Program-made: the position numbers and the translations under genes
The notes under the pieces: generated by a model
Seen by the model: only the letters and a program-made list of their open reading frames with translations
What the model was told of the DNA's origin: nothing
The model's database searches: none
Part shown: one piece after another, positions 1-64,000 of the stretch
Layout of the letters: each line of letters opens with the position of its first letter
Numbering within the stretch: the stretch's first letter is position 1
Assembly: GCF_001029285.1 (NCBI RefSeq)
Contig: NZ_LDZY01000015.1
Coordinates: 382-64,381, forward strand
Direction of reading: 5' to 3'
Source of the DNA: Desulfosporosinus acididurans
GTDB lineage: Bacteria > Bacillota > Desulfitobacteriia > Desulfitobacteriales > Desulfitobacteriaceae
Length of the DNA: 64,000 nt

Positions 1-407
1 ATTAGCCAAAGCCAAACTGTCAACTTCTTTGAGCCATTCAAATTCTTTCTTGAATTCAGCGGGTAATAAGTGTTTCTGTTGTTTCAACGCTTCTTTATCA
101 TCCTTGAACTGCTCATAAACCGCTTTACGGTTAGCAAGCATTTTGTTGTAGACAAACCGCACACAGCCGAACGTTTTATTGATGAGAATTTCTTGTTCAG
201 GAGAAGGATATATACGATATTTGAATGCCTTGTTCATAATTTCTCACCTTGGCTTTCAATATAGCGTTTGATAACTTCAATAGGGGCGCCGCCAGTGGTC
301 AGTAAGCAGAAACTCCTTGAACAAAGAGCGACAATTCATCCCCCACCTTCGCTCTCGCTATCGCGAGTATGGAAGGCTAAGAGGTGGGGGACTTCTTGTC
401 GCACGAG
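1..407 (-). mobile_element. Internally deleted IS200/IS605 copy (left-end part)
   Basis: This stretch is nearly identical to 2741-3531, with only a few single-base differences. It holds the first 79 codons of tnpB (1-237, running off the left edge), the last 29 codons of tnpA (234-320), and the left-end hairpin (about 339-394). About 383 bp covering most of tnpA and its upstream region is missing at the junction near 320. It therefore cannot make its own transposase, but could be mobilised in trans by the intact copy 1.3 kb away. The boundary at 407 was set by comparing both copies: the shared sequence stops there, next to TTTAAY in both cases. Confidence 0.85.
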
Positions 408-408
408 A

Positions 409-578
409 TTAAAGCCATTTTCGATTAAAAACAATGCATTCCTACCATCACCACACGCAATATCAAGGACAGAACCTTTTTTAAAGAACTTAATACTCTC
501 AATCAATGACTTCTCAGGACTTAATAGTTTATCCTCTTTCTTAGAAAACCTATTATTCCAGAATTCTTTATTGCCCAT
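409..578 (-). pseudogene. SAM-dependent methyltransferase, N-terminal part cut by the IS
   Basis: Reading on the minus strand from ATG at 578, about 57 residues are recognisable. They start MGNKEFWNNRF and lead to the class I methyltransferase SAM-binding motif VLDIACGDGRNALFL. The gene stops matching at ENGFN, exactly where the IS left end begins, and the frame then runs into IS sequence and ends at 336. The rest of the gene, if it survives, lies beyond the left edge on the other side of the element. The start at 578 matches how this family usually begins. An upstream in-frame ATG at 629 has no ribosome binding site. The substrate cannot be told. Confidence 0.7.
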
Positions 579-674
579 GTATTCCACGACGAATTTCCCT
601 TCTGTTCTTACGCAAGATCCAACTTCCATAACTTATAAAAAATAGTAACTTTCAAATATTAATTAACTACAAAT

Positions 675-1337
675 CTAAGTTTTTCTGACTGGGTGCCTTA
701 ATACTGTTTTCAACTTTTCGGGTGCCGTCTTTCGTGGGTCACTTAGGTAGATTTCATGATGACGTCTAATTTGACCGGAAGGGAGTATATCGGAGATTGC
801 ACATCTATATCCATTATCCAAAAGGAATTGTTCCATTTGCCCAAGAGTAACCGGTTCGCTATTATAAGGGCCGTTATGCATCATTTGTACACAGAGTCCC
901 TCTGTCAAAGATTCTAAACGAGCCTTTGTTGGATCAATCTTAGGCTTTTTCTGTTTCAACACGCTAACAGCCCAGTTAAAAACATCTTCGGTGACAAATT
1001 CAGGTTGACGAATCATAGATGTCCATTGAAATTTAGATTTGTCTATTAACTGTGTTCCGTCAAAACTATCGTCCTGAAACCACCAAAGTCCCTCCAAAGG
1101 CGGTACAACATATTCAAAATATCCTGCAGGCTGCTTTCCGCTCATCTTACTCATCTTAATGGTGAAGCTTAAACCATAAAGAATTTCCAAGGCTTCCTGA
1201 TATTCTTCAGAAGTATTCGGGTCTCCCGTACCATCAACCATAATAAAATTCATCGCCGGAACATCAATAAGGACAGGCTTTTGTTTAGGTACATACAAAT
1301 CCTTATATTCTTTTTTAAAATCGAATTTTCCAGCCAT
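675..1337 (-). CDS. GyrI-like small-molecule-binding domain protein
   Basis: A 220-residue cytosolic protein of the GyrI-like family, the effector-binding fold also found at the C-terminus of AraC/MerR multidrug regulators such as BmrR and Rob. It has no DNA-binding domain, so it is a stand-alone ligand-binding or ligand-hydrolysing protein. The opening KPVLIDVPAMNFIMVDGTGDP and the later MMHNGPYNSEPVTLGQMEQFL are typical of the longer two-lobed members of about 210 residues. GGAGGG lies about 8 bases before ATG 1337, inside the end of the upstream gene. Only three bases separate the two genes, so they were co-transcribed before the IS cut the first one. The ligand is unknown. Confidence 0.8.
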   Translation of the reverse strand: MAGKFDFKKEYKDLYVPKQKPVLIDVPAMNFIMVDGTGDPNTSEEYQEALEILYGLSFTIKMSKMSGKQPAGYFEYVVPPLEGLWWFQDDSFDGTQLIDKSKFQWTSMIRQPEFVTEDVFNWAVSVLKQKKPKIDPTKARLESLTEGLCVQMMHNGPYNSEPVTLGQMEQFLLDNGYRCAISDILPSGQIRRHHEIYLSDPRKTAPEKLKTVLRHPVRKT

Positions 1338-1340
1338 ATC

Positions 1341-1745
1341 TTAACCCTCCTGCTCAATGGGGATCACAATTTCCGTAACGTACTTATTGGGATTTCCTTT
1401 GAAAACAAGTCCTGGCCCTTTGTGATAAATTTCTCTCGAAGGCAGTATACTCGTAAGGCTGTGTTCTCTTGCGTAATCCAACACAGCTTTGTAAGCTAAA
1501 TTCAAGGTTTCATAAGTTCCAACATGCATAGTGCTAATTGCTCGTATTTTAGGCAACTGTTTTGCAACAATCTTCTTTCCTGCCACCATCCCTTTAGTAG
1601 GAACACAAAGTTCAATATCAGCCTCTTCCTTAAATTCGTCATCGTAATAGCAGCAAAACGGGTCTCCGGAAGCTTTTCCTTTAGCCTCTTGATAGATCAT
1701 GCCTATGTACTTGCCAACATCGCTATACTTTCCTGTGACATACTC
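1341..1745 (-). pseudogene. GyrI-like effector-binding protein truncated by the IS
   Basis: The frame stays open from the IS boundary near 1745 to the stop at 1341. The peptide before ATG 1700 (YVTGKYSDVGKYIG) matches the first strand-helix unit of a GyrI-like domain, which is normally preceded by about 15-20 more residues. The first available ATG at 1700 would make a 119-residue protein without that first strand. The N-terminal part is missing because the IS right end abuts it. The remainder, with GTYETLNLAYKAVLDYA and the end EIVIPIEQEG, looks intact and is followed after 3 bp by a second GyrI-like gene. Whether the shortened protein is made or folds is uncertain. Confidence 0.65.
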
Positions 1746-1960
1746 CCACCACCTATGCTAACGCTTAGAGGTGGGGGCTTCTTGGGACATACCAGCTTAT
1801 GCCAGTATAATTACCAAGCTAACCCCGTTTGCCCAACGGTTCTTAGTTATGGATTAGGCTATGCCAAGCAAGCGGCAGCCCTCATTTTTGATATTGATAG
1901 CAGCGTTTATGTCGCGGTCTAATTCTGCTCCGCAATGACTACAAGTCCAGGTCCTATCTG
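1742..1960 (-). ncRNA. Predicted TnpB guide RNA (omega/re RNA)
   Basis: By analogy with ISDra2-type elements, the transcript covering the tnpB 3' end and the right-end hairpin acts as the TnpB scaffold, and the bases just outside the right end become the guide. Here the scaffold would read leftwards through 1745-1778, and the guide would begin TATGTCACAGGAAAGTATAG (revcomp of about 1723-1742). The hairpin is seen directly. The RNA, its 5' end and the exact guide start are inference from the family. Confidence 0.5.
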
Positions 1961-2978
1961 ATAGAGTTAGTTCTTTATTTTCGTTGTTGCAGAACCTGCA
2001 CATCTTACTGGATGGAAACCACTTATCAATAACGACTAACTGTTTTCCCTGTTCAGTAAGTTTGTATGTTAGAAAAGTTTTTAGCATACCAAAACCATTG
2101 TCATTCGTGGATTTTGAAAGATTGAGACATTGAGCCATGCCAAGCATATTTAGGTCTTCAATGGCAATAGCTGAGTAATCATCGGCTATTTGCCTAGACA
2201 GTTTATGCAAGAAGTCCTTTCGTTGATGAGCTACTTTTTCATGCAGTTTGGCAACCTTACGACGTTGTTTGTCACGATTTTTACTACCCTTTTGGCGTTT
2301 AGATAGTTTGCGTTGTGCTTTTTTTAATTTTGCTTCGGCTTGACGGTAGAACTTTGGATAATCGGCATTATTTGCTTGGCTATCGACAAACAATGTCTTT
2401 GATGAATAATCCAAACCTAGTACCGTTTCTCTCGTTGGTGTTACGGGCTTTATAGCGGCTTCAAACTCAACCAATACGGAAATATAGTAGTTCCCTGTAG
2501 GAGTTTTGCTTATAGTCGCAGACTTTATAACGGCTTCTTTAGGTAATTGTCGGTGTAGCTTAATCCGTACATCTTTTAATTTTGGCAATCGAATTATCTT
2601 ACTGTCAATAAGCCTGATTGTTCCACCTTGATTGTTGGTAGTATAGGATTTCTTGTCACGATGCTTGTTTTTGAACTTCGGAAAGCCTATTGATTTATCC
2701 CGAAAGAAGTTTTTGTATGCGGTCTGCAAATTCAGTTGAGCATTAGCCAAAGCCAAACTGTCAACTTCTTTGAGCCATTCAAATTCTTTCTTGAATTCAG
2801 CGGGTAATAAGTATTTCTGTTGTTTCAACGCTTCTTTATCATCCTTGAACTGCTCATAAACCGCTTTACGGTTAGCAAGCATTTTGTTGTAGACAAACCG
2901 CACACAGCCGAACGTTTTATTGATGAGAATTTCTTGTTCAGGAGAAGGATATATACGATATTTGAATGCCTTGTTCAT
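1854..2978 (-). CDS. tnpB: TnpB RNA-guided nuclease
   Basis: TnpB of 374 residues, the ancestor-type relative of Cas12, which uses an RNA made from the transposon right end to cut DNA and so keep the element in place. Visible parts are the N-terminal KAFKYRIYPSPEQEILINKT, a RuvC-I aspartate at about 190 in LGLDYS, the RuvC-II glutamate at about 274 in IAIEDLNM, a zinc finger with CxxC at 327-330 and 346-349, and the RuvC-III aspartate near 354 in LDRDINAAINI. All catalytic residues are present and the length is typical. Its start overlaps the tnpA stop (ATGA), so the two are translated together. The 3' end runs straight into the right-end hairpin. Confidence 0.93.
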   Translation of the reverse strand: MNKAFKYRIYPSPEQEILINKTFGCVRFVYNKMLANRKAVYEQFKDDKEALKQQKYLLPAEFKKEFEWLKEVDSLALANAQLNLQTAYKNFFRDKSIGFPKFKNKHRDKKSYTTNNQGGTIRLIDSKIIRLPKLKDVRIKLHRQLPKEAVIKSATISKTPTGNYYISVLVEFEAAIKPVTPTRETVLGLDYSSKTLFVDSQANNADYPKFYRQAEAKLKKAQRKLSKRQKGSKNRDKQRRKVAKLHEKVAHQRKDFLHKLSRQIADDYSAIAIEDLNMLGMAQCLNLSKSTNDNGFGMLKTFLTYKLTEQGKQLVVIDKWFPSSKMCRFCNNENKELTLSDRTWTCSHCGAELDRDINAAINIKNEGCRLLGIA

Positions 2979-3391
2979 AATTTCTCACCTTGGCTTTCAA
3001 TATAGCGTTTGATAACTTCAATAGGTGCGCCGCCAGTGGTCAGTAAGCAGAAACTCCTTGACCAGAAATAGTCTTTCCATAGTGATTTTTTGACGATAGG
3101 ATATTCTTTCTTGGTTAGTCGAGAGGATGCGCTTTTATAGGCATTGATGAACTTTGATAATTCGCTATTGGGTTGCGCTTTGAACAGAATATGCACATGG
3201 TCTTTATCATGGTTCCATTCCTGCAAAACAACATTGTAATTTGGTGCTATGTACTCAAAAATCTCTTTGAGACGATTGGAAATCTTATCATCAATTACTT
3301 TCCGGCGATATTTTATAACCAAAACGAGATGATAATACATCAAGAATACTGAATGATTATTATTGTCTAATTCCATTGTGATCACCGCCAT
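2975..3391 (-). CDS. tnpA: IS200-type Y1 transposase TnpA
   Basis: A 138-residue HUH single-strand transposase. The metal-binding HVH motif is at residues 65-67 (KDHVHILF) and the nucleophile tyrosine is near 130 (VIKRYIESQ). The length and the N-terminal YYHLVLVIKYRRKV match intact family members. It would cut and join the hairpin-flanked element ends at TTTAA-type targets during replication. Start 3391 is the first ATG; a start at 3376 (MELDN) is possible. It overlaps tnpB by 4 bp. It is the only complete tnpA in the window and could also mobilise the deleted copy at 1-407. Confidence 0.92.
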   Translation of the reverse strand: MAVITMELDNNNHSVFLMYYHLVLVIKYRRKVIDDKISNRLKEIFEYIAPNYNVVLQEWNHDKDHVHILFKAQPNSELSKFINAYKSASSRLTKKEYPIVKKSLWKDYFWSRSFCLLTTGGAPIEVIKRYIESQGEKL

Positions 3392-3531
3392 ACATAACTA
3401 TACTACTGATTATATCATGGCAGTATTTATATAACAATAACAAAACAAAGAGCGACAATTCATCCCCCACCTTCGCTCTCGCTATCGCGAGTATGGAAGG
3501 CTAAGAGGTGGGGGACTTCTTGTCGCACGAG

Positions 3532-3717
3532 GTTAAAACACCTCGTATTACATTCCTGTACGACCAATACCCCTAGACAAATGATACATTAAGGATTAGA
3601 TAATCGTTTAGAGCCGGGAAATAATTATGGAAATAGCTGTTTGACGAATACTCAATACAAATTTCCAGTATCGTATTTTCCAACTTGGAAACTCTAACTA
3701 AAAGGAGTGTGATAAGG
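3532..3717. other. Non-coding stretch between IS and membrane protein
   Basis: This stretch follows the IS left end. Read on the minus strand toward the IS it ends in TTTAAC, the target sequence. No open frame joins it convincingly to the truncated GyrI-like gene on the other side of the IS. A ribosome binding site (AAAGGAG at 3701-3707) lies at its right end and serves the TTG start at 3718. Confidence 0.5.
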
Positions 3718-4281
3718 TTGAAAAAAATAAACGATAGAATTCTTCTTGGAATGTTATCTGGTATCGTTGGTTTAATAGCTTTAATGGTAACTGATAATAT
3801 CTCGTCAAAAGCGAAAATTTCGCAACGGTCATTTGCAACAACAGCTGCTGGTGTGTGGGTATCTTCTCGTAGACAAGCAGAAAAATGGCAAGGACAACTT
3901 CTTGGAACATTAATGACCATAGGTTTAAGTATGGTCGGCGGAGTTTCAGCGGTTAAACTGTTAACTACTTATGGTCGAGACAAATTAATTGCCAAAGGTA
4001 CTTTTTTGGGAGTTACGTTTGGGGCAGTGATAACAGCTATACTTAGCGGCCTTGCCCAAAACAAAGTTAAGCCCAAAGATGCTAATAGTAATCTTTCGTA
4101 TCTGGTATCTCATGCATTATTTGGTTTAGCAACAGTATTAACAGCGGCTAAAGCGGGCGATGATTCTTTGTTTGACGCTCCCCCTAAAAATAATTACTTA
4201 CAATCCACAGAACAAACAACTGAGCAAATCATAGGGGCGAACAATGATACCATTCAACCTGTCCAGCCTATATATCATTAA
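3718..4281 (+). CDS. Small integral membrane protein of unknown function
   Basis: About 187 residues, not recognised. The start is taken as TTG 3718 because AAAGGAG lies 10 bases upstream; an ATG at 3685 in the same frame has no such site. The protein shows four likely membrane segments: LLGMLSGIVGLIALMV, LGTLMTIGLSMVGG, GVTFGAVITAILSGL and LVSHALFGLATVLT. A soluble hydrophilic tail of about 40 residues is rich in T, Q and N. A strong terminator follows directly, so it is a single-gene unit. No enzymatic motif is visible. Confidence 0.75.
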   Translation: MKKINDRILLGMLSGIVGLIALMVTDNISSKAKISQRSFATTAAGVWVSSRRQAEKWQGQLLGTLMTIGLSMVGGVSAVKLLTTYGRDKLIAKGTFLGVTFGAVITAILSGLAQNKVKPKDANSNLSYLVSHALFGLATVLTAAKAGDDSLFDAPPKNNYLQSTEQTTEQIIGANNDTIQPVQPIYH

Positions 4282-4293
4282 TTAAATGTTTTA

Positions 4294-4326
4294 GCACTCA
4301 TACGAGAAATCGTATGAGTGCCTTCT
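4294..4326 (+). terminator. Terminator after the membrane protein gene
   Basis: A perfect 12-bp stem, GCACTCATACGA with a GAAA loop and TCGTATGAGTGC, 12 bases after the stop codon, followed by CTTCTT. Confidence 0.75.
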
Positions 4327-4342
4327 TAAATAACAAAGCCAA

Positions 4343-4558
4343 GAGAGCCGCGATTATATGTCGTGAAGCCTCTGCAGGAGTCGCAGCCAAACTCGGCTTT
4401 AAATTCTCTTTCTTCAGTGGGGCGGGAAACAGGACGTTTCCCGCCGGCCTTGCGACAGGGATGTCGCATAGGCCGGGCACCCTGCCCGCTTGCATCAGAA
4501 TTTAAAGCCCTAATTTGGCGCGACGAACGCATGGCCGAACAAGTATAATGCGACCCTC
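4343..4558 (+). repeat. Self-complementary repeat element, copy 1, with two CsrA-like hairpins
   Basis: First of two related elements of about 216 bp. The outer arms are mutually complementary; GGCTTTAAATTCT near 4395 pairs perfectly with AGAATTTAAAGCC near 4498. At the apex are two side-by-side hairpins. The one at 4421-4445 has stem GGCGGGAAAC/GTTTCCCGCC and an AGGAC loop. The one at 4446-4474 has stem GGCC..TGCGACA/TGTCGCA..GGCC and a GGGA loop. The frames through it lack ribosome binding sites and do not resemble proteins. The strand is chosen because only the plus-strand RNA shows ARGGA in the loops. Confidence 0.75.
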
Positions 4559-4629
4559 ACCTATAGAAACATGCAAACACAAAACTCCAAAGGACCACCC
4601 ACCAACCGTCCCTCTTCTTAATAAGCCAA

Positions 4630-4846
4630 GAGGGTCGCAATTATACGGCGTGAGGCCTTTGCGGGAGTCGCAGCCAAACTCGGTTTTAAATTCTCTTTCA
4701 TTAGTGGGGCGGGAAACAGGGATGTTTCCCGCCGGCCTTGCGACAGGGATGTCGCATAGGCCGGGCACCCCACCCACTTGCATCAGAATTTAAAGCCCTA
4801 GTTTGGCGCGACGACCGCATGGCCGAACAAGTATAATGCGACCCTC
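4630..4846 (+). repeat. Self-complementary repeat element, copy 2, with two CsrA-like hairpins
   Basis: Direct repeat of 4343-4558, about 85 percent identical by eye, separated by a 71-bp unrelated spacer. The ends form an inverted repeat: GAGGGTCGCA-TTATAC at 4630 and GTATAATGCGACCCTC at 4831-4846. Further inward, GCCAAACT pairs with AGTTTGGC and TTTAAATTCT with AGAATTTAAA, giving arms of about 62 nt (4630-4694 and 4785-4846). The apical hairpins at 4708-4733 and 4734-4762 both display ACAGGGATGT, five bases of stem-loop context identical to the CsrA consensus RUACARGGAUGU. It could be a small RNA, a MITE-like element, or both. It lies between convergent genes. Confidence 0.8.
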
Positions 4847-4884
4847 GGCAGAATAAGAGACCCTTTAACAAATCCCAGCAGGGC

Positions 4885-6489
4885 TTAAACCCGCGCCCGG
4901 CGCGCCCCCTCATCAAACTTCCAAATCGTCCAATTAATCGCATCAAGCAAAGCCTGCGCACTGGCTTTCAGAATATTATTGGAAACCCCAATCGTCCCCC
5001 AAACCTCGTGCCCCAAACGCGTATCAATAATAACCCGAACAATAGCCTCAGTCCCTCGCGAACCATCCAAGACTCTAACCTTATAATCCACCAGTTCACT
5101 CTCCGCCAGAATCGGAAAGAAACTTGCCAGAGCCTGACGCAGCGCCGAATCCAAAGCATTTACAGGACCGTTGCCTTCGGCGGCAATTTGCACGGTCTGT
5201 TCCCCGACTTTAACCTTCACAACGGCCACCGAATCAAGTTCACCGCGCAGCGGATCACTCCAGACATGATAATCTAAAACTTCAAAGGGAGACGTAAAAC
5301 GGTTTAAGGTGCGGACCAGCAGCAAATCAAGACTGCCCTCAGCGGCCTCGAACTGGAACCCATTGTTCTCCATATCCTTAATTTCGAGCATTGCCTTCTC
5401 CACCAAGGGATCTTCTTTAACAATATCCGGATCAAAACGGCGAAGCCGTTCGAAAATATTTGCTTTTCCCGCTTGGTCAGAAATCAATATTCTCCGTTCA
5501 TTCCCTACCTCGCCCGGGTCCATGTGTTCAAAAGTCCGATGATTCTTGAGAATCGCATCAACATGCATTCCAGCTTTATGAGCAAAGGCACTGCGGCCTA
5601 CGTAGGGCTGTCTCTCGTCAAAGGGCGCATTGGAAAGCTCCGCGGCAAAGCGAGAAAAGGGAGTAATCTTGTGCAGGGCGGAATCCGAAAGGACGTCATA
5701 GTTTCCCTTAACTTGCAATAAAGGAACTAAAGTACTTAAATTGGCATTTCCGCAGCGTTCACCATATCCGTTCCAGGTTCCCTGGACCTGGGTTACTCCT
5801 GCCTCTACGGCTACCAGAGAGTTAGCCACTGCCAAGCCGCTGTCATTATGAACATGAATTCCTAACTCTTGAGGAGCAAATTCACGTCTCACCATTTCTA
5901 CTCCCAAGGCAATGTCCTTCGGCAAAGAACCGCCATTCGTATCACATAAGATGGCTATGGAAGCTCCGGCTTGAAGAGCCATCTCAATACACTTCAGAGC
6001 ATAGTCCGGGTTTTCTTTAAACCCATCAAAAAAATGTTCAGCATCAAAAAATACGTCATGGCCTTGTTTGACTAAGAAGGAAACAGATTCACGGATCAGG
6101 CGCAGATTTTCCTCCAAGCTCGTCCGCAAAACATCTCGCACATGCAAATCCCATGCTTTTCCGAAAATGGTAATGGTTTTAGCTCCGGAAGCCACCAGCT
6201 TAAGTAAAATCTCACTGTTTTCCGGCGCTTCATTCACTTTGCAGGTACTTCCAAAGGCAGCTATATGTGTCATAGGAACCTCTTGTTCCTTGATAAGCTG
6301 AAAGAAATTATCATCTCTGGGATTAGCTCCCGGCCATCCTGCTTCAACATAGAGACTGCCCATTTCCTCGATCCGCTTGACATAACTCAGCTTGTCTTGT
6401 GTCGAAAAATGAATCCCTTCTCCCTGTGCTCCATCTCTTAAAGTTGTATCGTAGATTGTAATTTTTCGTTTAGCTTCGTTTTGATTCAT
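4885..6489 (-). CDS. cimA: Citramalate synthase (2-isopropylmalate synthase-like)
   Basis: A 534-residue enzyme that condenses pyruvate with acetyl-CoA to (R)-citramalate, the first step of the threonine-independent route to isoleucine. The DRE-TIM barrel opens with ITIYDTTLRDGAQGEGI, followed by CDTNGG, the metal-binding HVHNDSGLA, and GNANLSTLVPLL. The C-terminal LeuA-dimer regulatory domain (about 390-530) contains VRVLDGSRGTEA. The length and the LRDGAQ.EG signature fit the CimA/AksA-like clade better than LeuA. ATG 6489 is preceded by GGAGGGG. The frame continues upstream to 6711 but only through the riboswitch and terminator, so those 74 codons are not coding. Confidence 0.92.
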   Translation of the reverse strand: MNQNEAKRKITIYDTTLRDGAQGEGIHFSTQDKLSYVKRIEEMGSLYVEAGWPGANPRDDNFFQLIKEQEVPMTHIAAFGSTCKVNEAPENSEILLKLVASGAKTITIFGKAWDLHVRDVLRTSLEENLRLIRESVSFLVKQGHDVFFDAEHFFDGFKENPDYALKCIEMALQAGASIAILCDTNGGSLPKDIALGVEMVRREFAPQELGIHVHNDSGLAVANSLVAVEAGVTQVQGTWNGYGERCGNANLSTLVPLLQVKGNYDVLSDSALHKITPFSRFAAELSNAPFDERQPYVGRSAFAHKAGMHVDAILKNHRTFEHMDPGEVGNERRILISDQAGKANIFERLRRFDPDIVKEDPLVEKAMLEIKDMENNGFQFEAAEGSLDLLLVRTLNRFTSPFEVLDYHVWSDPLRGELDSVAVVKVKVGEQTVQIAAEGNGPVNALDSALRQALASFFPILAESELVDYKVRVLDGSRGTEAIVRVIIDTRLGHEVWGTIGVSNNILKASAQALLDAINWTIWKFDEGARRARV

Positions 6490-6526
6490 TTTTCCCCTCC
6501 GCAATCCAAAAAGTATACCAAATGGT

Positions 6527-6562
6527 ATCAAAAAACCCGCAGCCGTTCCTAAGAACTTCCAC
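6527..6562 (-). terminator. Riboswitch-controlled terminator before cimA
   Basis: On the minus strand CCCG..GTTC-TTAG-GAAC..CGGG is followed by TTTTTT, within the leader. The left arm overlaps the 3' conserved GTGGAAG segment of the aptamer, so aptamer folding and terminator formation exclude each other. Confidence 0.7.
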
Positions 6563-6642
6563 GGGGCTTTTGTCCCACACGGTGTAGTTGGGTATTTTCC
6601 AACCTGTGTCGCTCGGTCCAGACCATATTCAGCGGAACCCTT
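6556..6642 (-). promoter_or_regulatory. ykkC-family riboswitch, probably ppGpp-sensing (subtype 2a)
   Basis: On the minus strand the leader shows the conserved ykkC pieces in order: GGGTTCCG, a short stem, TCTGGACCGAG, a variable hairpin, ACACCGTGTGGGACAAAAGCCC and GTGGAAG. Subtype 2 members sense ppGpp or PRPP. ppGpp members sit before branched-chain amino-acid genes in Firmicutes, which fits cimA; PRPP members sit before purine genes. In the ppGpp class, ligand binding blocks the terminator and turns expression on during starvation. Family assignment is by motif recognition; the ligand is inferred from the gene downstream. Confidence 0.85.
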
Positions 6643-6661
6643 AACACACTTCTTGTTGTCT

Positions 6662-6691
6662 ATTATATGACACAAACACCTTAATGTACAA
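6662..6691 (-). promoter_or_regulatory. Sigma-A promoter of the cimA leader
   Basis: On the minus strand TTGTAC (6686-6691), an 18-base spacer, then TATAAT (6662-6667). Transcription would start near 6655, just ahead of the riboswitch, which supports the non-coding reading of this leader. Confidence 0.75.
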
Positions 6692-6958
6692 CAGTTCGTT
6701 CTCCATAACAATAATTAATTGCGAAACAACAGCAGAAATTTTATAATCATTGCTCTTAATTATGTATAATTATTTTATTAAAAAAACAAGCATGATTATT
6801 TAATTGTTTAATTTATTATTTTTTTTATTTTCATAAACCGTTCTCGTGAATAATCTGCTGAAGCTTAAAAAAGAAACAACAAAGAGAACGGTCTTTGCCT
6901 ATTTAAAAGGTATTTGACCGAACTCATTAGTTAGCAGCTTAGTTGCTGCTGCATGACT
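6692..6958. other. AT-rich gap between cimA promoter and rex
   Basis: Very AT-rich with no gene. A 9-bp inverted repeat ACCGTTCTC (6837-6845) and GAGAACGGT (6884-6892) spans a 38-base loop, and GCAGC-TTAGTT-GCTGC lies just after the rex stop. Either may help end rex transcription; neither has a clean T-run. Confidence 0.35.
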
Positions 6959-7591
6959 CTAAAATCTTTGAGCGCCAACGTTAAAGGTAAGTACTTCGAG
7001 ATTAACAGCAAGATCGACATTCCTCAGTTCAATCTCAGGCGGAACATTCAAGACGACTGGTGCAAAATTTAAGATTGCCTGCACACCGGCCTTAATAAGT
7101 TTATCCGCAATTTCCTGAGCGACAGATGAAGGTACGGCTATAATACCGATCTGAGTTTGATTTTGTCTCGTAACTTCTTCAATCTGGTCAATTGGTAAGA
7201 TTTCAACGTCACCGATTTTGGTTCCAATCTTATCAGGATCTGAATCAAAAATACTGGTAATGATGAACCCCCGCTCGCGAAATCCTTTGTATGAACTTAA
7301 GGCCAAACCTAAGTGCCCGGCACCGACCAAAGCAACGCTCCAATCAACACTTAAGCCAAGAATTCTCAAAATATGCTGACGAAGATCTTTGACGTTATAT
7401 CCTACACCCCTTGTTCCAAACTCTCCGAAGTACGCTAGATCTTTCCGGACTTGTGCGGGACTGACGCCCACTCCTTCCGCGATATCCCCTGATGAGGTAG
7501 TAATTATTCCTTTTCTATCGACGTCTGTCAGATGTCGTGAGTAAACTGAAAGTCGAATAATAGTAGCCTCTGGGATTTTAAGCGTTTTCAA
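6959..7591 (-). CDS. rex: Redox-sensing transcriptional repressor Rex
   Basis: A 210-residue repressor that senses the NADH/NAD+ ratio and derepresses fermentation and respiration genes when NADH is high. The N-terminal winged helix (about 1-80) contains IPEATIIRLSVYSRHL and GVSPAQVRKDLAYFGEFGTRG, the standard Rex recognition region. The Rossmann domain follows, with VALVGAGHLGLAL binding the dinucleotide. The C-terminal domain-swapped helix is present (VNLEVLTFNV), and the length is typical. The gene is alone, with its start preceded by an AT-rich promoter region containing tandem 18-bp repeats. No consensus Rex operator was found in the window. Confidence 0.95.
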   Translation of the reverse strand: MKTLKIPEATIIRLSVYSRHLTDVDRKGIITTSSGDIAEGVGVSPAQVRKDLAYFGEFGTRGVGYNVKDLRQHILRILGLSVDWSVALVGAGHLGLALSSYKGFRERGFIITSIFDSDPDKIGTKIGDVEILPIDQIEEVTRQNQTQIGIIAVPSSVAQEIADKLIKAGVQAILNFAPVVLNVPPEIELRNVDLAVNLEVLTFNVGAQRF

Positions 7592-7770
7592 TAAGTTCCC
7601 TCATTTCTCATCTGATATTTAAATCAAATTAACTTAATCGGATAATAATAATAATAAAATTATAGTTATGTTAATTATATCACTATTAACTAAAAACGCA
7701 AATAGTTCCATTTTATAATCTTCTGACTATTAATCATCGCCCTTGATACTCTCCCTTTAGCGTTTTTTTA

Positions 7771-7845
7771 GCTTATATTTTATAGTTGGCTTATATTTTA
7801 TAGTTGGCTTATATTTTATAGTTTTGCTTATATCTTATAGTTATT
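7771..7845. repeat. Four tandem 18-bp AT-rich repeats
   Basis: The unit GCTTATATTTTATAGTTG is repeated at 7771, 7789, 7807 and 7826, the last two slightly degraded. The array ends in the last codons of the SPOR-domain gene and lies upstream of rex. It could bind a regulator or be replication slippage. Confidence 0.85.
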
Positions 7846-8536
7846 ATTTCCCAGAAAATGCATTTATAATCCTCGTAGCAGCAAAATATAGAGACAATCC
7901 TAAAAGCTGCTGATCTTGTGGGTCATTCTTCGCCCGAAGCAAATTATAGAGATTATGAAGCTGAACTAATTGTGAAGGGGAATGCTCTCCAGCCAGACTA
8001 TTCCATATTTGCTGTTCCTGAGCTAAACGTTGAGAACTGATTCCTTCCTGCAAGAGAGCATTAACATTGGCAAGGAGTTCTATCGTTAGACGCGAACCAT
8101 TCCCCATAACACGAAATGTTCGCTCCTGGAGTTCAACTTGTTTAATCACAGCGGGAATACCCTTAGCAGCAAGAGCTTCTTTGACGCCGCTTAACTCCTT
8201 TGCCGTATGGCCTAAACCGATGGCGACAATCCAGGGGTCCCTGCTGATAATACCGCCATCATTCGCTAACTCCTGCAGCTGCTTAAGGCAGGACTGAGCA
8301 TTTTCTTCACTCTGAAAAACACCAATTTGACAGGTCCAAAAGGTTGCTTTGGGCAGAACCAAGGTGTCTGCTTGATTTTTCGCTTGACCGTCAGATGTGA
8401 TTTGAGGAATGCTTACCTTTGCTGAATGATCTACAAGTTCCAAATAGGCTTTTCCAATTCCCCAGGTCAGCAACCCCAAAGCCATCATCCCCAAGAGCAC
8501 CAACGTGAGAATACGCAGCCGCTGAAATTGATTCAT
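7844..8536 (-). CDS. SPOR-domain membrane-anchored protein
   Basis: About 230 residues. One N-terminal membrane helix (ILTLVLLGMMALGLLTWGIG, about residues 10-30) anchors it, with the rest outside the membrane. A SPOR-like domain (about 65-135: FWTCQIGVFQSEENAQSCLKQL to GIPAVIKQVEL) normally binds peptidoglycan stripped of stem peptides at division or sporulation septa. The helical C-terminal half is not recognised. ATG 8536 has GGGAGGAG upstream; the frame extends to 8635 without a better start. It is a single gene between the rex and pit units. A role in septal peptidoglycan binding is inferred from the domain only. Confidence 0.75.
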   Translation of the reverse strand: MNQFQRLRILTLVLLGMMALGLLTWGIGKAYLELVDHSAKVSIPQITSDGQAKNQADTLVLPKATFWTCQIGVFQSEENAQSCLKQLQELANDGGIISRDPWIVAIGLGHTAKELSGVKEALAAKGIPAVIKQVELQERTFRVMGNGSRLTIELLANVNALLQEGISSQRLAQEQQIWNSLAGEHSPSQLVQLHNLYNLLRAKNDPQDQQLLGLSLYFAATRIINAFSGK

Positions 8537-8724
8537 CCTTCTACTCCTCCCGCAGGGTCCGGACAACCCTTCTACCGGAAGATATGTAGAAAAACTGAAA
8601 AATAGACTCCAAAATTCAAAAAGGGGCTGCCGCAAACACTTAACAGTTTACGGTGCCCCTCTTCAGCTTCTTTATCCCCATCTAAAACTCTCAATTCCCA
8701 AGCAGGGTCTATTCGATTTCACTC

Positions 8725-9732
8725 CTACATAATTCTTGAAACAACGAGATAATATAGGGCAGCTATAATCGAAGTTGTGGGAATTGTCACAATCCAAGCA
8801 ATCAGCATTTGTTGAGCAACGCCCCAACGCACAGCCGAAACCCTTTTGGCACTGCCGACTCCCATAATAGAACCGGAGACAACATGAGTCGTCGATACCG
8901 GAAGGTGAAGACTTGGAAATACCGTCGCTGTCCAGATGACAATTGAAGAGCTCAAATCGGCAGCAAAGCCGTTAATAGGTTCCAGTTTAAAAATTTTCCC
9001 GCCCATAGTATGAATAATCTTCCATCCCCCGGCAGCCGTCCCTATAGACATAGCCAGAGCGCATGCCAGTTTAACCCAAAGAGGAGGTGCCAGAACCGTC
9101 TGAGCCTGAACTCCTGTGGCAATGAGAGTCATAGTAATAATCCCCATGGATTTTTGGGCATCATTGGAGCCATGATTAAAGGCCAATAAGCCTGCGGAAA
9201 GGACCTGCATTTTCTTGAATCCATGATTGACACGTGACGGTGATAATTTACCAAAGGCCATATTTAAAACTTTCATAATGATAAATCCTAAAATCATACC
9301 AATAATCGGTGAAAAGACCAAGGCTGCCAGGATCTTGCCTAAACCATCCCAGTGTAGAACGGCAAAGCCGGCTTTGGCAGCAGCAGCACCGGCAACACCT
9401 CCGACAATAGCGTGGGAAGAGCTGCTGGGAATTCCTAAATACCACGTTACAAGATTCCAGGTAATAGCGCTGAGCAAGGCGGCAATAATGACCTCTTGGG
9501 TCGTTAACTTGGGCGAAACAATATCCTTGGCAATCGTTTGGGCCACTCCCGTGCTGACCAATGCTCCCAGCAGATTAAATGCCGCCGCTAAAACAACTGC
9601 ATGTTTCGGACTCAAAGCCCGAGTCGATACGCTGGTGGCAATAGCATTTGCTGTATCATGGAATCCATTAATGTAGTCAAAGCATAAGGCTAAAAAGACA
9701 ACTACTACTAATAATACGCCAATATTAGTCAT
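8725..9732 (-). CDS. pit: PiT-family inorganic phosphate permease
   Basis: About 335 residues with roughly ten membrane segments. It carries the duplicated PiT signatures: FDYINGFHDTANAIATSVSTRA near the N-terminus and AFNHGSNDAQKSMGIITM in the middle. It takes up phosphate, usually as a metal-phosphate complex with protons or as sodium symport. Conserved SSSSHAIVGG and STTHVVSGSIMGVG match the two PD motifs. ATG 9732 overlaps the upstream DUF47 gene by 8 bp, so the two are translationally coupled; this pairing is usual and the partner probably regulates the transporter. It is single-copy here and does not belong to a pst cluster. Confidence 0.93.
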   Translation of the reverse strand: MTNIGVLLVVVVFLALCFDYINGFHDTANAIATSVSTRALSPKHAVVLAAAFNLLGALVSTGVAQTIAKDIVSPKLTTQEVIIAALLSAITWNLVTWYLGIPSSSSHAIVGGVAGAAAAKAGFAVLHWDGLGKILAALVFSPIIGMILGFIIMKVLNMAFGKLSPSRVNHGFKKMQVLSAGLLAFNHGSNDAQKSMGIITMTLIATGVQAQTVLAPPLWVKLACALAMSIGTAAGGWKIIHTMGGKIFKLEPINGFAADLSSSIVIWTATVFPSLHLPVSTTHVVSGSIMGVGSAKRVSAVRWGVAQQMLIAWIVTIPTTSIIAALYYLVVSRIM

Positions 9733-10351
9733 ATTTGAGAACCACACTTTTAAGAAGATCGGCAATAGATTCACAATGATCTAAAGTCGTTTCAATATGT
9801 TCAAGAATCTCTTTCCACTTAATAATCTCAATGGGATCCTTCTCAAATTCAAAAAGTCGAGCTACTTCCTGACGATAAAGTTTATCTCCCGCGCTTTCAA
9901 GATGATAAATCTCCTCCGCTGCAGCCAGAATTATGGTCTTTTTGAAATGAATATTACCTAAACAAGAGAAGGCCGATTGGATTTGCTGTGTTGCCAGTTC
10001 GACTAAATGAACAAGTTCTTGGGCGCCAAGGGACGGTTTTCCAGTTCGGTAGAGAAGCATGCGTTCCACAGTACCTTCAGCGAAATCAACGATATCATCC
10101 AGTACTTGAGCGAGTTTATAGATGTCTTCTCGATCCAAGGGTGTGATAAACGTAGAATTAAGACGTTCCATGATTTGATTGGTTATATTGTCTGCTTCAT
10201 GTTCAAACCGATGCATTTGAGCTGCATCTTCCGAGGATACAGAGTCTTGCTGCATAATATCCTGGAGTCTCTTTAAGGTCTTGGAAACGACTTGGGTACT
10301 TTGGGTGAAAAGCAAATAGAATTTATCTTCCTTAGGTGACAAACCGAACAT
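9725..10351 (-). CDS. DUF47 PhoU-like Pit accessory protein
   Basis: A 208-residue all-helical cytosolic protein of the DUF47/PhoU-like family, encoded immediately before PiT transporters in many bacteria. The conserved FEHEADNITNQIMERLNSTFITPLDREDI and LDDIVDFAEGT include the acidic residues thought to bind metal in the PhoU fold. It is presumed to control or assist the phosphate permease encoded downstream, with which it overlaps by 8 bp. GGGGG lies before ATG 10351. Length and order are as expected and nothing is broken. Confidence 0.9.
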   Translation of the reverse strand: MFGLSPKEDKFYLLFTQSTQVVSKTLKRLQDIMQQDSVSSEDAAQMHRFEHEADNITNQIMERLNSTFITPLDREDIYKLAQVLDDIVDFAEGTVERMLLYRTGKPSLGAQELVHLVELATQQIQSAFSCLGNIHFKKTIILAAAEEIYHLESAGDKLYRQEVARLFEFEKDPIEIIKWKEILEHIETTLDHCESIADLLKSVVLKYD

Positions 10352-10535
10352 GCGAAATAACCCCCAACGTATTTTTTTCAGCTCCCTAGAAAACGCAACT
10401 AATTTTATGACATTCCAGGGAGTATTGTATCAAATCTTAGGGGGTTTGTGTAAAAAAAATGTTAAGTTTTTCGAAACAGTTTTAAAAAAAGTGACTTTTA
10501 TCAGGATTATAAGCATTTGTTATGTTAAGAGAAGG

Positions 10536-11861
10536 TTATTGTTTCTTTAACGCCTCAATTAAAGCTTGACGGGCATCGGCAAGCATATAGAGGGAACCTG
10601 TAACACAAAGCATGTCCTTTTCGCCCACACGGCTGAGGGCATAAATAACCGCCTCTTTGGGATCTTCGATGCATTGAACGGGACAGCCGTGCTTTTCAGC
10701 CAGTCTCCCCAGGGACGTCCAATCTCCGGCCCGCGGAGAATTGGGGCGGGTGACGATAACCTCTTCGGCCATAGGCACCAGCATATCCACGACCTTTTCC
10801 CGCTCCTTATCGGCCAGCATGCCGAAACATAGGATGAGGCGTTCCCGGGAATAAAGCGGCAGGGCCTCCGCCAAAGCTTGAGCCCCGTCAACATTATGAG
10901 CCCCATCCAAAAGAATTTTCGGTTGAAGGGAAAGCAATTCTAACCGCCCAGGCCATTCCACATTGCGCAAGCCCGCATAAATAGCCTCTCGCGGGATTGT
11001 TACTCCGTAATTGCTTTGCAGAAGTTCGCAGACGGTTACAGCTGTTGCAGCATTGCGCAGCTGGTGAAGGCCTATGAGGTGCAGGCGTAATTTATAATAC
11101 GTCGAGTGCAGGCCCACCAGGTCAAATTCCTGTTCCAGCTCACCGCTCCAAATGCTCTCCCAATTGACATCCTCGCCAACCAGGTATAAGGGCACGCTAT
11201 TAGCCTGTGCTGTGTCACGCAGGACTTGAATAACATCAGGGTTCTGTGCAGCTGTTACCACCAAAGACTCCGGTTTAATAATCCCGGCCTTAACTTTAGC
11301 AATGGACACCAGGTCAGGACCCAGATAATCCATATGATCCATGGCTACATTGGTAATCACAGAAATTAAGGGGGTTACGACATTGGTCGAATCAATGGCC
11401 CCGCCTAAACCAACTTCTATGAGAGCATAATCAATTTCTTCTTGAGCGAAGTAAAGGAGTGCCAGAGCAGTGCTCACCTCAAATTCCGTGGGATGCTCAA
11501 ATCCTTCTGCTACCATCGCCTCCAAATGGGGACGAAGGTCATCAATGATCCGGATCATCGTTTCTTTGGGAATCATTTGCCCATTGATGGTCATACGCTC
11601 ACGATAATCGTGGAGATGAGGCGACGTAAAGACACCAACCTTATAGCCTGCTTCCCGTAAGATCCGGGCAATCATCACCGTCGTTGAGCCTTTGCCATTA
11701 GTCCCCCCCACATGGACGACACGCAGTTTCTTTTCCGGATTGCCTAACCGTTTCAGAAGTTCCCGGATTCTGTCTAAACCAAAGTTCATCCCAAATGTTG
11801 TCAGGTTGACAAGGTAATCAAGACTCGCTTGATACGTTTGCTCAAGTTCCATTGATTTCAT
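10536..11861 (-). CDS. folC: Folylpolyglutamate synthase / dihydrofolate synthase
   Basis: A 441-residue bifunctional ligase of the Mur-ligase fold that adds glutamate to dihydropteroate and to folates. The P-loop VGGTNGKGSTTVMIARIL lies near residue 50. The conserved FTSPHLHDYRERMTING, the metal and substrate loop GLGGAIDSTNVV, ITNVAMDHMDYLG and the C-terminal LLDGAHNVDGAQAL all match FolC. The start at 11861 has AGGGGG upstream; ATG 11852 is an alternative. It follows valS by about 22 bp, the usual valS-folC pair in Firmicutes, so it is probably controlled by the valS T-box. Confidence 0.94.
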   Translation of the reverse strand: MKSMELEQTYQASLDYLVNLTTFGMNFGLDRIRELLKRLGNPEKKLRVVHVGGTNGKGSTTVMIARILREAGYKVGVFTSPHLHDYRERMTINGQMIPKETMIRIIDDLRPHLEAMVAEGFEHPTEFEVSTALALLYFAQEEIDYALIEVGLGGAIDSTNVVTPLISVITNVAMDHMDYLGPDLVSIAKVKAGIIKPESLVVTAAQNPDVIQVLRDTAQANSVPLYLVGEDVNWESIWSGELEQEFDLVGLHSTYYKLRLHLIGLHQLRNAATAVTVCELLQSNYGVTIPREAIYAGLRNVEWPGRLELLSLQPKILLDGAHNVDGAQALAEALPLYSRERLILCFGMLADKEREKVVDMLVPMAEEVIVTRPNSPRAGDWTSLGRLAEKHGCPVQCIEDPKEAVIYALSRVGEKDMLCVTGSLYMLADARQALIEALKKQ

Positions 11862-11883
11862 CTCGTTTTCCCCCTGTAACTTA

Positions 11884-14550
11884 TTAACTCTGCAGCAGTT
11901 CCTTTAGACGTTCTTCTAAAGCAATTTTGCGGGCAGCTAAACCTTCTGCTCTTTCCCGTTCTTTGGCCACAACAGCTGCCGGCGCTTTGCCGACAAAACC
12001 TGGGTTATTGAGCTTCACTTCCAGTACGTTCTGTTCTGAAACCACGAGTGCGATCTCCTTCTCTAAACGGGCCACTTCCTTATCCAGATCCATGAGCCCT
12101 TTGAGCGGGAGATAAATTTCCACACCCTCTAAGACAGCACTGGCCGCTTGTGAAGGTTTTTCGGCCGCAGCTTCGAGCAGTTCCACACTTGCTCCTCCGG
12201 CAAGCTTGAGGATATCTGCTTTTCCCCGTTCCAAAACCTGACGCTGACTGGAATCAGCGGCCAGGATCAGAATCTCCACTTTCTGGCCGGGTGAGACTTT
12301 CATTTCAGCTCGAATATTGCGGATGGCTTTAATAGCATCCATCAAAAGCGTCATGTTTCTCACGGCATCTTCTTCATGATAAGCCGGTGCCTCAGGCCAG
12401 GACTGCATCATAATGCTGACTCCCTCAACAGGAAGGTTCTGCCAAATTTCCTCGGTCAAGAAAGGCATAAAGGGATGCAATAATCGCAATGTCCCTTCGA
12501 GGACTTCCAGGAGAATAGACTGGGCGGTATGACGGGCAAGCACATCTTCTTTGTTATAAAGGCGGGGCTTGCTGAGTTCAATATACCAATCGCAGAACTC
12601 ATTCCAAATAAATTCGTACAGAATTCGACCGGCTTCACCGAGATCGTAGGATTCCAAGGCTTCAGTCGTTTTCTCAACAAGGGAGGCATAACGGGTCAGG
12701 ATCCAGCGGTCTGCCAGGGTCAGCTCTCCCCTTGGCCCAGCCTCGTAGTCTTCTAAGTTCATGAGCACAAAGCGGGAAGCATTCCAGATCTTATTGCAGA
12801 AATTCCGGGTTGCCTCCAATCGTTCCGGATGAAAGCGCAGATCATTGCCCGGAGTATTGCCGGTAATTAGCATAAAGCGCAGAGTATCGGCTCCATACTG
12901 CTCAATAACTTCAATCGGGTCAACACCGTTGCCCAGGGATTTGCTCATTTTCCGCCCTTTAGAATCAAGAACCAAGCCGTGAATCATTACTTTCGGGAAG
13001 GGAACTTCCTTCATGAACTCCATAGCCATAAAGATCATCCGCGCTACCCAGAAAAAGATAATATCCCTGCCGGTTACCAACACCGACGTCGGATAGAACT
13101 GCTTCAGTTCCGGTGTTTTTTCCGGCCAGCCCATAGTGGAAAACGGCCAGAGTCCTGAGGAAAACCAGGTATCCAAGACATCAGGATCTTGCTTAAGATG
13201 AACTCCTCCGCAAGAAGGACAGCTTGTGGGGTCTTCCTTCGCACAAATCTCCTGTCCGCAGTCGTCACAATACCAAACCGGAATGCGGTGTCCCCACCAC
13301 AGTTGACGGGAAATACACCAATCGCGAATATTCTCCATCCACCCAAGATAGATCTTATCAAAACGATCCGGCACAAATCCTAAACGCCCGTCCTTAATGA
13401 CCTCAATGGCCGGCTTAGCCAAAGGCTCCATTTTCACAAACCATTGTTTGCTGACCATTGGTTCGATCACTGTGGCACAGCGATAACATTCCCCGACAGC
13501 ATGAGCATGGGCGTCAATTTTGACTAAGACGCCTAAGGCCTTGAGATCCTCGACGATTACTTTGCGGGCTTCAAAACGGTCTAGCCCTTGATATTTCCCG
13601 GCGTGCTCATTCATTTTGGCTTCTTTGTCCATCACCGCAATTTGCGGCAGCTGATGGCGCAGACCAATTTCAAAATCGTTGGGGTCGTGGGCCGGAGTTA
13701 TTTTCACAGCACCGGTACCAAACTCCCGATCCACATACTCATCAGCGATAATCGGAATTTCTCGTCCCACCAAGGGCAGGATCAAGGTTTTGCCGATCAA
13801 GTGCTGATAGCGCTCATCCTCTGGGTGAACAGCCACTGCTGTGTCTCCCAGCATCGTCTCCGGTCTCGTCGTGGCAACGATTAAGGTTTCATCACTATCT
13901 TTTACAGGATAACGCAAATGATACAAGTTTCCTTCGCTGTCCACATGTTCAACTTCAATATCCGAAATCGTGGTGTGGCATTTCGGGCACCAATTGACGA
14001 TATAATTTCCCCGGTAAATCAGCCCTTTTTGATACAAGGTTACAAAAGCTTCGCGAACTGCCTGGGAACAGCCTTCGTCCATGGTAAACCGTTCCCGCTC
14101 CCAATCACAGGAAGCGCCTAAGCGGCGCAGTTGCTGGGTAATCCGCCCGCCATACTGATTTTTCCATTCCCACACCCGGTCTAAAAACTTCTCGCGCCCA
14201 AGTTCCCCCCTGCTCGTTCCTTCTTTGACGAGCTGAGCTTCCACTTTGGCCTGCGTAGCAATCCCGGCATGATCCGTCCCGGGCAGCCAAAGGGTATTAA
14301 AGCCGCGCATGCGCTTATACCTTGTCAAGATGTCCTGGATCGTTCCATCCATAGCGTGGCCTAAGTGCAGAGCACCTGTAACGTTCGGCGGCGGCATGAC
14401 AATACTAAAAGGGTTTTTCTTCTCATCAACCTCCGAATGAAAAAATCCGTTTTCCTCCCAAAACTGATACCATTTTCCCTCAACTTGACTTGAATCATAG
14501 GCCTTAGCCATTTCTATCTTTTCCGGATTTTTGTTAAGACTTTCATCCAT
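11884..14550 (-). CDS. valS: Valyl-tRNA synthetase
   Basis: An 888-residue class I synthetase charging tRNA-Val. Visible are the HIGH motif as LHLGHAMDGT, the editing domain with ATTRPETMLGDTAVAV, the KMSKS loop (RKMSKSLGNGVDPIEVI), the anticodon-binding domain and a C-terminal coiled-coil arm of about 65 residues (LDKEVARLEKEIALV onward). A zinc-binding cluster with CPSCGG and CPKCHTT is present. The start is set at ATG 14550, preceded by AGGAAGGAG. The longer frame to 14595 begins inside the T-box terminator and is rejected. It is followed by folC in the same transcript. Confidence 0.96.
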   Translation of the reverse strand: MDESLNKNPEKIEMAKAYDSSQVEGKWYQFWEENGFFHSEVDEKKNPFSIVMPPPNVTGALHLGHAMDGTIQDILTRYKRMRGFNTLWLPGTDHAGIATQAKVEAQLVKEGTSRGELGREKFLDRVWEWKNQYGGRITQQLRRLGASCDWERERFTMDEGCSQAVREAFVTLYQKGLIYRGNYIVNWCPKCHTTISDIEVEHVDSEGNLYHLRYPVKDSDETLIVATTRPETMLGDTAVAVHPEDERYQHLIGKTLILPLVGREIPIIADEYVDREFGTGAVKITPAHDPNDFEIGLRHQLPQIAVMDKEAKMNEHAGKYQGLDRFEARKVIVEDLKALGVLVKIDAHAHAVGECYRCATVIEPMVSKQWFVKMEPLAKPAIEVIKDGRLGFVPDRFDKIYLGWMENIRDWCISRQLWWGHRIPVWYCDDCGQEICAKEDPTSCPSCGGVHLKQDPDVLDTWFSSGLWPFSTMGWPEKTPELKQFYPTSVLVTGRDIIFFWVARMIFMAMEFMKEVPFPKVMIHGLVLDSKGRKMSKSLGNGVDPIEVIEQYGADTLRFMLITGNTPGNDLRFHPERLEATRNFCNKIWNASRFVLMNLEDYEAGPRGELTLADRWILTRYASLVEKTTEALESYDLGEAGRILYEFIWNEFCDWYIELSKPRLYNKEDVLARHTAQSILLEVLEGTLRLLHPFMPFLTEEIWQNLPVEGVSIMMQSWPEAPAYHEEDAVRNMTLLMDAIKAIRNIRAEMKVSPGQKVEILILAADSSQRQVLERGKADILKLAGGASVELLEAAAEKPSQAASAVLEGVEIYLPLKGLMDLDKEVARLEKEIALVVSEQNVLEVKLNNPGFVGKAPAAVVAKERERAEGLAARKIALEERLKELLQS

Positions 14551-14576
14551 AATGTGCCAAACTCCTTCCTGCATTG

Positions 14577-14843
14577 AATTAAAAAAGCTTTTCATCCTGA
14601 TAAAGGACGAAAAGCGATCGTGGTACCACCTTAATTTAGTGAAACAGCCTCCAAGGCTTTGGCGGTTTCACACTCATTGTTTTGTCTAACGGGTTTTCCG
14701 TCAGAGAGTACTCCATTCCCCTCTGCCCCTCCTGTGCGACCCAAGCGCTTCTCCGTAAAGACCTCTCAGCTCATAGTCTTTTTCTCTGGACGGTATCTTG
14801 ATGCTATTCCTCACAATCATCGAGTTTAACCAATATTTGATTT
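14577..14843 (-). promoter_or_regulatory. T-box leader of valS
   Basis: The minus strand carries TAAGGTGGTACCACG (14619-14633), the T-box core that pairs with the uncharged tRNA acceptor end. It is followed by the terminator GCTTTTCGTCCT/AGGATGAAAAGC plus TTTTTT (14580-14615). Upstream are the long stem I and other helices over about 180 nt. Uncharged tRNA-Val would stabilise the antiterminator and turn on valS-folC. A GTA valine triplet lies in GGAGTACTC, but I could not fix the specifier loop with certainty. Confidence 0.93.
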
Positions 14844-14849
14844 GAATAC

Positions 14850-14878
14850 ATTATACTCAGCCGGATGACTATTGTCAA
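14850..14878 (-). promoter_or_regulatory. Consensus sigma-A promoter of valS
   Basis: On the minus strand a perfect TTGACA (14873-14878) and TATAAT (14850-14855) are separated by 17 bases. Transcription should start near 14843, giving the T-box leader. It lies directly after the stop codon of the FMN-binding gene. Confidence 0.9.
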
Positions 14879-14881
14879 AAT

Positions 14882-16309
14882 TTATAAATCTTTAAACGTA
14901 TAAGCAGGTTTTACGCCGGTAACTTTCGCCGTCCATTCGTCCAAGGCCACCAGATCATTGGGACCAAGCTCAGCCAACGCTGTTTTTCCCAGAGCCCGTA
15001 CGCCTTCCTCCATCTCCTTGGCCATCGACTTGAAAACGTTGGCAACGCTTTGACTGGCCAAATTAATATCCAGGCGGTCTTTATAAGGGGAATCATACCA
15101 GACCAATTGAGTTAAGGGCTCCCAAGGGAGAATCTTATGCACTTGGCGATGGACTAAAGCAAACAAAGGGACCGTTCCCAAATATACGGCATCGGCTCCC
15201 AGAGTTATGGCCTTCAAACATTCTCCGCTGGTAGCATAACCGCCGGCGACTACTAAGCTCACTTCTTTGCGAGCTCCCTGTTCCACTAAAAATCGTTCTG
15301 CACGCACTAAGCCGAGCAAGCTGGGGATTCCTAAATCATCGCAAATCATGGGAGAAGCACCGGAAGCCCCACCCTGTGCTCCATCGACGACAATCACATC
15401 AAAACCCGCTTCTACAGCAACAGCTAAGTCCCTTTCAATAGCGCCTGTCGCCATAATCTTTAAAGCAATGGGTTTTCCCCCTGCTTGAGCTCTTAGATCC
15501 TCAACATACTTCATCCAATCCCAAGGACTCTGAATCCCCGGTATAACCGCGGATGTAACGAGAGATTCGACAGGCGAAATTCCCATCAGTCTTTGGGCTT
15601 TGCCTTTAACAACAGACGGTTCAACGGTAAAAGGACCCATACGTGCCCCTTGGCCCATCTGAACTTCAAGCATATCTGCAGCCGCAATGGCCTCTGGGGA
15701 ATGTCCCCATGGACTTCTGCTGATTTGCCAAATAAACTTTCCCGCCTCTTGCCGTTCTTCCGCTAAATAAGGACCCTCGCCAGAATTAGTGGCTGTCTGA
15801 AGCTGCTTGGCGGCCTTAGCCAAGGCCCGCTTAGCTTGTTCACTAAGACCAACACCATAGCCCATACCGCTGATCATCAGGGGAATTTCAATGGTTAAAG
15901 GTTTTTGGGCCTTAGGCCCAAGAGTTACCTTCATATCGACAGGAACGTCAGCCTCTTTTGGCAGCCGGGCCATCTGACCGGGAACAAACATTAAAGTATC
16001 AAAATGCGGCATTCGTTTAGGGGATCCCAGAGGCCGCTCGATAAGGCCGCCTTTTTCGGCTCGTAAGCTGATTTCCAATATGGTCTGAAGTGAGGTTCGG
16101 CGAACGGCACTCCAGAGTTCCATTAGATTCTCATGGTACTTATCTTGAAGCAGCCTGTCGATCACCAGGCCAAAAAGGCGCTGCACGATGGTGCGGAACA
16201 ACCGTTTTCCTATAAAAAAGATCAGCACCAGGAGCAAAACTCCTGCCAGGAACGCTCCCAGGGCTGAAAGGCCAATAACCAGCAGAGCAGTCTGCAGCAA
16301 CAATGCCAA
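14882..16309 (-). CDS. FMN-binding glutamate-synthase-family protein, membrane-anchored
   Basis: A 475-residue protein with the central FMN-binding TIM barrel of GltB-type glutamate synthase but no glutaminase domain. The N-terminus has one or two membrane helices (about residues 3-35, LLVIGLSALGAFLAGVLLLVLIFF), then a linker and the barrel. The barrel contains MISGMGYGVGLSEQAKRALA, NSGEGP, QMGQGARMG, VIVVDGAQGGASGASP and GGYATSGECLKAITLGADAV. The usual 3Fe-4S cysteine cluster of GltB is not obvious. Such proteins occur widely in anaerobes with unproven function, probably an FMN oxidoreductase at the membrane. A single gene just upstream of the valS promoter. Confidence 0.8.
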   Translation of the reverse strand: MALLLQTALLVIGLSALGAFLAGVLLLVLIFFIGKRLFRTIVQRLFGLVIDRLLQDKYHENLMELWSAVRRTSLQTILEISLRAEKGGLIERPLGSPKRMPHFDTLMFVPGQMARLPKEADVPVDMKVTLGPKAQKPLTIEIPLMISGMGYGVGLSEQAKRALAKAAKQLQTATNSGEGPYLAEERQEAGKFIWQISRSPWGHSPEAIAAADMLEVQMGQGARMGPFTVEPSVVKGKAQRLMGISPVESLVTSAVIPGIQSPWDWMKYVEDLRAQAGGKPIALKIMATGAIERDLAVAVEAGFDVIVVDGAQGGASGASPMICDDLGIPSLLGLVRAERFLVEQGARKEVSLVVAGGYATSGECLKAITLGADAVYLGTVPLFALVHRQVHKILPWEPLTQLVWYDSPYKDRLDINLASQSVANVFKSMAKEMEEGVRALGKTALAELGPNDLVALDEWTAKVTGVKPAYTFKDL

Positions 16310-16393
16310 TCCCCCATCTTTGCAAATATGTTACTATCTTAGAGTAGTCTGCACCACAAGTTAAAGAATATTCGCTGAGTCCCCTGGCTTTTG

Positions 16394-16422
16394 CGGCGAA
16401 AAAGAAAACACTGTTTTCGCCG
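16394..16422 (-). terminator. Possible terminator after the nitroreductase gene
   Basis: CGGCGAAAA pairs with TTTTCGCCG over an 11-base loop in the gap between the nitroreductase and FMN-protein genes. The T-run is inside the stem, so the call is tentative. Confidence 0.4.
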
Positions 16423-16523
16423 TAGGATAGGGCTTCCGGCAATCCCATAATGCATATCTCAAGGGTATCTCGTTAGAGATGCCTCACCCGATAGGCGTAA
16501 GGCGGGATTATGAAAAATTGAAG

Positions 16524-17057
16524 TTATTTTTTTCCCCACTTGCCACGGAAAGCAATCTCTTCTATAGCTTTGCGAGGACGAGGGCGACGTTCCTCTGCAG
16601 CATATCCCAAAGGAGTCATGGCCACTACACGAACATCCTCCGGAATCTGCAAAGCTTCCCGAACCTTCTCCTCAGTAAATAAGCCTTGCCAACAAGTCCC
16701 CAGCCCTTGTTCCGTCGCTGCTAAGACCAAATGTTCCATAGCAAGACCTGCATCAAGCATCATATAATCCTTGCCTTCCCAGATTTCTGATTCCTTAGGC
16801 ACTGCACAAAGCACTATAACGATGGGAGCCCCCGTTAACGCTTTTCGCCCGGGATTTAACTCTCCCATACTGTCGGCCAAGGCTGCTTTTCCTGCTGCCT
16901 CTTCCACAACAATAAAACGCCAGCACTGCATATTTTTCCAGGAAGGAGCCAAGCGAGCCGCTTCCAAAACGTAATCCAGTTTTTCCTTCTCCACAGGCGT
17001 ATCTTTATAAGTACGCAAGCTCCTGCGGGTCTGAGCTAATTCAAGAAAATTCATCAT
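16524..17057 (-). CDS. Nitroreductase-family FMN oxidoreductase
   Basis: About 177 residues of the nitroreductase fold, an FMN-dependent NAD(P)H oxidoreductase. The opening FLELAQTRRSLRTYKDTPVEKEKL gives the phosphate-binding arginines; PSWKNMQCWRFIVV and LGTCWQGLFTEEKVREAL are characteristic. It ends with PRPRKAIEEIAF. The size is that of the short TM1586/YdjA-like members, which act as homodimers. The substrate is unknown. Start 17057 has AAAGGAGAC upstream; the next codon is also ATG. A stand-alone gene. Confidence 0.88.
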   Translation of the reverse strand: MMNFLELAQTRRSLRTYKDTPVEKEKLDYVLEAARLAPSWKNMQCWRFIVVEEAAGKAALADSMGELNPGRKALTGAPIVIVLCAVPKESEIWEGKDYMMLDAGLAMEHLVLAATEQGLGTCWQGLFTEEKVREALQIPEDVRVVAMTPLGYAAEERRPRPRKAIEEIAFRGKWGKK

Positions 17058-17193
17058 TGATAGTCTCCTTTTCTTTGCTGCTTACACTCTAATGCTTGTA
17101 TTATTCTCAATTTCGAGTTCTTCTTTCAGAATTCTCTTTAAATACCCAGGATTCCTTCCCCCCGCAAGGCCCTTGAGAAAATATAATTTTATA

Positions 17194-18042
17194 TTATTCC
17201 CACCACGGTTTATCATCCTTCGTCTTAGGAAAATTACCCTTCTTTTTATTGTCTGGCTCCCTATCCCAAGGCCATTTAATCTTCGAATCAGGGTCCGAAT
17301 CAAAGCTTGAATTCAGGGAATCCATTTCAAAATTTGAAGCTGATTTTGAATCTGATGTAATATCTGATTCTAGATCCAGCATTAAATCCAAATTCGAATT
17401 CGGATTCGGCTTAGAATTTAACAAAAATTGAGAACTGGAACTGGAATCAGAATATGAATTTAACTTAGAATTAGTCTTTGTACTTAACCCAGAATCATAA
17501 TCCTCTTTATCCGAGTCAAAAGACCAATCATCAGTATCAAGATTGCTGCCTGCAACTGAAGATCCCTCTCGACTGTGAAGATCATCATTCATATTCCAAT
17601 CAAGGTCGCTGCCCGTCTGTTTTTCACTTCCATATCCGGCATAATGCGGCCTATAGTTGGTATTAGCTTTTCCGCCGCCCCAGGAACCCCTAACGCTTCC
17701 CTTCGAGCCTCCTGCTCCAAAGGCCCCTGCAATAATGCCTAATATTGCTCCTTCCCCCAAAACCTGAATAAAACCCCAGACCCGAATCGGAAGAAACAAA
17801 GCCAACAACAGAGTCCCAACAGTTACATAGCCAAAGCCTGTAATCCCACCCATTATCCATTCTCCGCTTTCCCGCGATGTACGATACCCGCCCACCAAGC
17901 AGCTTGCCAAAAGCCCAATATCCACCAGGCTGGAAACACTTAGTCCTCCTAACCCCATGGCTCCCCACAGCATTCCGGCCAGAAGGGTTAACAGGGTAAC
18001 CATCAAAGCCGTTGTAATTCCCTTCAAAACACATGAAAGCAT
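17194..18042 (-). CDS. Membrane protein (DUF3792/TIGR04086-like) with Asp/Ser-rich tail
   Basis: A 282-residue protein in two parts. Residues 1-115 hold four hydrophobic helices (ALMVTLLTLLAGMLWGAMG, LVDIGLLASCLVGGYRT, IMGGITGFGYVTVGTLLLALF, ILGIIAGAFGAGG) resembling the small clostridial TIGR04086 membrane family; that match is tentative. Residues 135-282 form a low-complexity acidic tail full of SD, DS, SN and NS pairs, ending KPWWE. The tail is encoded by GAATC/GATTC-rich DNA that probably grew by slippage. AGGAGGAG precedes ATG 18042. Function unknown; the tail may sit in the cytosol or at the cell surface. Confidence 0.7.
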   Translation of the reverse strand: MLSCVLKGITTALMVTLLTLLAGMLWGAMGLGGLSVSSLVDIGLLASCLVGGYRTSRESGEWIMGGITGFGYVTVGTLLLALFLPIRVWGFIQVLGEGAILGIIAGAFGAGGSKGSVRGSWGGGKANTNYRPHYAGYGSEKQTGSDLDWNMNDDLHSREGSSVAGSNLDTDDWSFDSDKEDYDSGLSTKTNSKLNSYSDSSSSSQFLLNSKPNPNSNLDLMLDLESDITSDSKSASNFEMDSLNSSFDSDPDSKIKWPWDREPDNKKKGNFPKTKDDKPWWE

Positions 18043-18211
18043 GAATAAACTCCTCCTAACATTATGGATTTTTCAGTCTTGAAACACTCTATCCTTCTAT
18101 AACTACGCCGAACCCGTCCTATACATTCCATTCATCTCCATAATTATCCATTACCACGTTCTCTGGCTTGCGAATATAGTGTACTATGCCGTAGCAAAAG
18201 GAGGAGTCCTC

Positions 18212-18955
18212 ATGGATTATGCACGCTATGTAGTGCGAGCAGGGGATACTATTTACAAGATCTCAAAAGCTTACTCGGTTGAAATGTCCGAGATCATTCA
18301 GCTTAATCATTTAAAACATCCCGATCGTATTTATGCCGGTCAAATACTGCTGCTCCCAATTACAAAAACTCTAGAACCAATACCGGGAGAAATACCTGAG
18401 CCAAATTTTACATATGCCATTTGGCTCTACGATGCTTATGCTGGTACTGATTCGGAACTAACCGCTATTACCACATATCTTTATCAGGCCGTATTACTTG
18501 ATCGTCCGGAATTTGACGCTTTATTAAGACCCATCGCTTATGATGAACTCCGCCATTTGGAAAAGCTGGCCCTTGCTTTACGACATCTTGGTGTCGATCC
18601 CAGGTACGGTGCCTTAAGCAGCGGTCACTGGGTTGATTGGCGGTCCCGTTTTATCAACTATACAAGTGAACTTTGTGCACTCCTTGACGCAAATATTGAA
18701 GACGAAGCCAAAGCTCATCGTGTTTATCTTGAACTGGCCAATAAGATCCCCATCTCGGAAATCCAAGAAATTTTAACAGAAATAGCCTGCGATGAAGAAC
18801 GACATTATTATCTCTTTTGCCAAGCCAAGGAACAATTCTGCAGCAATTGCGCCTGCCCGCCTCCGCCCCCTTGCTCTCCAGATCCCGCTTATACCCCCAC
18901 TGAGGATCCTGATCCGCCAGGACAATCGGGGCCCCCTGATGGAGCCCGGGGCTAA
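18212..18955 (+). CDS. LysM and ferritin-like domain fusion protein
   Basis: About 247 residues. A LysM domain (about 5-50: YVVRAGDTIYKISKAYSVEMSEI to YAGQILLLP) binds peptidoglycan or related glycans. A linker leads to a four-helix ferritin-like region (about 75-205) with spaced carboxylate/His motifs: ELTAITTYL, DELRHLEKLAL, EDEAKAHRVYLEL and CDEERHYYLF, consistent with a di-iron site. The Cys/Pro-rich tail has CSNCACPPPPPC. ATG 18212 follows AAAGGAGGAG; the frame extends to 18179 without a better site. No signal peptide is seen, so it may be a spore-coat or cortex-associated protein; that is inference. Confidence 0.8.
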   Translation: MDYARYVVRAGDTIYKISKAYSVEMSEIIQLNHLKHPDRIYAGQILLLPITKTLEPIPGEIPEPNFTYAIWLYDAYAGTDSELTAITTYLYQAVLLDRPEFDALLRPIAYDELRHLEKLALALRHLGVDPRYGALSSGHWVDWRSRFINYTSELCALLDANIEDEAKAHRVYLELANKIPISEIQEILTEIACDEERHYYLFCQAKEQFCSNCACPPPPPCSPDPAYTPTEDPDPPGQSGPPDGARG

Positions 18956-19032
18956 CTTTTTCTTTTCAGTTCTCTTAAGTTCCGCTATACTATAATTGCG
19001 TGCTTATCAGACAAGACAATCTGTAACAGCAG

Positions 19033-19070
19033 AAAGGCCGTTGCGTCTCAATACGCCGCGGCCTTTTTAT
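19033..19070 (+). terminator. Terminator after the LysM/ferritin-like gene
   Basis: AAAGGCCG pairs with CGGCCTTT, followed by TTTATTTT. It lies 78 bases past the stop codon and ahead of the EamA gene. Confidence 0.75.
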
Positions 19071-19099
19071 TTTAAAGCTTGTAAAGGGGCTGAACCGAC

Positions 19100-19978
19100 T
19101 TGAAAATAACTCGTACTCAAGGGGCTGATTTTTCGTTACTGCTCGTGGCTTTTGTTTGGGGCTTGACCTTTGTCGTCGTAAAATGGGCTATCGCTGATCT
19201 GCCGCCCCTTCCCTTCCTCGCGATACGTTTTTTTCTCGCCTTCATCAGCTTGCTGCCTTTCCTCTGGCTGCAGAGAGCTCATATTTCCAAGAAAAATATT
19301 CTCAAGGGAATGGCCGTCGGCGTCTTTCTTGCTTCCGGCTACATCTGGCAAACCATCGGCCTGCAATACACCACTGTCTCCAATGCCGGTTTTATAACCG
19401 GGCTTTCCGTCGTTATAGTCCCTACCTTAGTCACCATCACAACGAAGAAAATACCTCGTCCCAGTTTGATCCTGGGAATCTTAAGCGCTTTAGTCGGCTT
19501 AGCCTTACTCTCCTTGGGAGACCGCTTACAGTTTAACAAAGGGGACCTCATGGTTCTGATCTGCGCCGTCAGCTTTGCCCTGCAGATATTCTTTACCGGA
19601 CGTTTTGCCCCCGACACCAACGCTACGGTACTCACCGCTTTTCAAATTCTTACAGTCAGTATCATAAGCACTGTTTTCTCCCTGATTTTACCCCAACCCC
19701 CGCTGCATTTCACAACGGCAGCCTGGTCTGGTCTGCTCATTACTGCCATCCCTGCTACCTCTCTTGCCTTTTTTGCTCAATCAAAAATGCAGCAATTCAC
19801 AACCTCTACCCATACAGCTATCATCTTTTCCATGGAACCTGTCTTTGCCGGCCTATCGGCCTATTTTCTGGCTGGGGAAGTTCCAACCCTTAAAGGCTTG
19901 ATTGGGGCAGGATTGGTCCTGGCAGGCATGATTATCGCCGAATTCAGTGGCTCGGAAAGCGCAGCACCGTCAAAATAA
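19100..19978 (+). CDS. EamA-family (DMT) transporter
   Basis: A 292-residue inner-membrane protein with ten predicted helices arranged as two EamA repeats. It opens with LLLVAFVWGLTFVVVKWAI, and the second repeat runs from LMVLICAVSFALQIFFTGRF to GLIGAGLVLAGMIIAEF. Members export amino acids or small metabolites; the substrate is unknown here. The start is TTG 19100 with AAAGGGG about 10 bases upstream; no ATG fits the N-terminus. Its last 35 bp overlap the 3' end of the convergent Ca2+/Na+ antiporter gene. No terminator fits between them. Confidence 0.88.
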   Translation: MKITRTQGADFSLLLVAFVWGLTFVVVKWAIADLPPLPFLAIRFFLAFISLLPFLWLQRAHISKKNILKGMAVGVFLASGYIWQTIGLQYTTVSNAGFITGLSVVIVPTLVTITTKKIPRPSLILGILSALVGLALLSLGDRLQFNKGDLMVLICAVSFALQIFFTGRFAPDTNATVLTAFQILTVSIISTVFSLILPQPPLHFTTAAWSGLLITAIPATSLAFFAQSKMQQFTTSTHTAIIFSMEPVFAGLSAYFLAGEVPTLKGLIGAGLVLAGMIIAEFSGSESAAPSK

Positions 19979-20942
19979 ACATCAGATAAAAGACTCCTCC
20001 CATGAGAAGACCCGTAGGATGAATCGCTCCTTTACGGCGAAGCGAAAAAACCGGAATTATCGCCGAGCCAACCGCCAAGAAAGCACTCCAAAGAGCTAAG
20101 GTATCTAATTTCCAAGATGTCAAAGCAATGCCAATAGCAGGGATAATTGAACTTTGAAAGACCATCGCTCCTGTTAAATTCCCTATAGCCAAGGTATCCT
20201 TGCCGCGCATAATCCAAAGGACACTGTTAAATTTCTCCGGCAGCTCCGTCGCTACAGGAGTTATAATCAAGGAAAGCACAAAAACTGGAATTCCCAAATC
20301 GGCTGCAATAGGCTGAACAGCATTGACAAAGCCATGGGCCCCAAAAACGATAGCGACTAAAGCCATGGTGATCTGCAAAACAATAGCCGTCATCTTAGGA
20401 TCATCCGCTTTGCGCGCCATGTAAAGAGAGGCCAATTTTTCCTCCTTATGCCCGCCCCGATTGGAACGCAGAGTTAATACAACATAAATCACATAGGCTA
20501 AAATCAAAGACCAGGCAGCAATAGTTTTGTAATTCTGGTTTCCTAAAAAAGACGCTAAAATTGCAATTGTAAATACAAAAAGAAAAAATTGCAGATCACG
20601 CTGCACAACCTTAGTATCAAGCTTTAAGGGCTCATTGCTCCGGCGAAATATCAAAGCAGCCAATCCGGTTATAAAGAATGCCAATGTTGAGAGCATAAAA
20701 GGAGCCCCAAGAATCGCCCCGATCCCAATATCCGATCCCTCAGTTCCTTCTCGAAAGCCAAGAAAAGCAATAATTGGCACAACCGTCTCCGGCAAAGCCG
20801 TCCCCACGGCCGCCAAAAGGCTCCCCACAGCCCCCGCCCCAAGCTTCAGCTTTTGCCCCAGCCACTCAATGCTATTCGTAAAGGCCTCCGCGCCAACAAG
20901 AATTATCCCTAAACTTACTACGAGCATAATGACATCCCTCAA
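19944..20942 (-). CDS. Sodium/calcium exchanger-family (CaCA) antiporter
   Basis: A 332-residue YrbG-type cation antiporter with ten or eleven helices and the two alpha repeats: GSLLAAVGTALPETVVPIIAF near the N-terminus and LIITPVATELPEKFNSVLWI in the second half. The acidic residues in these repeats bind the cation. An N-terminal GAEAFTNSIEWLGQKLKLGAGAVG is typical. It probably exports calcium (or takes part in sodium/proton balance) at the membrane. The gene is convergent with, and overlaps by 35 bp, the EamA transporter. Confidence 0.88.
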   Translation of the reverse strand: MRDVIMLVVSLGIILVGAEAFTNSIEWLGQKLKLGAGAVGSLLAAVGTALPETVVPIIAFLGFREGTEGSDIGIGAILGAPFMLSTLAFFITGLAALIFRRSNEPLKLDTKVVQRDLQFFLFVFTIAILASFLGNQNYKTIAAWSLILAYVIYVVLTLRSNRGGHKEEKLASLYMARKADDPKMTAIVLQITMALVAIVFGAHGFVNAVQPIAADLGIPVFVLSLIITPVATELPEKFNSVLWIMRGKDTLAIGNLTGAMVFQSSIIPAIGIALTSWKLDTLALWSAFLAVGSAIIPVFSLRRKGAIHPTGLLMGGVFYLMFILTVLRFPSH

Positions 20943-21063
20943 GCCCTCTCCCCCTTCATCCCCGCTTAAACCCCTGAGACATTCCTCACTGTAACTATAC
21001 GAGGTTGCCTATACATTTATAACGAGAACTTTCAAGCAGAAAACACGAAAAAAGGCGTGTCAA

Positions 21064-21111
21064 AGGGACGGTCCTTTTAACACGCCTTAACGTGTTAAAA
21101 GGACCGTCCCT
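21064..21111. repeat. Perfect 20-bp palindromic repeat, copy 1
   Basis: AGGGACGGTCCTTTTAACAC (21064-21083) pairs perfectly with its reverse complement at 21092-21111 across an 8-base loop. Flanking CCGTCTCTCCGTCTCACACAC is shared with the second copy. It resembles the REP-like hairpins with GGACCGTCCC cores found in many Firmicutes. Frames through it are artefacts of the palindrome. Confidence 0.85.
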
Positions 21112-21168
21112 CCGTCTCTCCGTCTCACACACAAACAACAGCATTACAGATGTGTCACAGTGTGTCAC

Positions 21169-21216
21169 AGGGACGGTCCTCTTAACACGCCTTAACGTGT
21201 CAAAAGGACCGTCCCT
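21169..21216. repeat. 20-bp palindromic repeat, copy 2
   Basis: The same hairpin as 21064-21111 with two stem mismatches (AGGGACGGTCCTCTTAACAC and GTGTCAAAAGGACCGTCCCT). Both copies are direct repeats including the downstream CCGTCTCTCCGTCTCACACAC, so the unit of about 95 bp was duplicated in tandem. Confidence 0.85.
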
Positions 21217-21353
21217 CCGTCTCTCCGTCTCACACACACAGCATTACAGACAAACTACACATAAATATGTCGTCTCCCTAACTGGATAGCAGTACTTAAT
21301 GTACTCAATGCGACACACGCCAGACATCTTTACATGAAAACATCAACCTTCAC
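21217..21353. other. Non-coding gap after the palindromes
   Basis: Apart from the tail of the second palindromic unit this holds no recognisable gene or signal before the ParA stop codon. Confidence 0.4.
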
Positions 21354-22163
21354 TCAAGCTATAGAAAATACCTCTTTTACAAAAGAAAGATACTCCGGCG
21401 CATTTTTGATGTTAGGCAAACCGTTACTTTGAGCTATTCCATGTCGTATTGCCCGTTTGATCACAGTGTCAAAAACCTTTACATCCGGATTTTCAGCAAA
21501 AGATTTCCGTAGATTTTGCAGCATTACATTATGAAGGTTTGTATAATCCTGAACCATTGTTGGTAATACCCCTAGAATATTTATCTTTGCACCTTGTTCC
21601 CGAATACGCTTGACCAGGTTAATCGTGTCATAGACGCCGTCAATGGCTAAGCCCTCCGGAAGAGCAGGGATGATAATATCTGTAGATGCTAACAGGGAAT
21701 TCATCGTTTGCAGATCATTACTCGGTGAAGTATCAATTAAAATATAGTCATGGAGAGCTTTTATCTGACCAATTGCATTTTTCAAAAGATAATTAGGAGC
21801 AGGAAATCGCTTGTCATTATAATGCGCCATTACAATCGAAGTTAGATCATTAAGAGAAGTGTTTGCTAAGTACAAATCCACGCCAAAGGCATTTTGCTTA
21901 ATTTCACTCATTTTTGCTTTGCCAATTAAAACATCATAAATGGTTTTCTTTATATTATTTTTTTTAATCCCGAAGGAAAATGCAATATGCCCTTGAGCGT
22001 CCATATCAATAATAGCCGTCTTATATCCGAGACTAACTAACCCTACGGCCATGTTTGTAACAGTAGCCGTCTTGCCAACTCCACCTTTTTGTGATGCAAC
22101 GGCAATGACACGTGCAGTTTTTATCGCTTTCATAGATTTTCCTAATCTTCTATCCCTATTCAT
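21354..22163 (-). CDS. Orphan ParA/Soj-family ATPase
   Basis: About 269 residues. The deviant Walker A of ParA/MinD ATPases is in VIAVASQKGGVGKTATVTNMA; the Walker A' aspartates are in AIIDMDAQGH, and the DNA-binding ParA end LKNAIGQIKALHDYILIDTSPS follows. Such ATPases move plasmids, chromosome origins or protein cargo on the nucleoid. There is no parB or centromere-like array next to it, and palindromic repeats and a transposase relic flank it, which suggests it came with a mobile element. The start is ATG 22163, nine bases after AAAGGGG; a TTG at 22184 is less likely. Confidence 0.82.
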   Translation of the reverse strand: MNRDRRLGKSMKAIKTARVIAVASQKGGVGKTATVTNMAVGLVSLGYKTAIIDMDAQGHIAFSFGIKKNNIKKTIYDVLIGKAKMSEIKQNAFGVDLYLANTSLNDLTSIVMAHYNDKRFPAPNYLLKNAIGQIKALHDYILIDTSPSNDLQTMNSLLASTDIIIPALPEGLAIDGVYDTINLVKRIREQGAKINILGVLPTMVQDYTNLHNVMLQNLRKSFAENPDVKVFDTVIKRAIRHGIAQSNGLPNIKNAPEYLSFVKEVFSIA

Positions 22164-22488
22164 GCCACACATCCCCTTTAACAATTGTATTATTGGTATA
22201 TTTTACCATATACAAAGTCGAGTGTATATACTTGTTGCTTTTAGTTAAAGGGAACCTTCATTCGACAGATAATCTAAAGACTGATATGATATAAGACCAA
22301 AAGGCAATTAAAAAAACCGTGCTATTCTTATCAGTATGCATAAACAAAATCAGTATAACAACGACAGCACATAAAATTTGTCTTCTACCTAACGTCCCAA
22401 GCAACCCTATAGCAGGACGCAGTGTGACACAAACCCGATCTTTACGTGAGCAGACCAGAGCAAACTTCGTGAAAACGGCCAAACCTGA
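22164..22488. other. Non-coding gap between ParA and transposase relic
   Basis: AT-rich promoter region of the ParA gene followed by unassigned sequence. Short frames here lack ribosome binding sites and similarity. Confidence 0.4.
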
Positions 22489-22512
22489 GAAAGTGTGTCA
22501 AAAGGACCGTCC
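22489..22512. repeat. Half copy of the GGACCGTCCC palindromic repeat
   Basis: GTGTGTCAAAAGGACCGTCC matches the right arm of the palindromes at 21092 and 21197. It abuts the transposase relic. Confidence 0.7.
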
Positions 22513-22735
22513 CCTCAACATTAACCCTAAAGGCAATGAACTAAAAGCAGAGGCAAGGGCTAATCTGACCAGCGAATATGGGATGAAAATGCGTAGCTTA
22601 AGACCTATAGAGGTGGAAAGTGCTTTGGAGATATCAAAGGCAATTTTGGTGTGCGACGATTTATCCTAAAGGGATTGGAAAAGGTCAAGCTGGAGTGGGG
22701 ATTACATTGTATTGCCCATAACATGAGAAAACTGA
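22513..22735 (+). pseudogene. IS1182-type transposase C-terminal relic, frameshifted
   Basis: The plus strand encodes NPKGNELKAEARANLTSEYG and LRPIEVESA, the C-terminal block of IS1182-family DDE transposases. A one-base frameshift near 22625 then follows, and the match continues in the next frame as FGDIKGNFGVRRFILKGLEK and VKLEWGLHCIAHNMRKL. Everything upstream, including the catalytic DDE residues, is missing. It is a dead remnant. Confidence 0.75.
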
Positions 22736-22854
22736 CTGTCGTCTTAGGATAGACGGTCAGTCAGTTTAGCCTTCCCCATTCGAAACCTATTGAGGGGCTG
22801 TGAGAAACAAAGTTTCAACACAGCCCCATTAAATATCCTAAAGAACTATTTTAT

Positions 22855-22908
22855 GTCACAGGACCGTACGCCGCCAAAAGCGTGTCAAAAGGACCGTCCC
22901 CCTAACAC
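22855..22908. repeat. Diverged GGACCGTCCC palindromic repeat next to engB
   Basis: TGTCACAGGACCGTACGCCG followed by GTGTCAAAAGGACCGTCCCC gives two half-repeats of the family seen at 21064 and 21169. It lies immediately after the engB stop codon and may help end the lon-engB transcript. Confidence 0.65.
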
Positions 22909-23499
22909 TTACACGAGTCCCATCTCGGAGAGGGATTCATTCAGTTCCTCTACACCGGCGCCTGTCTGCGCGGAAAAGGGCAGAATCAGCGATGCATCAT
23001 CAATCTCCAAAGCCTTGGCTATAATCGTCAAATGCTTAAGCCACTGCCCTCGGGAAATCTTATCCGCCTTTGTCGCAACAACCATCGTCGGGACCTGCCT
23101 CATCCTCAGCCATTGATGCATTTCAACATCCTCGCGGCTGGGTGCATGCCGGATATCGACAATTTGAATCACAGCGCGCAGAGTCTCTCGCTTTTTGAAG
23201 TAGTTTTCCATCATGGAGCCCCATTGGGCATTGACCGTCTTGGCCACTTTGGCATACCCATAGCCGGGCAAATCCACGAGAAACCAAGCGTCATTGACAC
23301 GGTAAAAGTTAAGAGTCTGAGTTTTTCCCGGCGTGTTCCCCGTTCGCGCCAAATTGCGCCGGCCTAAAAAGCGATTGATTAAGGAGGACTTGCCTACATT
23401 AGACCGCCCGGCCATGGCGATTTCAGGCAAACCTCCTGTTGGGTATTGTTCATATTTTACTGCAGATGCCACATATTCGGCTTTGCGAATAACAATCAA
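22909..23499 (-). CDS. engB: Ribosome biogenesis GTP-binding protein EngB/YsxC
   Basis: A 196-residue TRAFAC GTPase needed for maturation of the 50S subunit. G1 is AGRSNVGKSSLIN, G2 is TPGKTQTLNFY, G3 is LVDLPGYGYAK, G4 is ATKADK and G5 is FSAQTG. Size and order are those of the normal family. It follows lon by 25 bp, the common lon-engB arrangement. The start is TTG 23499 with AAAGGGACG upstream; no ATG is in frame nearby. Confidence 0.94.
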   Translation of the reverse strand: MIVIRKAEYVASAVKYEQYPTGGLPEIAMAGRSNVGKSSLINRFLGRRNLARTGNTPGKTQTLNFYRVNDAWFLVDLPGYGYAKVAKTVNAQWGSMMENYFKKRETLRAVIQIVDIRHAPSREDVEMHQWLRMRQVPTMVVATKADKISRGQWLKHLTIIAKALEIDDASLILPFSAQTGAGVEELNESLSEMGLV

Positions 23500-23523
23500 A
23501 ACCTCATCGTCCCTTTAAAAAAA

Positions 23524-25944
23524 TTAAGACACTACCGGGCGCTCTCCTGCTCCGTTATCGTTCACAGGCACTCCCTTACCGCCATACACAGTATGTCTCG
23601 AGTCATTATTGTTAACCTCATCGGATTGGGCCAAAGGAAGCAGCGCTAGTTTCAGAACTTCTTCGATGCGGCTGACAAAGTGAAATTCCAAAAGTTTGCG
23701 AACCTTCTCCGGAACTTCTTCCATATCCTTGCGGTTCTCTTCAGGCAGCAAGACCACTTTTATGCCGGCCCGATGGGCGGCCAGAACCTTCTCTTTCACT
23801 CCGCCGATGGGCAAAACATTGCCTCTGAGGGTTATTTCCCCTGTCATCGCCAAATCGGCACGAACGGCACGTTTGGAAAGAGCTGAAGCCATTGCAGTGG
23901 CCATGGTAATACCGGCTGACGGACCATCTTTGGGGACAGCGCCTTCCGGCACGTGAATATGAAGATCGGTGTGCTCATAGAAATCCTGCTCAATGCCTAA
24001 CTCTAAAGCATAGGCCCTGATGAAGGTCCAGGCCGCTTGGGCAGACTCCTTCATGACATCTCCCAGTTTCCCCGTCAGGGTTAAATTCCCTTTACCAGGC
24101 AAGGGGGTTACTTCAATCGTCAGCACAACTCCACCGACTTCAGTGAAGGCCAGTCCCGTCACTGCCCCAATCTCCGGTGCTTTAGCCGCTGCTTGGAAAT
24201 GATAACGAGGTGCCCCTAAGGCATTTTCGATATCCTCAAGTGTCAAAGCATGGGATTCCCAGTCTTCCTTAACCACACGAACGGCGATCTTACGGCAGAC
24301 ATTAGCAATTTGTCGCTCTAAATTACGTACTCCGGACTCCCGGGTGTAGTTTTGAATGAGTTTTAGCAGTATTTCCTCGTCCATAGTGAAAACTTCATCC
24401 TTAACTCCGTGAGTTTTCATTTGTTTAGGCACGAGGTAACGCTTAGCAATATTCACTTTTTCGTCCTCGGTATATCCGCTGATCGAAATGACTTCCATAC
24501 GATCCAAAAGAGGACGCGGGATCGTATCTAAGGTGTTTGCTGTTAAGACAAAAAAGGTCTGTGACAAATCAAAAGGTACTTCCAGATAATGATCTGTAAA
24601 GTTAGCATTCTGCTCAGGATCCAGCACTTCAAGAAGCGCAGATGCCGGGTCACCGCGAAAATCTGAAGACATCTTATCAATTTCATCCAAAAGGAAGACA
24701 GAATTACGTGTTCCTGCTGTACGAATCCCCTGAATAATTCGTCCCGGCAATGCTCCTATATAGGTACGGCGATGTCCTCTGATCTCGGCTTCATCCCTCA
24801 ATCCGCCCAGAGACATACGGACAAATTTACGATCTAAGGATCTGGCAATAGATTTCGCCAGCGACGTCTTGCCGACTCCAGGAGGTCCCACTAAGCAGAG
24901 AATCGGGCTTTTCATTTTGGGAGTCAGTTTGCGAATCGCCAAGAACTCTAAGATACGTTCTTTAACTTTCTCCAAGCCATAGTGATCTTCATTAAGTATA
25001 CCCTCAGCCTTTGCCAAGTCTATTTTATCCCTGGTAGTTTTGTTCCAGGGAAGTACCAAGAGCCAATCTAAATATGTGCGCACTACCGTACCTTCTGCCG
25101 AAGAAGGAGGCATTTTTTCTAAACGTTCAATTTCCTTTAATGCCTTTTGCTCGACTTCTTTGGGGCATTTGGCCTTAGCTACCTTTTCGCGGTATTCATC
25201 GGCTTCAACTTGACGCTCATCCTTGTCGCCTAACTCTTTCTGGATCGCCTTAATCTGCTCGCGCAAGTAATATTCCTTCTGAGCTTTGTCCATCTGTTTA
25301 CGGACTCGTAAACCAATACGGCGTTCCAATTCCATAATCTCGATCTCACGCATAATAAGCTCTGTCAAACGTTCAATGCGTTCGTCAATTTCTAACGCTT
25401 CTAAGATTAGTTGCTTATCAGGAACTTTGAGATTAAGATGGGAGGCGATTATATCCGTTAGCTGCCCCGGCTCTTCCACCGCTAAAACAGTTCCCAGGGT
25501 TTCAACGGGTACACGTTTACTGAGTTTAGCATATTCCTCAAATTGATGAGTCATTCCCCGAACCAAGGTCTGTGTTTCGGCAGACATAGGTTTCTTCTTC
25601 TCACTTAATTCCTCAACCCGGACTTTAAAATAAGGCTCCTCTTGAAGAAATTCGAGTACATGACCTCGATCAATCCCCTCGACTAAGACCCGCATGGTGC
25701 CACCCGGAAGTTTAAGAAGCTGTTTAATTTCCGCAACCGTCCCCATGGTATACAAATCAGCCGTCGTTGGAGAATCAATTTCTGTCTCTTTTTGCGAGGT
25801 TAACAAAATAATTCGATCTCCCAGCATAGCTTCTTCGATAGCTGCCATGGAACGCTCTCTGCCGACGTCAAGGTGAATAACCATATATGGAAAGACTAGA
25901 ATTCCACGCAGCGGGAGTAATGGTAATTCACGCTCTTTGCTCAT
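23524..25944 (-). CDS. lon: ATP-dependent protease Lon
   Basis: An 806-residue LonA protease that degrades misfolded and regulatory proteins. Order: N-terminal substrate domain (1-200, [20 protein letters not shown]), AAA+ module with Walker [16 protein letters not shown] and Walker B FLLDEIDK, then the protease domain with catalytic Ser in [14 protein letters not shown] and Lys in [24 protein letters not shown] 25944 follows AGGGGGG; the longer frame to 25980 is not needed. The C-terminal tail after EVLKLAL is about 30 residues of unconserved sequence. It lies between lonB and engB in the same orientation. Confidence 0.96.
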
Positions 25945-26045
25945 TAATATCCCCCCTAATAGATCTATAGAAAAAGACACACTAAAGCTAGTGTGCCAAA
26001 CTTATCATTTACTATTCTAACATGTTTTGCCTCGTTCAAGCAAAT

Positions 26046-27761
26046 TTACTGGACATTATTAACCACTTTATTTACAGCAAAATCTAAACAGCTTAATACT
26101 TCTTCAAGGGGCGGACGTATTTCTGTTTTCTCCAGCTTAATCTCAGAACGGAGGGCCAGCTGCAAAACTTCAGAAAGCTCCTCAACAGGAATTATCTCAA
26201 TATCGCCTTCATATTCGGCAAAACGTTCCTGCCAATTTTCCTTGGGAATTAAAACTCGTTTGCATCCTGCCTGTCTGGCCGCTTCAATCTTGGCCGTAAC
26301 CCCGCCGATGGGTTTTACTCTGCCCCGAATGGACAGTTCCCCTGTCATCGCCAGATAGTTATCCACGTTTTGCTGCAGGATTGCTGAAGCCGTAGCTGTC
26401 GCAATGGCAATCCCTGCAGAAGGCCCATCTATGGGAGCGCCCCCGGGAAAGTTGACATGGATGTCAAAGTTGCCGGGCTGAATCCCCAACTGTCGTCTTA
26501 AAACCGTAAGAACGTTTTCGACAGAACTGCGTGCCATACTTTTACGCCGAATCTTTTTCCCCGCATTTCCTTGTTCCTCTTCCTCAACAATACCTGTGAC
26601 CAAAAGAGTTCCTGTACCCGGAGCAACAGGCAGAGCCGTTACTTCGAGTTCTAAGAGAGCACCCATATTGGGGCCATAAACGGCAAGGCCATTAACAACC
26701 CCAACACCGGCCTCTGTGGGTACTTTCCTCTCGGGACGAGGAGTGTACTGTCCTGTTGTAACCACCCATTCCACAATTTCTACATCGACCTGCTTCAGAC
26801 AATCTGTTAAAGCGACCCCTGCGGCTAACTGGACCATATTGACAGCTTCTCGTCCATTGGAAGCATACTGTTTGATGACTTCAATAGCCTCGGTAGTAAA
26901 TGATATTTCCATTTTCGCTGCAGCTACGCGAGCGATCTCGGCAATTTCATCAGGAAGCAAACCACGGAAATAGACCTCCATGCACCGGGAGCGTATCGCC
27001 GGCGGGATTTCTTCCGGGCTGCGGGTAGTAGCCCCGACAAGACGAAAATCTGCCGGCAGACCATTCTGGAAGATATCATGAATATGCTGAGGAATATTTG
27101 GATCCTCCGAACTATAGTAGGCGCTTTCCAGGATTACTTTACGATCTTCCAGAACCTTCAGGAGCTTATTGATCTGAATTGGATGAAGCTCGCCAATCTC
27201 ATCAATAAATAAAATACCTCCATGAGCTTTGGTAACAGCACCCTGTTTGGGTTGGGGGATTCCGGCCAAACCCATGGCCCCGGCTCCTTGGTAAATAGGA
27301 TCATGAACTGAACCAATCAAAGGATCAGCAATTCCCCGTTCGTCAAAGCGAGCCGTCGCCCCGTCAATCTCAGTGAAACAAGCATTTTCATTAAAAGGAG
27401 ACAGAGGATTTTTCTTCGCCTCTTCTAAAATCAGGCGCGCCGCTGCAGTTTTTCCGACGCCCGGAGCCCCGTAAATTATGACGTGCTGCGGATTAGGGCC
27501 GCAAAGAGCCGCTCGCAAGGCCTTGATGCCTTCTTTTTGCCCGATAATCTCGTCAAAATGTGCCGGGCGGGTTTTTTCAGCCAAAGGCGTTGTTAAGGCA
27601 ATTTTGCGCATCTTCTGCAGTTTTTCAAGTTCCTTACGTGATTCGCGTTCAACGGAGATTTTATTCCCCTGTTGTGACTTGAGCATTCCCCAAAAATACA
27701 GCCCGATGACAACAGCGAAAACCAACTGAACGACCATGACTATTCCGCTCAGTCCACTCAT
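26046..27761 (-). CDS. lonB: LonB-type protease (sporulation Lon)
   Basis: A 571-residue membrane-tethered Lon relative of spore formers, where it acts in the forespore. The N-terminal helix (VMVVQLVFAVVIGLYFWG) anchors it. There is no LonA substrate domain. The AAA+ module has YGAPGVGKTAAARL and ILFIDEIGELHPIQINKLL. The protease domain has Ser in PIDGPSAGIAIATATAS and Lys in GGVTAKIEAARQAGCKRVLIP. This matches LonB rather than LonA. The order clpX-lonB-lon is standard in Firmicutes. Confidence 0.94.
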   Translation of the reverse strand: MSGLSGIVMVVQLVFAVVIGLYFWGMLKSQQGNKISVERESRKELEKLQKMRKIALTTPLAEKTRPAHFDEIIGQKEGIKALRAALCGPNPQHVIIYGAPGVGKTAAARLILEEAKKNPLSPFNENACFTEIDGATARFDERGIADPLIGSVHDPIYQGAGAMGLAGIPQPKQGAVTKAHGGILFIDEIGELHPIQINKLLKVLEDRKVILESAYYSSEDPNIPQHIHDIFQNGLPADFRLVGATTRSPEEIPPAIRSRCMEVYFRGLLPDEIAEIARVAAAKMEISFTTEAIEVIKQYASNGREAVNMVQLAAGVALTDCLKQVDVEIVEWVVTTGQYTPRPERKVPTEAGVGVVNGLAVYGPNMGALLELEVTALPVAPGTGTLLVTGIVEEEEQGNAGKKIRRKSMARSSVENVLTVLRRQLGIQPGNFDIHVNFPGGAPIDGPSAGIAIATATASAILQQNVDNYLAMTGELSIRGRVKPIGGVTAKIEAARQAGCKRVLIPKENWQERFAEYEGDIEIIPVEELSEVLQLALRSEIKLEKTEIRPPLEEVLSCLDFAVNKVVNNVQ

Positions 27762-27850
27762 ACACTCATTCCCTCTCAGTTTTTTCTCACTGATAGTATT
27801 GCCAGCAGTCTGAAATTAAAACATTTTCTTTCACAAAGTCCGCAAAATTA

Positions 27851-28063
27851 GTGAACTCAGATCGCTTAATCTGAACATCGGTGATTCGGTGTAGACTCTC
27901 CGTTCAGCCAAAGCTGAACATCGAGGCTTCAGATACAATAATGTCCAGTGGACATTATTGCCGAGCCGCCTTTCCCAATAGGAATACTTAGCGGCGAAGG
28001 AGGACTCTACCCGACCTGAAGTCAACGAAGGACCCACCCCTACTTATAGAAGTGGGGGTCTTA
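27851..28063 (+). repeat. Dispersed palindrome repeat, copy A (fullest)
   Basis: Begins GTGAACTC and includes AAGCTGAACATCG, GGCTTCAGATA, the perfect palindrome CAATAATGTCC-AGT-GGACATTATTG (27937-27961), GCCGAGCCGCC and GGCGAAGGAGGACTC. It ends with the hairpin ACCCACCCCTACTTATAGAAG..GTGGGGGTCTT. An extra segment is inserted after GTGAACTC compared with the other copies. The last hairpin looks like an IS200/IS605 end. It lies between lonB and clpX. Confidence 0.8.
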
Positions 28064-28100
28064 AAAACTAGATAAATTGATTAAGCTTAATCGCATAAAA

Positions 28101-28141
28101 AGGCTGCAATAAAACTGGAATAACCAGTTTTATTGCAGCCT
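28101..28141. terminator. Long hairpin terminator after clpX
   Basis: AGGCTGCAATAAAACTGG pairs perfectly (18 bp) with CCAGTTTTATTGCAGCCT over a 5-base loop. It is placed 60 bp beyond the clpX stop. If used, lonB and lon are transcribed separately from tig-clpX. Confidence 0.75.
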
Positions 28142-28201
28142 CAACTTTCCTAAAGAATATTAAACTGTCATAGCTTGATTAACTTGATCAGGCTTTGAAT
28201 T

Positions 28202-29467
28202 TTAGGCAGATTCCTCTTTTTTACCTTTTTTTGCCTTATCTGCCATGACGAGCACCGGCTCTTCCTTCTTCTGAACCACTTCTTGGGTTACTACGCACTT
28301 CGTAACATCTGTGCGGGAAGGAAGATCATACATGACGTTTAGCATAAGCTCTTCCACAATGGCTCTTAAGCCCCGAGCTCCGGTATTTCGGCGTATCGCC
28401 TCACTGGCAATGGATGTAAGAGCAGAATCTTTAAATTCCAGAGTCACACCATCTAATTCCATCAGTTTTTGGTACTGTTTAACTAAAGCGTTTTTCGGTT
28501 CTGTCAGAATTCGGACCAAAGCAGGTTCATCTAAAGCTTCCAGCGTCACGATTACTGGCAGACGTCCTACAAATTCAGGGATGAGACCGTACTTTTGCAG
28601 GTCAGCAGGTAGAATCTGTTTAAGAACTTCCCCGATTTTCATATCCTTTTTATTTTTGATATTAGCCCCAAAACCCATGGTTTTTTCGCCGGAACGGTTT
28701 TGAATAATCTTTTCAATGCCATCAAAAGCTCCGCCCACAATAAACAGGATATTTGTCGTGTCTAACTGGATAAATTCCTGATGGGGATGCTTGCGCCCGC
28801 CTTGCGGAGGAACACTGGCAACGGTTCCTTCAAGGATCTTGAGCAGCGCCTGCTGAACACCTTCACCAGATACATCTCTGGTTATGGAAGGATTTTCAGA
28901 CTTACGGGCAATTTTATCGATTTCATCGATATAGACAATACCTTTTTCCGCTTTTTCAACGTCGTAATCAGCTGCTTGAATTAATTTCAAGAGAATATTT
29001 TCGACGTCCTCACCTACATAACCGGCTTCTGTAAGCGAGGTAGCATCGGCGATAGCAAAGGGAACATTAAGAACCTTAGCTAGAGTCGAGGCCAGCAAAG
29101 TTTTTCCCGAACCCGTTGGTCCAAGCATAATAATATTAGACTTCTGTAGTTCTACGTCATCAATTTTCATGCCGAGATTAATACGCTTGTAATGATTATA
29201 AACCGCTACGGAAAGTGCCTTTTTCGCTTCTTCTTGACCAATAACATATTGATCAATAATTGCTCGGATTTCCTTAGGCTTTAAGATCTCACCAATCTCA
29301 ACACCGAGGTCGTCTGTGAGTTCTTCCTCAATAATTTCATTGCAAAGTTCAATACATTCATCGCAAATATAAACACCCGGGCCGGCAACCAGTTTCTTGA
29401 CCTGTTCCTGAGTTTTACCGCAAAATGAACACTTCAGTTGATTTTTGTCGTCGGTGTACTTTGCCAT
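28202..29467 (-). CDS. clpX: ClpX ATPase subunit
   Basis: A 421-residue AAA+ unfoldase that feeds substrates to ClpP. The N-terminal C4 zinc-binding domain is [11 protein letters not shown]...CDECIELC. Walker A is [15 protein letters not shown], Walker B is [11 protein letters not shown], and the sensor region is [13 protein letters not shown]. The ClpP-docking IGF-type loop appears in the stretch after [15 protein letters not shown]. It is complete. Only 39 bp separate it from tig upstream, so the clpP gene normally between them is absent from this locus. The C-terminal tail is Lys/Glu-rich. Confidence 0.96.
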
Positions 29468-29506
29468 CCTCTCACCTCTATACCTCAGAATTTCCCTCTA
29501 AGGCGC

Positions 29507-30790
29507 TTAGGCATTCTGTTCCACTAAGAAGTTGACAGTTTTTTCCTGAATCAAACTTTGCTTATAGAACTCCATCTGTCCACGCTCTAGAAGGGATTGT
29601 TTGAGCGACGCAGGGTCTTGTTTAAAACGCTCCCCAAGATTTTCTAGTCCCTCATTTACTTCGTCTTCCGTAACCGTAATTCCTTCTGCTTTTGCAACAG
29701 CTTCTAAAACTAAATCTCTTTTTACGCTTTCTACGGCTTGAGGGCGTAATCGTTCACGCATAATTTCTTCGGAAGAATTCGTAAATTGATAATACTGATC
29801 CATGTTCATTCCCTGCTGAATGAGGCTCGTGTTTAATTCCTCGAACATCTCATTAATCCTTTGGGTAAACATTACTTCCGGAATTTCAACGCTGGCATTG
29901 TCAACTACTTTCGAAATAATCGCTTTAAGGTGATCATCTTTAACTTTTGATTCAGCGATCTTCATTAATTTATTCCGCAAATCGTTTTTCAATTCATCCA
30001 GAGTCTCAAATTCACTAACATCTTTTGCAAATTCATCATCTAACGGTGAAAGCTCTTTACGCTGGATTTTTTTAACAAGACATTTAAAAACAGCTTCTTG
30101 CCCTGCTAGCTCTGCACTATGATATTCAGCCGGGAAGGTAACGTTGACATCAATATTCTTACCGGCCTCGGCACCAATCAAGCCTTCTTCAAACCCGGGA
30201 ATAAACGTTCCCGAACCAATTACGAGTTCGTAATCCTCAGCTTTGCCGCCGGCAAAAGGTTCGTCACCTTTGAAGCCCTCAAAGTCGAGAGTGACAATAT
30301 CTCCCTCTTCAATTTTACCATCTTCTATTATCATGAGTCTAGCATGTTGCTGCTGTCTGCCCTTTAATTCTTCGATAACTTCTTCTTCAGTGACGCTGGC
30401 AACATCTTGTTCAACACTTAATCCTTTATATTCACCCAAAACAACTTCCGGGCGTACAACTACTTTGGCTTTAAAGATCAGTTCCTTGCCTTCTTCAATC
30501 TGAACTAATTCTACATCAGGCCGGTCAACAGGGTTAATCCCAGTTTCCTGAACAGCTTGAGCATAAGCCGGCCCAATTACATGATCGAGGGCTTCATCAT
30601 AGAGAGCTGCCTGGCCCACATGAAGTTCTACCAAGCGACGAGGAGCTTTTCCTTTGCGGAAACCAGGAACGTTAACTTTTTTAGCCAGATTTTTGGCAGC
30701 TTGGTTGACAGCATCGGCAAATTTTTCTGCTTCAACTGTGACTTGCAAAGCCACCACATTTTTTTCCACGTTTTCTACAGAGACTGACAT
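29507..30790 (-). CDS. tig: Trigger factor chaperone
   Basis: A 427-residue ribosome-associated peptidyl-prolyl isomerase and chaperone. The N-terminal ribosome-binding signature is VPGFRKGKAPRRLVELHVG (G-F-R-K-G-K-x-P). The FKBP-like PPIase domain includes GDIVTLDFEGFKGDEPFAGG and LVIGSGTFIPGFEEGLIG. The helical C-terminal arms follow. Length is normal. It starts the tig-clpX transcript; ATG 30790 has AGGGGGAG upstream. Confidence 0.95.
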   Translation of the reverse strand: MSVSVENVEKNVVALQVTVEAEKFADAVNQAAKNLAKKVNVPGFRKGKAPRRLVELHVGQAALYDEALDHVIGPAYAQAVQETGINPVDRPDVELVQIEEGKELIFKAKVVVRPEVVLGEYKGLSVEQDVASVTEEEVIEELKGRQQQHARLMIIEDGKIEEGDIVTLDFEGFKGDEPFAGGKAEDYELVIGSGTFIPGFEEGLIGAEAGKNIDVNVTFPAEYHSAELAGQEAVFKCLVKKIQRKELSPLDDEFAKDVSEFETLDELKNDLRNKLMKIAESKVKDDHLKAIISKVVDNASVEIPEVMFTQRINEMFEELNTSLIQQGMNMDQYYQFTNSSEEIMRERLRPQAVESVKRDLVLEAVAKAEGITVTEDEVNEGLENLGERFKQDPASLKQSLLERGQMEFYKQSLIQEKTVNFLVEQNA

Positions 30791-31151
30791 ATGTTCTCCC
30801 CCTTAAAACACTAATTACTCTATGTGCAAGGCAAGTTGGGATACTACGATAGTCTTACCTTTTTTTCAAGACTACAAACCCCGCTTAAGCCAAATACATC
30901 CAAAAAAAGTTTTACTTCAGCTATTATAGCTTAAATCCGCCTAAGGGGGAACATATCGTTCCCCCTTTAACACAAAGTTCCCGTTAAATGTTCAAAAATC
31001 GATTCTAAAAAATTCACTAGCCAATTATACCAGACTTAGGCCTTGTAATCAAATACAAGACAAATAAGTTCTTACTAAATAAGTTCTTACTAATTTAGCT
31101 CCTTATATGCCCCATGTTCGATCCCTATTAGATTCAAGTTAGGAATTTATG
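30791..31151. other. Gap between tig and the deacetylase gene
   Basis: Upstream region of tig, AT-rich, with a bidirectional-looking hairpin AAGGGGGAAC-ATATC-GTTCCCCCTT at 30943-30967. The remainder toward 31151 contains a short direct repeat AAATAAGTTCTTACTAA. No gene seen. Confidence 0.5.
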
Positions 31152-32426
31152 TCACGAACTATTTTTACCGGATTTAAGATCGGAAGCGGCATAAGAAAGC
31201 AACTTTTCCCGGCTAATCCATACCAGCTTCGTTTTATTGCCTAATCGTTCATTTTGACGGTCCTTGCCTGCCGGATGATATATGCGCATAATCATCATCT
31301 GCAGAAGGGCTATCCCCCTGCTCTTCCACGTCTCCGGCAAATCCTGAACCGTGAAGCCAAAACCTTTGACACCTCGATAGAGCAACGTCTCACCTACGAA
31401 CACCTTAACATCGGAATATCTAGGATTATGTGCAATATAACGGGCCAAATCCGGCATTGATATTCGAGCTTGACGCAAGGCCTTGAGGGCCGTTTTCTGA
31501 ACATCTCGGCCTTTGGCCTGAAGCCGAATATTATCCATATGAATTTCTGCTGCCGGATCTCCTTTCCGAGCTAATAACCGTCCGTCTTCAGAATAAAGTT
31601 TCGGTCCATCATAAACTGTTTTTTCCAAACGAAAAATATTGGTATCATCAACCCGATCTACATGATGTGTTTTAGCGTAATAGTGTTCCCATTTTTCCCA
31701 AATCCTGAAGGTCAGACGCTGGCCCAAGGACCAGTCCGGAAAGTCCAGGGGGACAAAAGGCAATTTCAAGTCGCGAGGAATTCGTTCTGCTAATAAATCC
31801 AAAGCGGCCAGAGTATTTTCCGGAGCTCCGCTTTCTCCGCCGCTGTCATGCATCACGACGATTGAACCCTCATTAACCCTTTTCATGATTCGGGCTGAAA
31901 TATCTTCAGGTGAGCGCCGAACCTCCCAATCGTGGCCCTCCGCGTTCCACAACACCGCCCTCATATGATGTCGTTTAAGCCACAGCCAGGTCACAAGATT
32001 AAAGGTCCCCCAAGGCGGACGCATCCAAGTGATTTTTTGACCGAGAATTTGTTCCAAGACACGAACACTTTCCGTCCATTCTTGAACTGTTTTCCGCGGG
32101 GAGGTAAACCAGGCATAGCGATGGCTGAAAGAATGAACACCAATCTGATGTCCTTCCCCAGCCATCTGCTGAATCAATTCCGGATACTGCGCGGCCTTTT
32201 CGGCAATCACGAAGAAGGTTGCAGAGATCTTATGGCGTTTTAGTGCTTGCAATAAACGGGGAGTAATCAGCGGATCCGGGCCATCATCAAAGGTGAGGGC
32301 TACTCCTGGGCTGAATTGTCTTCTCCAGCTCCCAATACCCCAACGGTGGAGAAATAAGTCAGGAACGATCGTATAGATCGCCGCGCCTATTAAAATAAAA
32401 CCGAGCAACATAGTTCCCCAAAACAT
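31152..32426 (-). CDS. Polysaccharide deacetylase with N-terminal anchor
   Basis: A 424-residue surface enzyme. An N-terminal membrane helix (WGTMLLGFILIGAAIYTIV) anchors it. The NodB-type carbohydrate esterase-4 domain (about 38-220) has the motifs ALTFDDGPDP, HQIGVHSFSHRYAWF, WMRPPWGTFN and VVMHDSGG, with the metal-binding Asp-His-His triad visible. A C-terminal domain of about 180 residues (LTFRIWEKWEHYY to LSYAASDL), shared with YkoP-type proteins, follows. It probably N-deacetylates peptidoglycan or a wall glycan. It precedes no obvious partner but follows a glycosyltransferase in the same direction. Confidence 0.85.
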   Translation of the reverse strand: MFWGTMLLGFILIGAAIYTIVPDLFLHRWGIGSWRRQFSPGVALTFDDGPDPLITPRLLQALKRHKISATFFVIAEKAAQYPELIQQMAGEGHQIGVHSFSHRYAWFTSPRKTVQEWTESVRVLEQILGQKITWMRPPWGTFNLVTWLWLKRHHMRAVLWNAEGHDWEVRRSPEDISARIMKRVNEGSIVVMHDSGGESGAPENTLAALDLLAERIPRDLKLPFVPLDFPDWSLGQRLTFRIWEKWEHYYAKTHHVDRVDDTNIFRLEKTVYDGPKLYSEDGRLLARKGDPAAEIHMDNIRLQAKGRDVQKTALKALRQARISMPDLARYIAHNPRYSDVKVFVGETLLYRGVKGFGFTVQDLPETWKSRGIALLQMMIMRIYHPAGKDRQNERLGNKTKLVWISREKLLSYAASDLKSGKNSS

Positions 32427-32456
32427 GATCTATCTCCCTACCATTAAGCTTAACTA

Positions 32457-32520
32457 GTGAACTCCTTCAGCTCAAGCTGAAGTTTACGAAGGACCCACCC
32501 CCACTTATAGAAGGGGGGGC
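32457..32520 (+). repeat. Dispersed palindrome repeat, copy B (ends only)
   Basis: GTGAACTCCTTCAGCTCAAG joined directly to GAAGTTTACGAAGGACCCAC and the hairpin CCCCCACTTATAGAAGGGGGGG. The central palindrome is missing. It touches the stop codon of the glycosyltransferase gene and could serve as its terminator. Confidence 0.65.
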
Positions 32521-33671
32521 TAGCCGATCCTTTGCGCGCTCCGCCGCTCTTCCACAAGACGCAGAATTCCTTCTACGGCACGCTCAGCAGCACGGCCAGG
32601 AACAGCTTGAGCCGCTGCTCGGCACATTTGCTCTACAGCCTCAGGATGCTGCAAAAGGCTGAAAATTATCTTCTCTAACCCTTCTTCATTATCGGCTGCT
32701 CGGCCAGCCCCGATTTTCTCAAGATAACGGGCGTTCTCTTCTTCCTGACCGGGAATAGGTTTGAAAATCACCAGCGGCAGACGTTTGGTTAAGGCTTCCG
32801 AAACTGTAAGCCCGCCTGCCTTAGTAATAATGATATCTGCCGCACTCATTAACTCCTCAACATTGTTGACGAAACCAAAACGCACCAGCGGATTCTTACA
32901 GTCCTCAACTAAAGAATCCAGAGCCTTGTATAATTTTTCATCCTGCCCGCAAACTACGATAGTCTGAAGAGATATTGCGGCTTCGGATAAAGTCTTACAA
33001 ATCCATTTGGCACCGCCCAAAACTCCATAGGCTCCACCCATTACTAAGACCGTTGGCAGCTCCGGATTCATTGTTAGATTCTGTAAGATCATCCGGCGGT
33101 CTAATTTCAATTCAAACTTAGGACTTACCGGAATTCCAGAGATATGAATTGTTTGAGGATTTATTCCCCGAGCCACTAACCCTTTATAAACGTCTTCACA
33201 GCCTACGATGTAATGGTCAACCCCTGGGTGAATCCATTGGCTATGTACCGCATAATCCGTAACAACGGTCACCAAAGGAACATTTAAAACTCCACGAAGC
33301 CTCTGTTGAGCCAAAACACCTGCTACTGTGGGATAAGTACAAATCACAAGATCTGGTTGCAGCACCTGAATAAATCTCACGAATTCGCGGCGTCCCAAGC
33401 CGTTTAAAAAGCGCTGAAATAACGAATCCGGGGGAATCTTAGACGTCCGATAGTAAAACTTGCCCCATAGTCTGGGGGTATGTTTAATGAGTTCAATATA
33501 CGTATTTTTAACAACTGAATTAAATGTCTTGCTTAAAAAAGCTCCAAAGTCCAGGTGGGTAATTTTCACGTTCGGGTCCTTAGCACGCAGGGCTTCAATA
33601 ATTGCTTCTGCGGCGCGAACATGCCCAGCGCCAAAGGACGCTGAAAAAATCAGCACATTTAATTGTTCCAC
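32520..33671 (-). CDS. Processive glycosyltransferase of the MGDG synthase/UgtP type
   Basis: About 383 residues of GT28/GT-B fold. The N-terminal lobe has VLIFSASFGAGHVRAAEAIIEAL, the signature of MGDG synthases and of UgtP, which put sugars on diacylglycerol for glycolipids and lipoteichoic-acid anchors. The C-terminal nucleotide-sugar lobe has VLVMGGAYGVLGGAKWICK and DIIITKAGGLTVSEALTKRLPLVIFKPIPGQEEENA. No transmembrane segment; it acts at the inner membrane face. The start is GTG 33671 with AGGAGG seven bases upstream; a TTG two codons earlier is too close. Exact acceptor not determinable. Confidence 0.87.
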   Translation of the reverse strand: MEQLNVLIFSASFGAGHVRAAEAIIEALRAKDPNVKITHLDFGAFLSKTFNSVVKNTYIELIKHTPRLWGKFYYRTSKIPPDSLFQRFLNGLGRREFVRFIQVLQPDLVICTYPTVAGVLAQQRLRGVLNVPLVTVVTDYAVHSQWIHPGVDHYIVGCEDVYKGLVARGINPQTIHISGIPVSPKFELKLDRRMILQNLTMNPELPTVLVMGGAYGVLGGAKWICKTLSEAAISLQTIVVCGQDEKLYKALDSLVEDCKNPLVRFGFVNNVEELMSAADIIITKAGGLTVSEALTKRLPLVIFKPIPGQEEENARYLEKIGAGRAADNEEGLEKIIFSLLQHPEAVEQMCRAAAQAVPGRAAERAVEGILRLVEERRSAQRIG

Positions 33672-33906
33672 GAACAAACCTCCTCGTTATTGACTGTATG
33701 TTTGTTAGATTTGTTACAGGAAAAGTAACCCTCTGAAAAAAACTCTGTTCTTGACCATTATACCGTGAAACTAGCAATTCACCAAATTATGGTGAAAATG
33801 TGAAGAAGGAATGATGATTCAAAAGGGATAACAGACAAAATTTGAGGGAACTATACTTTTTGCAAGGAATCGTTAATGCTCAAATCGTCCAAAAGGAGTA
33901 TCGCAA

Positions 33907-34599
33907 ATGATCATTGTTGTACTTAGAACTCTGATATTATATGGCTTAGTTATTATTGCCCTTCGTTTAATGGGGAAAAGGGAGATAGGTCAGCTGCAGC
34001 CTTTTGAACTGGTCGTTATTATCATGATTTCAGAGTTGGCTGCCATTCCGAGTGAAAATATCGGTGTCCCCCTTCTCAGCGGTATTATTCCCATTTTAGT
34101 TCTGCTCCTAACAGGCATCACCTTGGCTTGGATTTCTTTAAAAAGCGAACGGGCCAGAGCTATTATCTGCGGCACACCAAGTGTCCTTATCGAACGGGGA
34201 AAAATCTTAGAAGATGAGTTGAAAAAAAATCGTTACAGTCTTACTGATTTACTTGAAGAACTGCGTATTAAAAATGTACCCAACATCTCCGAAGTTGAAT
34301 TTGCAGTTTTAGAGACAAACGGACAACTAAGTGTTTTTCCCAAATCTCAAAATAGGCCTACAATTCCCAAGGATTTTATGCTAAAAACTCAATACGAAGG
34401 ACTGCCTTTAACACTTATTATGGACGGAGTTCTAAATCAGAAAAATCTGCGGCAAAGCAATAAAGATCTCAACTGGTTAATGAACGAACTAAAAAAACAA
34501 AAGATTGACCGCCTGGAGGGCGTCCTCTTGGCTTCTTTGGATAGTTCGGATACACTTTTTGTTCAAACTAAAAGCAGTTCGAATATTAAGAACAAGTAA
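33907..34599 (+). CDS. DUF421 (YetF-like) membrane protein
   Basis: A 230-residue protein with three N-terminal membrane helices (VVLRTLILYGLVIIALRLMGKR, LVVIIMISELAAI, LLSGIIPILVLLLTGITLAW) followed by a DUF421 soluble domain with PSVLIERGKILEDELKKNRYSLTDLLEELRIK split across its conserved region. In spore formers such proteins (YetF, YdfR, SpoVAF-linked relatives) help germination complexes, but this role is not shown for this gene. ATG 33907 has AAAGGAG upstream. The next gene, 40 bp away, is a small DUF4363 protein, a common pairing. Confidence 0.87.
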   Translation: MIIVVLRTLILYGLVIIALRLMGKREIGQLQPFELVVIIMISELAAIPSENIGVPLLSGIIPILVLLLTGITLAWISLKSERARAIICGTPSVLIERGKILEDELKKNRYSLTDLLEELRIKNVPNISEVEFAVLETNGQLSVFPKSQNRPTIPKDFMLKTQYEGLPLTLIMDGVLNQKNLRQSNKDLNWLMNELKKQKIDRLEGVLLASLDSSDTLFVQTKSSSNIKNK

Positions 34600-34639
34600 A
34601 CAAAATCAATCATTAAACATAATATCGAGGTGAAACTTT

Positions 34640-35020
34640 TTGCGTACCCATATAACGGTTGTCATTATCCTTATCCTCTTGCTCGGAGGATCTTTGGTAT
34701 CTTATGAATTTATTCAAAGAACAACTCAAAGTCTTGACTCCCAGATCTCAACCGTCGAACAATCCATATCCGGCCAGCAATGGGCCATGGCTCAAAATAA
34801 ATTAAAGGAAACTCAACAACGCTGGGATAAAAATAAAATCTGGTGGACCATTCTTCTCGATCATCAAGAAATCGACAAAATTGATTTCAGTTTATCTCGC
34901 CTTGACAAATACTTAGTAACCCAAAACCTTCCCCTTTCTCTTGGTGAAGTTTCAACCTTAGAACTCTTGATCAGTCACATTTCGGAGACAGAAAAATTTA
35001 CACTCGAAAACATTTTATAG
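34640..35020 (+). CDS. DUF4363 family membrane-anchored protein
   Basis: A 126-residue protein with one N-terminal helix (TVVIILILLLGGSLVSYEFI) and an extracytoplasmic helical domain containing ISGQQWAMAQNKLKETQQRW and WWTILLDHQEIDKID, typical of the DUF4363 family that accompanies DUF421 genes in Clostridia. The start is TTG 34640 with GAGGTG upstream. Co-transcribed with the DUF421 gene. Molecular role unknown. Confidence 0.8.
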   Translation: MRTHITVVIILILLLGGSLVSYEFIQRTTQSLDSQISTVEQSISGQQWAMAQNKLKETQQRWDKNKIWWTILLDHQEIDKIDFSLSRLDKYLVTQNLPLSLGEVSTLELLISHISETEKFTLENIL

Positions 35021-35149
35021 AATTAATTTATAGAATCAATTTCTCGAATAATTTCTCGAACTCCTATCCTATAAGAGTTTAAAATTGTTTAAATTAGTTC
35101 AGTTAAAAATTGCTAGTTCATACATAGCGCAGGCATAAAAATACGTATG
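35021..35149. other. Gap after the DUF421-DUF4363 pair
   Basis: Short direct repeats such as TTTATAGAAT and TTTCTCGAA. No gene or clear terminator. Confidence 0.35.
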
Positions 35150-35284
35150 TTAACTTCAGGTGGAGTAGAGTCCTCCTTCGCCGCTACGTATTTCTATCGA
35201 GAAAGGCGGCTCGGCAATAATGTCCACTGGACCTTATTTTATCTGAAGCCCCGATGTTCAGCTTTAGCTGAACAAGTTCACTGT
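35150..35284 (-). repeat. Dispersed palindrome repeat, copy C (inverted)
   Basis: Read on the minus strand it shows GTGAACTTGTTCAGCTAAAG, CTGAACATCGGGGCTTCAGA, the palindrome degraded to AAGGTCCAGTGGACATTATT, GCCGAGCCGCC and GGCGAAGGAGGACTC, ending at CCTGAAGTTAAC. The final hairpin is absent. Confidence 0.75.
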
Positions 35285-35361
35285 ATTTACGCCGTCGTTT
35301 GACATCATATTTGAATATATATTAAAATTTAATAGTATTATACTTACAGAGGTGAGATGGC

Positions 35362-35781
35362 GTGAAAAAAGCATTCTATTGTTTAATGGTATTAATGATC
35401 TTAACAGCCGTAGTTTCGTGTGGTACCAAACCCCCCAATACAACAGCTAATAATACTGCAAATACTTCTTCTAATTCCAGTAATGCCAAAACCTATACAA
35501 AAGAATTCTCATACCTCCCCGCCTACAACGGTATCAAGTCAGCAGTCTCCTATAAACCTGCGAGTACTGCGCAGCCCCTCGGCAAAGCAACATACATTAT
35601 CCAAAACGCAAAGGATACCCAAGTATTTGAGAATTATGAGGCCCTTTTAAAAAAGGACGGCTGGACAATTACTCATGAAGAAAAAGTTATTAATTTTTCA
35701 GCGAAAAAGCAAGACCATATTGCCAATATTTCCATTTCCATATATGGTACCGGAGTAATGCTAACCATTGAGTCAAAATAG
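35362..35781 (+). CDS. Small predicted lipoprotein
   Basis: A 139-residue secreted protein. The signal peptide KKAFYCLMVLMILTAVVSCG ends in a lipobox-like AVVS-C, so it should be lipid-anchored outside the membrane. A T/N/S-rich linker follows, then a domain (YIIQNAKDTQVFENYEALLK, then GWTITHEEKVINFSAKKQDH) resembling small two-layer sandwich domains in other uncharacterised lipoproteins. The start is GTG 35362 with GAGGTGAGA upstream. Two strong hairpins follow. Function unknown. Confidence 0.72.
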   Translation: MKKAFYCLMVLMILTAVVSCGTKPPNTTANNTANTSSNSSNAKTYTKEFSYLPAYNGIKSAVSYKPASTAQPLGKATYIIQNAKDTQVFENYEALLKKDGWTITHEEKVINFSAKKQDHIANISISIYGTGVMLTIESK

Positions 35782-35802
35782 AAAGTTTCAACCATAAAAA
35801 CA

Positions 35803-35829
35803 AAGGAGTCTCGATTATCGAGGCTCCTT
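35803..35829 (+). terminator. Terminator after the lipoprotein gene
   Basis: AAGGAGtCTCGA-TTA-TCGAGgCTCCTT hairpin 22 bases after the stop codon. Confidence 0.65.
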
Positions 35830-35836
35830 AAAGCAC

Positions 35837-35888
35837 AAAAGCAGCAGCTCATTTGTCTAGACCAGAGCAAATGAGCTGCTGCTTTTTT
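35837..35888. terminator. Strong bidirectional terminator
   Basis: AAAGCAGCAGCTCATTTG pairs perfectly with CAAATGAGCTGCTGCTTT; TTTTTT follows on the plus strand and an A-run precedes it. It lies between convergent genes and serves both. Confidence 0.85.
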
Positions 35889-36335
35889 CTATTTATCACA
35901 TGCCTGCTCAAGTAATTCTTTTCTTTTTTTATATAAATAACTTGTAAACTGTAAGGCGGCCAAACAGAGCAAAAATGTGGAGATACCAATAAATGCAGCC
36001 GTCGGAAGTACTAAACCGTGCTGATTATTGAGATGAAATTCGATTCCGAAGATTACAAACACAGCCAAGCCGGCAAGCAAGCTCATCAAAGTATTCGTTT
36101 TTAAGTTCGGTTTTAAGCGTCTGTCCCAAATCCCGTTCTTGATACAAGCGATTAACGTATAAATACTAAGCACCATAAGAATAACCCATTCTCCGGCTAA
36201 CTGTTTAAAATCGGCACCCAAACATGTTTGAATCATAATAGCTGCCACAAGACCCCAAAAGGCCAGCCACATGCCGTTATGTTCGATACTCAATAATTTC
36301 TTTTCTTGCATCTCATCCAGATTGTTTTTACGCAT
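35889..36335 (-). CDS. Small multi-spanning membrane protein (DUF6773-like)
   Basis: About 148 residues with four hydrophobic helices: MWLAFWGLVAAIMIQTCL, WVILMVLSIYTLIACI, LMSLLAGLAVFVIFGI and LPTAAFIGISTFLLCLAAL. The N-terminus MRKNNLDEMQEKKLLSIEH resembles small membrane proteins paired with YozG-type XRE regulators. ATG 36335 has GGGGAGGAG and overlaps the upstream regulator by 8 bp, so the two are one unit. Probable membrane partner or target of the regulator; function unknown. Confidence 0.75.
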   Translation of the reverse strand: MRKNNLDEMQEKKLLSIEHNGMWLAFWGLVAAIMIQTCLGADFKQLAGEWVILMVLSIYTLIACIKNGIWDRRLKPNLKTNTLMSLLAGLAVFVIFGIEFHLNNQHGLVLPTAAFIGISTFLLCLAALQFTSYLYKKRKELLEQACDK

Positions 36336-36537
36336 CTTCGTTCTCCTCCCCAAACAGCTCATCAAGAGATTTCCCCAACACCCTGCATATATTGCGACAT
36401 AACCTGATTGTTGGGTTATATTCGCCCTGTTCTATGGCGTTCATCGTTTGACGAGATATTCCCACGGCTTCAGCTAAAGCCTTTTGGGTCATATCAAGTT
36501 CTGCACGAGCAACTTTAATTTTTAAGTTTCTGGCCAT
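36328..36537 (-). CDS. XRE-family HTH transcriptional regulator
   Basis: A 69-residue helix-turn-helix protein, almost all one HTH domain: KVARAELDMTQKALAEAVGI, then SRQTMNAIEQGEYNPTIRLC, ending LGKSLDELFGEE. It belongs to the short cytosolic YozG/YgzD-like group. ATG 36537 has GAGGTG upstream. It is preceded by a consensus promoter and three direct repeats, which are good candidates for its own operators. It overlaps the membrane protein gene, suggesting it controls that gene. Confidence 0.88.
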   Translation of the reverse strand: MARNLKIKVARAELDMTQKALAEAVGISRQTMNAIEQGEYNPTIRLCRNICRVLGKSLDELFGEENEDA

Positions 36538-36555
36538 ATTATCACCTCGAATATA

Positions 36556-36584
36556 ACTATAATGCATATATGAATTAATGTCAA
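36556..36584 (-). promoter_or_regulatory. Promoter of the XRE regulator operon
   Basis: On the minus strand TTGACA (36579-36584), a 17-base spacer and TATAGT (36556-36561). Confidence 0.8.
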
Positions 36585-36644
36585 ATATATATTACATTAA
36601 ACCTTAAATATATTACATTAAACCTTAAATATATGACATTACCC
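36583..36644. repeat. Three direct repeats upstream of the XRE promoter
   Basis: The unit AAATATATTACATTAAACCT appears at 36583 (with two extra bases), 36606 and, degraded, at 36627. The spacing of about 21-23 bp places the copies on one DNA face, and the first overlaps the -35 box, as expected for repressor or activator sites. Confidence 0.75.
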
Positions 36645-36890
36645 AAAGAGTTATTCAAAGTGCCTTTAAAAGGAAAGCTCTTAGCTTCGAGAAGCATTCT
36701 CATTTTTAATACGCTGCAATGAGAATAAGACATTTTTCATAGCTTCATTCAGGACCATCGAACATAAAAAAACAAACAGTAAAGAGAGGGCGTTATTTCC
36801 CTCTCTTTCTCTGCTGTCCTATTCATTGCGATGGTCAACTGATAGAAAACTTAGCTTTAGTTCATGATAATGAATTTAACCGAAAAATCC
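36645..36890. other. Gap with terminator before the CWB2 gene end
   Basis: Contains the hairpin AAAGAGAGGG-CGTTATTT-CCCTCTCTTT at 36781-36808, the likely terminator of the CWB2 gene on the minus strand or of read-through from the right. Nothing else recognised. Confidence 0.5.
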
Positions 36891-38861
36891 TTATAGGCTT
36901 AAAGTTGCGGTTGTTGTAACATTGCTATTCGAGTCAACACCGGTTATTGTAACGTTTGTGAGCGATAGGGGATTAATATTCGAAAAAAATCTCAATTGGA
37001 TTAAACCATTCCGTGCTGTAATGGTGCCCACATTTGAGGTGAATTGAATATTATTTGCAAGATATGTGTTTGTAATATCAGCGCCATATTGATCAGTCAC
37101 AATATATGTTGCATAACCAACTGTGTTATTTCCATCAGCAGGGGTTGTCGCCAGTTTCGTTGAGTTTATCGTAATTTTACTGACCTTTTGATCTGAATAT
37201 TGACTGGGGCTTGGATTTCCAGACGTCGAATTATTAGCAGGGGCAGGAGAACTTGAAGGGCCGGTACTGGAAGAAGTATCAAGACTCACAACTCTGCCGG
37301 TGATTAAGTCTACGAGAGTAATAATCGGTTTATTCGTATCTGAAGAAGAGTTATAAGTTATCGTACCGAGACCTTTGCTTGGATCTAAAGTAATTGATGA
37401 ACTTACCGAGGCAACGGCTGATAACTGCGCAGCTGGAACGGTTGACGTAATATCTTTGCCATTTTCATCGAGTACCTGAAACTTAAAGGTTGCAGTAGTC
37501 GCCCCAGTTTTGGAAAAATTGCTCAAGCTAAGAGTCCTACGGTTTCCAATTATGGTATTTCCATTTGCAGCAGCATCAGCCGAGGAAGAATCGTAGCTCA
37601 CAACTCTGCCGGTGTTTAGGTCCACAAGGGTTATAGTAATCGGTTTATCTACATCTGAAGAAGAGTTATAAGTTATCGTACCGATACCTTTACTTGGATC
37701 TAAGGAAATCGATGATTTTACGGAAGCAACGGCTGATAATTGTGTTGCCGGAACGGTTGACGTAATGTCTTTCCCGGTTTGATCAAGTACTTGGTACTTA
37801 AAAGTTGCAGTGGTCGTCCCAACTTTAGTGAAATCACTTAACTTCAGAGTCTCCTGGCCTGAAGTATTCGCAGAACTAAACGAATTCAGATCAGTAATTA
37901 CCGATTCAGGAATAATCCCTGTCCCGCCAAATACATAAACCTTACTTGCCTTGGTAAACCTTTGCTCATAATAACTTCTCGTATTTGTCGGAGAATCAGT
38001 ATTAATAAGGACTAGAGGTTCAGATAGTTTTGCACAAAAGGCTGTTCCTGTTAAGGCATCAGCAAAGCCCTCACCTGTGGCTAAACAGACACTGTCTGAC
38101 TTGAAATCCGTATTAAATAATTGATTTACGGCTATGTTTCTGGCATATTTATCAGCCCCTGGGATCCGTTCAGCATTTGGGAACTGTTGGGCAACTTGAT
38201 CGCTAATGATGTCCGAACTTCCAACAATATAGGTTTTGCTGATATTGAGCGTTGCAATGTAATTCTTAACGACATCAGGTATAACATCATGTGGTACAAG
38301 AATAATTGGACTTTGCTTTAGGGAAGCGATGGAGCCGACGGATAACGCGTCGGGATAGTCCTCGCCGGTGACAACAAACAAGGTTGAAGGATTCGGACTC
38401 ACTTGTTGGGCAACTTGAATCGCAGTCGCATACCGATCAATCCCATAAATTCTTGTTGTCTGCAGGCCCATCGTTTGAAGTTCAGACTCGACCGCTTGAG
38501 ATATTACTGCTGTTCCGCCAATAATTTTTACGTTTTTTACGTGCAAATCTAACAATGTTTGCTTCGTAGTTGTTGGCAAACTGCCGGTATCTGTTAATAA
38601 GATAGGAGCATCAAATTTCTTGGCTAAAGGGGCAGCAGACAGCGCATCAGGATAGTCTCCCCCGAAGGCCAAAACAGCATAATTAGACTGAGACCAGCCC
38701 GACACAGCGATCTGGGATGCTGTTTCGTAACGATCAACACCTGCTAAGCGAGTAATCGTTGGCGAAGAATTTGCTAATGTTGCTGCAGGAAAAACAAAAC
38801 TGATAAGGGTAATTAGACTTAGGATTAAACATAATCTTGAGTTTCTTTTCCATAGAGACAT
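36891..38861 (-). CDS. Secreted protein with three cell-wall-binding repeats 2
   Basis: A 656-residue exported surface protein. A signal peptide (LILSLITLISFVFPAATLAN) is followed by three CWB2 repeats (about 38-320), each with R-x-x-G-x-D-R-Y-x-T and a DALS/DALT motif: RLAGVDRYETASQIAVSG, RIYGIDRYATAIQVAQQ and RIPGADKYARNIAVN. CWB2 anchors proteins to wall polymer. Then come two near-identical repeats of about 95 residues (about 340-530) with TFKYQVLDQTGKDITSTVPA, and an Ig-like C-terminal domain (YIVTDQYGADITNTYLANN). It is probably an S-layer or wall-associated protein. Confidence 0.88.
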   Translation of the reverse strand: MSLWKRNSRLCLILSLITLISFVFPAATLANSSPTITRLAGVDRYETASQIAVSGWSQSNYAVLAFGGDYPDALSAAPLAKKFDAPILLTDTGSLPTTTKQTLLDLHVKNVKIIGGTAVISQAVESELQTMGLQTTRIYGIDRYATAIQVAQQVSPNPSTLFVVTGEDYPDALSVGSIASLKQSPIILVPHDVIPDVVKNYIATLNISKTYIVGSSDIISDQVAQQFPNAERIPGADKYARNIAVNQLFNTDFKSDSVCLATGEGFADALTGTAFCAKLSEPLVLINTDSPTNTRSYYEQRFTKASKVYVFGGTGIIPESVITDLNSFSSANTSGQETLKLSDFTKVGTTTATFKYQVLDQTGKDITSTVPATQLSAVASVKSSISLDPSKGIGTITYNSSSDVDKPITITLVDLNTGRVVSYDSSSADAAANGNTIIGNRRTLSLSNFSKTGATTATFKFQVLDENGKDITSTVPAAQLSAVASVSSSITLDPSKGLGTITYNSSSDTNKPIITLVDLITGRVVSLDTSSSTGPSSSPAPANNSTSGNPSPSQYSDQKVSKITINSTKLATTPADGNNTVGYATYIVTDQYGADITNTYLANNIQFTSNVGTITARNGLIQLRFFSNINPLSLTNVTITGVDSNSNVTTTATLSL

Positions 38862-39061
38862 ATTGATAATTCACTTCTTTCATATTTTATTAACTAAAGT
38901 ATAGTACTTTGTCCACGGGATTTTTTGTCGCAAGATGTAACATTTTATCCTTAATAAAAATTTAATATTTACTCCTTAACCATTTACGGACATGCTGCAT
39001 ACAATGTATCAAAACCTTCTCGATCTCTTCTTATGATATCTAAAAAGAGGAGGTGTAACGA

Positions 39062-39163
39062 ATGTTTATTTTCGGAATAATTGGCGCAGCTTTAGCCTTG
39101 ATTATTGGTTTGGTGTTGGTTATTCTTCATTTAATTTTTGGCGGTATAGCAGCAAACGCTTAA
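39062..39163 (+). CDS. 33-residue single-helix membrane peptide
   Basis: A short frame (MFIFGIIGAALALIIGLVLV, then ILHLIFGGIAANA) consisting almost wholly of one hydrophobic helix. AGAGGAGGTG lies 8 bases before ATG, an excellent ribosome binding site, and a terminator follows 53 bases after the stop. These two signals make it very likely to be translated. It could be a small toxin-like or regulatory membrane peptide. It is not recognised as any named family. Confidence 0.7.
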   Translation: MFIFGIIGAALALIIGLVLVILHLIFGGIAANA

Positions 39164-39216
39164 TTCATTCTTCCGCATCGTGAGGAGCATGATCTTCCTT
39201 ATGTGATTTACATTTG

Positions 39217-39247
39217 AAAGAGCAGCCGTATTTTACAGCTGCTCTTT
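39217..39247 (+). terminator. Terminator after the small membrane peptide
   Basis: AAAGAGCAGC pairs with GCTGCTCTTT, then CTT; 53 bases after the stop of the 33-residue gene. Confidence 0.75.
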
Positions 39248-39396
39248 CTTACTAAATAATCTATTCTATTTTCTATGATCATCATGTGTACACACTCAGC
39301 TTAAAGTTATCAATATCATAAGCTTCTTCAACATTCTTATTAAATAAGCAATTCCTGAGATTATACTTTTCTGATAGTTTTTTTCTAGTAAACCTA

Positions 39397-39535
39397 TAAA
39401 TCAAGTGCAATTTCGTTAAGTTTTCCGGCCATTACGGAAATTCCCTCTATGCTTGTTGTGATTTCCTGCGTAGCAGCAGCTTGTTCCTAGATTCATTAGC
39501 CATAGTTATAATTTCACTCGTTAACTTTTGAATTT
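39397..39535 (-). pseudogene. Chemoreceptor (MCP) C-terminal relic
   Basis: Minus-strand translation gives KIQKLTSEIITMANES, then after a one-base shift EQAAATQEITTSIEGISVMA and GKLNEIALDL ending in a stop. This is the conserved adaptation-helix end of a methyl-accepting chemotaxis protein (EQAAATQEIT is the methylated-helix motif). The rest is gone. A dead fragment. Confidence 0.65.
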
Positions 39536-39717
39536 TAGGGACTGTACTCTATTAAATACCTTGCCAAAAGTACACGCTGAGCAAAAATATGGGGGACGTG
39601 AATTCACAAAATCCTAACAAGTTTTTCAGCAAACATTCAGCGTACGTTCAGCGTACATTCTGAAATCAAAGGTATACTTGGATAAACTACAAAATTGATT
39701 TCAAGGAGTGTTTAATT

Positions 39718-40479
39718 ATGAAATTCAACAAAACAACCAAAATTGCTCTTGCTTCAGCCGTCATTACTTTGTTATCCTCATCTACAGTTTTTGCAGGAAC
39801 TATGAGTCAATCATCAGCTCAAACGAAAATACCGCAAATGTCTCACTCAAGAGGTTTTGACGGAGGATTGAAAAGTCGATTAGACAGCTTAGTATCTTCT
39901 GGTACCTTAACCTCTGCCCAGGAAACGGCTATTAACGATGCTCTAAAAGCATCCATGCCTCAACGTGTCAATCCATTCGATAGTCTGGTAAGCGCAGGAA
40001 CCATTACACAAGCCCAAGAAACGGCAATCGAAAATGCTATGCAAACAGCTCGAAAAAGCGGCACTAAAACAGATATGAAAACCGTTCTTGACAGCCTCGT
40101 TAGTGCAGGGACCATCACCGCTGACCAAGAAACTGCAATTACGAACGCTATGCCCCAACCTAAAGATCAAGGCCTCAAGGGAAAAGAACATAAAAACCCA
40201 ATCGATAGCTTAGTCACTGCAGGTACCATTACCCAAGCTCAAGAAACGGCAATCGAAAATGCTATGCAAACAGCTCGAAAAAGCGGCACTAAAACAGATA
40301 TGAAAACCGTTCTTGACAGCCTCGTTAGTGCAGGGACCATCACCGCTGACCAAGAAACTGCAATTACGAACGCTATGCCTCAACCTAAAGAGAACACCGG
40401 CTTAAAAACAGCTTTAGATAAACTGGTTACAGCCGGAACGATTACTCAAGCTCAAGAAGATGCTATCTTAACAAAGTAA
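39718..40479 (+). CDS. Secreted protein made of six GTIT-type repeats
   Basis: A 253-residue exported protein: signal peptide to about residue 26 (ALASAVITLLSSSTVFAG), then six units of about 21 residues of the form LDSLVSAGTITQAQETAIENA at about 55, 88, 124, 162, 198 and 232, joined by charged linkers. The pattern resembles the helix-pair repeats of DUF2680/YckD-like secreted proteins. Two of the units with their linkers are a 225-bp duplication, about 150 bp of it identical, so the array is expanding. GGAG is upstream of ATG 39718. Function unknown; it may bind the envelope. Confidence 0.75.
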   Translation: MKFNKTTKIALASAVITLLSSSTVFAGTMSQSSAQTKIPQMSHSRGFDGGLKSRLDSLVSSGTLTSAQETAINDALKASMPQRVNPFDSLVSAGTITQAQETAIENAMQTARKSGTKTDMKTVLDSLVSAGTITADQETAITNAMPQPKDQGLKGKEHKNPIDSLVTAGTITQAQETAIENAMQTARKSGTKTDMKTVLDSLVSAGTITADQETAITNAMPQPKENTGLKTALDKLVTAGTITQAQEDAILTK

Positions 40480-40488
40480 GACAATAAA

Positions 40489-40535
40489 TGGCAAGAGCGT
40501 TGGAAATGTGTTGTTCCAACGCTCTTGCCATTTTT
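40489..40535 (+). terminator. Terminator after the repeat protein gene
   Basis: TGGCAAGAGCGTTGGAA pairs perfectly with TTCCAACGCTCTTGCCA, followed by TTTTTAT, 10 bases past the stop codon. Confidence 0.9.
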
Positions 40536-40548
40536 ATTCTCACTATAA

Positions 40549-40646
40549 AGCGAACTCGCTTACGCCAAAGCTGAACATCGGGGCTTCAGATACAATAATG
40601 TCCAGTGGACATTATTGCCGAGCCGCCTTTTCCAATAGGAATACTG
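40549..40646 (+). repeat. Dispersed palindrome repeat, copy D
   Basis: GCGAACTCGCTTACGCCAAAG through CTGAACATCGGGGCTTCAGA, the perfect palindrome CAATAATGTCC/GGACATTATTG and GCCGAGCCGCC, ending at AATAGGAATACT. The GGCGAAGGAGG part and terminal hairpin are missing. Confidence 0.8.
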
Positions 40647-40720
40647 ATAAACATGATTATCCAAATGAGCATTTAGATTCAAAGTTAAATAACATTGCGT
40701 TGAACGACAGTAAATAAAAA

Positions 40721-40752
40721 AAGCCTTCCTGGGTGTTAACCCTAGAAAGGCT
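40721..40752 (-). terminator. Terminator of the zinc-ribbon gene
   Basis: On the minus strand AAGCCTTTCTAGGG pairs with CCCAGGAAGGCTT, followed by TTTTTTATTT. Confidence 0.8.
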
Positions 40753-40768
40753 TCGGTCGATTAAATAA

Positions 40769-41071
40769 TTACCAATTGTTTCTCGTGCGTGGTTGATAAC
40801 AGTCACGGCAATATACTGGTTTATCACCCGTCGGTTGGAAAGGCACTGTCGTTTCTTTTCCACAATTAGCACAGATTGCAGGAAACATTTCTCTTTGAGG
40901 GCGAGAGTATCCACTATTGTTTCTGCCTTGTGCCTTTCTGGCAGAACGGCATTTTGGGCACCGACCAGGTTCGTTAGCAAATCCCTTTTCTGCGTAGAAT
41001 TCTTGTTCGGAAGCGGTAAAGGTAAACTCACTGCCACAATCCTTGCATGTTAAAATTTTGTCTTCAAGCAT
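40769..41071 (-). CDS. Zinc-ribbon protein with two CxxC pairs plus C-terminal pair
   Basis: About 100 residues. An N-terminal ribbon with CKDCGSEFTFTASEQEFYAE, then CPKCRSARK, matches the small family of probable zinc-binding proteins common in Firmicutes. The middle is Gly/Arg/Ser-rich, and a second ribbon (CANCGKETTVPFQPTGDKPV, CRDC) follows. ATG 41071 has GGAGG eight bases upstream. The two ribbons and the basic linker suggest nucleic-acid or protein binding, but no partner is evident. Often cold-shock or stress related in other genomes, which is not shown here. Confidence 0.78.
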   Translation of the reverse strand: MLEDKILTCKDCGSEFTFTASEQEFYAEKGFANEPGRCPKCRSARKAQGRNNSGYSRPQREMFPAICANCGKETTVPFQPTGDKPVYCRDCYQPRTRNNW

Positions 41072-41331
41072 TAAAAAAACCTCCAAAATATATTACCCGC
41101 GCTACATGGGAAGTAGTTATTGCTTCCTATAGCTTTAGGCAACAGAGGAAGGTTTTCGTAAATCCGCAAATATTAACGAGCTTATTAAGTATAACTGTAA
41201 TGAAGAAATAAGTCAAATACTTAATAAGCTATTTCTCAAATAGATATTTCCTAAATATGGTATACCGAGAATAATAAAACAGGACTTCAGGAATAAGCAA
41301 AACGTTATCAAAACCGTATTTGAGATTATCT

Positions 41332-41820
41332 CTAGGAGTTCAACACTTCATCCAACAAACGAACTGCTTGTTCTTCTTTAAGGCCCTTAACCTCCATTAT
41401 CTCGCTGACAAAAACATGACGTGCATTATTCAACATGTTTACGTCATCTGCCCCAAGTTTATTTATTTGACCCTTACGTGTTAAATCACGGATAATTTCC
41501 GCACCTTTATAAATGTCACCACTTTTAAATTTCTTTTTATTAATATCTTTGCACCATCGTTGATTTTCAAGAATAATCGGGTCAGTATTTCCAAGGTTAA
41601 AATCACTGAGTACATTTTCCAATATCTCATGGTTAACTATCTGACGCATACCTACATCGACAGCTTTGTCCATTGGAACCATAACATGCAATTTCTCCTG
41701 AGGAATGTTCAAAATGTAGCAGAGTTTTCTTTCCCCTAAGATCTCTTTTTCTTCAACTGCTTCTACAACACAAGCCCCATGAACTGGATATATAATCTTG
41801 TCACCAACGTTAAATATCAT
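41332..41820 (-). CDS. CarD/CdnL-family RNA polymerase-binding regulator
   Basis: A 162-residue cytosolic protein with the N-terminal CarD-type RNA-polymerase interaction domain (FNVGDKIIYPVHGACVVEAVEEKEI) and a helical C-terminal domain (EIIRDLTRKGQINKLGADDV, then LLDEVLNS). This family binds the RNA polymerase beta subunit and stabilises open promoter complexes, mostly at rRNA and stress genes; in Firmicutes it is often spore or growth-phase regulated. ATG 41820 has GGAGG upstream. No neighbour is linked to it. Confidence 0.87.
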   Translation of the reverse strand: MIFNVGDKIIYPVHGACVVEAVEEKEILGERKLCYILNIPQEKLHVMVPMDKAVDVGMRQIVNHEILENVLSDFNLGNTDPIILENQRWCKDINKKKFKSGDIYKGAEIIRDLTRKGQINKLGADDVNMLNNARHVFVSEIMEVKGLKEEQAVRLLDEVLNS

Positions 41821-42488
41821 ACCGTCTACCTCCAGACTACCACCCTAAGTATATCACAAAACAAGAAAAATTAAAAATAATTATTTTACCATATTATATT
41901 TATTTGTGTCAATAATTTATTGAGGAAGAAATCAGCTCAATCTTATAACAATTATTAATGGCAAAACTGGCGTCATCAAAAACCGAAAAATCCTCCCTTT
42001 AGCCGTTCACGGTTTAAGGGCCAAGAAGAATACCTCTCAACCGCATTTCGCAATATTTCAAGTACGAGTTTTGAATCTTGGGTTACTAATTTTCTAGCAG
42101 TCTCAAATGTCGTTATCTTATGCTCGTTTTCAATTCTTGCTGGATTTTTTTGAGAAGTACACACATTTATTTTTTACACACAAAAAGAGAACCTCTCAGT
42201 GGTTCTCTTAGCATTAGCTAGAAATAATCATGATAATGCATTAAAGGGTCTCCGGCTAGCGAAAAATGTGCGTATGTTAGCTCAATACGGCACTAAGGTC
42301 AAATATATTAATAGCACGTCTCCCCAGAGCGGTCAAGGGTCGAGATGAATGGCTTCGCGCCATTAGCCGTTTCGGAAACTATGTAATATGATAGCCATGT
42401 TAAGGCAAGCCTTAACCTTGTATGGCTCATTCCAAAAGAGACAGCCGCCTTTAGAAATAAATTCAAGGCAGCTTTTGATAGGCTATTG
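41821..42488. other. Non-coding gap with decayed coding fragments
   Basis: Upstream half: AT-rich promoter region of the CarD gene. The hairpin AAAGAGAACC-TCTCAGT-GGTTCTCTT is at 42183-42208. A minus-strand frame at 41976-42164 has no ribosome binding site. At 42308-42480 short peptides resembling an antitoxin helix (LSKAALNLFLKAAVSF) appear directly after the DUF5104 stop, together with small palindromes such as GTTAAGGC-AA-GCCTTAAC (42398-42415). No convincing intact gene. Confidence 0.4.
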
Positions 42489-43004
42489 TTACGGTTTATA
42501 TATTCCGGCAATTTTCATTTTTTGCCATGAACTAAATTGCGTATTTTCATCCTCGGCTTTAATCACACGTAATGAATATAAACCAACATTAGATTGGTCT
42601 GTATTTGTCGTGTATTCCAAAAGAAAGAAAAGATATTTTTGTTTGTCAGTCTCGACAATATAAAATGATTTTACCTCATTTGTACTATGCCCGTAATTGT
42701 CCGACTCATCAACTATTAGCCCATCATTCTTTTTAGACTGAACCTTGCCTTGAAAAAGCTTAAATAAGTAATTCATACTTCCATCAAAATCCTTAGCTTC
42801 AGCCAAAGCTTGTTTTGAAAACATTGCCCTTAAAGCATTTTTATCTTGATTTTGTATAGCTACAATCACTTGTTCTAGTTGAGCATCTGCTTTTTTATCG
42901 TCACTTTCTTTGTTAAGAATTCCCGCTCTTGACCCTCCTAGCGAACATGAACTTAGTAAACATGCTATGATAATTAATAAAATAGCATATGTTATTTTAC
43001 GCAT
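42489..43004 (-). CDS. DUF5104 predicted lipoprotein
   Basis: A 171-residue lipoprotein. The signal peptide ends in the lipobox LLSS-C, so it is anchored outside the membrane. The remainder is a single alpha/beta domain with KADAQLEQVIVAIQNQDKNA, then LRAMFSKQAL and YIVETDKQKYLFFLLEYTT, characteristic of DUF5104 proteins. They often lie next to Rhs-type or other polymorphic secreted toxins. Here it is 76 bp downstream of an orphan Rhs tip in the same orientation, so an immunity role is a reasonable but untested inference. Confidence 0.78.
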   Translation of the reverse strand: MRKITYAILLIIIACLLSSCSLGGSRAGILNKESDDKKADAQLEQVIVAIQNQDKNALRAMFSKQALAEAKDFDGSMNYLFKLFQGKVQSKKNDGLIVDESDNYGHSTNEVKSFYIVETDKQKYLFFLLEYTTNTDQSNVGLYSLRVIKAEDENTQFSSWQKMKIAGIYKP

Positions 43005-43080
43005 AACCTATCCCCTTCTGGTTTGTACCATTGTAATATCCGCTAACACAACTAATATACTCTAACTTCTTTGTCCAACA

Positions 43081-44072
43081 CTAGAATGTATATGTTAACA
43101 AATATTTATTATCTTTTGATATCGACCATTTATCTTTATTATCCAAGTATGCATTAGAATTAATAAAAGCATTATACATATCAGTTTTATTGGAAAAATC
43201 AATTGTATAAATAGCTGTCAGGTAATCTGCATCTGCTTGATCACCTTGATAATACGGATTAAAACCCGTTACCCACCATTGTGGTTCGTTAGGATTATAA
43301 GAAAATATAACGTTACATTTATTATCTTTAAGAGACAATGTTATTGGCATTGCATCACTTGTATCTGCCAGCCATTGATCTGTCTTAACACCGCAAATAC
43401 TTAATCTTGAGTATATACCCATTTCTGCACCAGCTCCAAGGTTAAGATAATTTCCTTTCCATGCCCAGAAAATATAATCTGTTCCTCCGTAATTAAATTG
43501 AAATTTTGCTTTATCCATGCTTGTGGAGTAATTGAAAACAGTATCATAGAAATCATTATAACCGGCATATTGCTGCAAAGCATCTTGCCTCGCATGGTAT
43601 ACGCCACCTGAATCCCTGACAAAACCCGCTTTATAATAGAGATCGCTAAACCACCCCTGTTGAGTTGCGTATACGTTGACTGGGTTAGCTATTAACCATT
43701 TTGCAGAAGTTCTCGTCACGTCTGTAAACTCAGGCCAATTTCCACTCATATCAACATATAAAATAGGATTATTAAAGCAATAAGTATAAAGATTCAGGCT
43801 TAACGGGTCTATTGTTTTTCCTGTATTTGTATCTTCATTCAAGAATCGGCCTGTTGTCGGATCATAATTTCTTGCCCGCAAGTAGTAGGTATTCGTCTCT
43901 AAATCTAGATACTCTCCTGAATACCTGAATACATTAGTGTCATTAGGGTCAATATTTTTCTCATTCCCAAAAGCATCATAGTCATAATTCTTTGTGACAT
44001 TCCCTGACGTATCAGCTAATTGAACAACATCTCCATGCCCATTATACATATATTGTTTCCTGACGTTTTTGA
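43081..44072 (-). CDS. Orphan Rhs tip with DUF4474 C-terminal domain
   Basis: About 323-330 residues, a C-terminal Rhs module without the rest of the Rhs barrel. The first 100 residues show the Rhs core end (VRKQYMYNGHGDVVQLADTS, then YLRARNYDPTTGRFLNEDT, NLYTYCFNNPILYVDMSGNW). The variable domain follows (from about residue 106) and matches DUF4474: YDTVFNYSTSMDKAKFQFNY, GTDYIFWAWKGNYLNLGAGA and WWVTGFNPYYQGDQADAD. ATG 44049 is the first start and the frame stays open for some codons upstream, so it is either a displaced C-terminal cassette or a remnant. Toxin activity is inferred. Confidence 0.8.
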
Positions 44073-44134
44073 CGACAGCATGAACTTGTTAACGACTGAA
44101 ATCGTTTATTTCAGAATGTCTATTCACATGTTAA

Positions 44135-45056
44135 TTAAACTATTTTGCCGACCCTTTTAGGCTTAATCAAGTTCATCAACGGCGATGCAGTTGAATGTGC
44201 AACTTTCAAGTCCTCATCAGTAGCTGCAATATAACGTCTAGTCATGGATAAGTCCGTATGTCCCATTAACCGCTGTAAGAATAATGCGTTACCACCGTTG
44301 CGGAGAAAGCCTAGAGCAAATGCATGTCGAAGCTAATAAGGGCGAATTTTAACGCCCAATTGGTTGGCATTACTTCTCTAGGCGGTCACCCCAAGTATGT
44401 CTGTTCAGCATCGTCCCATCGGCAGAGGCGAAAATTGGCGTTACATCTATCCATTCACGAGGACGAACTGCAATGAGTTGTGAGATTAACGAGGCAGTTG
44501 CTTGACTGACAGGTAAGATTCGCTGATTTCTTGTTTTTGCAATCTCCGCACGTATGAAGATCTCTAGAGTACGGGAATTAAAATCATGTTTGGTGAGTTG
44601 GCATGCCTCTTTTGGCCTAATACCTGTATCAATCGTCAAGAATATAAGTGCCTTGTCTCGCAAGCCAGCATAAGTTCGAACATCAGGCAATTTCACCAAT
44701 TCTGTGAGTGTTTCAGTATCCAGTTCAACAATCCTTGGCTCAGCTCGACGTTTTGAAAGGTTCTTGAGCGGGTTTTCATCCATATAACCTTGTTCCACAC
44801 ACCACTTGTAGAATCCTTTCAAATACGCTAACCGAATGTTGTATGTGGCTGGGGCAATCTTTTCAGTCATATAGGCGTATAGGTTCGCCTGTAAATTGCC
44901 ATCGGGAAATAAACGATAATATTTGTGGATGTGATAATCATAATCATGAATTGTCGTGTCCGATCGGCCTTGTGCCTTCTTTTCAGCTAGGAACATACTT
45001 AGCGTATCCTCCCAACGAATCAATGATTGTGTGACCTTACGTACCCTTTTTGCCAT
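44135..45056 (-). pseudogene. Tyrosine recombinase (phage-type integrase), inactivated
   Basis: Residues 1-220 are intact (MAKRVRKVTQSLIRWEDTLS, SAM-like core-binding domain, catalytic Arg in TIDTGIRPKEACQL). A one-base frameshift near 44371 then follows, and a TAG stop sits in place of a coding triplet just before the LRHAFALGFLRNGGNALFLQ box. Past that the C-terminus continues with RLMGHTDLSMTRRYIAATDE, including the catalytic Tyr, to a TAA at 44135. Two independent lesions make it dead. GGGAGG precedes ATG 45056. It lies beside the 3' end of tRNA-Leu, the usual attachment site of such integrases. Confidence 0.85.
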
Positions 45057-45236
45057 AAAACAATACCTCCCTTTTATTTGTGGAGGCATCCATAATTTTC
45101 TAAACGCTAACACACTGGACTCGCCGTAAACCAACACACTGGACTCGCGTTAATTTACGTCCAAATCCACCTTATACGTACAAAATCAAAAAGTACGCTT
45201 GAGTCTTACTCTCAAGCGTACTTGAACGTTTCTAAA
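45057..45236. other. Region between integrase relic and tRNA-Leu
   Basis: Contains two direct copies of AACACACTGGACTCGC (about 45107 and 45132). It might be a decayed attachment-site arm region. No gene. A hairpin TACGCTTGAG-TCTTA-CTCAAGCGTA at about 45191-45221 is the probable tRNA terminator. Confidence 0.5.
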
Positions 45237-45319
45237 TGGTGCGGGAGACAGGACTTGAACCTGCACGGTTGCCCGCTGGAACCTAAATCCAGTGCGTCTG
45301 CCAGTTCCGCCACTCCCGC
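45237..45319 (-). tRNA. tRNA-Leu (anticodon TAG)
   Basis: On the minus strand a full class II tRNA: 5' GCGGGAGTGGCGGAACTGGC, anticodon loop ATTTAGG (TAG), long variable arm GCGGGCAACCGTGC, T-loop GGTTCAAGTCC and an encoded CCA. It is followed by the dead integrase gene, consistent with use as an integration site. Confidence 0.95.
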
Positions 45320-45464
45320 ATGTTGAAATCACGTAGCAGAGAATATAATACCATATATCTTACAAAAAGACAAGGGATAGACTACAACTTGCCCAAACCA
45401 TAAACTCACAACAAATTCACTATAAACTACTATAACTTGTAACCTGGGTTTACCTATCACACTG

Positions 45465-45761
45465 TTACCCCATGCTCCGTAATAACCAAAAATATTCGGA
45501 TAGTAAAATGATCAGATCAATTCCTATCAAAAACAGCAAATTCTTTAGCCAATTCTCCGGATAGTTCCAATAATATAAAACGATATTGATTATGATGAGG
45601 ACGGCCGAACTAATACCCCAACGCCAATACAAGCTTGAGTCTTTGGAAAAAAGATGAATAAACCAAATGATGGGCAAAAAAAGAAAGACACCCAAAAAGG
45701 TAATCATATTGTAGCCAATTTGACGACGCAGATCATCGGGGGTAGGTTTAGCTTTGCCCAA
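45465..45761 (-). CDS. Small three-helix membrane protein
   Basis: A 98-residue protein with three hydrophobic helices: ITFLGVFLFLPIIWFIHLF, ISSAVLIIINIVLYYW and LLFLIGIDLIILLSEYFWLL. The N-terminus GKAKPTPDDLRRQIGYN is charged and cytosolic. The start is TTG 45761 with GGAGAG upstream. Not recognised as a named family. It stands alone between tRNA-Leu and an IS relic. Confidence 0.65.
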   Translation of the reverse strand: MGKAKPTPDDLRRQIGYNMITFLGVFLFLPIIWFIHLFSKDSSLYWRWGISSAVLIIINIVLYYWNYPENWLKNLLFLIGIDLIILLSEYFWLLRSMG

Positions 45762-45821
45762 AATTTTCTCTCCTTATCTACCCTGATTATTACTTGAATA
45801 TCAGTATACCATAATTTTGAC

Positions 45822-45862
45822 ACTCCCACGGCTGAAGCGGGTGGAATTCTTGGGTGATTAAA
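45822..45862 (-). repeat. IS200/IS605-type right-end hairpin relic
   Basis: ACTCCCACGGCTGAAGCGGG, then TGGAATTCTTGGG on the plus strand, matching the pattern of the right end at 1743-1790 (CTCCCACC...GTGGGGGCTTCTTGGG). It follows a TnpB fragment on the minus strand. Confidence 0.6.
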
Positions 45863-45875
45863 CCGAAATCCATTT

Positions 45876-46019
45876 CTAGTGGCTAGTGTATTTAGGATTC
45901 ACGTATTCAACTCGAATACCTTCCAGAAAGGCCTCGTACTCGATAAACGAAGCAATGTATCGCTGAATAGTTTCACTAGATACCACGATTAAAACCATAG
46001 GCTTTCGTCTGCGTTTCTG
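45876..46019 (-). pseudogene. TnpB (different subfamily) relic
   Basis: Minus-strand peptide QKRRRKPMVLIVVSSETIQR, then YIASFIEYEAFLEGIRVEYV and NPKYTSH, ending in a stop. This is the block just before the zinc finger of IS1341-type TnpB. The zinc finger, the third RuvC motif and the N-terminal half are missing, and the right-end hairpin follows directly. A deletion derivative, unrelated in sequence to the TnpB at 1854. Confidence 0.6.
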
Positions 46020-46066
46020 TAATCATGAGCATCAAAAAACTCCCATAAACCTTTTGGCTATAGAAA

Positions 46067-46101
46067 CTCCCGCACACTGCTGAAGTGTACGGGAGCTTTT
46101 T
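46067..46101. terminator. Terminator downstream of the DUF5667 gene
   Basis: CTCCCGcACACT-GCTGA-AGTGTaCGGGAG with TTTTT on the plus side and AAA on the minus side; 47 bases past the stop of the minus-strand gene. Confidence 0.6.
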
Positions 46102-46147
46102 CAGCTATTGTTACCTTACCATTTCAGAGGATTCAGTTACCCCATCT

Positions 46148-47254
46148 CTAATCTCTTTGATGGTCTTCTCTGCCGTGACTTTTACTTTTTGGTCCATTTC
46201 CATGCTCTGAATTTGGTGATCCCTTTACTGAAGGATGAACAGAATTGGAGCCGGCCTCAGGGCCGGACATCATGACTCCTTGAGTCATCGGAGTATGCCG
46301 AGCAGGTGTAACTTGCTGGGTCCCAGAATTATCCTCATCCTGGTCTTGATCATCCAGGTTAAGCTTTACATTTTGCTTCAAGGACTTCTTAAAGTTTTCT
46401 AAAGCGACTTTAGCATCCTTTTCTAATTGCTTAGTATTATTTGTTACCGGTTGAGTATTTGTTGGACTCGAGTTTGCTGTCACTGAGCCGGAATCAGTCA
46501 CAGATCCTGACGTTGATGCAGAAGTACCGGAAGGAACCGTCGTACTCGAATTCGTACTCGAAGAAGTACTCGAAGTCGTTCCCGCGGTGGAATCCGTCTC
46601 TTCAGCAGGCAATTTAGTTACAGCCTTTTCCATAGTTTTAACAATATTCAAGGCTAATCTTTGAGCAGCTTGGGGGGGAAGCTTATCCAATAAACTGCTT
46701 AACACCTCAATATTATTTGAATTCACATTTGCGAGAGCTATAGTGAGGGCTTTAGCCGTTTCACTGTTTGGATCTTTTGCTTGGCTGATAAAATTTTCAG
46801 CTTGACTCATCTTGTCTGAGTATTGAGATAGACTGGCTTCAGCTGCCTGAGAATTTCCTTGCTGCATAAGTTTCTTAGCTTCGGCTAGATTTGCTAAAGC
46901 ATGGTGCTCATTAATAGAAGCCTTATTAACAGGATCAGAGGTCAACATAAGCTGAATTTTGCCTAATAAATCTGTGAACCAATTTTCGGCTGTGACGGTA
47001 TTGCCATTACCATCAACAACAGTCGCTGGAGATACCGTTACAGGCACTGTCGGATCTAAGGGAGGCACAGCTGTATTTGTATTTGTATTTGTATTTGAAT
47101 CTGAATTTGCAGCTGCAGCTGTAGTTGCATTGGTTGCCGAAGCGGCAGAGGAAACAGTATCAGCGAGTGTCAGAGCGGAACCAACAGGCAGGGTAAGTAA
47201 GGTAAATGTTGCGGCGATAGCTATTTTTCTTTTCATGTGCTGTATTTTGTTCAT
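46148..47254 (-). CDS. Exported DUF5667-like protein with Ser/Thr-rich linker
   Basis: A 368-residue secreted protein. A signal peptide (IAIAATFTLLTLPVGSALTLA) is followed by a Ser/Thr/Asn-rich stretch. A helical domain (about 95-210) with WFTDLLGKIQLMLTSDPVNK, ALANLAEAKKLMQQGNSQAA and EASLSQYSDKMSQAENFISQ is typical of DUF5667 proteins. A second low-complexity segment and a charged C-terminus complete it. Probably extracellular and of unknown function. ATG 47254 has GGGG far upstream; ATG 47236 is an alternative. Confidence 0.7.
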   Translation of the reverse strand: MNKIQHMKRKIAIAATFTLLTLPVGSALTLADTVSSAASATNATTAAAANSDSNTNTNTNTAVPPLDPTVPVTVSPATVVDGNGNTVTAENWFTDLLGKIQLMLTSDPVNKASINEHHALANLAEAKKLMQQGNSQAAEASLSQYSDKMSQAENFISQAKDPNSETAKALTIALANVNSNNIEVLSSLLDKLPPQAAQRLALNIVKTMEKAVTKLPAEETDSTAGTTSSTSSSTNSSTTVPSGTSASTSGSVTDSGSVTANSSPTNTQPVTNNTKQLEKDAKVALENFKKSLKQNVKLNLDDQDQDEDNSGTQQVTPARHTPMTQGVMMSGPEAGSNSVHPSVKGSPNSEHGNGPKSKSHGREDHQRD

Positions 47255-47432
47255 AACTTATCATAATCCCCTTTTTTATGCTTTAGTACGTACTATTATT
47301 TCTTACGTATATAAAGGAGGTTTTAAGGGGGGCACGAAAATTATTTTTACCCAATCGTAAGATAGGCCGTTGCAAAATGCATAAGCGCTCAGAGAAGCTT
47401 TTACTAGGGAGTATAAGCTATGCCAAAACCCT

Positions 47433-48077
47433 CTAAAATACCGTTTTTCTTTTATTAAGAAAATAACTCGTTCCCCAGAATAGTGCCAGGGCAGCAAATC
47501 CCAAAACCAGCCAGAGCCAGGTTGCCCGCGCAATTCCCAAAAAAACAAGAGCCGTACCGATATAATACGGAATCATGGAAACCGCAGCGGTCCAGAGATA
47601 AGTCCATAACTGCATCGAGGGCATGGCGCCTGCTATATAATTAACAGCAAAGGCAGGGATAGGAAGCAGCCGGGCCACTAGCAACCCGAAAGACCCTTTG
47701 CCTTTGACCCAATTATCAACTGTGTTGAAACGTTCCGGCGAAATAAGTTTTTTCATCAGGGTTTGACCATAATATCGCACAAGAATGAAAATAACCAGGG
47801 AGCTAAATGTCGAACCGATCCAGGCAAAGAAGACCCCTTCATACACTCCAAAGACTTTCAAAAACATAATAACCAGCCCTTCTGAGGGTATGGGCGTCAT
47901 GCAGATTGCCGTCATCAGTAAAATTGCGAAAGCAACTCCCCAAATGCCCCAGGCCTGAATAACGTCAGAGATCCGGTTCTGACGATCATAGTAGAAAAAG
48001 GCCACTAACAAGACAATAAAAACAACAGTAATCAGAGCCGTTAAGCCATACTTTCCCAGCTTGTTTTGATCTCCCAT
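47433..48077 (-). CDS. TVP38/TMEM64-family membrane protein
   Basis: About 214 residues with six hydrophobic segments of the DedA/VTT superfamily. The conserved core is MTPIPSEGLVIMFLKVFGVY, then EGVFFAWIGSTFSSLVIFIL and LLVARLLPIPAFAVNYIAGA, ending FWGTSYFLNKRKTVF. Members are involved in lipid scrambling or membrane homeostasis. ATG 48077 was chosen because the product then begins MGDQNKLGKYG; no strong ribosome binding site is seen, and an ATG at 48131 is possible. A single gene next to the YhgE/Pip pair. Confidence 0.8.
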   Translation of the reverse strand: MGDQNKLGKYGLTALITVVFIVLLVAFFYYDRQNRISDVIQAWGIWGVAFAILLMTAICMTPIPSEGLVIMFLKVFGVYEGVFFAWIGSTFSSLVIFILVRYYGQTLMKKLISPERFNTVDNWVKGKGSFGLLVARLLPIPAFAVNYIAGAMPSMQLWTYLWTAAVSMIPYYIGTALVFLGIARATWLWLVLGFAALALFWGTSYFLNKRKTVF

Positions 48078-48313
48078 CGTTAGACTCTCAGTCCTTCCTC
48101 TTTTAATCCCCTCGTGAGAAACGCCCCTCATTAAACAAAACCATGCCTATATAGTGTTTTATCCTCTTATATGCCTGGTTTTATTTATAAAAACGGATAG
48201 ATATTCATTAGGCAACGGCCCCCTTACGATTGGATAAAACCTAATTCTCGTTTAGTAATGTTCCCAAATCCTGCTATGTTATGACTGATAATCCCTCTGC
48301 CCTTTTTGAGCAC

Positions 48314-50466
48314 CTATAGTCCCGATTCCTTAAATTTACGCTCCATTAGTTCCGTAAGCCTGTGAAAGGGCCTTTTTAAAATCCCCAGGCAGAGAAATAC
48401 AAGACTGAAGATAAGCAGAGCAGCTGCATAGTTGATTACTTTGCCCCATAATGGACCTGCTATCGCTTCCCGAAATCCTCCGATAGCATAAGTAAAAGGC
48501 CAGAGAGGCTGCAGGATTCCAAAGATTCTCGGGTTTGTTTGAATAGGATAAATTCCCCCGGAGCCGGCAATCTGAAAAACCATCATGACCACAACAATCG
48601 CCTTACCAACATTGCCAAAGATTGAGACCAAGGTGAAAATGATGCTGGTGAAGCAAATCCCCGAAAGCAAAGCAAAGCCGAGCATTAGGGGCATATTTGC
48701 CGGAATAACTACTTGTCGCCTAACGTTACGATAATCGCCTGTACAAGGGAAATGGCCATAAATAAAAGCATTTTGCCATAATGTCTTTGGATCAGCGTCA
48801 ATGTTCTTTTCTCATTATCTCCATAAGCAGTATGTTCAACACTCAATAAAGACGAGGACAGCAGGCCTCCCACCCAAATAGCTAAAACAGTATAAAAAGG
48901 GGTTAAGCCCTCCCCAAACGTCTTCATGTTGTAAATATCAACTTCTTTGACATCAATAGGCGAGGAGAGAAAACTGGCAGCCTGGCCAGGGTTCATTTTC
49001 ATTAAATTAATCATCGTATTAAGGTTATTTTCGTTTAAGTCCTTGAGTTTAACCTGTAATTGATTTAATTCGTTCTGAAGATTTGCGAGTTGATTGTTTA
49101 AATCACTAGCCTCTTGTCTGGATATCTCACTGCCCGCTATACCATAATTGGCTAAAGCATTTAACTGAGGCACAATAACCTTTGTGGATTCCAGGATCGT
49201 ATTAATATTATCCAAGCCGCTTGTAAAATTATCCGAGAGATTGTTAAAAACCTTTAGCCCCGCAGAATAAAAATTATTTGTTATTGGTACTAGGTTATTG
49301 GCAATTTCTTGATTTAGAGCAGAAACTTGATCAATAGCCGAAGTTAGAGACGCTTGGGAAGCGCCGTTATTAAGAAGTGTTTTGAGTGCGTTTACTTTTG
49401 TTTCTTCATCGCTGACTAATCCTTGCAAATCCTTAAGCATGCTTATCAATTGGCTTATTGAGCCGTTGGGATAACTTTTATTGATAGATTCTAAGCTGTT
49501 AATATCGGCATCGATTAAATTATTGGCCGAATGAAGAGGACTTGAGAGTTCATTGATAATATTTATCAGATTACCTGAATCTGAAGTCGAGGCCATTTGC
49601 TTCAAGGTCGACAACAAGAGCTGATTTTGCTGATTAATGGCTTCCAGCTGAATCAAATCGTTATTCATCTCTGCAGCCGTGTTGTTAATCGCTTGTTTTG
49701 TAGAAAGCACCAGAGATTTATTGGCTTCGGCGGCACTTTGTAAATTGTTAATTTGGGCCGTAATTTGAGGCAGATTTGTTTTAACAGTTTTTAAATAACC
49801 TTGTAAAGCTTCGGAGTTAGTATTTGCCTTATTGATGAATCCTCGAATCGCTTCCAGGTCACTGCCAGCCTGAGTCAATGTATCTTTTATCTGCAGGATT
49901 TTAGCCTTGTTGGTCTGAATATTTCCTGCCACGGGATTTAAGGTTTCCAAGACTTCCTTCGTAACTGTTGCCAGAAAATTGCTTTTAATGCTATCGGCTA
50001 ATTCCTGTGTTGCCGCATTGGAAATTTTGGAGGCGATAGCATTTAGTTTTTCATTAACCCTATAGGTAATATGGGGTTTGGGGGCAGTTACACTTGTCAG
50101 GCTTACTAACTTTTGCGAAAAATCGCTTGGGATCTCTATGAGAGCGTAGTAGTATCCTTCATTGAGCCCATAGTTTGCCTGCCAGGAATCGAGGATTATC
50201 CAGTGGATGGATTTATTCTTTTTTAGTTCTGTAATAATCTGATTCCCCACGTTAATTTCTTGACCATTAAAGGATGTGCCTTGATCATCGTTCGTTACTG
50301 CTATAGGAAGATTGCCTGTGTTGGCATAAGGGTTCCAACTGGCTCGGATATTGATCCAGGCGTATAACGAAGGCAGAATGCCTAAGCCTATAATAATTAA
50401 AATTGCTGCTTTGCTCGTAATAATGCTCTTCAAATCTTGCCTAAAGACTCCGATTAATTCTTTCAT
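48314..50466 (-). pseudogene. YhgE/Pip-family membrane protein, frameshifted near its C-terminus
   Basis: The first 585 residues (to 48709) contain the N-terminal helix, a long extracellular coiled-coil region, and the start of the C-terminal membrane module, ending LLFMAISLVQAIIVTLGDK at a stop. In another frame at 48314-48694 the remaining helices continue (FALLSGICFTSIIFTLVSIF to LMERKFKESGL). Compared with the intact neighbour at 50498-52657, about ten residues (LLLGVYSVST) are lost and a frameshift joins the parts. Thus it is a decayed paralogue, unless the two fragments are made separately. TAGGAG precedes ATG 50466. Confidence 0.8.
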
Positions 50467-50497
50467 GCCAGGCTCCTAACTATTACAGAATTCAAAC

Positions 50498-52657
50498 TTA
50501 CTCTCCGATTCCCGACAGCTTAAAATTCGCTTCGAACTTACGAACGTGCTCGTATAAAACCTTTTTAAGGAAAAAGCCCAACAGAATGAATATGACTGAA
50601 ATGAGGATCAGCATGAAAAAATCCAAAGCAACACTGCTGATTAACGGGCCGGCCATTGCCTCTCGAAAAAGGGCAATAGCATAGGTAAAGGGAAATGTCG
50701 GCTGGAGTATTCTAAGAATTAAAGGGTCAACCTGAATAGGATACGTCCCCCCGCTTCCCGCTAATTGGACGATCATATAAATAATGGCTAAAGCCTTGCC
50801 GAGATTACCCAGCAGAGAAACTAAGGTATAGGTGATAATGACAAAGGTTAGTGATGATATTAAAGCAGCCATAATCATCAAAGGCGTACTAACCGAATAC
50901 ACGCCTAACAAAAGCTTATCACCCAGAGAAACAATGAGTCCCTGCACAAGGGCTAACGTGATAAAGGTTAACATTTTGCCAAAGTGTTTCTCACGGAGCG
51001 ACAAGGTCTCAATTCCTTCGTAATAGGCAGGTTCCGTCTTGAGCAAGGACGTTAAGATGAGTGTTCCCACCCAAAGAGCTAACACTGTATAGACGGGGGC
51101 CATAGCAGAGCCATAGTTTGGCACTCCATAGATAGACTCCTCCTGCAAATTAAAGGGTGATGCAATGTAACTTCCCATTAATTCAGGATTACTCTGGAGT
51201 ATGCTTAAAATTTGCGCTAAGTCATTATTACTAACCATCTGAAGTTTATCGCTCAAAGCAGAGATAATCCCTTGATACTCTAACAACCTGCTTCTTAAAT
51301 CGCCGGATACTTTGGCGGCCAATTGACTGCCTTGAATTGCTGTTCCCATAAGACTATTGATTTGAGCTTGAAGTCCCTGAGCCGACGTTATGAGATTTGA
51401 AGCATCATTGGCAGCATTGGTCAGATTGCCCGCAATAACATTTAGATCCTTTTGGGCGCTGTCATTATAGAAATTAGCAGCCTGAATGATTTGGGAGTTA
51501 AGATTTGTTGTTATCTCATTTAATTGCTGCCACAGTGTTTGATTGATTGTATTGGCCTGATTGAATTGCTGCTGTAAAGAATTTAATTGATTGGTTTCGG
51601 CTGTCAAGGAGTTTTTAATGCTTTGCAAAGAACCAATTAGATTAGCAAGGTGTGTGCTGGGACTGAAATCATTAAATTTCTGCAAGTAAGTAATAATAGT
51701 GCTTATTTGGCTATTAAGGGCCTCTAACTCCAGGTTTATCTGCCCAATGGTGGAATTCACTTGAGATGCGGACGTGTTGGCTGCTGAGGAATTTACGCTC
51801 TGCAGCAAATCATGGATTCTGTTCACTGAAGCTTGAGCGTTATTCAAACCTGCCTCGATCGTATCAAAAGATTGGTTTAAGGTAAGCTGAGTCGTTTTAA
51901 GCATTGCCGAGTTATTGTCGTTAATTTGAGCCAGATCGCTTAATTGATTATCCACTCCCGGCATGGCTGCCTGGATTTCTGTCAGGAACGAGCTTAAGTT
52001 ACCAGACCGGCTGTTGATGTCCTGAAGCAGCGGTAAGATCAAACCCATGTTCCGATTAATCTGGATTATTTCATCTTTCCATTGAATGATCTTGCTTTTA
52101 TTCGCTTCTGCATCTGCACCGACTTTATTAAACAAGGTGAAAATACTTGTGTTGACGGTAGATATAAAGCTGGTTGAAATCTGGTCCACGAGTGAACTTT
52201 TAGCTGCCTCCGTTATTTTGCCGGCAACAGGATTGGCCTTCGTATCCACCTTATAAATTATTTCTGGTTTCTTCGTAGCAGCCGTTAGAAAACTAACAAA
52301 ACTCGCTGAAAAATTGCTTGGGATCTCTATAACTGCAAAATAAGTCCCGTCAACGACCCCCAAATTGGCTTCATTGTCTGACACGAATTTCCAGCCAATC
52401 TGTTTATTCGTCTTTAGTGTATTGACAACGGTATTGCCTATATTAATCAGTTTTCCTTGATATGTAACACCTTGGTCCTGATTCACTACCGCCACCGGAA
52501 TTGAACCGGTGTTTTCATAGGGATCCCAGCAAGCAAATATATTTACCCAAGCATAGAGGGAGGGCAAGATACATAATCCAGCAATGATTATTAAGGCAAT
52601 GGGATTTGCCTTTATCCTTTTGAGGTCATTACTATATAGTTTTAAGATATTCTTCAA
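50498..52657 (-). CDS. YhgE/Pip-domain membrane protein
   Basis: A 719-residue protein. An N-terminal helix (PIALIIAGLCILPSLYAWVN) is followed by the Pip region (YENTGSIPVAVVNQDQGVTY), a long extracellular coiled-coil stalk (about 160-490, rich in N, Q and S), and five C-terminal helices of ABC-2 membrane type with GSGGTYPIQVDPLILRILQP. The family, including phage infection protein, secretes or presents polymers and ESX-type substrates in Firmicutes; the substrate is unknown here. Start TTG 52657 with GGAG ten bases upstream. It is 31 bp from the decayed paralogue and probably co-transcribed. Confidence 0.87.
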   Translation of the reverse strand: MKNILKLYSNDLKRIKANPIALIIIAGLCILPSLYAWVNIFACWDPYENTGSIPVAVVNQDQGVTYQGKLINIGNTVVNTLKTNKQIGWKFVSDNEANLGVVDGTYFAVIEIPSNFSASFVSFLTAATKKPEIIYKVDTKANPVAGKITEAAKSSLVDQISTSFISTVNTSIFTLFNKVGADAEANKSKIIQWKDEIIQINRNMGLILPLLQDINSRSGNLSSFLTEIQAAMPGVDNQLSDLAQINDNNSAMLKTTQLTLNQSFDTIEAGLNNAQASVNRIHDLLQSVNSSAANTSASQVNSTIGQINLELEALNSQISTIITYLQKFNDFSPSTHLANLIGSLQSIKNSLTAETNQLNSLQQQFNQANTINQTLWQQLNEITTNLNSQIIQAANFYNDSAQKDLNVIAGNLTNAANDASNLITSAQGLQAQINSLMGTAIQGSQLAAKVSGDLRSRLLEYQGIISALSDKLQMVSNNDLAQILSILQSNPELMGSYIASPFNLQEESIYGVPNYGSAMAPVYTVLALWVGTLILTSLLKTEPAYYEGIETLSLREKHFGKMLTFITLALVQGLIVSLGDKLLLGVYSVSTPLMIMAALISSLTFVIITYTLVSLLGNLGKALAIIYMIVQLAGSGGTYPIQVDPLILRILQPTFPFTYAIALFREAMAGPLISSVALDFFMLILISVIFILLGFFLKKVLYEHVRKFEANFKLSGIGE

Positions 52658-52944
52658 AGGATCGACTCTCCTTTTTAGAACTATTTGCTCATATCAACAG
52701 TATTTCCTTAACTAATTTTGCTTATCAAAAAACATCCCTTGTTCATAATCAAGGATATTCCCATGTTTCTCCGTAATTATATCTTGGGAAGAATAATTTT
52801 TCCAGATTTGAAGAAAAACTTCCCGGTCACTCCAGACATTTCCTTTAGACATTTTTAACCGGCAGTCATCTCGCCGCAAAAAGATAAAAGAAAACCTTCT
52901 CATGTATTTCTAAAAAACACAGAGAAGGTTTTAGTATTTAAAAC
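52658..52944. other. Gap upstream of YhgE/Pip
   Basis: AT-rich. A minus-strand frame at 52712-52903 lacks a ribosome binding site. A hairpin AAAACCTTCTC with GAGAAGGTTTT at 52892-52933 encloses a long loop. Confidence 0.4.
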
Positions 52945-53062
52945 AGTGAACTCGCTTACGCTAAAGCTGAACATCGGGGCTTCAGATACAATAATGTCCA
53001 GTGGACATTATGGCCGAGCCGCCTTACCCAATAGAAATACTTAGCGGCGAAGGAGGCCACTG
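52945..53062 (+). repeat. Dispersed palindrome repeat, copy E
   Basis: GTGAACTCGCTTACGCTAAA, then GCTGAACATCGGGGCTTCAG, the palindrome with one mismatch (CAATAATGTCC/GGACATTATGG), GCCGAGCCGCC and GGCGAAGGAGGCC. The terminal hairpin is missing. It lies upstream of YhgE on the tRNA side. Confidence 0.8.
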
Positions 53063-53157
53063 AAAATCTACTGCTTGGGTATTCAAAACCGCCATATACG
53101 GTAGGTAAAATAAAAAGTCAGCACTATATACGGCGCTGACCTTCTCGAAGATAAAAA

Positions 53158-53180
53158 AAGCCAAGAATAAATCTTGGCTT
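53158..53180 (-). terminator. Terminator of the tRNA cluster
   Basis: On the minus strand AAGCCAAGA-TTTAT-TCTTGGCTT followed by TTTTTT, 13 bases after tRNA-His. Confidence 0.8.
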
Positions 53181-53192
53181 AATTTCCTAATA

Positions 53193-53269
53193 TGGGGTGG
53201 GTGATGGGTTTCGAACCCACGAATGCCGGAACCACAACCCGGTGCGTTAACCGCTTCGCCACACCCACC
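53193..53269 (-). tRNA. tRNA-His (anticodon GTG)
   Basis: Minus strand GGTGGGTGTGGCGAAGCGGT, anticodon loop TTGTGGT (GTG), T-loop GGGTTCGAAACCC, encoded CCA. Last of three tandem tRNAs. Confidence 0.95.
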
Positions 53270-53288
53270 ATAGTACAGTAAAATCAAT

Positions 53289-53365
53289 TGGTGCGCCTGG
53301 AGAGACTCGAACCCCCGACAACCTGCTTAGAAGGCAGATGCTCTATCCAACTGAGCTACAGGCGC
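53289..53365 (-). tRNA. tRNA-Arg (anticodon TCT)
   Basis: Minus strand GCGCCTGTAGCTCAGTTGGA, anticodon loop CTTCTAA (TCT), T-loop GGGTTCGAGTCTC, encoded CCA. Confidence 0.96.
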
Positions 53366-53426
53366 AGTTTGAGAGATTACGATTGTCAACCCAGGTTACT
53401 CCTAAACCTAGACAAGTTGGGAATAA

Positions 53427-53504
53427 TGGTCGGGGCAGAGGGATTCGAACCCCCGGCCTCCTGCTCCCAAGGCAGGCGCGCTAGCCAAGCTGCGCTATGC
53501 CCCG
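53427..53504 (-). tRNA. tRNA-Pro (anticodon TGG)
   Basis: Minus strand CGGGGCATAGCGCAGCTTGG, anticodon loop CTTGGGA (TGG), T-loop GGGTTCGAATCCC, encoded CCA. First of three tandem tRNAs. Confidence 0.96.
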
Positions 53505-53603
53505 ATTGGTGACTTGATTAGTATAGCTCATCTCCACGTATTCGTCAAGAATTTATGCTCAATAATTTATAATTTTTTTTGAGCTTTTTTGGGGGGCTTT
53601 TTT

Positions 53604-54200
53604 CTAGCCTTTTAATCTCTGCAATATAGGAATCGCCTTGCGGAAGGCTCGAGCTCTGTGACTCAAATCATTCTTCTCAGTCAAGGATATCTCAGCTAAA
53701 GTTCTTCCCAATTCCGGCACTAAAAACAATGGATCGTAACCGAAACCGTCCGTCCCCCGCCGCTCCCTGAGAATTTTCCCTTCGACGGTTCCCTCAGTAA
53801 GATATTCTTTCCCTTCGGGAATCGCAATAACCAAGGCACAGCGGAAACGGGCCGTTCTTTTATCATCAGGAATTGTTTCCAAAAGGCCCAAGAGCTTGTC
53901 ATTGTTGCGTTCATCGTCTTTGGGCTCTCCGGCAAAGCGAGCAGAGAATACCCCCGGAGCACCGTTTAGCGCATCGACTTCCAAGCCCGAATCATCGGCC
54001 AAAGCAATCAGGCCAGTTCTTTGCACGGCTGCTCTGGCTTTTAGGGCCGCGTTTTCAGCAAAGGTTTCTCCGTTTTCTTCAACCTCTTCCCAATCGGGAA
54101 GATCCCGCAGCGAAACTACTTCAATCTCTTCATCAGCCAGCAGCTCCTGCAGTTCTCTTACTTTTCCTTGATTTTGAGTAGCTAATAATATCTTCATCAT
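53604..54200 (-). CDS. rdgB: XTP/dITP diphosphatase (RdgB/HAM1 family)
   Basis: About 198 residues of the HAM1/RdgB house-cleaning pyrophosphatase, which removes dITP, XTP and ITP. Substrate motifs: [16 protein letters not shown] at the N-terminus, [24 protein letters not shown] in the middle (split across the DSGLEV core), and [11 protein letters not shown] and SHRARAFRK at the end. It overlaps the rph stop codon by 4 bp, the common rph-rdgB pair in Firmicutes. ATG 54200 or the adjacent ATG 54197 starts it. Confidence 0.94.
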
Positions 54201-54922
54201 GAATTCGTCTCAATTGCTGTCTTCTGAACTTCCATGAGGGAGCGAATCCCTTTTTCCGCTAAACGCAGAAACACATCCAAATCGGCACGATCAAAAGGAA
54301 CTTCTTCTGCAGTTCCTTGGATTTCCACGAATTTTCCTGCTCCTGTCATAACCACATTCATATCTACTTCTGCTTTCGAGTCTTCCTCATAGTCCAAATC
54401 CAGGACCTGAGTTCCCAGAACCTTGCCGACGGAAACCGCAGCCAAGGTATCCATAATAGGATTCGTTTTAATCAGCTTCTTTTCAAGTAAATACTGTATG
54501 GCATCCAACAAGGCTACATAAGCTCCAGTGATGGAAGCTGTCCTTGTACCGCCGTCAGCCTGCAGTACGTCGCAATCCAGCCATATCGTCCGTTCACCTA
54601 ATTTTTTCAAGTCGACGACGGAGCGCAACGCGCGGCCGATTAAACGCTGGATTTCCATAGTGCGGCCAGTGAGCTTTCCTTTGGTCGCCTCGCGCTGGGT
54701 TCGAGTTTGGGTGGCCCTGGGAATCATGGCATATTCCGCAGTTACCCAGCCTTTTCCCGTCCCTTTTTGGAAGGGAGGAACTTTTTCTTCTACACTCGCC
54801 GTACATAAAACCCGTGTCTGACCAACTTCAATAAGAACTGACCCTTCCGGCGCCTTCGTAAATTGTCTTGTAATTCTAACAGGGCGCAGACCATCTGCGG
54901 CCCGATCATATGAACGCTGCAT
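54197..54922 (-). CDS. rph: Ribonuclease PH
   Basis: A 241-residue phosphorolytic 3'-5' exoribonuclease that trims tRNA precursors. Conserved [20 protein letters not shown] at the start, [60 protein letters not shown] and [19 protein letters not shown] are all present. Length is normal. Co-transcribed with rdgB. Confidence 0.95.
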
Positions 54923-55013
54923 TATTAACCTAACCTTTCTTTACCTATAGCTTGCTAATTTAGTTTACCAGATCGCTTCTAAAAATGCCAATAATACACA
55001 AATAATTTATCCT

Positions 55014-55949
55014 CTACTTACCGTCTGTGTTTTGATTTCTGCCTCCAAACAAATCAATCGAACGAGTTATCATCGCCCCTTCGCCAACAATCCCAGCAAC
55101 GGTATAAAGCCTGGCAATAGGATCAAAGCGAAATTCTTTAAGGAGGTGAAAACCTTTAATATCACTAGTTCTTCGAATGTGGATGCGCGGACCGGTACAG
55201 GGATACATCATTTCGCCAACTCGAATGTGCTCGTCATCGGCAAAACAAATTGCCAGATCTGCTTTGATCAAGTCTAAGACGCGCTGTTCCACTAAGTCTA
55301 AATCAATGTCAGGTTTCTCAGGAAGTTCTAATACAAAGCCATGCTTTATATCACTATGCACTTCGGGCCTTTCCAAACCCATTTCTTCCAAAATCATCGA
55401 TGTTAGATCTTCGGCACTATGGGCCATGCGCCTATATTTGATAGACTCAAAAACAATATCGGCAATACTTTGCGGTTCAGGTCCAAAGACCGTCGGACGT
55501 GTAACAATGACTTCTTCCCCGACACCGATTAAAACTTCGGCATTGGCTCCCAAGTGAGGATATACAAGATCAAAATGCTCAACAACAACTCTATGCCCCT
55601 TAGCAATGGCTTTCTGAATGGCCTCCGCAATTTGCCAGGGCTGGGTAAAGGCCGACTCAAAACGGACATCCAAATGGTAGGTATGACAGCGGAAGTGATT
55701 ACGTTCCGCATCTTCCATTAAGGGCAGCGGCCGGATATTAATACCGTCATCATCATTCGTCAATTCCAGACCAGGAAACATTCCCCGAATTAGCAGCGAC
55801 TTACCGGCACCCGCATCTCCCACAAAGCCAATTAGCTTATCTTCCGGACTTAAATAACGCTGCTGTATATTTGTTCCCAAAAACAACAGCCGTTTTCTCC
55901 CTCGCGGGGCAAAATATACGGCCTGCATCAAATGTTCATGGACAAACAT
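55014..55949 (-). CDS. P-loop protein with AlaRS-type additional domain
   Basis: A 311-residue protein of the family described as alanine-tRNA synthetase second additional domain proteins. An N-terminal segment (YFAPRGRKRLLFLGTNIQQR) is followed by a P-loop GFVGDAGAGKSLLIRGMFPG near residue 45, then a region with VDRAD-like ELTNDDDGINIRPLPLMEDA and the C-terminal DDEHIRVGEMMYPCTGPRIH. It is predicted to be an ATP/GTP-binding protein; the link to alanyl-tRNA editing is by family name only. No neighbouring tRNA synthetase is present. Complete and well conserved. Confidence 0.75.
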   Translation of the reverse strand: MFVHEHLMQAVYFAPRGRKRLLFLGTNIQQRYLSPEDKLIGFVGDAGAGKSLLIRGMFPGLELTNDDDGINIRPLPLMEDAERNHFRCHTYHLDVRFESAFTQPWQIAEAIQKAIAKGHRVVVEHFDLVYPHLGANAEVLIGVGEEVIVTRPTVFGPEPQSIADIVFESIKYRRMAHSAEDLTSMILEEMGLERPEVHSDIKHGFVLELPEKPDIDLDLVEQRVLDLIKADLAICFADDEHIRVGEMMYPCTGPRIHIRRTSDIKGFHLLKEFRFDPIARLYTVAGIVGEGAMITRSIDLFGGRNQNTDGK

Positions 55950-56012
55950 CGTTTCAATACCTACTCCCTTCTATGATCAGGTTTAATGAAACTCCGATAC
56001 TTCATTATTATC

Positions 56013-56756
56013 TTACAAATGTTTGCTTAAGTATAGGAGCAGCAAAAGAATCGGTTGATGAATCAGATAGATTCCTAAAGAATTCCGACTTAACCATTGT
56101 ACCCATCCGGGAAGACGCCAATTAATTCTTGGCCGGCTCCAGAGAAGGAAGTTTTGTGAAGGTTTGCCGTTTCCAGCTCCTTGGGCATAAAAATGCCTGT
56201 AAATAAGTATGCCAATGATAGTCACCGCTAAATAGGGGAACAGCGGGTAATAGTCGATGGAGCTGAATCCCTCATACATCAGACCCAAAGGGAGGAAGAA
56301 ACTTGTCTGAACCGTAAGTGTTTTAAACCAAAACCCTAAGAAAGCAGTCAAAACGGTTATGACCCCAAGGAGACGCGAGGATAATCTCCTGAAGAGAGGA
56401 GATAAAATCATGGCTGTCCCAAGAAAATGTAAAATTCCAAAGCGGACGTACTCCTCTTTCATAACCAGATACGTCACTAAGGTAACACCCATTCCATAAA
56501 GCAAAATGTTTAAACCCCGGCGAACGGGGAAAGTACTTAAACCGCTGGACAGCCCGGATAAGAGAATAAAGAGCAGTGCCGACGTCTTGCCGAGGATAAA
56601 CCAGAAGGATGCTCGATAATCGACAGCCGCTCCGGCAAACTCATGAAGGTCATAAACTGCGTGAAAAATCACCATGAATACGATTGCGCTGGCTCTTAAA
56701 AGGTCTATTTCCTGAAATCGCTGGGATGATCTCCGGAGAGGCTGCCATTCTCCCAT
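56013..56756 (-). CDS. DUF1624-type acyltransferase-like membrane protein
   Basis: A 247-residue protein with about seven hydrophobic helices related to heparan-alpha-glucosaminide N-acetyltransferase (DUF1624). The motif FQEIDLLRASAIVFMVIFHA at the N-terminus carries the conserved Asp-Arg and His of the family, and the C-terminus has SLGIYLIHQPILLLLLYL. It probably transfers acyl groups to a membrane or wall glycan. It overlaps nothing and follows an O-methyltransferase 2 bp away, so they form an operon. Confidence 0.78.
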   Translation of the reverse strand: MGEWQPLRRSSQRFQEIDLLRASAIVFMVIFHAVYDLHEFAGAAVDYRASFWFILGKTSALLFILLSGLSSGLSTFPVRRGLNILLYGMGVTLVTYLVMKEEYVRFGILHFLGTAMILSPLFRRLSSRLLGVITVLTAFLGFWFKTLTVQTSFFLPLGLMYEGFSSIDYYPLFPYLAVTIIGILIYRHFYAQGAGNGKPSQNFLLWSRPRINWRLPGWVQWLSRNSLGIYLIHQPILLLLLYLSKHL

Positions 56757-56758
56757 AA

Positions 56759-57412
56759 CTATCTCCCTTTTTCAGCTTTCCTGCTGACAGATACGCCGTC
56801 CCCAAACGGCAGAACCGAAGTCACATAGTCCGGATTGGCGCAAAGTTCCTGCAGAAATTTCCTCAACCCGCCGACCATGCGCTCATATTTCGGGGCGAAA
56901 TTACTGTCCGGTACTACCCAGCCCCGAAAAAGAACATTGTCAACAACCAATATTCCGCCTGGGATAATTAAACCATCGATCAGCTTTAAGTAATCCAAAT
57001 ATTCTCCCTTTGCAGCATCAATAAAAACAAAGTCATACCCTGAAGTCAAGCTAGGCAAAATCTTGCGGGCATCGCCTTCCAGAGCTGTGATTTTTTCCAG
57101 AAGTCCCGCACGTTGGAAATAACCTCTGGCTCGTGACAAGCGGTCTTTATTCATGTCGATGGTCGTAACATGACCTCCGCTCTTCTCAACCCCTCGGGCC
57201 AGCCAGATCGTAGAATAGCCAATGGCAGTACCAATTTCCAAAACTGACTGCGCTTTATTCATGGCCGCCAACAAGCTGAGAAAATTCCCCACTGCCGGTG
57301 TCACCACAGGTATGGTTTCCTGAAGAGCTTGTTCTTCCATTTCCCGCAGCAAAGGATCCCTTTCGCCTAACAAGGTTTCAAGGTAACGTTCCATTTCAAA
57401 AGGGTAAAACAA
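56759..57412 (-). CDS. Class I O-methyltransferase (TrmR/YrrM-like)
   Basis: A 217-residue SAM-dependent methyltransferase of the O-methyltransferase-3 family. The SAM site is SVLEIGTAIGYSTIWLARGV, with TTIDMNKDRLSRARGY and the metal-binding DFVFIDAAKGEYLDYL and DNVLFRGWV. In Firmicutes the relative TrmR/YrrM methylates the hydroxyuridine at tRNA position 34; that assignment is plausible but not shown. Start TTG 57412 with AAAGG about 10 bases upstream; ATG 57394 is an alternative. Confidence 0.82.
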   Translation of the reverse strand: MFYPFEMERYLETLLGERDPLLREMEEQALQETIPVVTPAVGNFLSLLAAMNKAQSVLEIGTAIGYSTIWLARGVEKSGGHVTTIDMNKDRLSRARGYFQRAGLLEKITALEGDARKILPSLTSGYDFVFIDAAKGEYLDYLKLIDGLIIPGGILVVDNVLFRGWVVPDSNFAPKYERMVGGLRKFLQELCANPDYVTSVLPFGDGVSVSRKAEKGR

Positions 57413-57466
57413 GGTAATCGCGCCTTTCTCTATTCAATAATTCCACTTTACCATAAATTCGTCCTT

Positions 57467-57537
57467 AAATAAAAAAAGTATGTGCTTTCTCTAAATTGCT
57501 TGATCACCGAACAAACAACTACAGCAAGGCACATACT
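57467..57537 (-). terminator. Terminator of the HD-GYP gene
   Basis: On the minus strand AGTATGTGCCTTGC pairs with GCACATACT across a long loop and TTTTTTATTT follows. Confidence 0.7.
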
Positions 57538-57593
57538 ATCAATAATATAGTCATCGTAAAGGCAAGCAATTTGCGCAAACAAAATGCTTTGTC

Positions 57594-58844
57594 TTAACGA
57601 CAGAAGAGCTGACTCCTGGCTAAAACAATTAATTCCCCGTCAACACTAGTGCCTGCACCTCGTTGAATAATATCGAGGGCTTCAGTTGTTGACATGGCAG
57701 GACGATAGGGACGATCCTCAGTTAAAGCAGCAAACATATCTGCAATCGTCATGAGCCGAGAGCCAACATCGATTTCTTTATCCTTAAGTGCAAAGGGATA
57801 ACCTTTGCCGTCAAGACGTTCGTGGTGATGAGCAGCCCATTCAACCATCCGTGTCGGGAAACCGGCCTCAGTCAACAAGCGATGAGTATAATACGTGTGA
57901 GTTCGGATGATATCTACTTCCGAGGCATCTAGGGGCCCTTGCTTATCTAAGATCTTTTTCGGTATAGAGAGCTTGCCTAAATCGTGGAGCAAACCCGCTA
58001 CATAGATTTCGTGACGTTGCTGTTCACTCCAACCCAAGCCTTCGGCTAAACGTTCCACAACCTCTGCCACTGACCGTGAGTGGCGAGCCGTAAAACTGCT
58101 TTTTTGGTCGATAAGATCTGCGAACGTCGCTGCCAGCTCATCAGTAAATCCCGTAGTTTCTAATTCTCTAATCAAGGGAACATGCCAATTCCCAAACAAG
58201 AGTCCTAAAACAATTTGCAGCAAATCCGGCTGCTCGATATCCAGCCAAAAGGATTCTTTGGCGGCTAATTGTTCAAAGGCTGCTGCCGGTTCAGAAAAAA
58301 ACGAAACTCCCTTTTCCCTGGAAATCCAATGTAATAGTTCCTCCCGTTCTTTACGGGTATGCTGACGCCGAGACAGATGCAAATCCACCTGATCGGCTAA
58401 GGATAAAATCCTAGCCATCAGCGGGACTTCATCAGCAGGAACACCCAAGGCGCTCCGAGCTGAACCCGGCATTTCATGGTGATATTTTATCGCAGGGGCA
58501 AGAATTGCTCCCGAAGGAAACCGCTCAACGATCGCTGAACCGACCAGACAGTGCTTGCTAAGAAGCTTAGCGTTGCCATAGTGAGTCCTAAAGGACCCCA
58601 TGGCTCCAATATCATGGAGCAGCCCGGCCACCGTTAAATGTACCAATTCCGTTTTATGAAGTCCCAAACTGCGGCCCAGACGCATGGCAATATAAGCTAC
58701 CCGTTCTCCGTGCTGCTGCCCGACCGCAAACTTTAATCCGCGTTCAACCTCTTCATCAACTAACCCGAGGTCAAGAGCTCGGGAAAAGCTCCACATTCTC
58801 CGAATGTAAAAGGCATCCTCAGGCAAAGACATTTTCTCCACCAA
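57594..58844 (-). CDS. HD-GYP cyclic-di-GMP phosphodiesterase-type protein
   Basis: A 416-residue protein with two HD-type domains and no membrane helix. The first (about 45-150) has LLHDIGAMGSFRTHYGNAKL and KYHHEMPG. The second (about 245-400) has the full HD-GYP set: HSRSVAEVVERLAEGLGW, LLHDLGKLSIPKKILDKQGP, HHHERLDGKGYPFALKDKEI and ADMFAALTEDRPYRPAM. HD-GYP proteins break down c-di-GMP. It is 11 bp downstream of the globin chemoreceptor gene, so oxygen or redox sensing may be coupled to c-di-GMP turnover. Confidence 0.85.
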   Translation of the reverse strand: MVEKMSLPEDAFYIRRMWSFSRALDLGLVDEEVERGLKFAVGQQHGERVAYIAMRLGRSLGLHKTELVHLTVAGLLHDIGAMGSFRTHYGNAKLLSKHCLVGSAIVERFPSGAILAPAIKYHHEMPGSARSALGVPADEVPLMARILSLADQVDLHLSRRQHTRKEREELLHWISREKGVSFFSEPAAAFEQLAAKESFWLDIEQPDLLQIVLGLLFGNWHVPLIRELETTGFTDELAATFADLIDQKSSFTARHSRSVAEVVERLAEGLGWSEQQRHEIYVAGLLHDLGKLSIPKKILDKQGPLDASEVDIIRTHTYYTHRLLTEAGFPTRMVEWAAHHHERLDGKGYPFALKDKEIDVGSRLMTIADMFAALTEDRPYRPAMSTTEALDIIQRGAGTSVDGELIVLARSQLFCR

Positions 58845-58855
58845 CTTAACCCTCT

Positions 58856-60103
58856 CTATTCCCTCATGCCCATTTGCGCCAGCGATGTGGCTGAATTAGC
58901 GACATCTTCCGAGGCTGCTCCGATCTGTCCTGCCGTCATAGCTAAGGCATCAATCTGCTGAGCGATTCCCTGAACTTGTTGAATGCTGGAATTGATGGCT
59001 GACATAATATCACCGAAGCGATTGACGACTTCTCCTGCCTCTACTGCTGCGCTTTTCATAGCATCCGTAGTTTCCTCAATCGACTGATTAACGGCAATGG
59101 TATTTTCTTTGCTCTGGGTAATAAGAGCACTAATTTCCCGAACCGATTGTTCTGAATTGGTGGCCAGTTTCTTAACTTCTTCAGCAACAACACCGAAGCC
59201 TCGGCCGCTGTCCCCGGCCCGTGCCGCTTCAATAGCCGCGTTTAAGGCTAAAAGGTTAGTCTGAGAAGCTATTTCTCGAATGACATCAGTAACCGAAGCA
59301 ATGCGGGCTGAACTTTGATCCAACTGGTTCATTTTTTCCTGCATATCGGAGGCCATGTCTGCCAAACGCAGAATAGTTTCAGAAATCATTTGAATTTTAC
59401 TCGCTCCTTCTTGAGCTAAAGCATCGACTTTCCTCGAAAATTCTGCTGCTTCGGAAGCATTATCGGAAATACGAGTGGTCGCTTCATTCATTTCAGCCGC
59501 AGATGCAGCCGTTTCCTCCGAAGTCGCCGCCAAAGCCTGGCTCGCTTCATTGACTCTCCGCTGCAAACTGTCAATCTCAAACAGTGCCTTTTCCAATTCA
59601 GCTTTCTTATCAATCTCAGTCATATAGGATTGTATATAACTAGCCATAACAACTTGCTGGTCGAAACTCAAAATTCTTTGAAAGGCTAAAGCTGAGCGCA
59701 GCGCCAAATCGGTTTTTTTCTTGAAATGTTTATAGATCAAGGGAATAATTTCATCACATAAGACCTGATTAGCGCTTAAATAATAAAAAGGCGGTAAATT
59801 GATACGATTATGTACTTCTCCAATAGTCACACGCCATTGCATAAATTGTTCGTCAATCGTCTCAGGACAAATTGAGAGCAAATATTTCTTCATCGTAATT
59901 TTAAGCTTATCCACCGAAGAAAAACGATCAATAATTGCTTTCAAACCCGGAATCGTCGTAACATGGGCATAAAAGTTGGTAATGATTTGATCGGCATCCT
60001 TCTCGATAATCGCACGTACCTCTTTAAGCAGGCTCAACTGCTCGGAATCAATCTTCAACAACCGAGTCGATTCCGTCAGCTCAAATTGATGTAATTGTAT
60101 CAA
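58856..60103 (-). CDS. Globin-coupled methyl-accepting chemotaxis sensor (HemAT-like)
   Basis: A 415-residue soluble chemoreceptor. The N-terminal protoglobin domain (about 10-165) has the proximal haem histidine near residue 98 in [20 protein letters not shown] and [17 protein letters not shown]. The C-terminal MCP signalling domain shows [20 protein letters not shown], the hairpin tip [40 protein letters not shown] and the CheW-contact region. It lacks transmembrane helices and has no methylation-helix oddities. It senses oxygen or another gas ligand through haem, and lies in one unit with the HD-GYP gene. Confidence 0.92.
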
Positions 60104-60500
60104 TGTTATGCACCCTTTCTTAAGTTAATCATTCTTTTTCTTGCCATGTTAATGAACTATCTGATCTGAATAATTTCCCTGTTAATCAAAAGCAACCCTT
60201 ACCAGCGACGGAGGACTCTAATTACCTGAAGTTAACGAGGGACCCACAGGATAAACTATCCAATTTTAATATCACTCATATTTTATTTTAGGATTTTTAT
60301 ACTAGATTTTTAGAATTCTATTAATAGTCGACAAAATCCTGCTTTTACTATCAAATTCCAATGATAATTTTCTCAAAACGAAAAAAGAGCCCGATTTCGA
60401 GCTCTCTTTTCCTTGAGTTGATTCTGTTGTCATGTACTTATGTCAAGCCTTAGTAAGTAAAAGCCTCTTGCTATGCTTTAGTTAATCTTCAAAATTCGGT
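60104..60500. other. Gap with partial dispersed repeat and terminator
   Basis: 60203-60250 is a truncated copy F of the dispersed repeat (AGCGACGGAGGACTC, CCTGAAGTTAACGAGGGACC). A hairpin AAAAAAGAGCcCGA-TTT-TCGaGCTCTCTTTT at 60381-60410 is a likely terminator of the zinc-ribbon gene on the minus strand. Confidence 0.55.
60203..60250 (+). repeat. Dispersed palindrome repeat, copy F (3' part only)
   Basis: AGCGACGGAGGACTCTAATT then CCTGAAGTTAACGAGGGACC, matching the right portion of copy A (27991-28035) with the palindrome and terminal hairpin missing. Confidence 0.6.
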
Positions 60501-60713
60501 TCATCCGGCTCGGCGAACGGCAGGACGAGTTATAACATGAGTGATAGATTCATGGTCAAGGATCAGTGGTTCAACCGATCCGTCAGACATAACCTCATAA
60601 ATCTTAACCTCTCCACCTCCCTTAGTCCACTCATGACAACACTCGCGGCAATAATAACGTTCACGGCCAATTCTGCCTACCTCACGCGCTCCACAAAAAG
60701 GGCAATAATCCAT
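60501..60713 (-). CDS. Small zinc-ribbon protein
   Basis: A 70-residue protein with a single ribbon: MDYCPFCGAREVGRIGRERY, then YCRECCHEW, giving two CxxC pairs. The C-terminus has VKIYEVMSDGSVEPLILDHE. ATG 60713 has TAGGAG upstream; a TTG further up would add six residues. Not a named family; likely metal-binding, possibly involved in regulation or rRNA/protein contacts. Upstream of the fumarase genes in the same direction but separated by 84 bp. Confidence 0.7.
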   Translation of the reverse strand: MDYCPFCGAREVGRIGRERYYCRECCHEWTKGGGEVKIYEVMSDGSVEPLILDHESITHVITRPAVRRAG

Positions 60714-60815
60714 AGTTAGCACTCCTATCAAGGATTTCCAATAATATCTTATTATATATTAAAATCCTCAATTCTACTTTAAGAAATTGTGAAGCTTTTG
60801 TGACCAATTTTGAGC

Positions 60816-61373
60816 TTAAACGGTTCTATACCGGGCCTTCCCGCTCTCATACAAATTCGTTCCTTCTTGATCAATAATCACAATCGCCGGAAAGTCTTTG
60901 ACAACCAACCGTCGAACAGCTTCCGGTCCCAGTTCAGGATAAGCAATCACTTCTGCCGAAACAATACGTTTGGCAATAAGAGCACCAGCCCCGCCGATAG
61001 CCCCAAAATAAACGGCACCATGTTCCTTCATGGCATCTATAACCTCGGGACTGCGCAGCCCTTTGCCTATCATTCCTGTTAACCCTTGAGCAATTAACTT
61101 AGGGGAATAAGCATCCATCCGGCCGCTTGTCGTTGGTCCCGCCGAGCCAATCACTTGTCCTTCCTTAGCTGGAGTCGGCCCCACGAAATAAATTACTTGA
61201 TCTTTCATAGCGAAGGGCAATTCAAGACCTTGCTCCAAAGCTTCAACCATTTTCTTATGAGCAGCATCTCGTCCCGTATAAATAACACCACTTAATAAAA
61301 CATTATCTCCCGCTTTTAAGGTCTTGAGTTTTTCTTGCGTAAGAGGGGTTTCGATGCGTTTTACGTCACTCAT
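60816..61373 (-). CDS. Fumarate hydratase class I, beta subunit
   Basis: A 185-residue beta subunit of the two-subunit, oxygen-sensitive [4Fe-4S] fumarase (also seen in tartrate dehydratase). It carries GDNVLLSGVIYTGRDAAHKK, the swivelling domain motif with VGPTPAKEGQVIGSAGPTTS and GRMD, and GKGLRSPEVIDAM. It overlaps the alpha subunit by 4 bp (ATGA) so the two are translationally coupled. Role in the anaerobic, probably branched, citric-acid route, converting fumarate and malate. Whether fumarate or tartrate is preferred cannot be told from sequence. Confidence 0.9.
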   Translation of the reverse strand: MSDVKRIETPLTQEKLKTLKAGDNVLLSGVIYTGRDAAHKKMVEALEQGLELPFAMKDQVIYFVGPTPAKEGQVIGSAGPTTSGRMDAYSPKLIAQGLTGMIGKGLRSPEVIDAMKEHGAVYFGAIGGAGALIAKRIVSAEVIAYPELGPEAVRRLVVKDFPAIVIIDQEGTNLYESGKARYRTV

Positions 61374-62230
61374 TTACTCTCCCTCCCTTGTAAGGTGATT
61401 TCCTTATGCCGCGTCGCATGACAGCCTATATTTACAGACACAGGCATGCCGGCGATATGGGTGGGATATACTTCTAAGTTGACGGCCAGCGCTGTCGTCA
61501 AGCCGCCAAATCCTTGGGGTCCAATACCCAGTCGATTGATACGCTCTAATAATTCTTTTTCAATATTTGCCAACCGTTCATCCTGGTTATGGATTCCTAC
61601 TTCACGAAGCAAAGCCTTCTTAGCCAAGAAGGTAGACTTCTCCATAGTTCCTCCGACACCCACGCCGACGATAATCGGAGGGCAAGGGTTTCCGCCGGCT
61701 CGGTCTACCGTATCGACAACAAAATCCATCGCGCCTGCCAAACCTTCCGAAGGCTTACACATTTTCAGGCCGCCCATATTCTCACTCCCAAATCCTTTCG
61801 GAGCAACAATAAGGCGCAAAGCCTCACCGGGAACAATATCGTAATGAATGATCGCCGGAGTATTATCTCCAGTATTGACCCTGTCAAAAGGATCCTTGAC
61901 AACAGATTTGCGCAGAAATCCTTGCTCATATCCCTGTCGTACTCCTTCATTAAGCGCATCCGTCAGGTTACCGCCTGCTATGTGCAAATCCTGACCGATT
62001 TCCACAAAAAGCACAGCCATCCCGGTATCCTGGCACATTGGTACTTGTTCTTTATGGGCAATATCAGCATTTTCGATAAGACGCTCTAAAACCTCCAGGC
62101 CCAAAGGCGAAGATTCGCTTTTCAGGGCTGACTGAAAGCCTGTCATAATATCCGAACTCAAATTATAGTTTGCCTCCATGCAGAGGGTTCGGATGGCCGA
62201 AATAATTTCATCCACGTGGATTTCTTTCAT
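61370..62230 (-). CDS. Fumarate hydratase class I, alpha subunit
   Basis: A 286-residue alpha subunit holding the cluster. Conserved cysteines lie in VPMCQDTGMAVLFVEIGQDL, GLKMCKPSEGLAGAMDF and SVNIGCHATRHKEITLQGRE. The catalytic region contains GDNTPAIIHYDIVPGEALRL and GGNPCPPIIVGVGVGGTMEK. The length is that of the class I two-subunit form. It is translated together with the beta subunit. The enzyme would be inactivated by oxygen, fitting a strict anaerobe. Confidence 0.92.
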   Translation of the reverse strand: MKEIHVDEIISAIRTLCMEANYNLSSDIMTGFQSALKSESSPLGLEVLERLIENADIAHKEQVPMCQDTGMAVLFVEIGQDLHIAGGNLTDALNEGVRQGYEQGFLRKSVVKDPFDRVNTGDNTPAIIHYDIVPGEALRLIVAPKGFGSENMGGLKMCKPSEGLAGAMDFVVDTVDRAGGNPCPPIIVGVGVGGTMEKSTFLAKKALLREVGIHNQDERLANIEKELLERINRLGIGPQGFGGLTTALAVNLEVYPTHIAGMPVSVNIGCHATRHKEITLQGRESK

Positions 62231-62338
62231 TTGGATGTCTGACCTCCTTTAAAGGAATTATTACATAATTTTGCAGAAGAAAAATCTATAAAAGCAATGA
62301 AGGAAAGCCTAATCGAACATCTCCTCCGCGATCAACCT

Positions 62339-64000
62339 TTAGCTGCTTGTAGTCGCTGAAGCTACGGGCGAATATTGACTTGTACCAGAACTGTTAACTG
62401 CCTGGATTTTGTAATAATAGGTTGTATTTGCCCAGAGACCGGTATTTGAATAACTATTCGTCGTTACTGTTGCAATATGACTAAAAGTACCTGTGGAGGA
62501 AGTTGAACCATAAACATAATATGAAGTCGCACCGCTTACAGCATCCCAACTCAGGTTAATTTGACTTGAGCTTACAACGGAAGCAGTGGCAATTGTCGGC
62601 GCAGAAATTGTATTTGAAGCATTCCCTGAACCATTTAGACTGGTTAATACGCTGTCCGGGACAACGACTGTCCCGCCGAAAACAACCTCTTTATTAATAC
62701 TTCCGGCGATGCTCCCCATATAATCAAGGGTTGACTGTTCTACCGGATTGCTTACCAAGATCACTGGTGAATTTGTTATTGAAGCCAATACTGAACCAGC
62801 TAAAGCGTCAGCATAGTTTTCACCGGTGGATATATAACAGGTGCTGAAATCTAGTTGACCGGCGAATGCTTTGAGTACACTAATATTGGTATCATAGCGA
62901 TCTTCTCCGCTCAGGCGCGTAGGTGAGGGAAGTTGACTATAAACAGCATCGCTGATAACTCCAGTACCGCCTACGACATAAGTACTTTGTATCCCCTTGA
63001 GATAGGTTTTTACACTGTCCGGAAGAGTATCTTTTGTAGTCAGCAGGATTGGCATTCCCTTCATTGCAGCAATAGGAGCGATTGACAGAGCATCCGGGAA
63101 AGTTTCGCCGCTGGCGATAACTGCCTGGGTAGTTTGTCCAAGTGCTTGGGCGATTTTAACGGAGGTTTCGTAACTATCGTTTCCCGCGATTCTTGTTACC
63201 TGCATTCCCATACCTTCAATAGTTTGTTCAACTGCCGAAGAAATAACACCGACTCCACCCACGATAAAAACACTTTTTACTTTTAAGCGTGTAAGTTGTG
63301 CCTTTGTATCTTCGTTCAAGGAATCCTTGGTGGTTAGCAACAATGGAGCATTATATTTTTGAGCAAGAGGTGCACTGCATAAAGCATCAGAAAATGTTTC
63401 TCCACTGACAATGACAGCATAATAAGAAGTAAGCCATCCTGCTTTGGCTACTTCTGCAGAAGTACCGTACGAGTCCTGCCCCGCTAATCGTTGGGAGGAA
63501 ATTTGTGAGGTATTGCTGGAAGAAGTAGAGCTGCCGGATGTTCCCGTAGTTGCCGCAGAGACAACTGATGAAAAAGAACTCAAGCCCGAAGTGCCTGCAG
63601 CCTGTATTTCATAATAATACGTGGTATTCGCTGGCAGGTTGGTATCTGTATAATTGGTAGTTGAAGTTGTAGCAATATTCGTGTACGTATCTGTGGGCGA
63701 TGCAGCCCTGTACACATTGTAGGAAGTTGCATTACCAACAGGATCCCAAGTTAAATAGATTTGATTGGTACTTAAGGCAGTGGCTGTCGGATTTGTCGGA
63801 GTCGGCAGGGCACCGTTAGTACTCGTTGTTGTTGCAGGGACGATCGCCGAGTCTGCGCTGCTGCCTGCACTTCCAACAGCCACCACTTTATAATAATACG
63901 TAATGCCTGTTGACAAGCCTGTATCAGTATAATTAGCTGTTGTAGACGTACCAATAACAGTAAAAGTTCCCGAAGCTGAGGTTGCTCTATAAACGTTATA
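62339..64000 (-). CDS. CWB2 and fibronectin-III surface protein (5' part beyond window)
   Basis: Reading frame is open to the right edge, so the N-terminus and any signal peptide are outside. At least 553 residues are seen: a partial then a full fibronectin type III domain (GITYYYKVVAVGSAGSS; NPTATALSTNQIYLTWDPVG), a Ser-rich linker, three CWB2 repeats (RLAGQDSYGTSAEVAKAGWL, RIAGNDSYETSVKIAQALGQ, RLSGEDRYDTNISVLKAFAG), and a final fibronectin type III domain (ATSYYVYGSTSSTGTFSHIA). The same wall-binding module occurs at 36891-38861. A cell-surface or adhesin-like protein. Confidence 0.87.
   Translation of the reverse strand, partial: YNVYRATSASGTFTVIGTSTTANYTDTGLSTGITYYYKVVAVGSAGSSADSAIVPATTTSTNGALPTPTNPTATALSTNQIYLTWDPVGNATSYNVYRAASPTDTYTNIATTSTTNYTDTNLPANTTYYYEIQAAGTSGLSSFSSVVSAATTGTSGSSTSSSNTSQISSQRLAGQDSYGTSAEVAKAGWLTSYYAVIVSGETFSDALCSAPLAQKYNAPLLLTTKDSLNEDTKAQLTRLKVKSVFIVGGVGVISSAVEQTIEGMGMQVTRIAGNDSYETSVKIAQALGQTTQAVIASGETFPDALSIAPIAAMKGMPILLTTKDTLPDSVKTYLKGIQSTYVVGGTGVISDAVYSQLPSPTRLSGEDRYDTNISVLKAFAGQLDFSTCYISTGENYADALAGSVLASITNSPVILVSNPVEQSTLDYMGSIAGSINKEVVFGGTVVVPDSVLTSLNGSGNASNTISAPTIATASVVSSSQINLSWDAVSGATSYYVYGSTSSTGTFSHIATVTTNSYSNTGLWANTTYYYKIQAVNSSGTSQYSPVASATTSS

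Follow-up and report, generated by a model that had tools for sequence, protein, structure and literature searches.

The window that we analysed is a stretch of 64,000 nucleotides from Desulfosporosinus acididurans. On its reverse strand it carries two genes that point in the same direction, the end of an Rhs protein and, 76 bases after it, a gene for a lipoprotein. The features of the locus, with their strand in brackets, are as follows.

40495..45235 (no strand): segment absent at the same place in the relative G024, which has about 348 bp there (synteny)
42185..42209 (-): terminator-like stem-loop downstream of the lipoprotein gene; weak, with 2 found in the region against 1.5 expected in shuffles
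42489..43004 (-): DUF5104 lipoprotein of 171 aa with an NTF2-like fold, the proposed immunity protein (PF17117, 78.9 bits, cut-off 27); Cys20 codon at 42945-42947
43081..44049 (-): orphan Rhs tip gene of 322 aa, a core end with a toxin-type DUF4474 domain; the same tip occurs on Rhs-repeat proteins at loci L054, L056 and L058
43156..43611 (-): DUF4474-like toxin-type domain, residues 147-298 (PF14751, 53.3 bits, cut-off 23)
43741..43980 (-): Rhs-associated core end, residues 24-103 (TIGR03696, 73.1 bits, cut-off 32.5)
44047..44072 (-): point at which the Rhs frame is truncated and DNA homology to the Rhs frame of the congener G016 starts, and Shine-Dalgarno-like AGGA before ATG 44049 (by eye)
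44106..45137 (-): broken tyrosine recombinase (integrase; PF00589, 43.9 bits), made up of ORF 44370-45137 and of a C-terminal part that lies in a different frame and itself contains a stop
45237..45319 (-): tRNA-Leu, bordering the extra segment on its right (synteny with G024)

The tip gene joins an Rhs core end to a divergent DUF4474 domain, and its frame opens at ATG 44049, the first start codon past a stop. This is the Rhs end with an intact variable domain that the original prediction had described. The prediction also noted that the rest of the Rhs barrel is missing. The RHS_repeat model reaches 19.2 bits on the tip gene, under its cut-off of 22. In G016 the Rhs frame is longer, and the DNA of the two genomes starts to be similar at 44047, the tip's ATG (83% over 43171-44047), which makes the truncation point clear. 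The AGGA lies 8 nt upstream of that ATG. A promoter scan around the pair was at chance level (9 found against 9.0 expected), and a tblastn search of plasmid and phage collections with the tip gave no match.

The lipoprotein gene is equally as predicted, with its DUF5104 domain and in the direction of the tip. It encodes a signal peptide with the lipobox LSSC, and AAGGGG ahead of its ATG at 43004 resembles a Shine-Dalgarno site (both by eye). The lipobox cysteine is kept in 21 of the 22 aligned DUF5104 proteins. The G+C content is 0.33 for the lipoprotein gene, 0.35 for the tip gene and 0.43 for the window.

That the pair lies in an island beside tRNA-Leu is supported by comparison with two relatives, G024 (the closer one) and G008. 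In G024, the regions corresponding to positions 34420-40494 and 45236-47791 of the window are neighbours, about 348 bp apart. Here an extra segment of 4.7 kb, which on one side ends at the 3' end of tRNA-Leu, separates them, and the integrase gene sits between tRNA-Leu and the pair. Part of this segment, a CarD-like gene and its flank (40718-41929), is present elsewhere in both G024 and G008, and 41930-45235 has no counterpart in either genome among the matches listed. In G008, the CarD-like block lies about 123 kb from tRNA-Leu; the tRNA-Leu flank (45236) looks like a site of rearrangement. No same-strand exact match of more than 11 bases to the tRNA-Leu region was found elsewhere in the window. 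We also observed a gene for a DUF2680 protein (39718-40479, +), in which six stretches of 51 nt are related to each other and one of 197 nt is duplicated at 94% identity.

Displaced Rhs ends of this kind were expected to recombine into a full rhs gene, an expectation that finds no support here. The genome (G000; 4.64 Mb in 47 contigs) contains one Rhs_assc_core match, which is the tip in our window, one DUF5104 gene, and no match to RHS_repeat in any of the 47 contigs. Since no other Rhs cores or repeats were found and the integrase is broken, joining a full rhs gene is impossible within the genome as assembled. Unless a main Rhs protein is missing from the assembly, the orphan has none here onto which it could be loaded.

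Pairing of the tip with DUF5104

The original prediction staked itself on DUF4474 and DUF5104 occurring together in other genomes. The DUF4474-type tip and DUF5104 do so as an ordered pair far beyond this one. Scanning the tip alignment against 84,980 species yielded 22 loci, many of them in MAGs and one (L051) in a record marked UNVERIFIED_CONTAM. Such pairs were seen in many records of Bacillota and in one Treponema MAG. At 19 of the 22 loci a Pfam DUF5104 above cut-off lies directly downstream of the tip, and at five (L052, L057, L060, L061 and L062) copies follow the tip in tandem. A candidate immunity gene directly downstream, sometimes in several copies, is the arrangement of polymorphic toxins.

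Three of the 22 loci have no such DUF5104. L070 is a stand-alone DUF4474, and in L068 a different lipoprotein of 402 aa takes the place of DUF5104. In L059 (642..1394, +) an intact tip is fused to a lipoprotein signal of its own, and no DUF5104 was found in that genome. Hence, the domain can sit on the cell surface without this partner. The fusion might be a domesticated surface form.

Our second sample consists of 392 genomes from the order of Butyrivibrio hungatei (G219, locus L069) and is largely independent of the first. The tip matches in this sample number 36, spread over 35 genomes, and we examined 30 of these matches as loci. With our own profiles, DUF5104 lies beside 11 of 12 tips that score at least 70 bits and beside none of the 18 that score lower (Fisher p 2.2e-7). 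If only Pfam is used, the count drops to 10 of 12 (p 2.2e-6), because the match at L135 is partial (an 87-aa frame) and its genome is absent from the Pfam DUF5104 matches. Leaving out the two loci shared with the 84,980-species scan gives 9 of 10 against 0 of 18 (p 1.4e-6). The lone high-scoring exception is L145, a stand-alone protein, and the 18 lower-scoring loci are mostly stand-alone DUF4474 genes as well. At L146, a broken tip lies among three DUF5104 genes. In a sample of the window's own class, DUF5104 occurs in 3 of 82 genomes, each time directly after one of the three closest tips. The pairing of tip and DUF5104 is real and specific.

Looked at from the other side, the association is looser. 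DUF5104 is present in 34 of the 392 order genomes, and a tip lies within 1.5 kb at 8 of the 30 DUF5104 loci examined and not at the other 22. In a sample of the phylum it occurs in 3 of 398 genomes, one of which (G406) has four DUF5104 copies and no tip in the stretches read. DUF5104 is thus often found without a tip close by; it is a broader family in which being the partner of the tip is one use. Some genomes carry several DUF5104 genes, in part in strings that resemble polyimmunity arrays (eight in the genome of G809:C13, four in that of G821:C1 and four in G406). G821 has a tip beside its DUF5104 genes, and G809 has only a weak tip match of 20.9 bits.

The two partners also diverge together. 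For 17 of the 20 possible pairs (L049, L062 and L066 were left out), the more alike two tips are, the more alike are the first DUF5104 copies downstream of them (Mantel r 0.756, p 5e-5, host relatedness uncorrected); without the LXG pair, r is 0.767.

Carriers, relatives and predicted folds

The same C-terminal tip is found on different carriers, another property of polymorphic toxins. Rhs-repeat proteins carry it in L054, L055, L056 and L058 (Pfam and NCBIfam), with RHS_repeat scores of 205.4 bits in L054 (1095 aa), 149.6 in L056 (1806 aa) and 101.3 in L058 (1866 aa, running into the end of its contig). LXG proteins carry it in L067 (27.8 bits) and L069 (26.9 bits; cut-off 26.5), and in L065 TSP3 repeats precede it. 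In L051 (4128..5660, +; Acetivibrio alkalicellulosi, the record flagged above), a type I dockerin (66.3 bits) precedes the tip, with an Rhs core end between the two. Such a weapon tip might be able to dock on a cellulosome. The start of the L057 protein looks like a signal peptide, and L054 has, behind the long Rhs frame and its pair, a displaced second Rhs core end that bears another tip (both by eye). Zhang et al. (2012; PMC3482391) have described cassettes that are arranged like those of L054.

In the congener G022, a BC protein of the SpvB/TcdB type (2478 aa), encoded beside a TcA-like frame, has a related DUF4474 (154.9 bits) at its C-terminal end (locus L039, G022:C141, 9503..16939 and 2..9442, both -). 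No DUF5104 was found in the G022 genome. A DUF4474-like end in L157 (G642:C116), on a frame of more than 640 aa that has proline-rich repeats and runs off the contig, perhaps marks another carrier.

Many members of the DUF4474 family stand alone, among them the only other one in the genome of our window (C2:244840; 314 aa, with a C-terminal TM-like segment). These proteins, the core of PF14751, have the motifs W-K-G-x-Y, G-x-E-x-G-I-Y and W-W-x-T-G-F in common with the tip. They differ from it in three ways. First, the Pfam match covers the full 240 positions in both proteins scanned. Second, a hydrophobic TM-like segment is present in all six examined. Third, none of the 18 low-scoring loci has an adjacent DUF5104, and neither has L145. 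Two carrier frames, L007 and L019, have no TM-like segment. Bit score alone does not separate toxin-type from stand-alone DUF4474, since L145, with 77.9 bits and an N-terminal TM-like segment, is of the stand-alone kind. At E 0.01 the Pfam model fails to detect the L054 and L058 tips, although our tip profile, which contains both, matches them. The many stand-alone proteins are probably not toxins. The original prediction made DUF4474 the effector; this does not apply to the family overall, in which many members stand alone without a DUF5104 neighbour, and only the distinct subfamily that forms the tip would have such a role.

We modelled the tip domain with AF2 as residues 108-322 (43084-43728; 20 sequences, pLDDT 92.1, pTM 0.88). 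The model places helices at the N-terminus, followed by a run of strands, which we interpret as a beta-sandwich. Over 20 tip sequences, some of them partial, 13 columns do not vary, including W88, W90, G92, Y94, E102, W151 and W152. A PDB sequence search with the tip profile returned a chance match as its best (E 2.1), Foldseek gave no hit at E <= 0.001 against the PDB and viral models, and no enzyme match for the model was found in the PDB. The velvet domain was the best hit of VIA-align (Z 6.2, rmsd 4.3, 111 aligned), below the level at which the tool is telling. With no good structural match to the tip, we name neither a fold relative nor an enzyme activity.

The DUF5104 model (pLDDT 86.2) matches 4r1k, titled NTF2-like, with Z 13.2 and rmsd 3.2 over 127 aligned residues, and many further NTF2-fold chains with Z 8 to 11. 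With a profile built from eight DUF5104 proteins, 4r1k is found at E 4.8e-29, a value raised by a near relative of 4r1k inside the profile (L047, DUF5104 by Pfam).

What the pair may do

The domains and their order, the truncation, the co-occurrence, the varied carriers, the co-divergence, the lipobox and the predicted fold of the lipoprotein lead us to the following explanation. The locus is probably a stranded polymorphic toxin-immunity cassette, in which a DUF4474-type toxin tip would act outside the cytoplasm and a DUF5104 lipoprotein would provide immunity at the cell surface. It would add a new toxin-immunity pair to the polymorphic toxin systems already known.

The tip would be the C-terminal toxin domain that elsewhere rides on Rhs, LXG (type VII) and TSP3-repeat proteins and on further proteins that are secreted or lie at the surface. 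Its cognate immunity protein would be the DUF5104 lipoprotein, whose NTF2-fold domain is presumably anchored on the outer face of the cytoplasmic membrane, where it could bind an incoming tip and block it. A lipoprotein that faces outward can protect only against an agent that is extracytoplasmic or incoming, and the lipobox cysteine is nearly always kept; we thus infer that the tip works at the outer face of the membrane. Its target is most likely the membrane surface itself or a lipid-linked component of the envelope. The TM-like segment of the six stand-alone relatives would fit a lipid or membrane-bound target.

The cassette seems to have arrived beside tRNA-Leu without an Rhs body, and no other Rhs protein was found for it to join. 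The tip is probably not delivered. Of the two, the lipoprotein is most likely still useful; at the surface it could protect the cell from neighbours armed with the complete weapon.

One could also argue that both genes are decaying leftovers without a role, retained by chance after the segment landed. The loss of the Rhs body and the broken integrase would fit this explanation, as would the stop within the tip of G016. However, both ORFs are intact in our window, and the lipoprotein gene has a good Shine-Dalgarno-like site. Over its mature part, DNA identity to the G016 gene is 96.5% and omega is 0.31. We consider it rather unlikely that the two genes are relics. For the remaining parts, omega against G016 is 0.04 (Rhs core part) and 0.20 and 0.26 (two tip pieces). 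An omega below 1 in tip and lipoprotein alike speaks for the toxin-immunity explanation. The corresponding dS values are 0.38, 0.42 and 0.99, and that of the mature lipoprotein is 0.08; over 42487-42959 the lipoprotein gene matches G016 at 95% in DNA. A dS so far below that of the tip means that the lipoprotein has a different and more recent common history, and that the pair is a mosaic. The mature lipoprotein (42492-42944 in the window, 1242-1766 in L037) is much closer between two species than the tip next to it and the signal peptide is not, which gives the immunity gene itself a mosaic appearance.

A second alternative is that the tip is not a toxin at all; it could be a ligand-binding or adhesive module of the cell surface, with DUF5104 as its surface partner or anchor. 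The lipoprotein-tip fusion of L059, which does without DUF5104, could be explained in this way, and so could the beta-sandwich model, whose matches to binding domains are no more than weak, and the common, domestic-looking stand-alone DUF4474 proteins. An adhesin would not be expected to sit C-terminally on exchangeable Rhs and LXG carriers, with a related domain on a Tc-like BC protein, nor to be followed by tandem copies of its partner, nor to recur as a displaced core end with a tip behind an Rhs gene. These features make an adhesive role improbable. It is very improbable that DUF5104 is an accessory protein or chaperone for display or delivery of the tip, since, even though strict adjacency by itself fits a partner as well as an immunity protein, the DUF5104 gene comes after the toxin gene and not before it, keeps this order across different kinds of carriers, and occurs solo or in multiple copies with no tip close by, like orphan immunity genes.

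If the pair is indeed a toxin with its surface immunity, one may ask where such a weapon came from. A domestic clostridial membrane domain (DUF4474) may have become the tip of weapons that include at least Rhs, LXG and Tc-like ones. By an undescribed mechanism it would attack either the cytoplasmic membrane, from outside, or a lipid-linked precursor, using the conserved W-K-G-x-Y, G-x-E and W-W motifs of its beta-sandwich, and would have driven the rise of immunity by NTF2-fold lipoproteins. We put forward this scenario tentatively, as one possible history that we would not yet favour.

Comparison with known systems

The names DUF4474 and DUF5104 were absent from the text that we searched, which covers 5.39 million open-access papers. 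The parts of the proposed immunity protein do have precedents. In the collection of Zhang et al. (2012; PMC3482391), the NTF2 fold serves as immunity in Imm-NTF2, and Imm65 is an immunity protein with a lipobox, described there as the only lipoprotein of the collection. DUF5104 unites the fold of the former with the lipobox of the latter, yet it is a separate Pfam family, and the Imm-NTF2 Pfam models gave no match to the lipoprotein in our window in hmmscan at E up to 1. The toxins that the paper lists, namely Tox-NucA, Tox-JAB-2 and Tox-JAB-1, are also different from the tip.

The closest precedent for the layout of the locus is the orphan rhs-CT/rhsI module of Salmonella LT2, which likewise consists of a little Rhs core with a C-terminal toxin, followed by an immunity gene (Koskiniemi et al. 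2014; PMC3967940). In our window, too, an Rhs core end is joined to a variable tip, and the three Rhs-repeat proteins named in the feature list carry the same tip at the end of a long protein. The Salmonella orphan, as that paper describes it, adjoins a full main rhs gene and recombines with it, whereas no second Rhs core was found in the genome of our window. Our fragment has an ATG with a Shine-Dalgarno-like site, which may set it apart from orphan modules, where a separate translation start is lacking. Another difference is that the proposed immunity protein is a lipoprotein.

For the proposed mode of action one can compare TslA/TilA (PMC10730906), a proven toxin of Bacillota that acts outside the cell and is countered by a surface lipoprotein from a multicopy family. 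Extracellular action and surface lipoprotein immunity are what it shares with our proposed pair. The protein families are not the same: TslA is a phospholipase with a reverse domain order and TilA a DUF576 protein, whereas the lipoprotein in our window gives DUF5104 only above cut-off (hmmscan). As for TslA, the anchoring of the lipoprotein points to a target outside the cytoplasm. Our proposal gives a joint and testable function to two Pfam families of unknown function that are found as a pair behind several kinds of carriers, and the copy in our window is a clear example of such a cassette stranded without its delivery gene.
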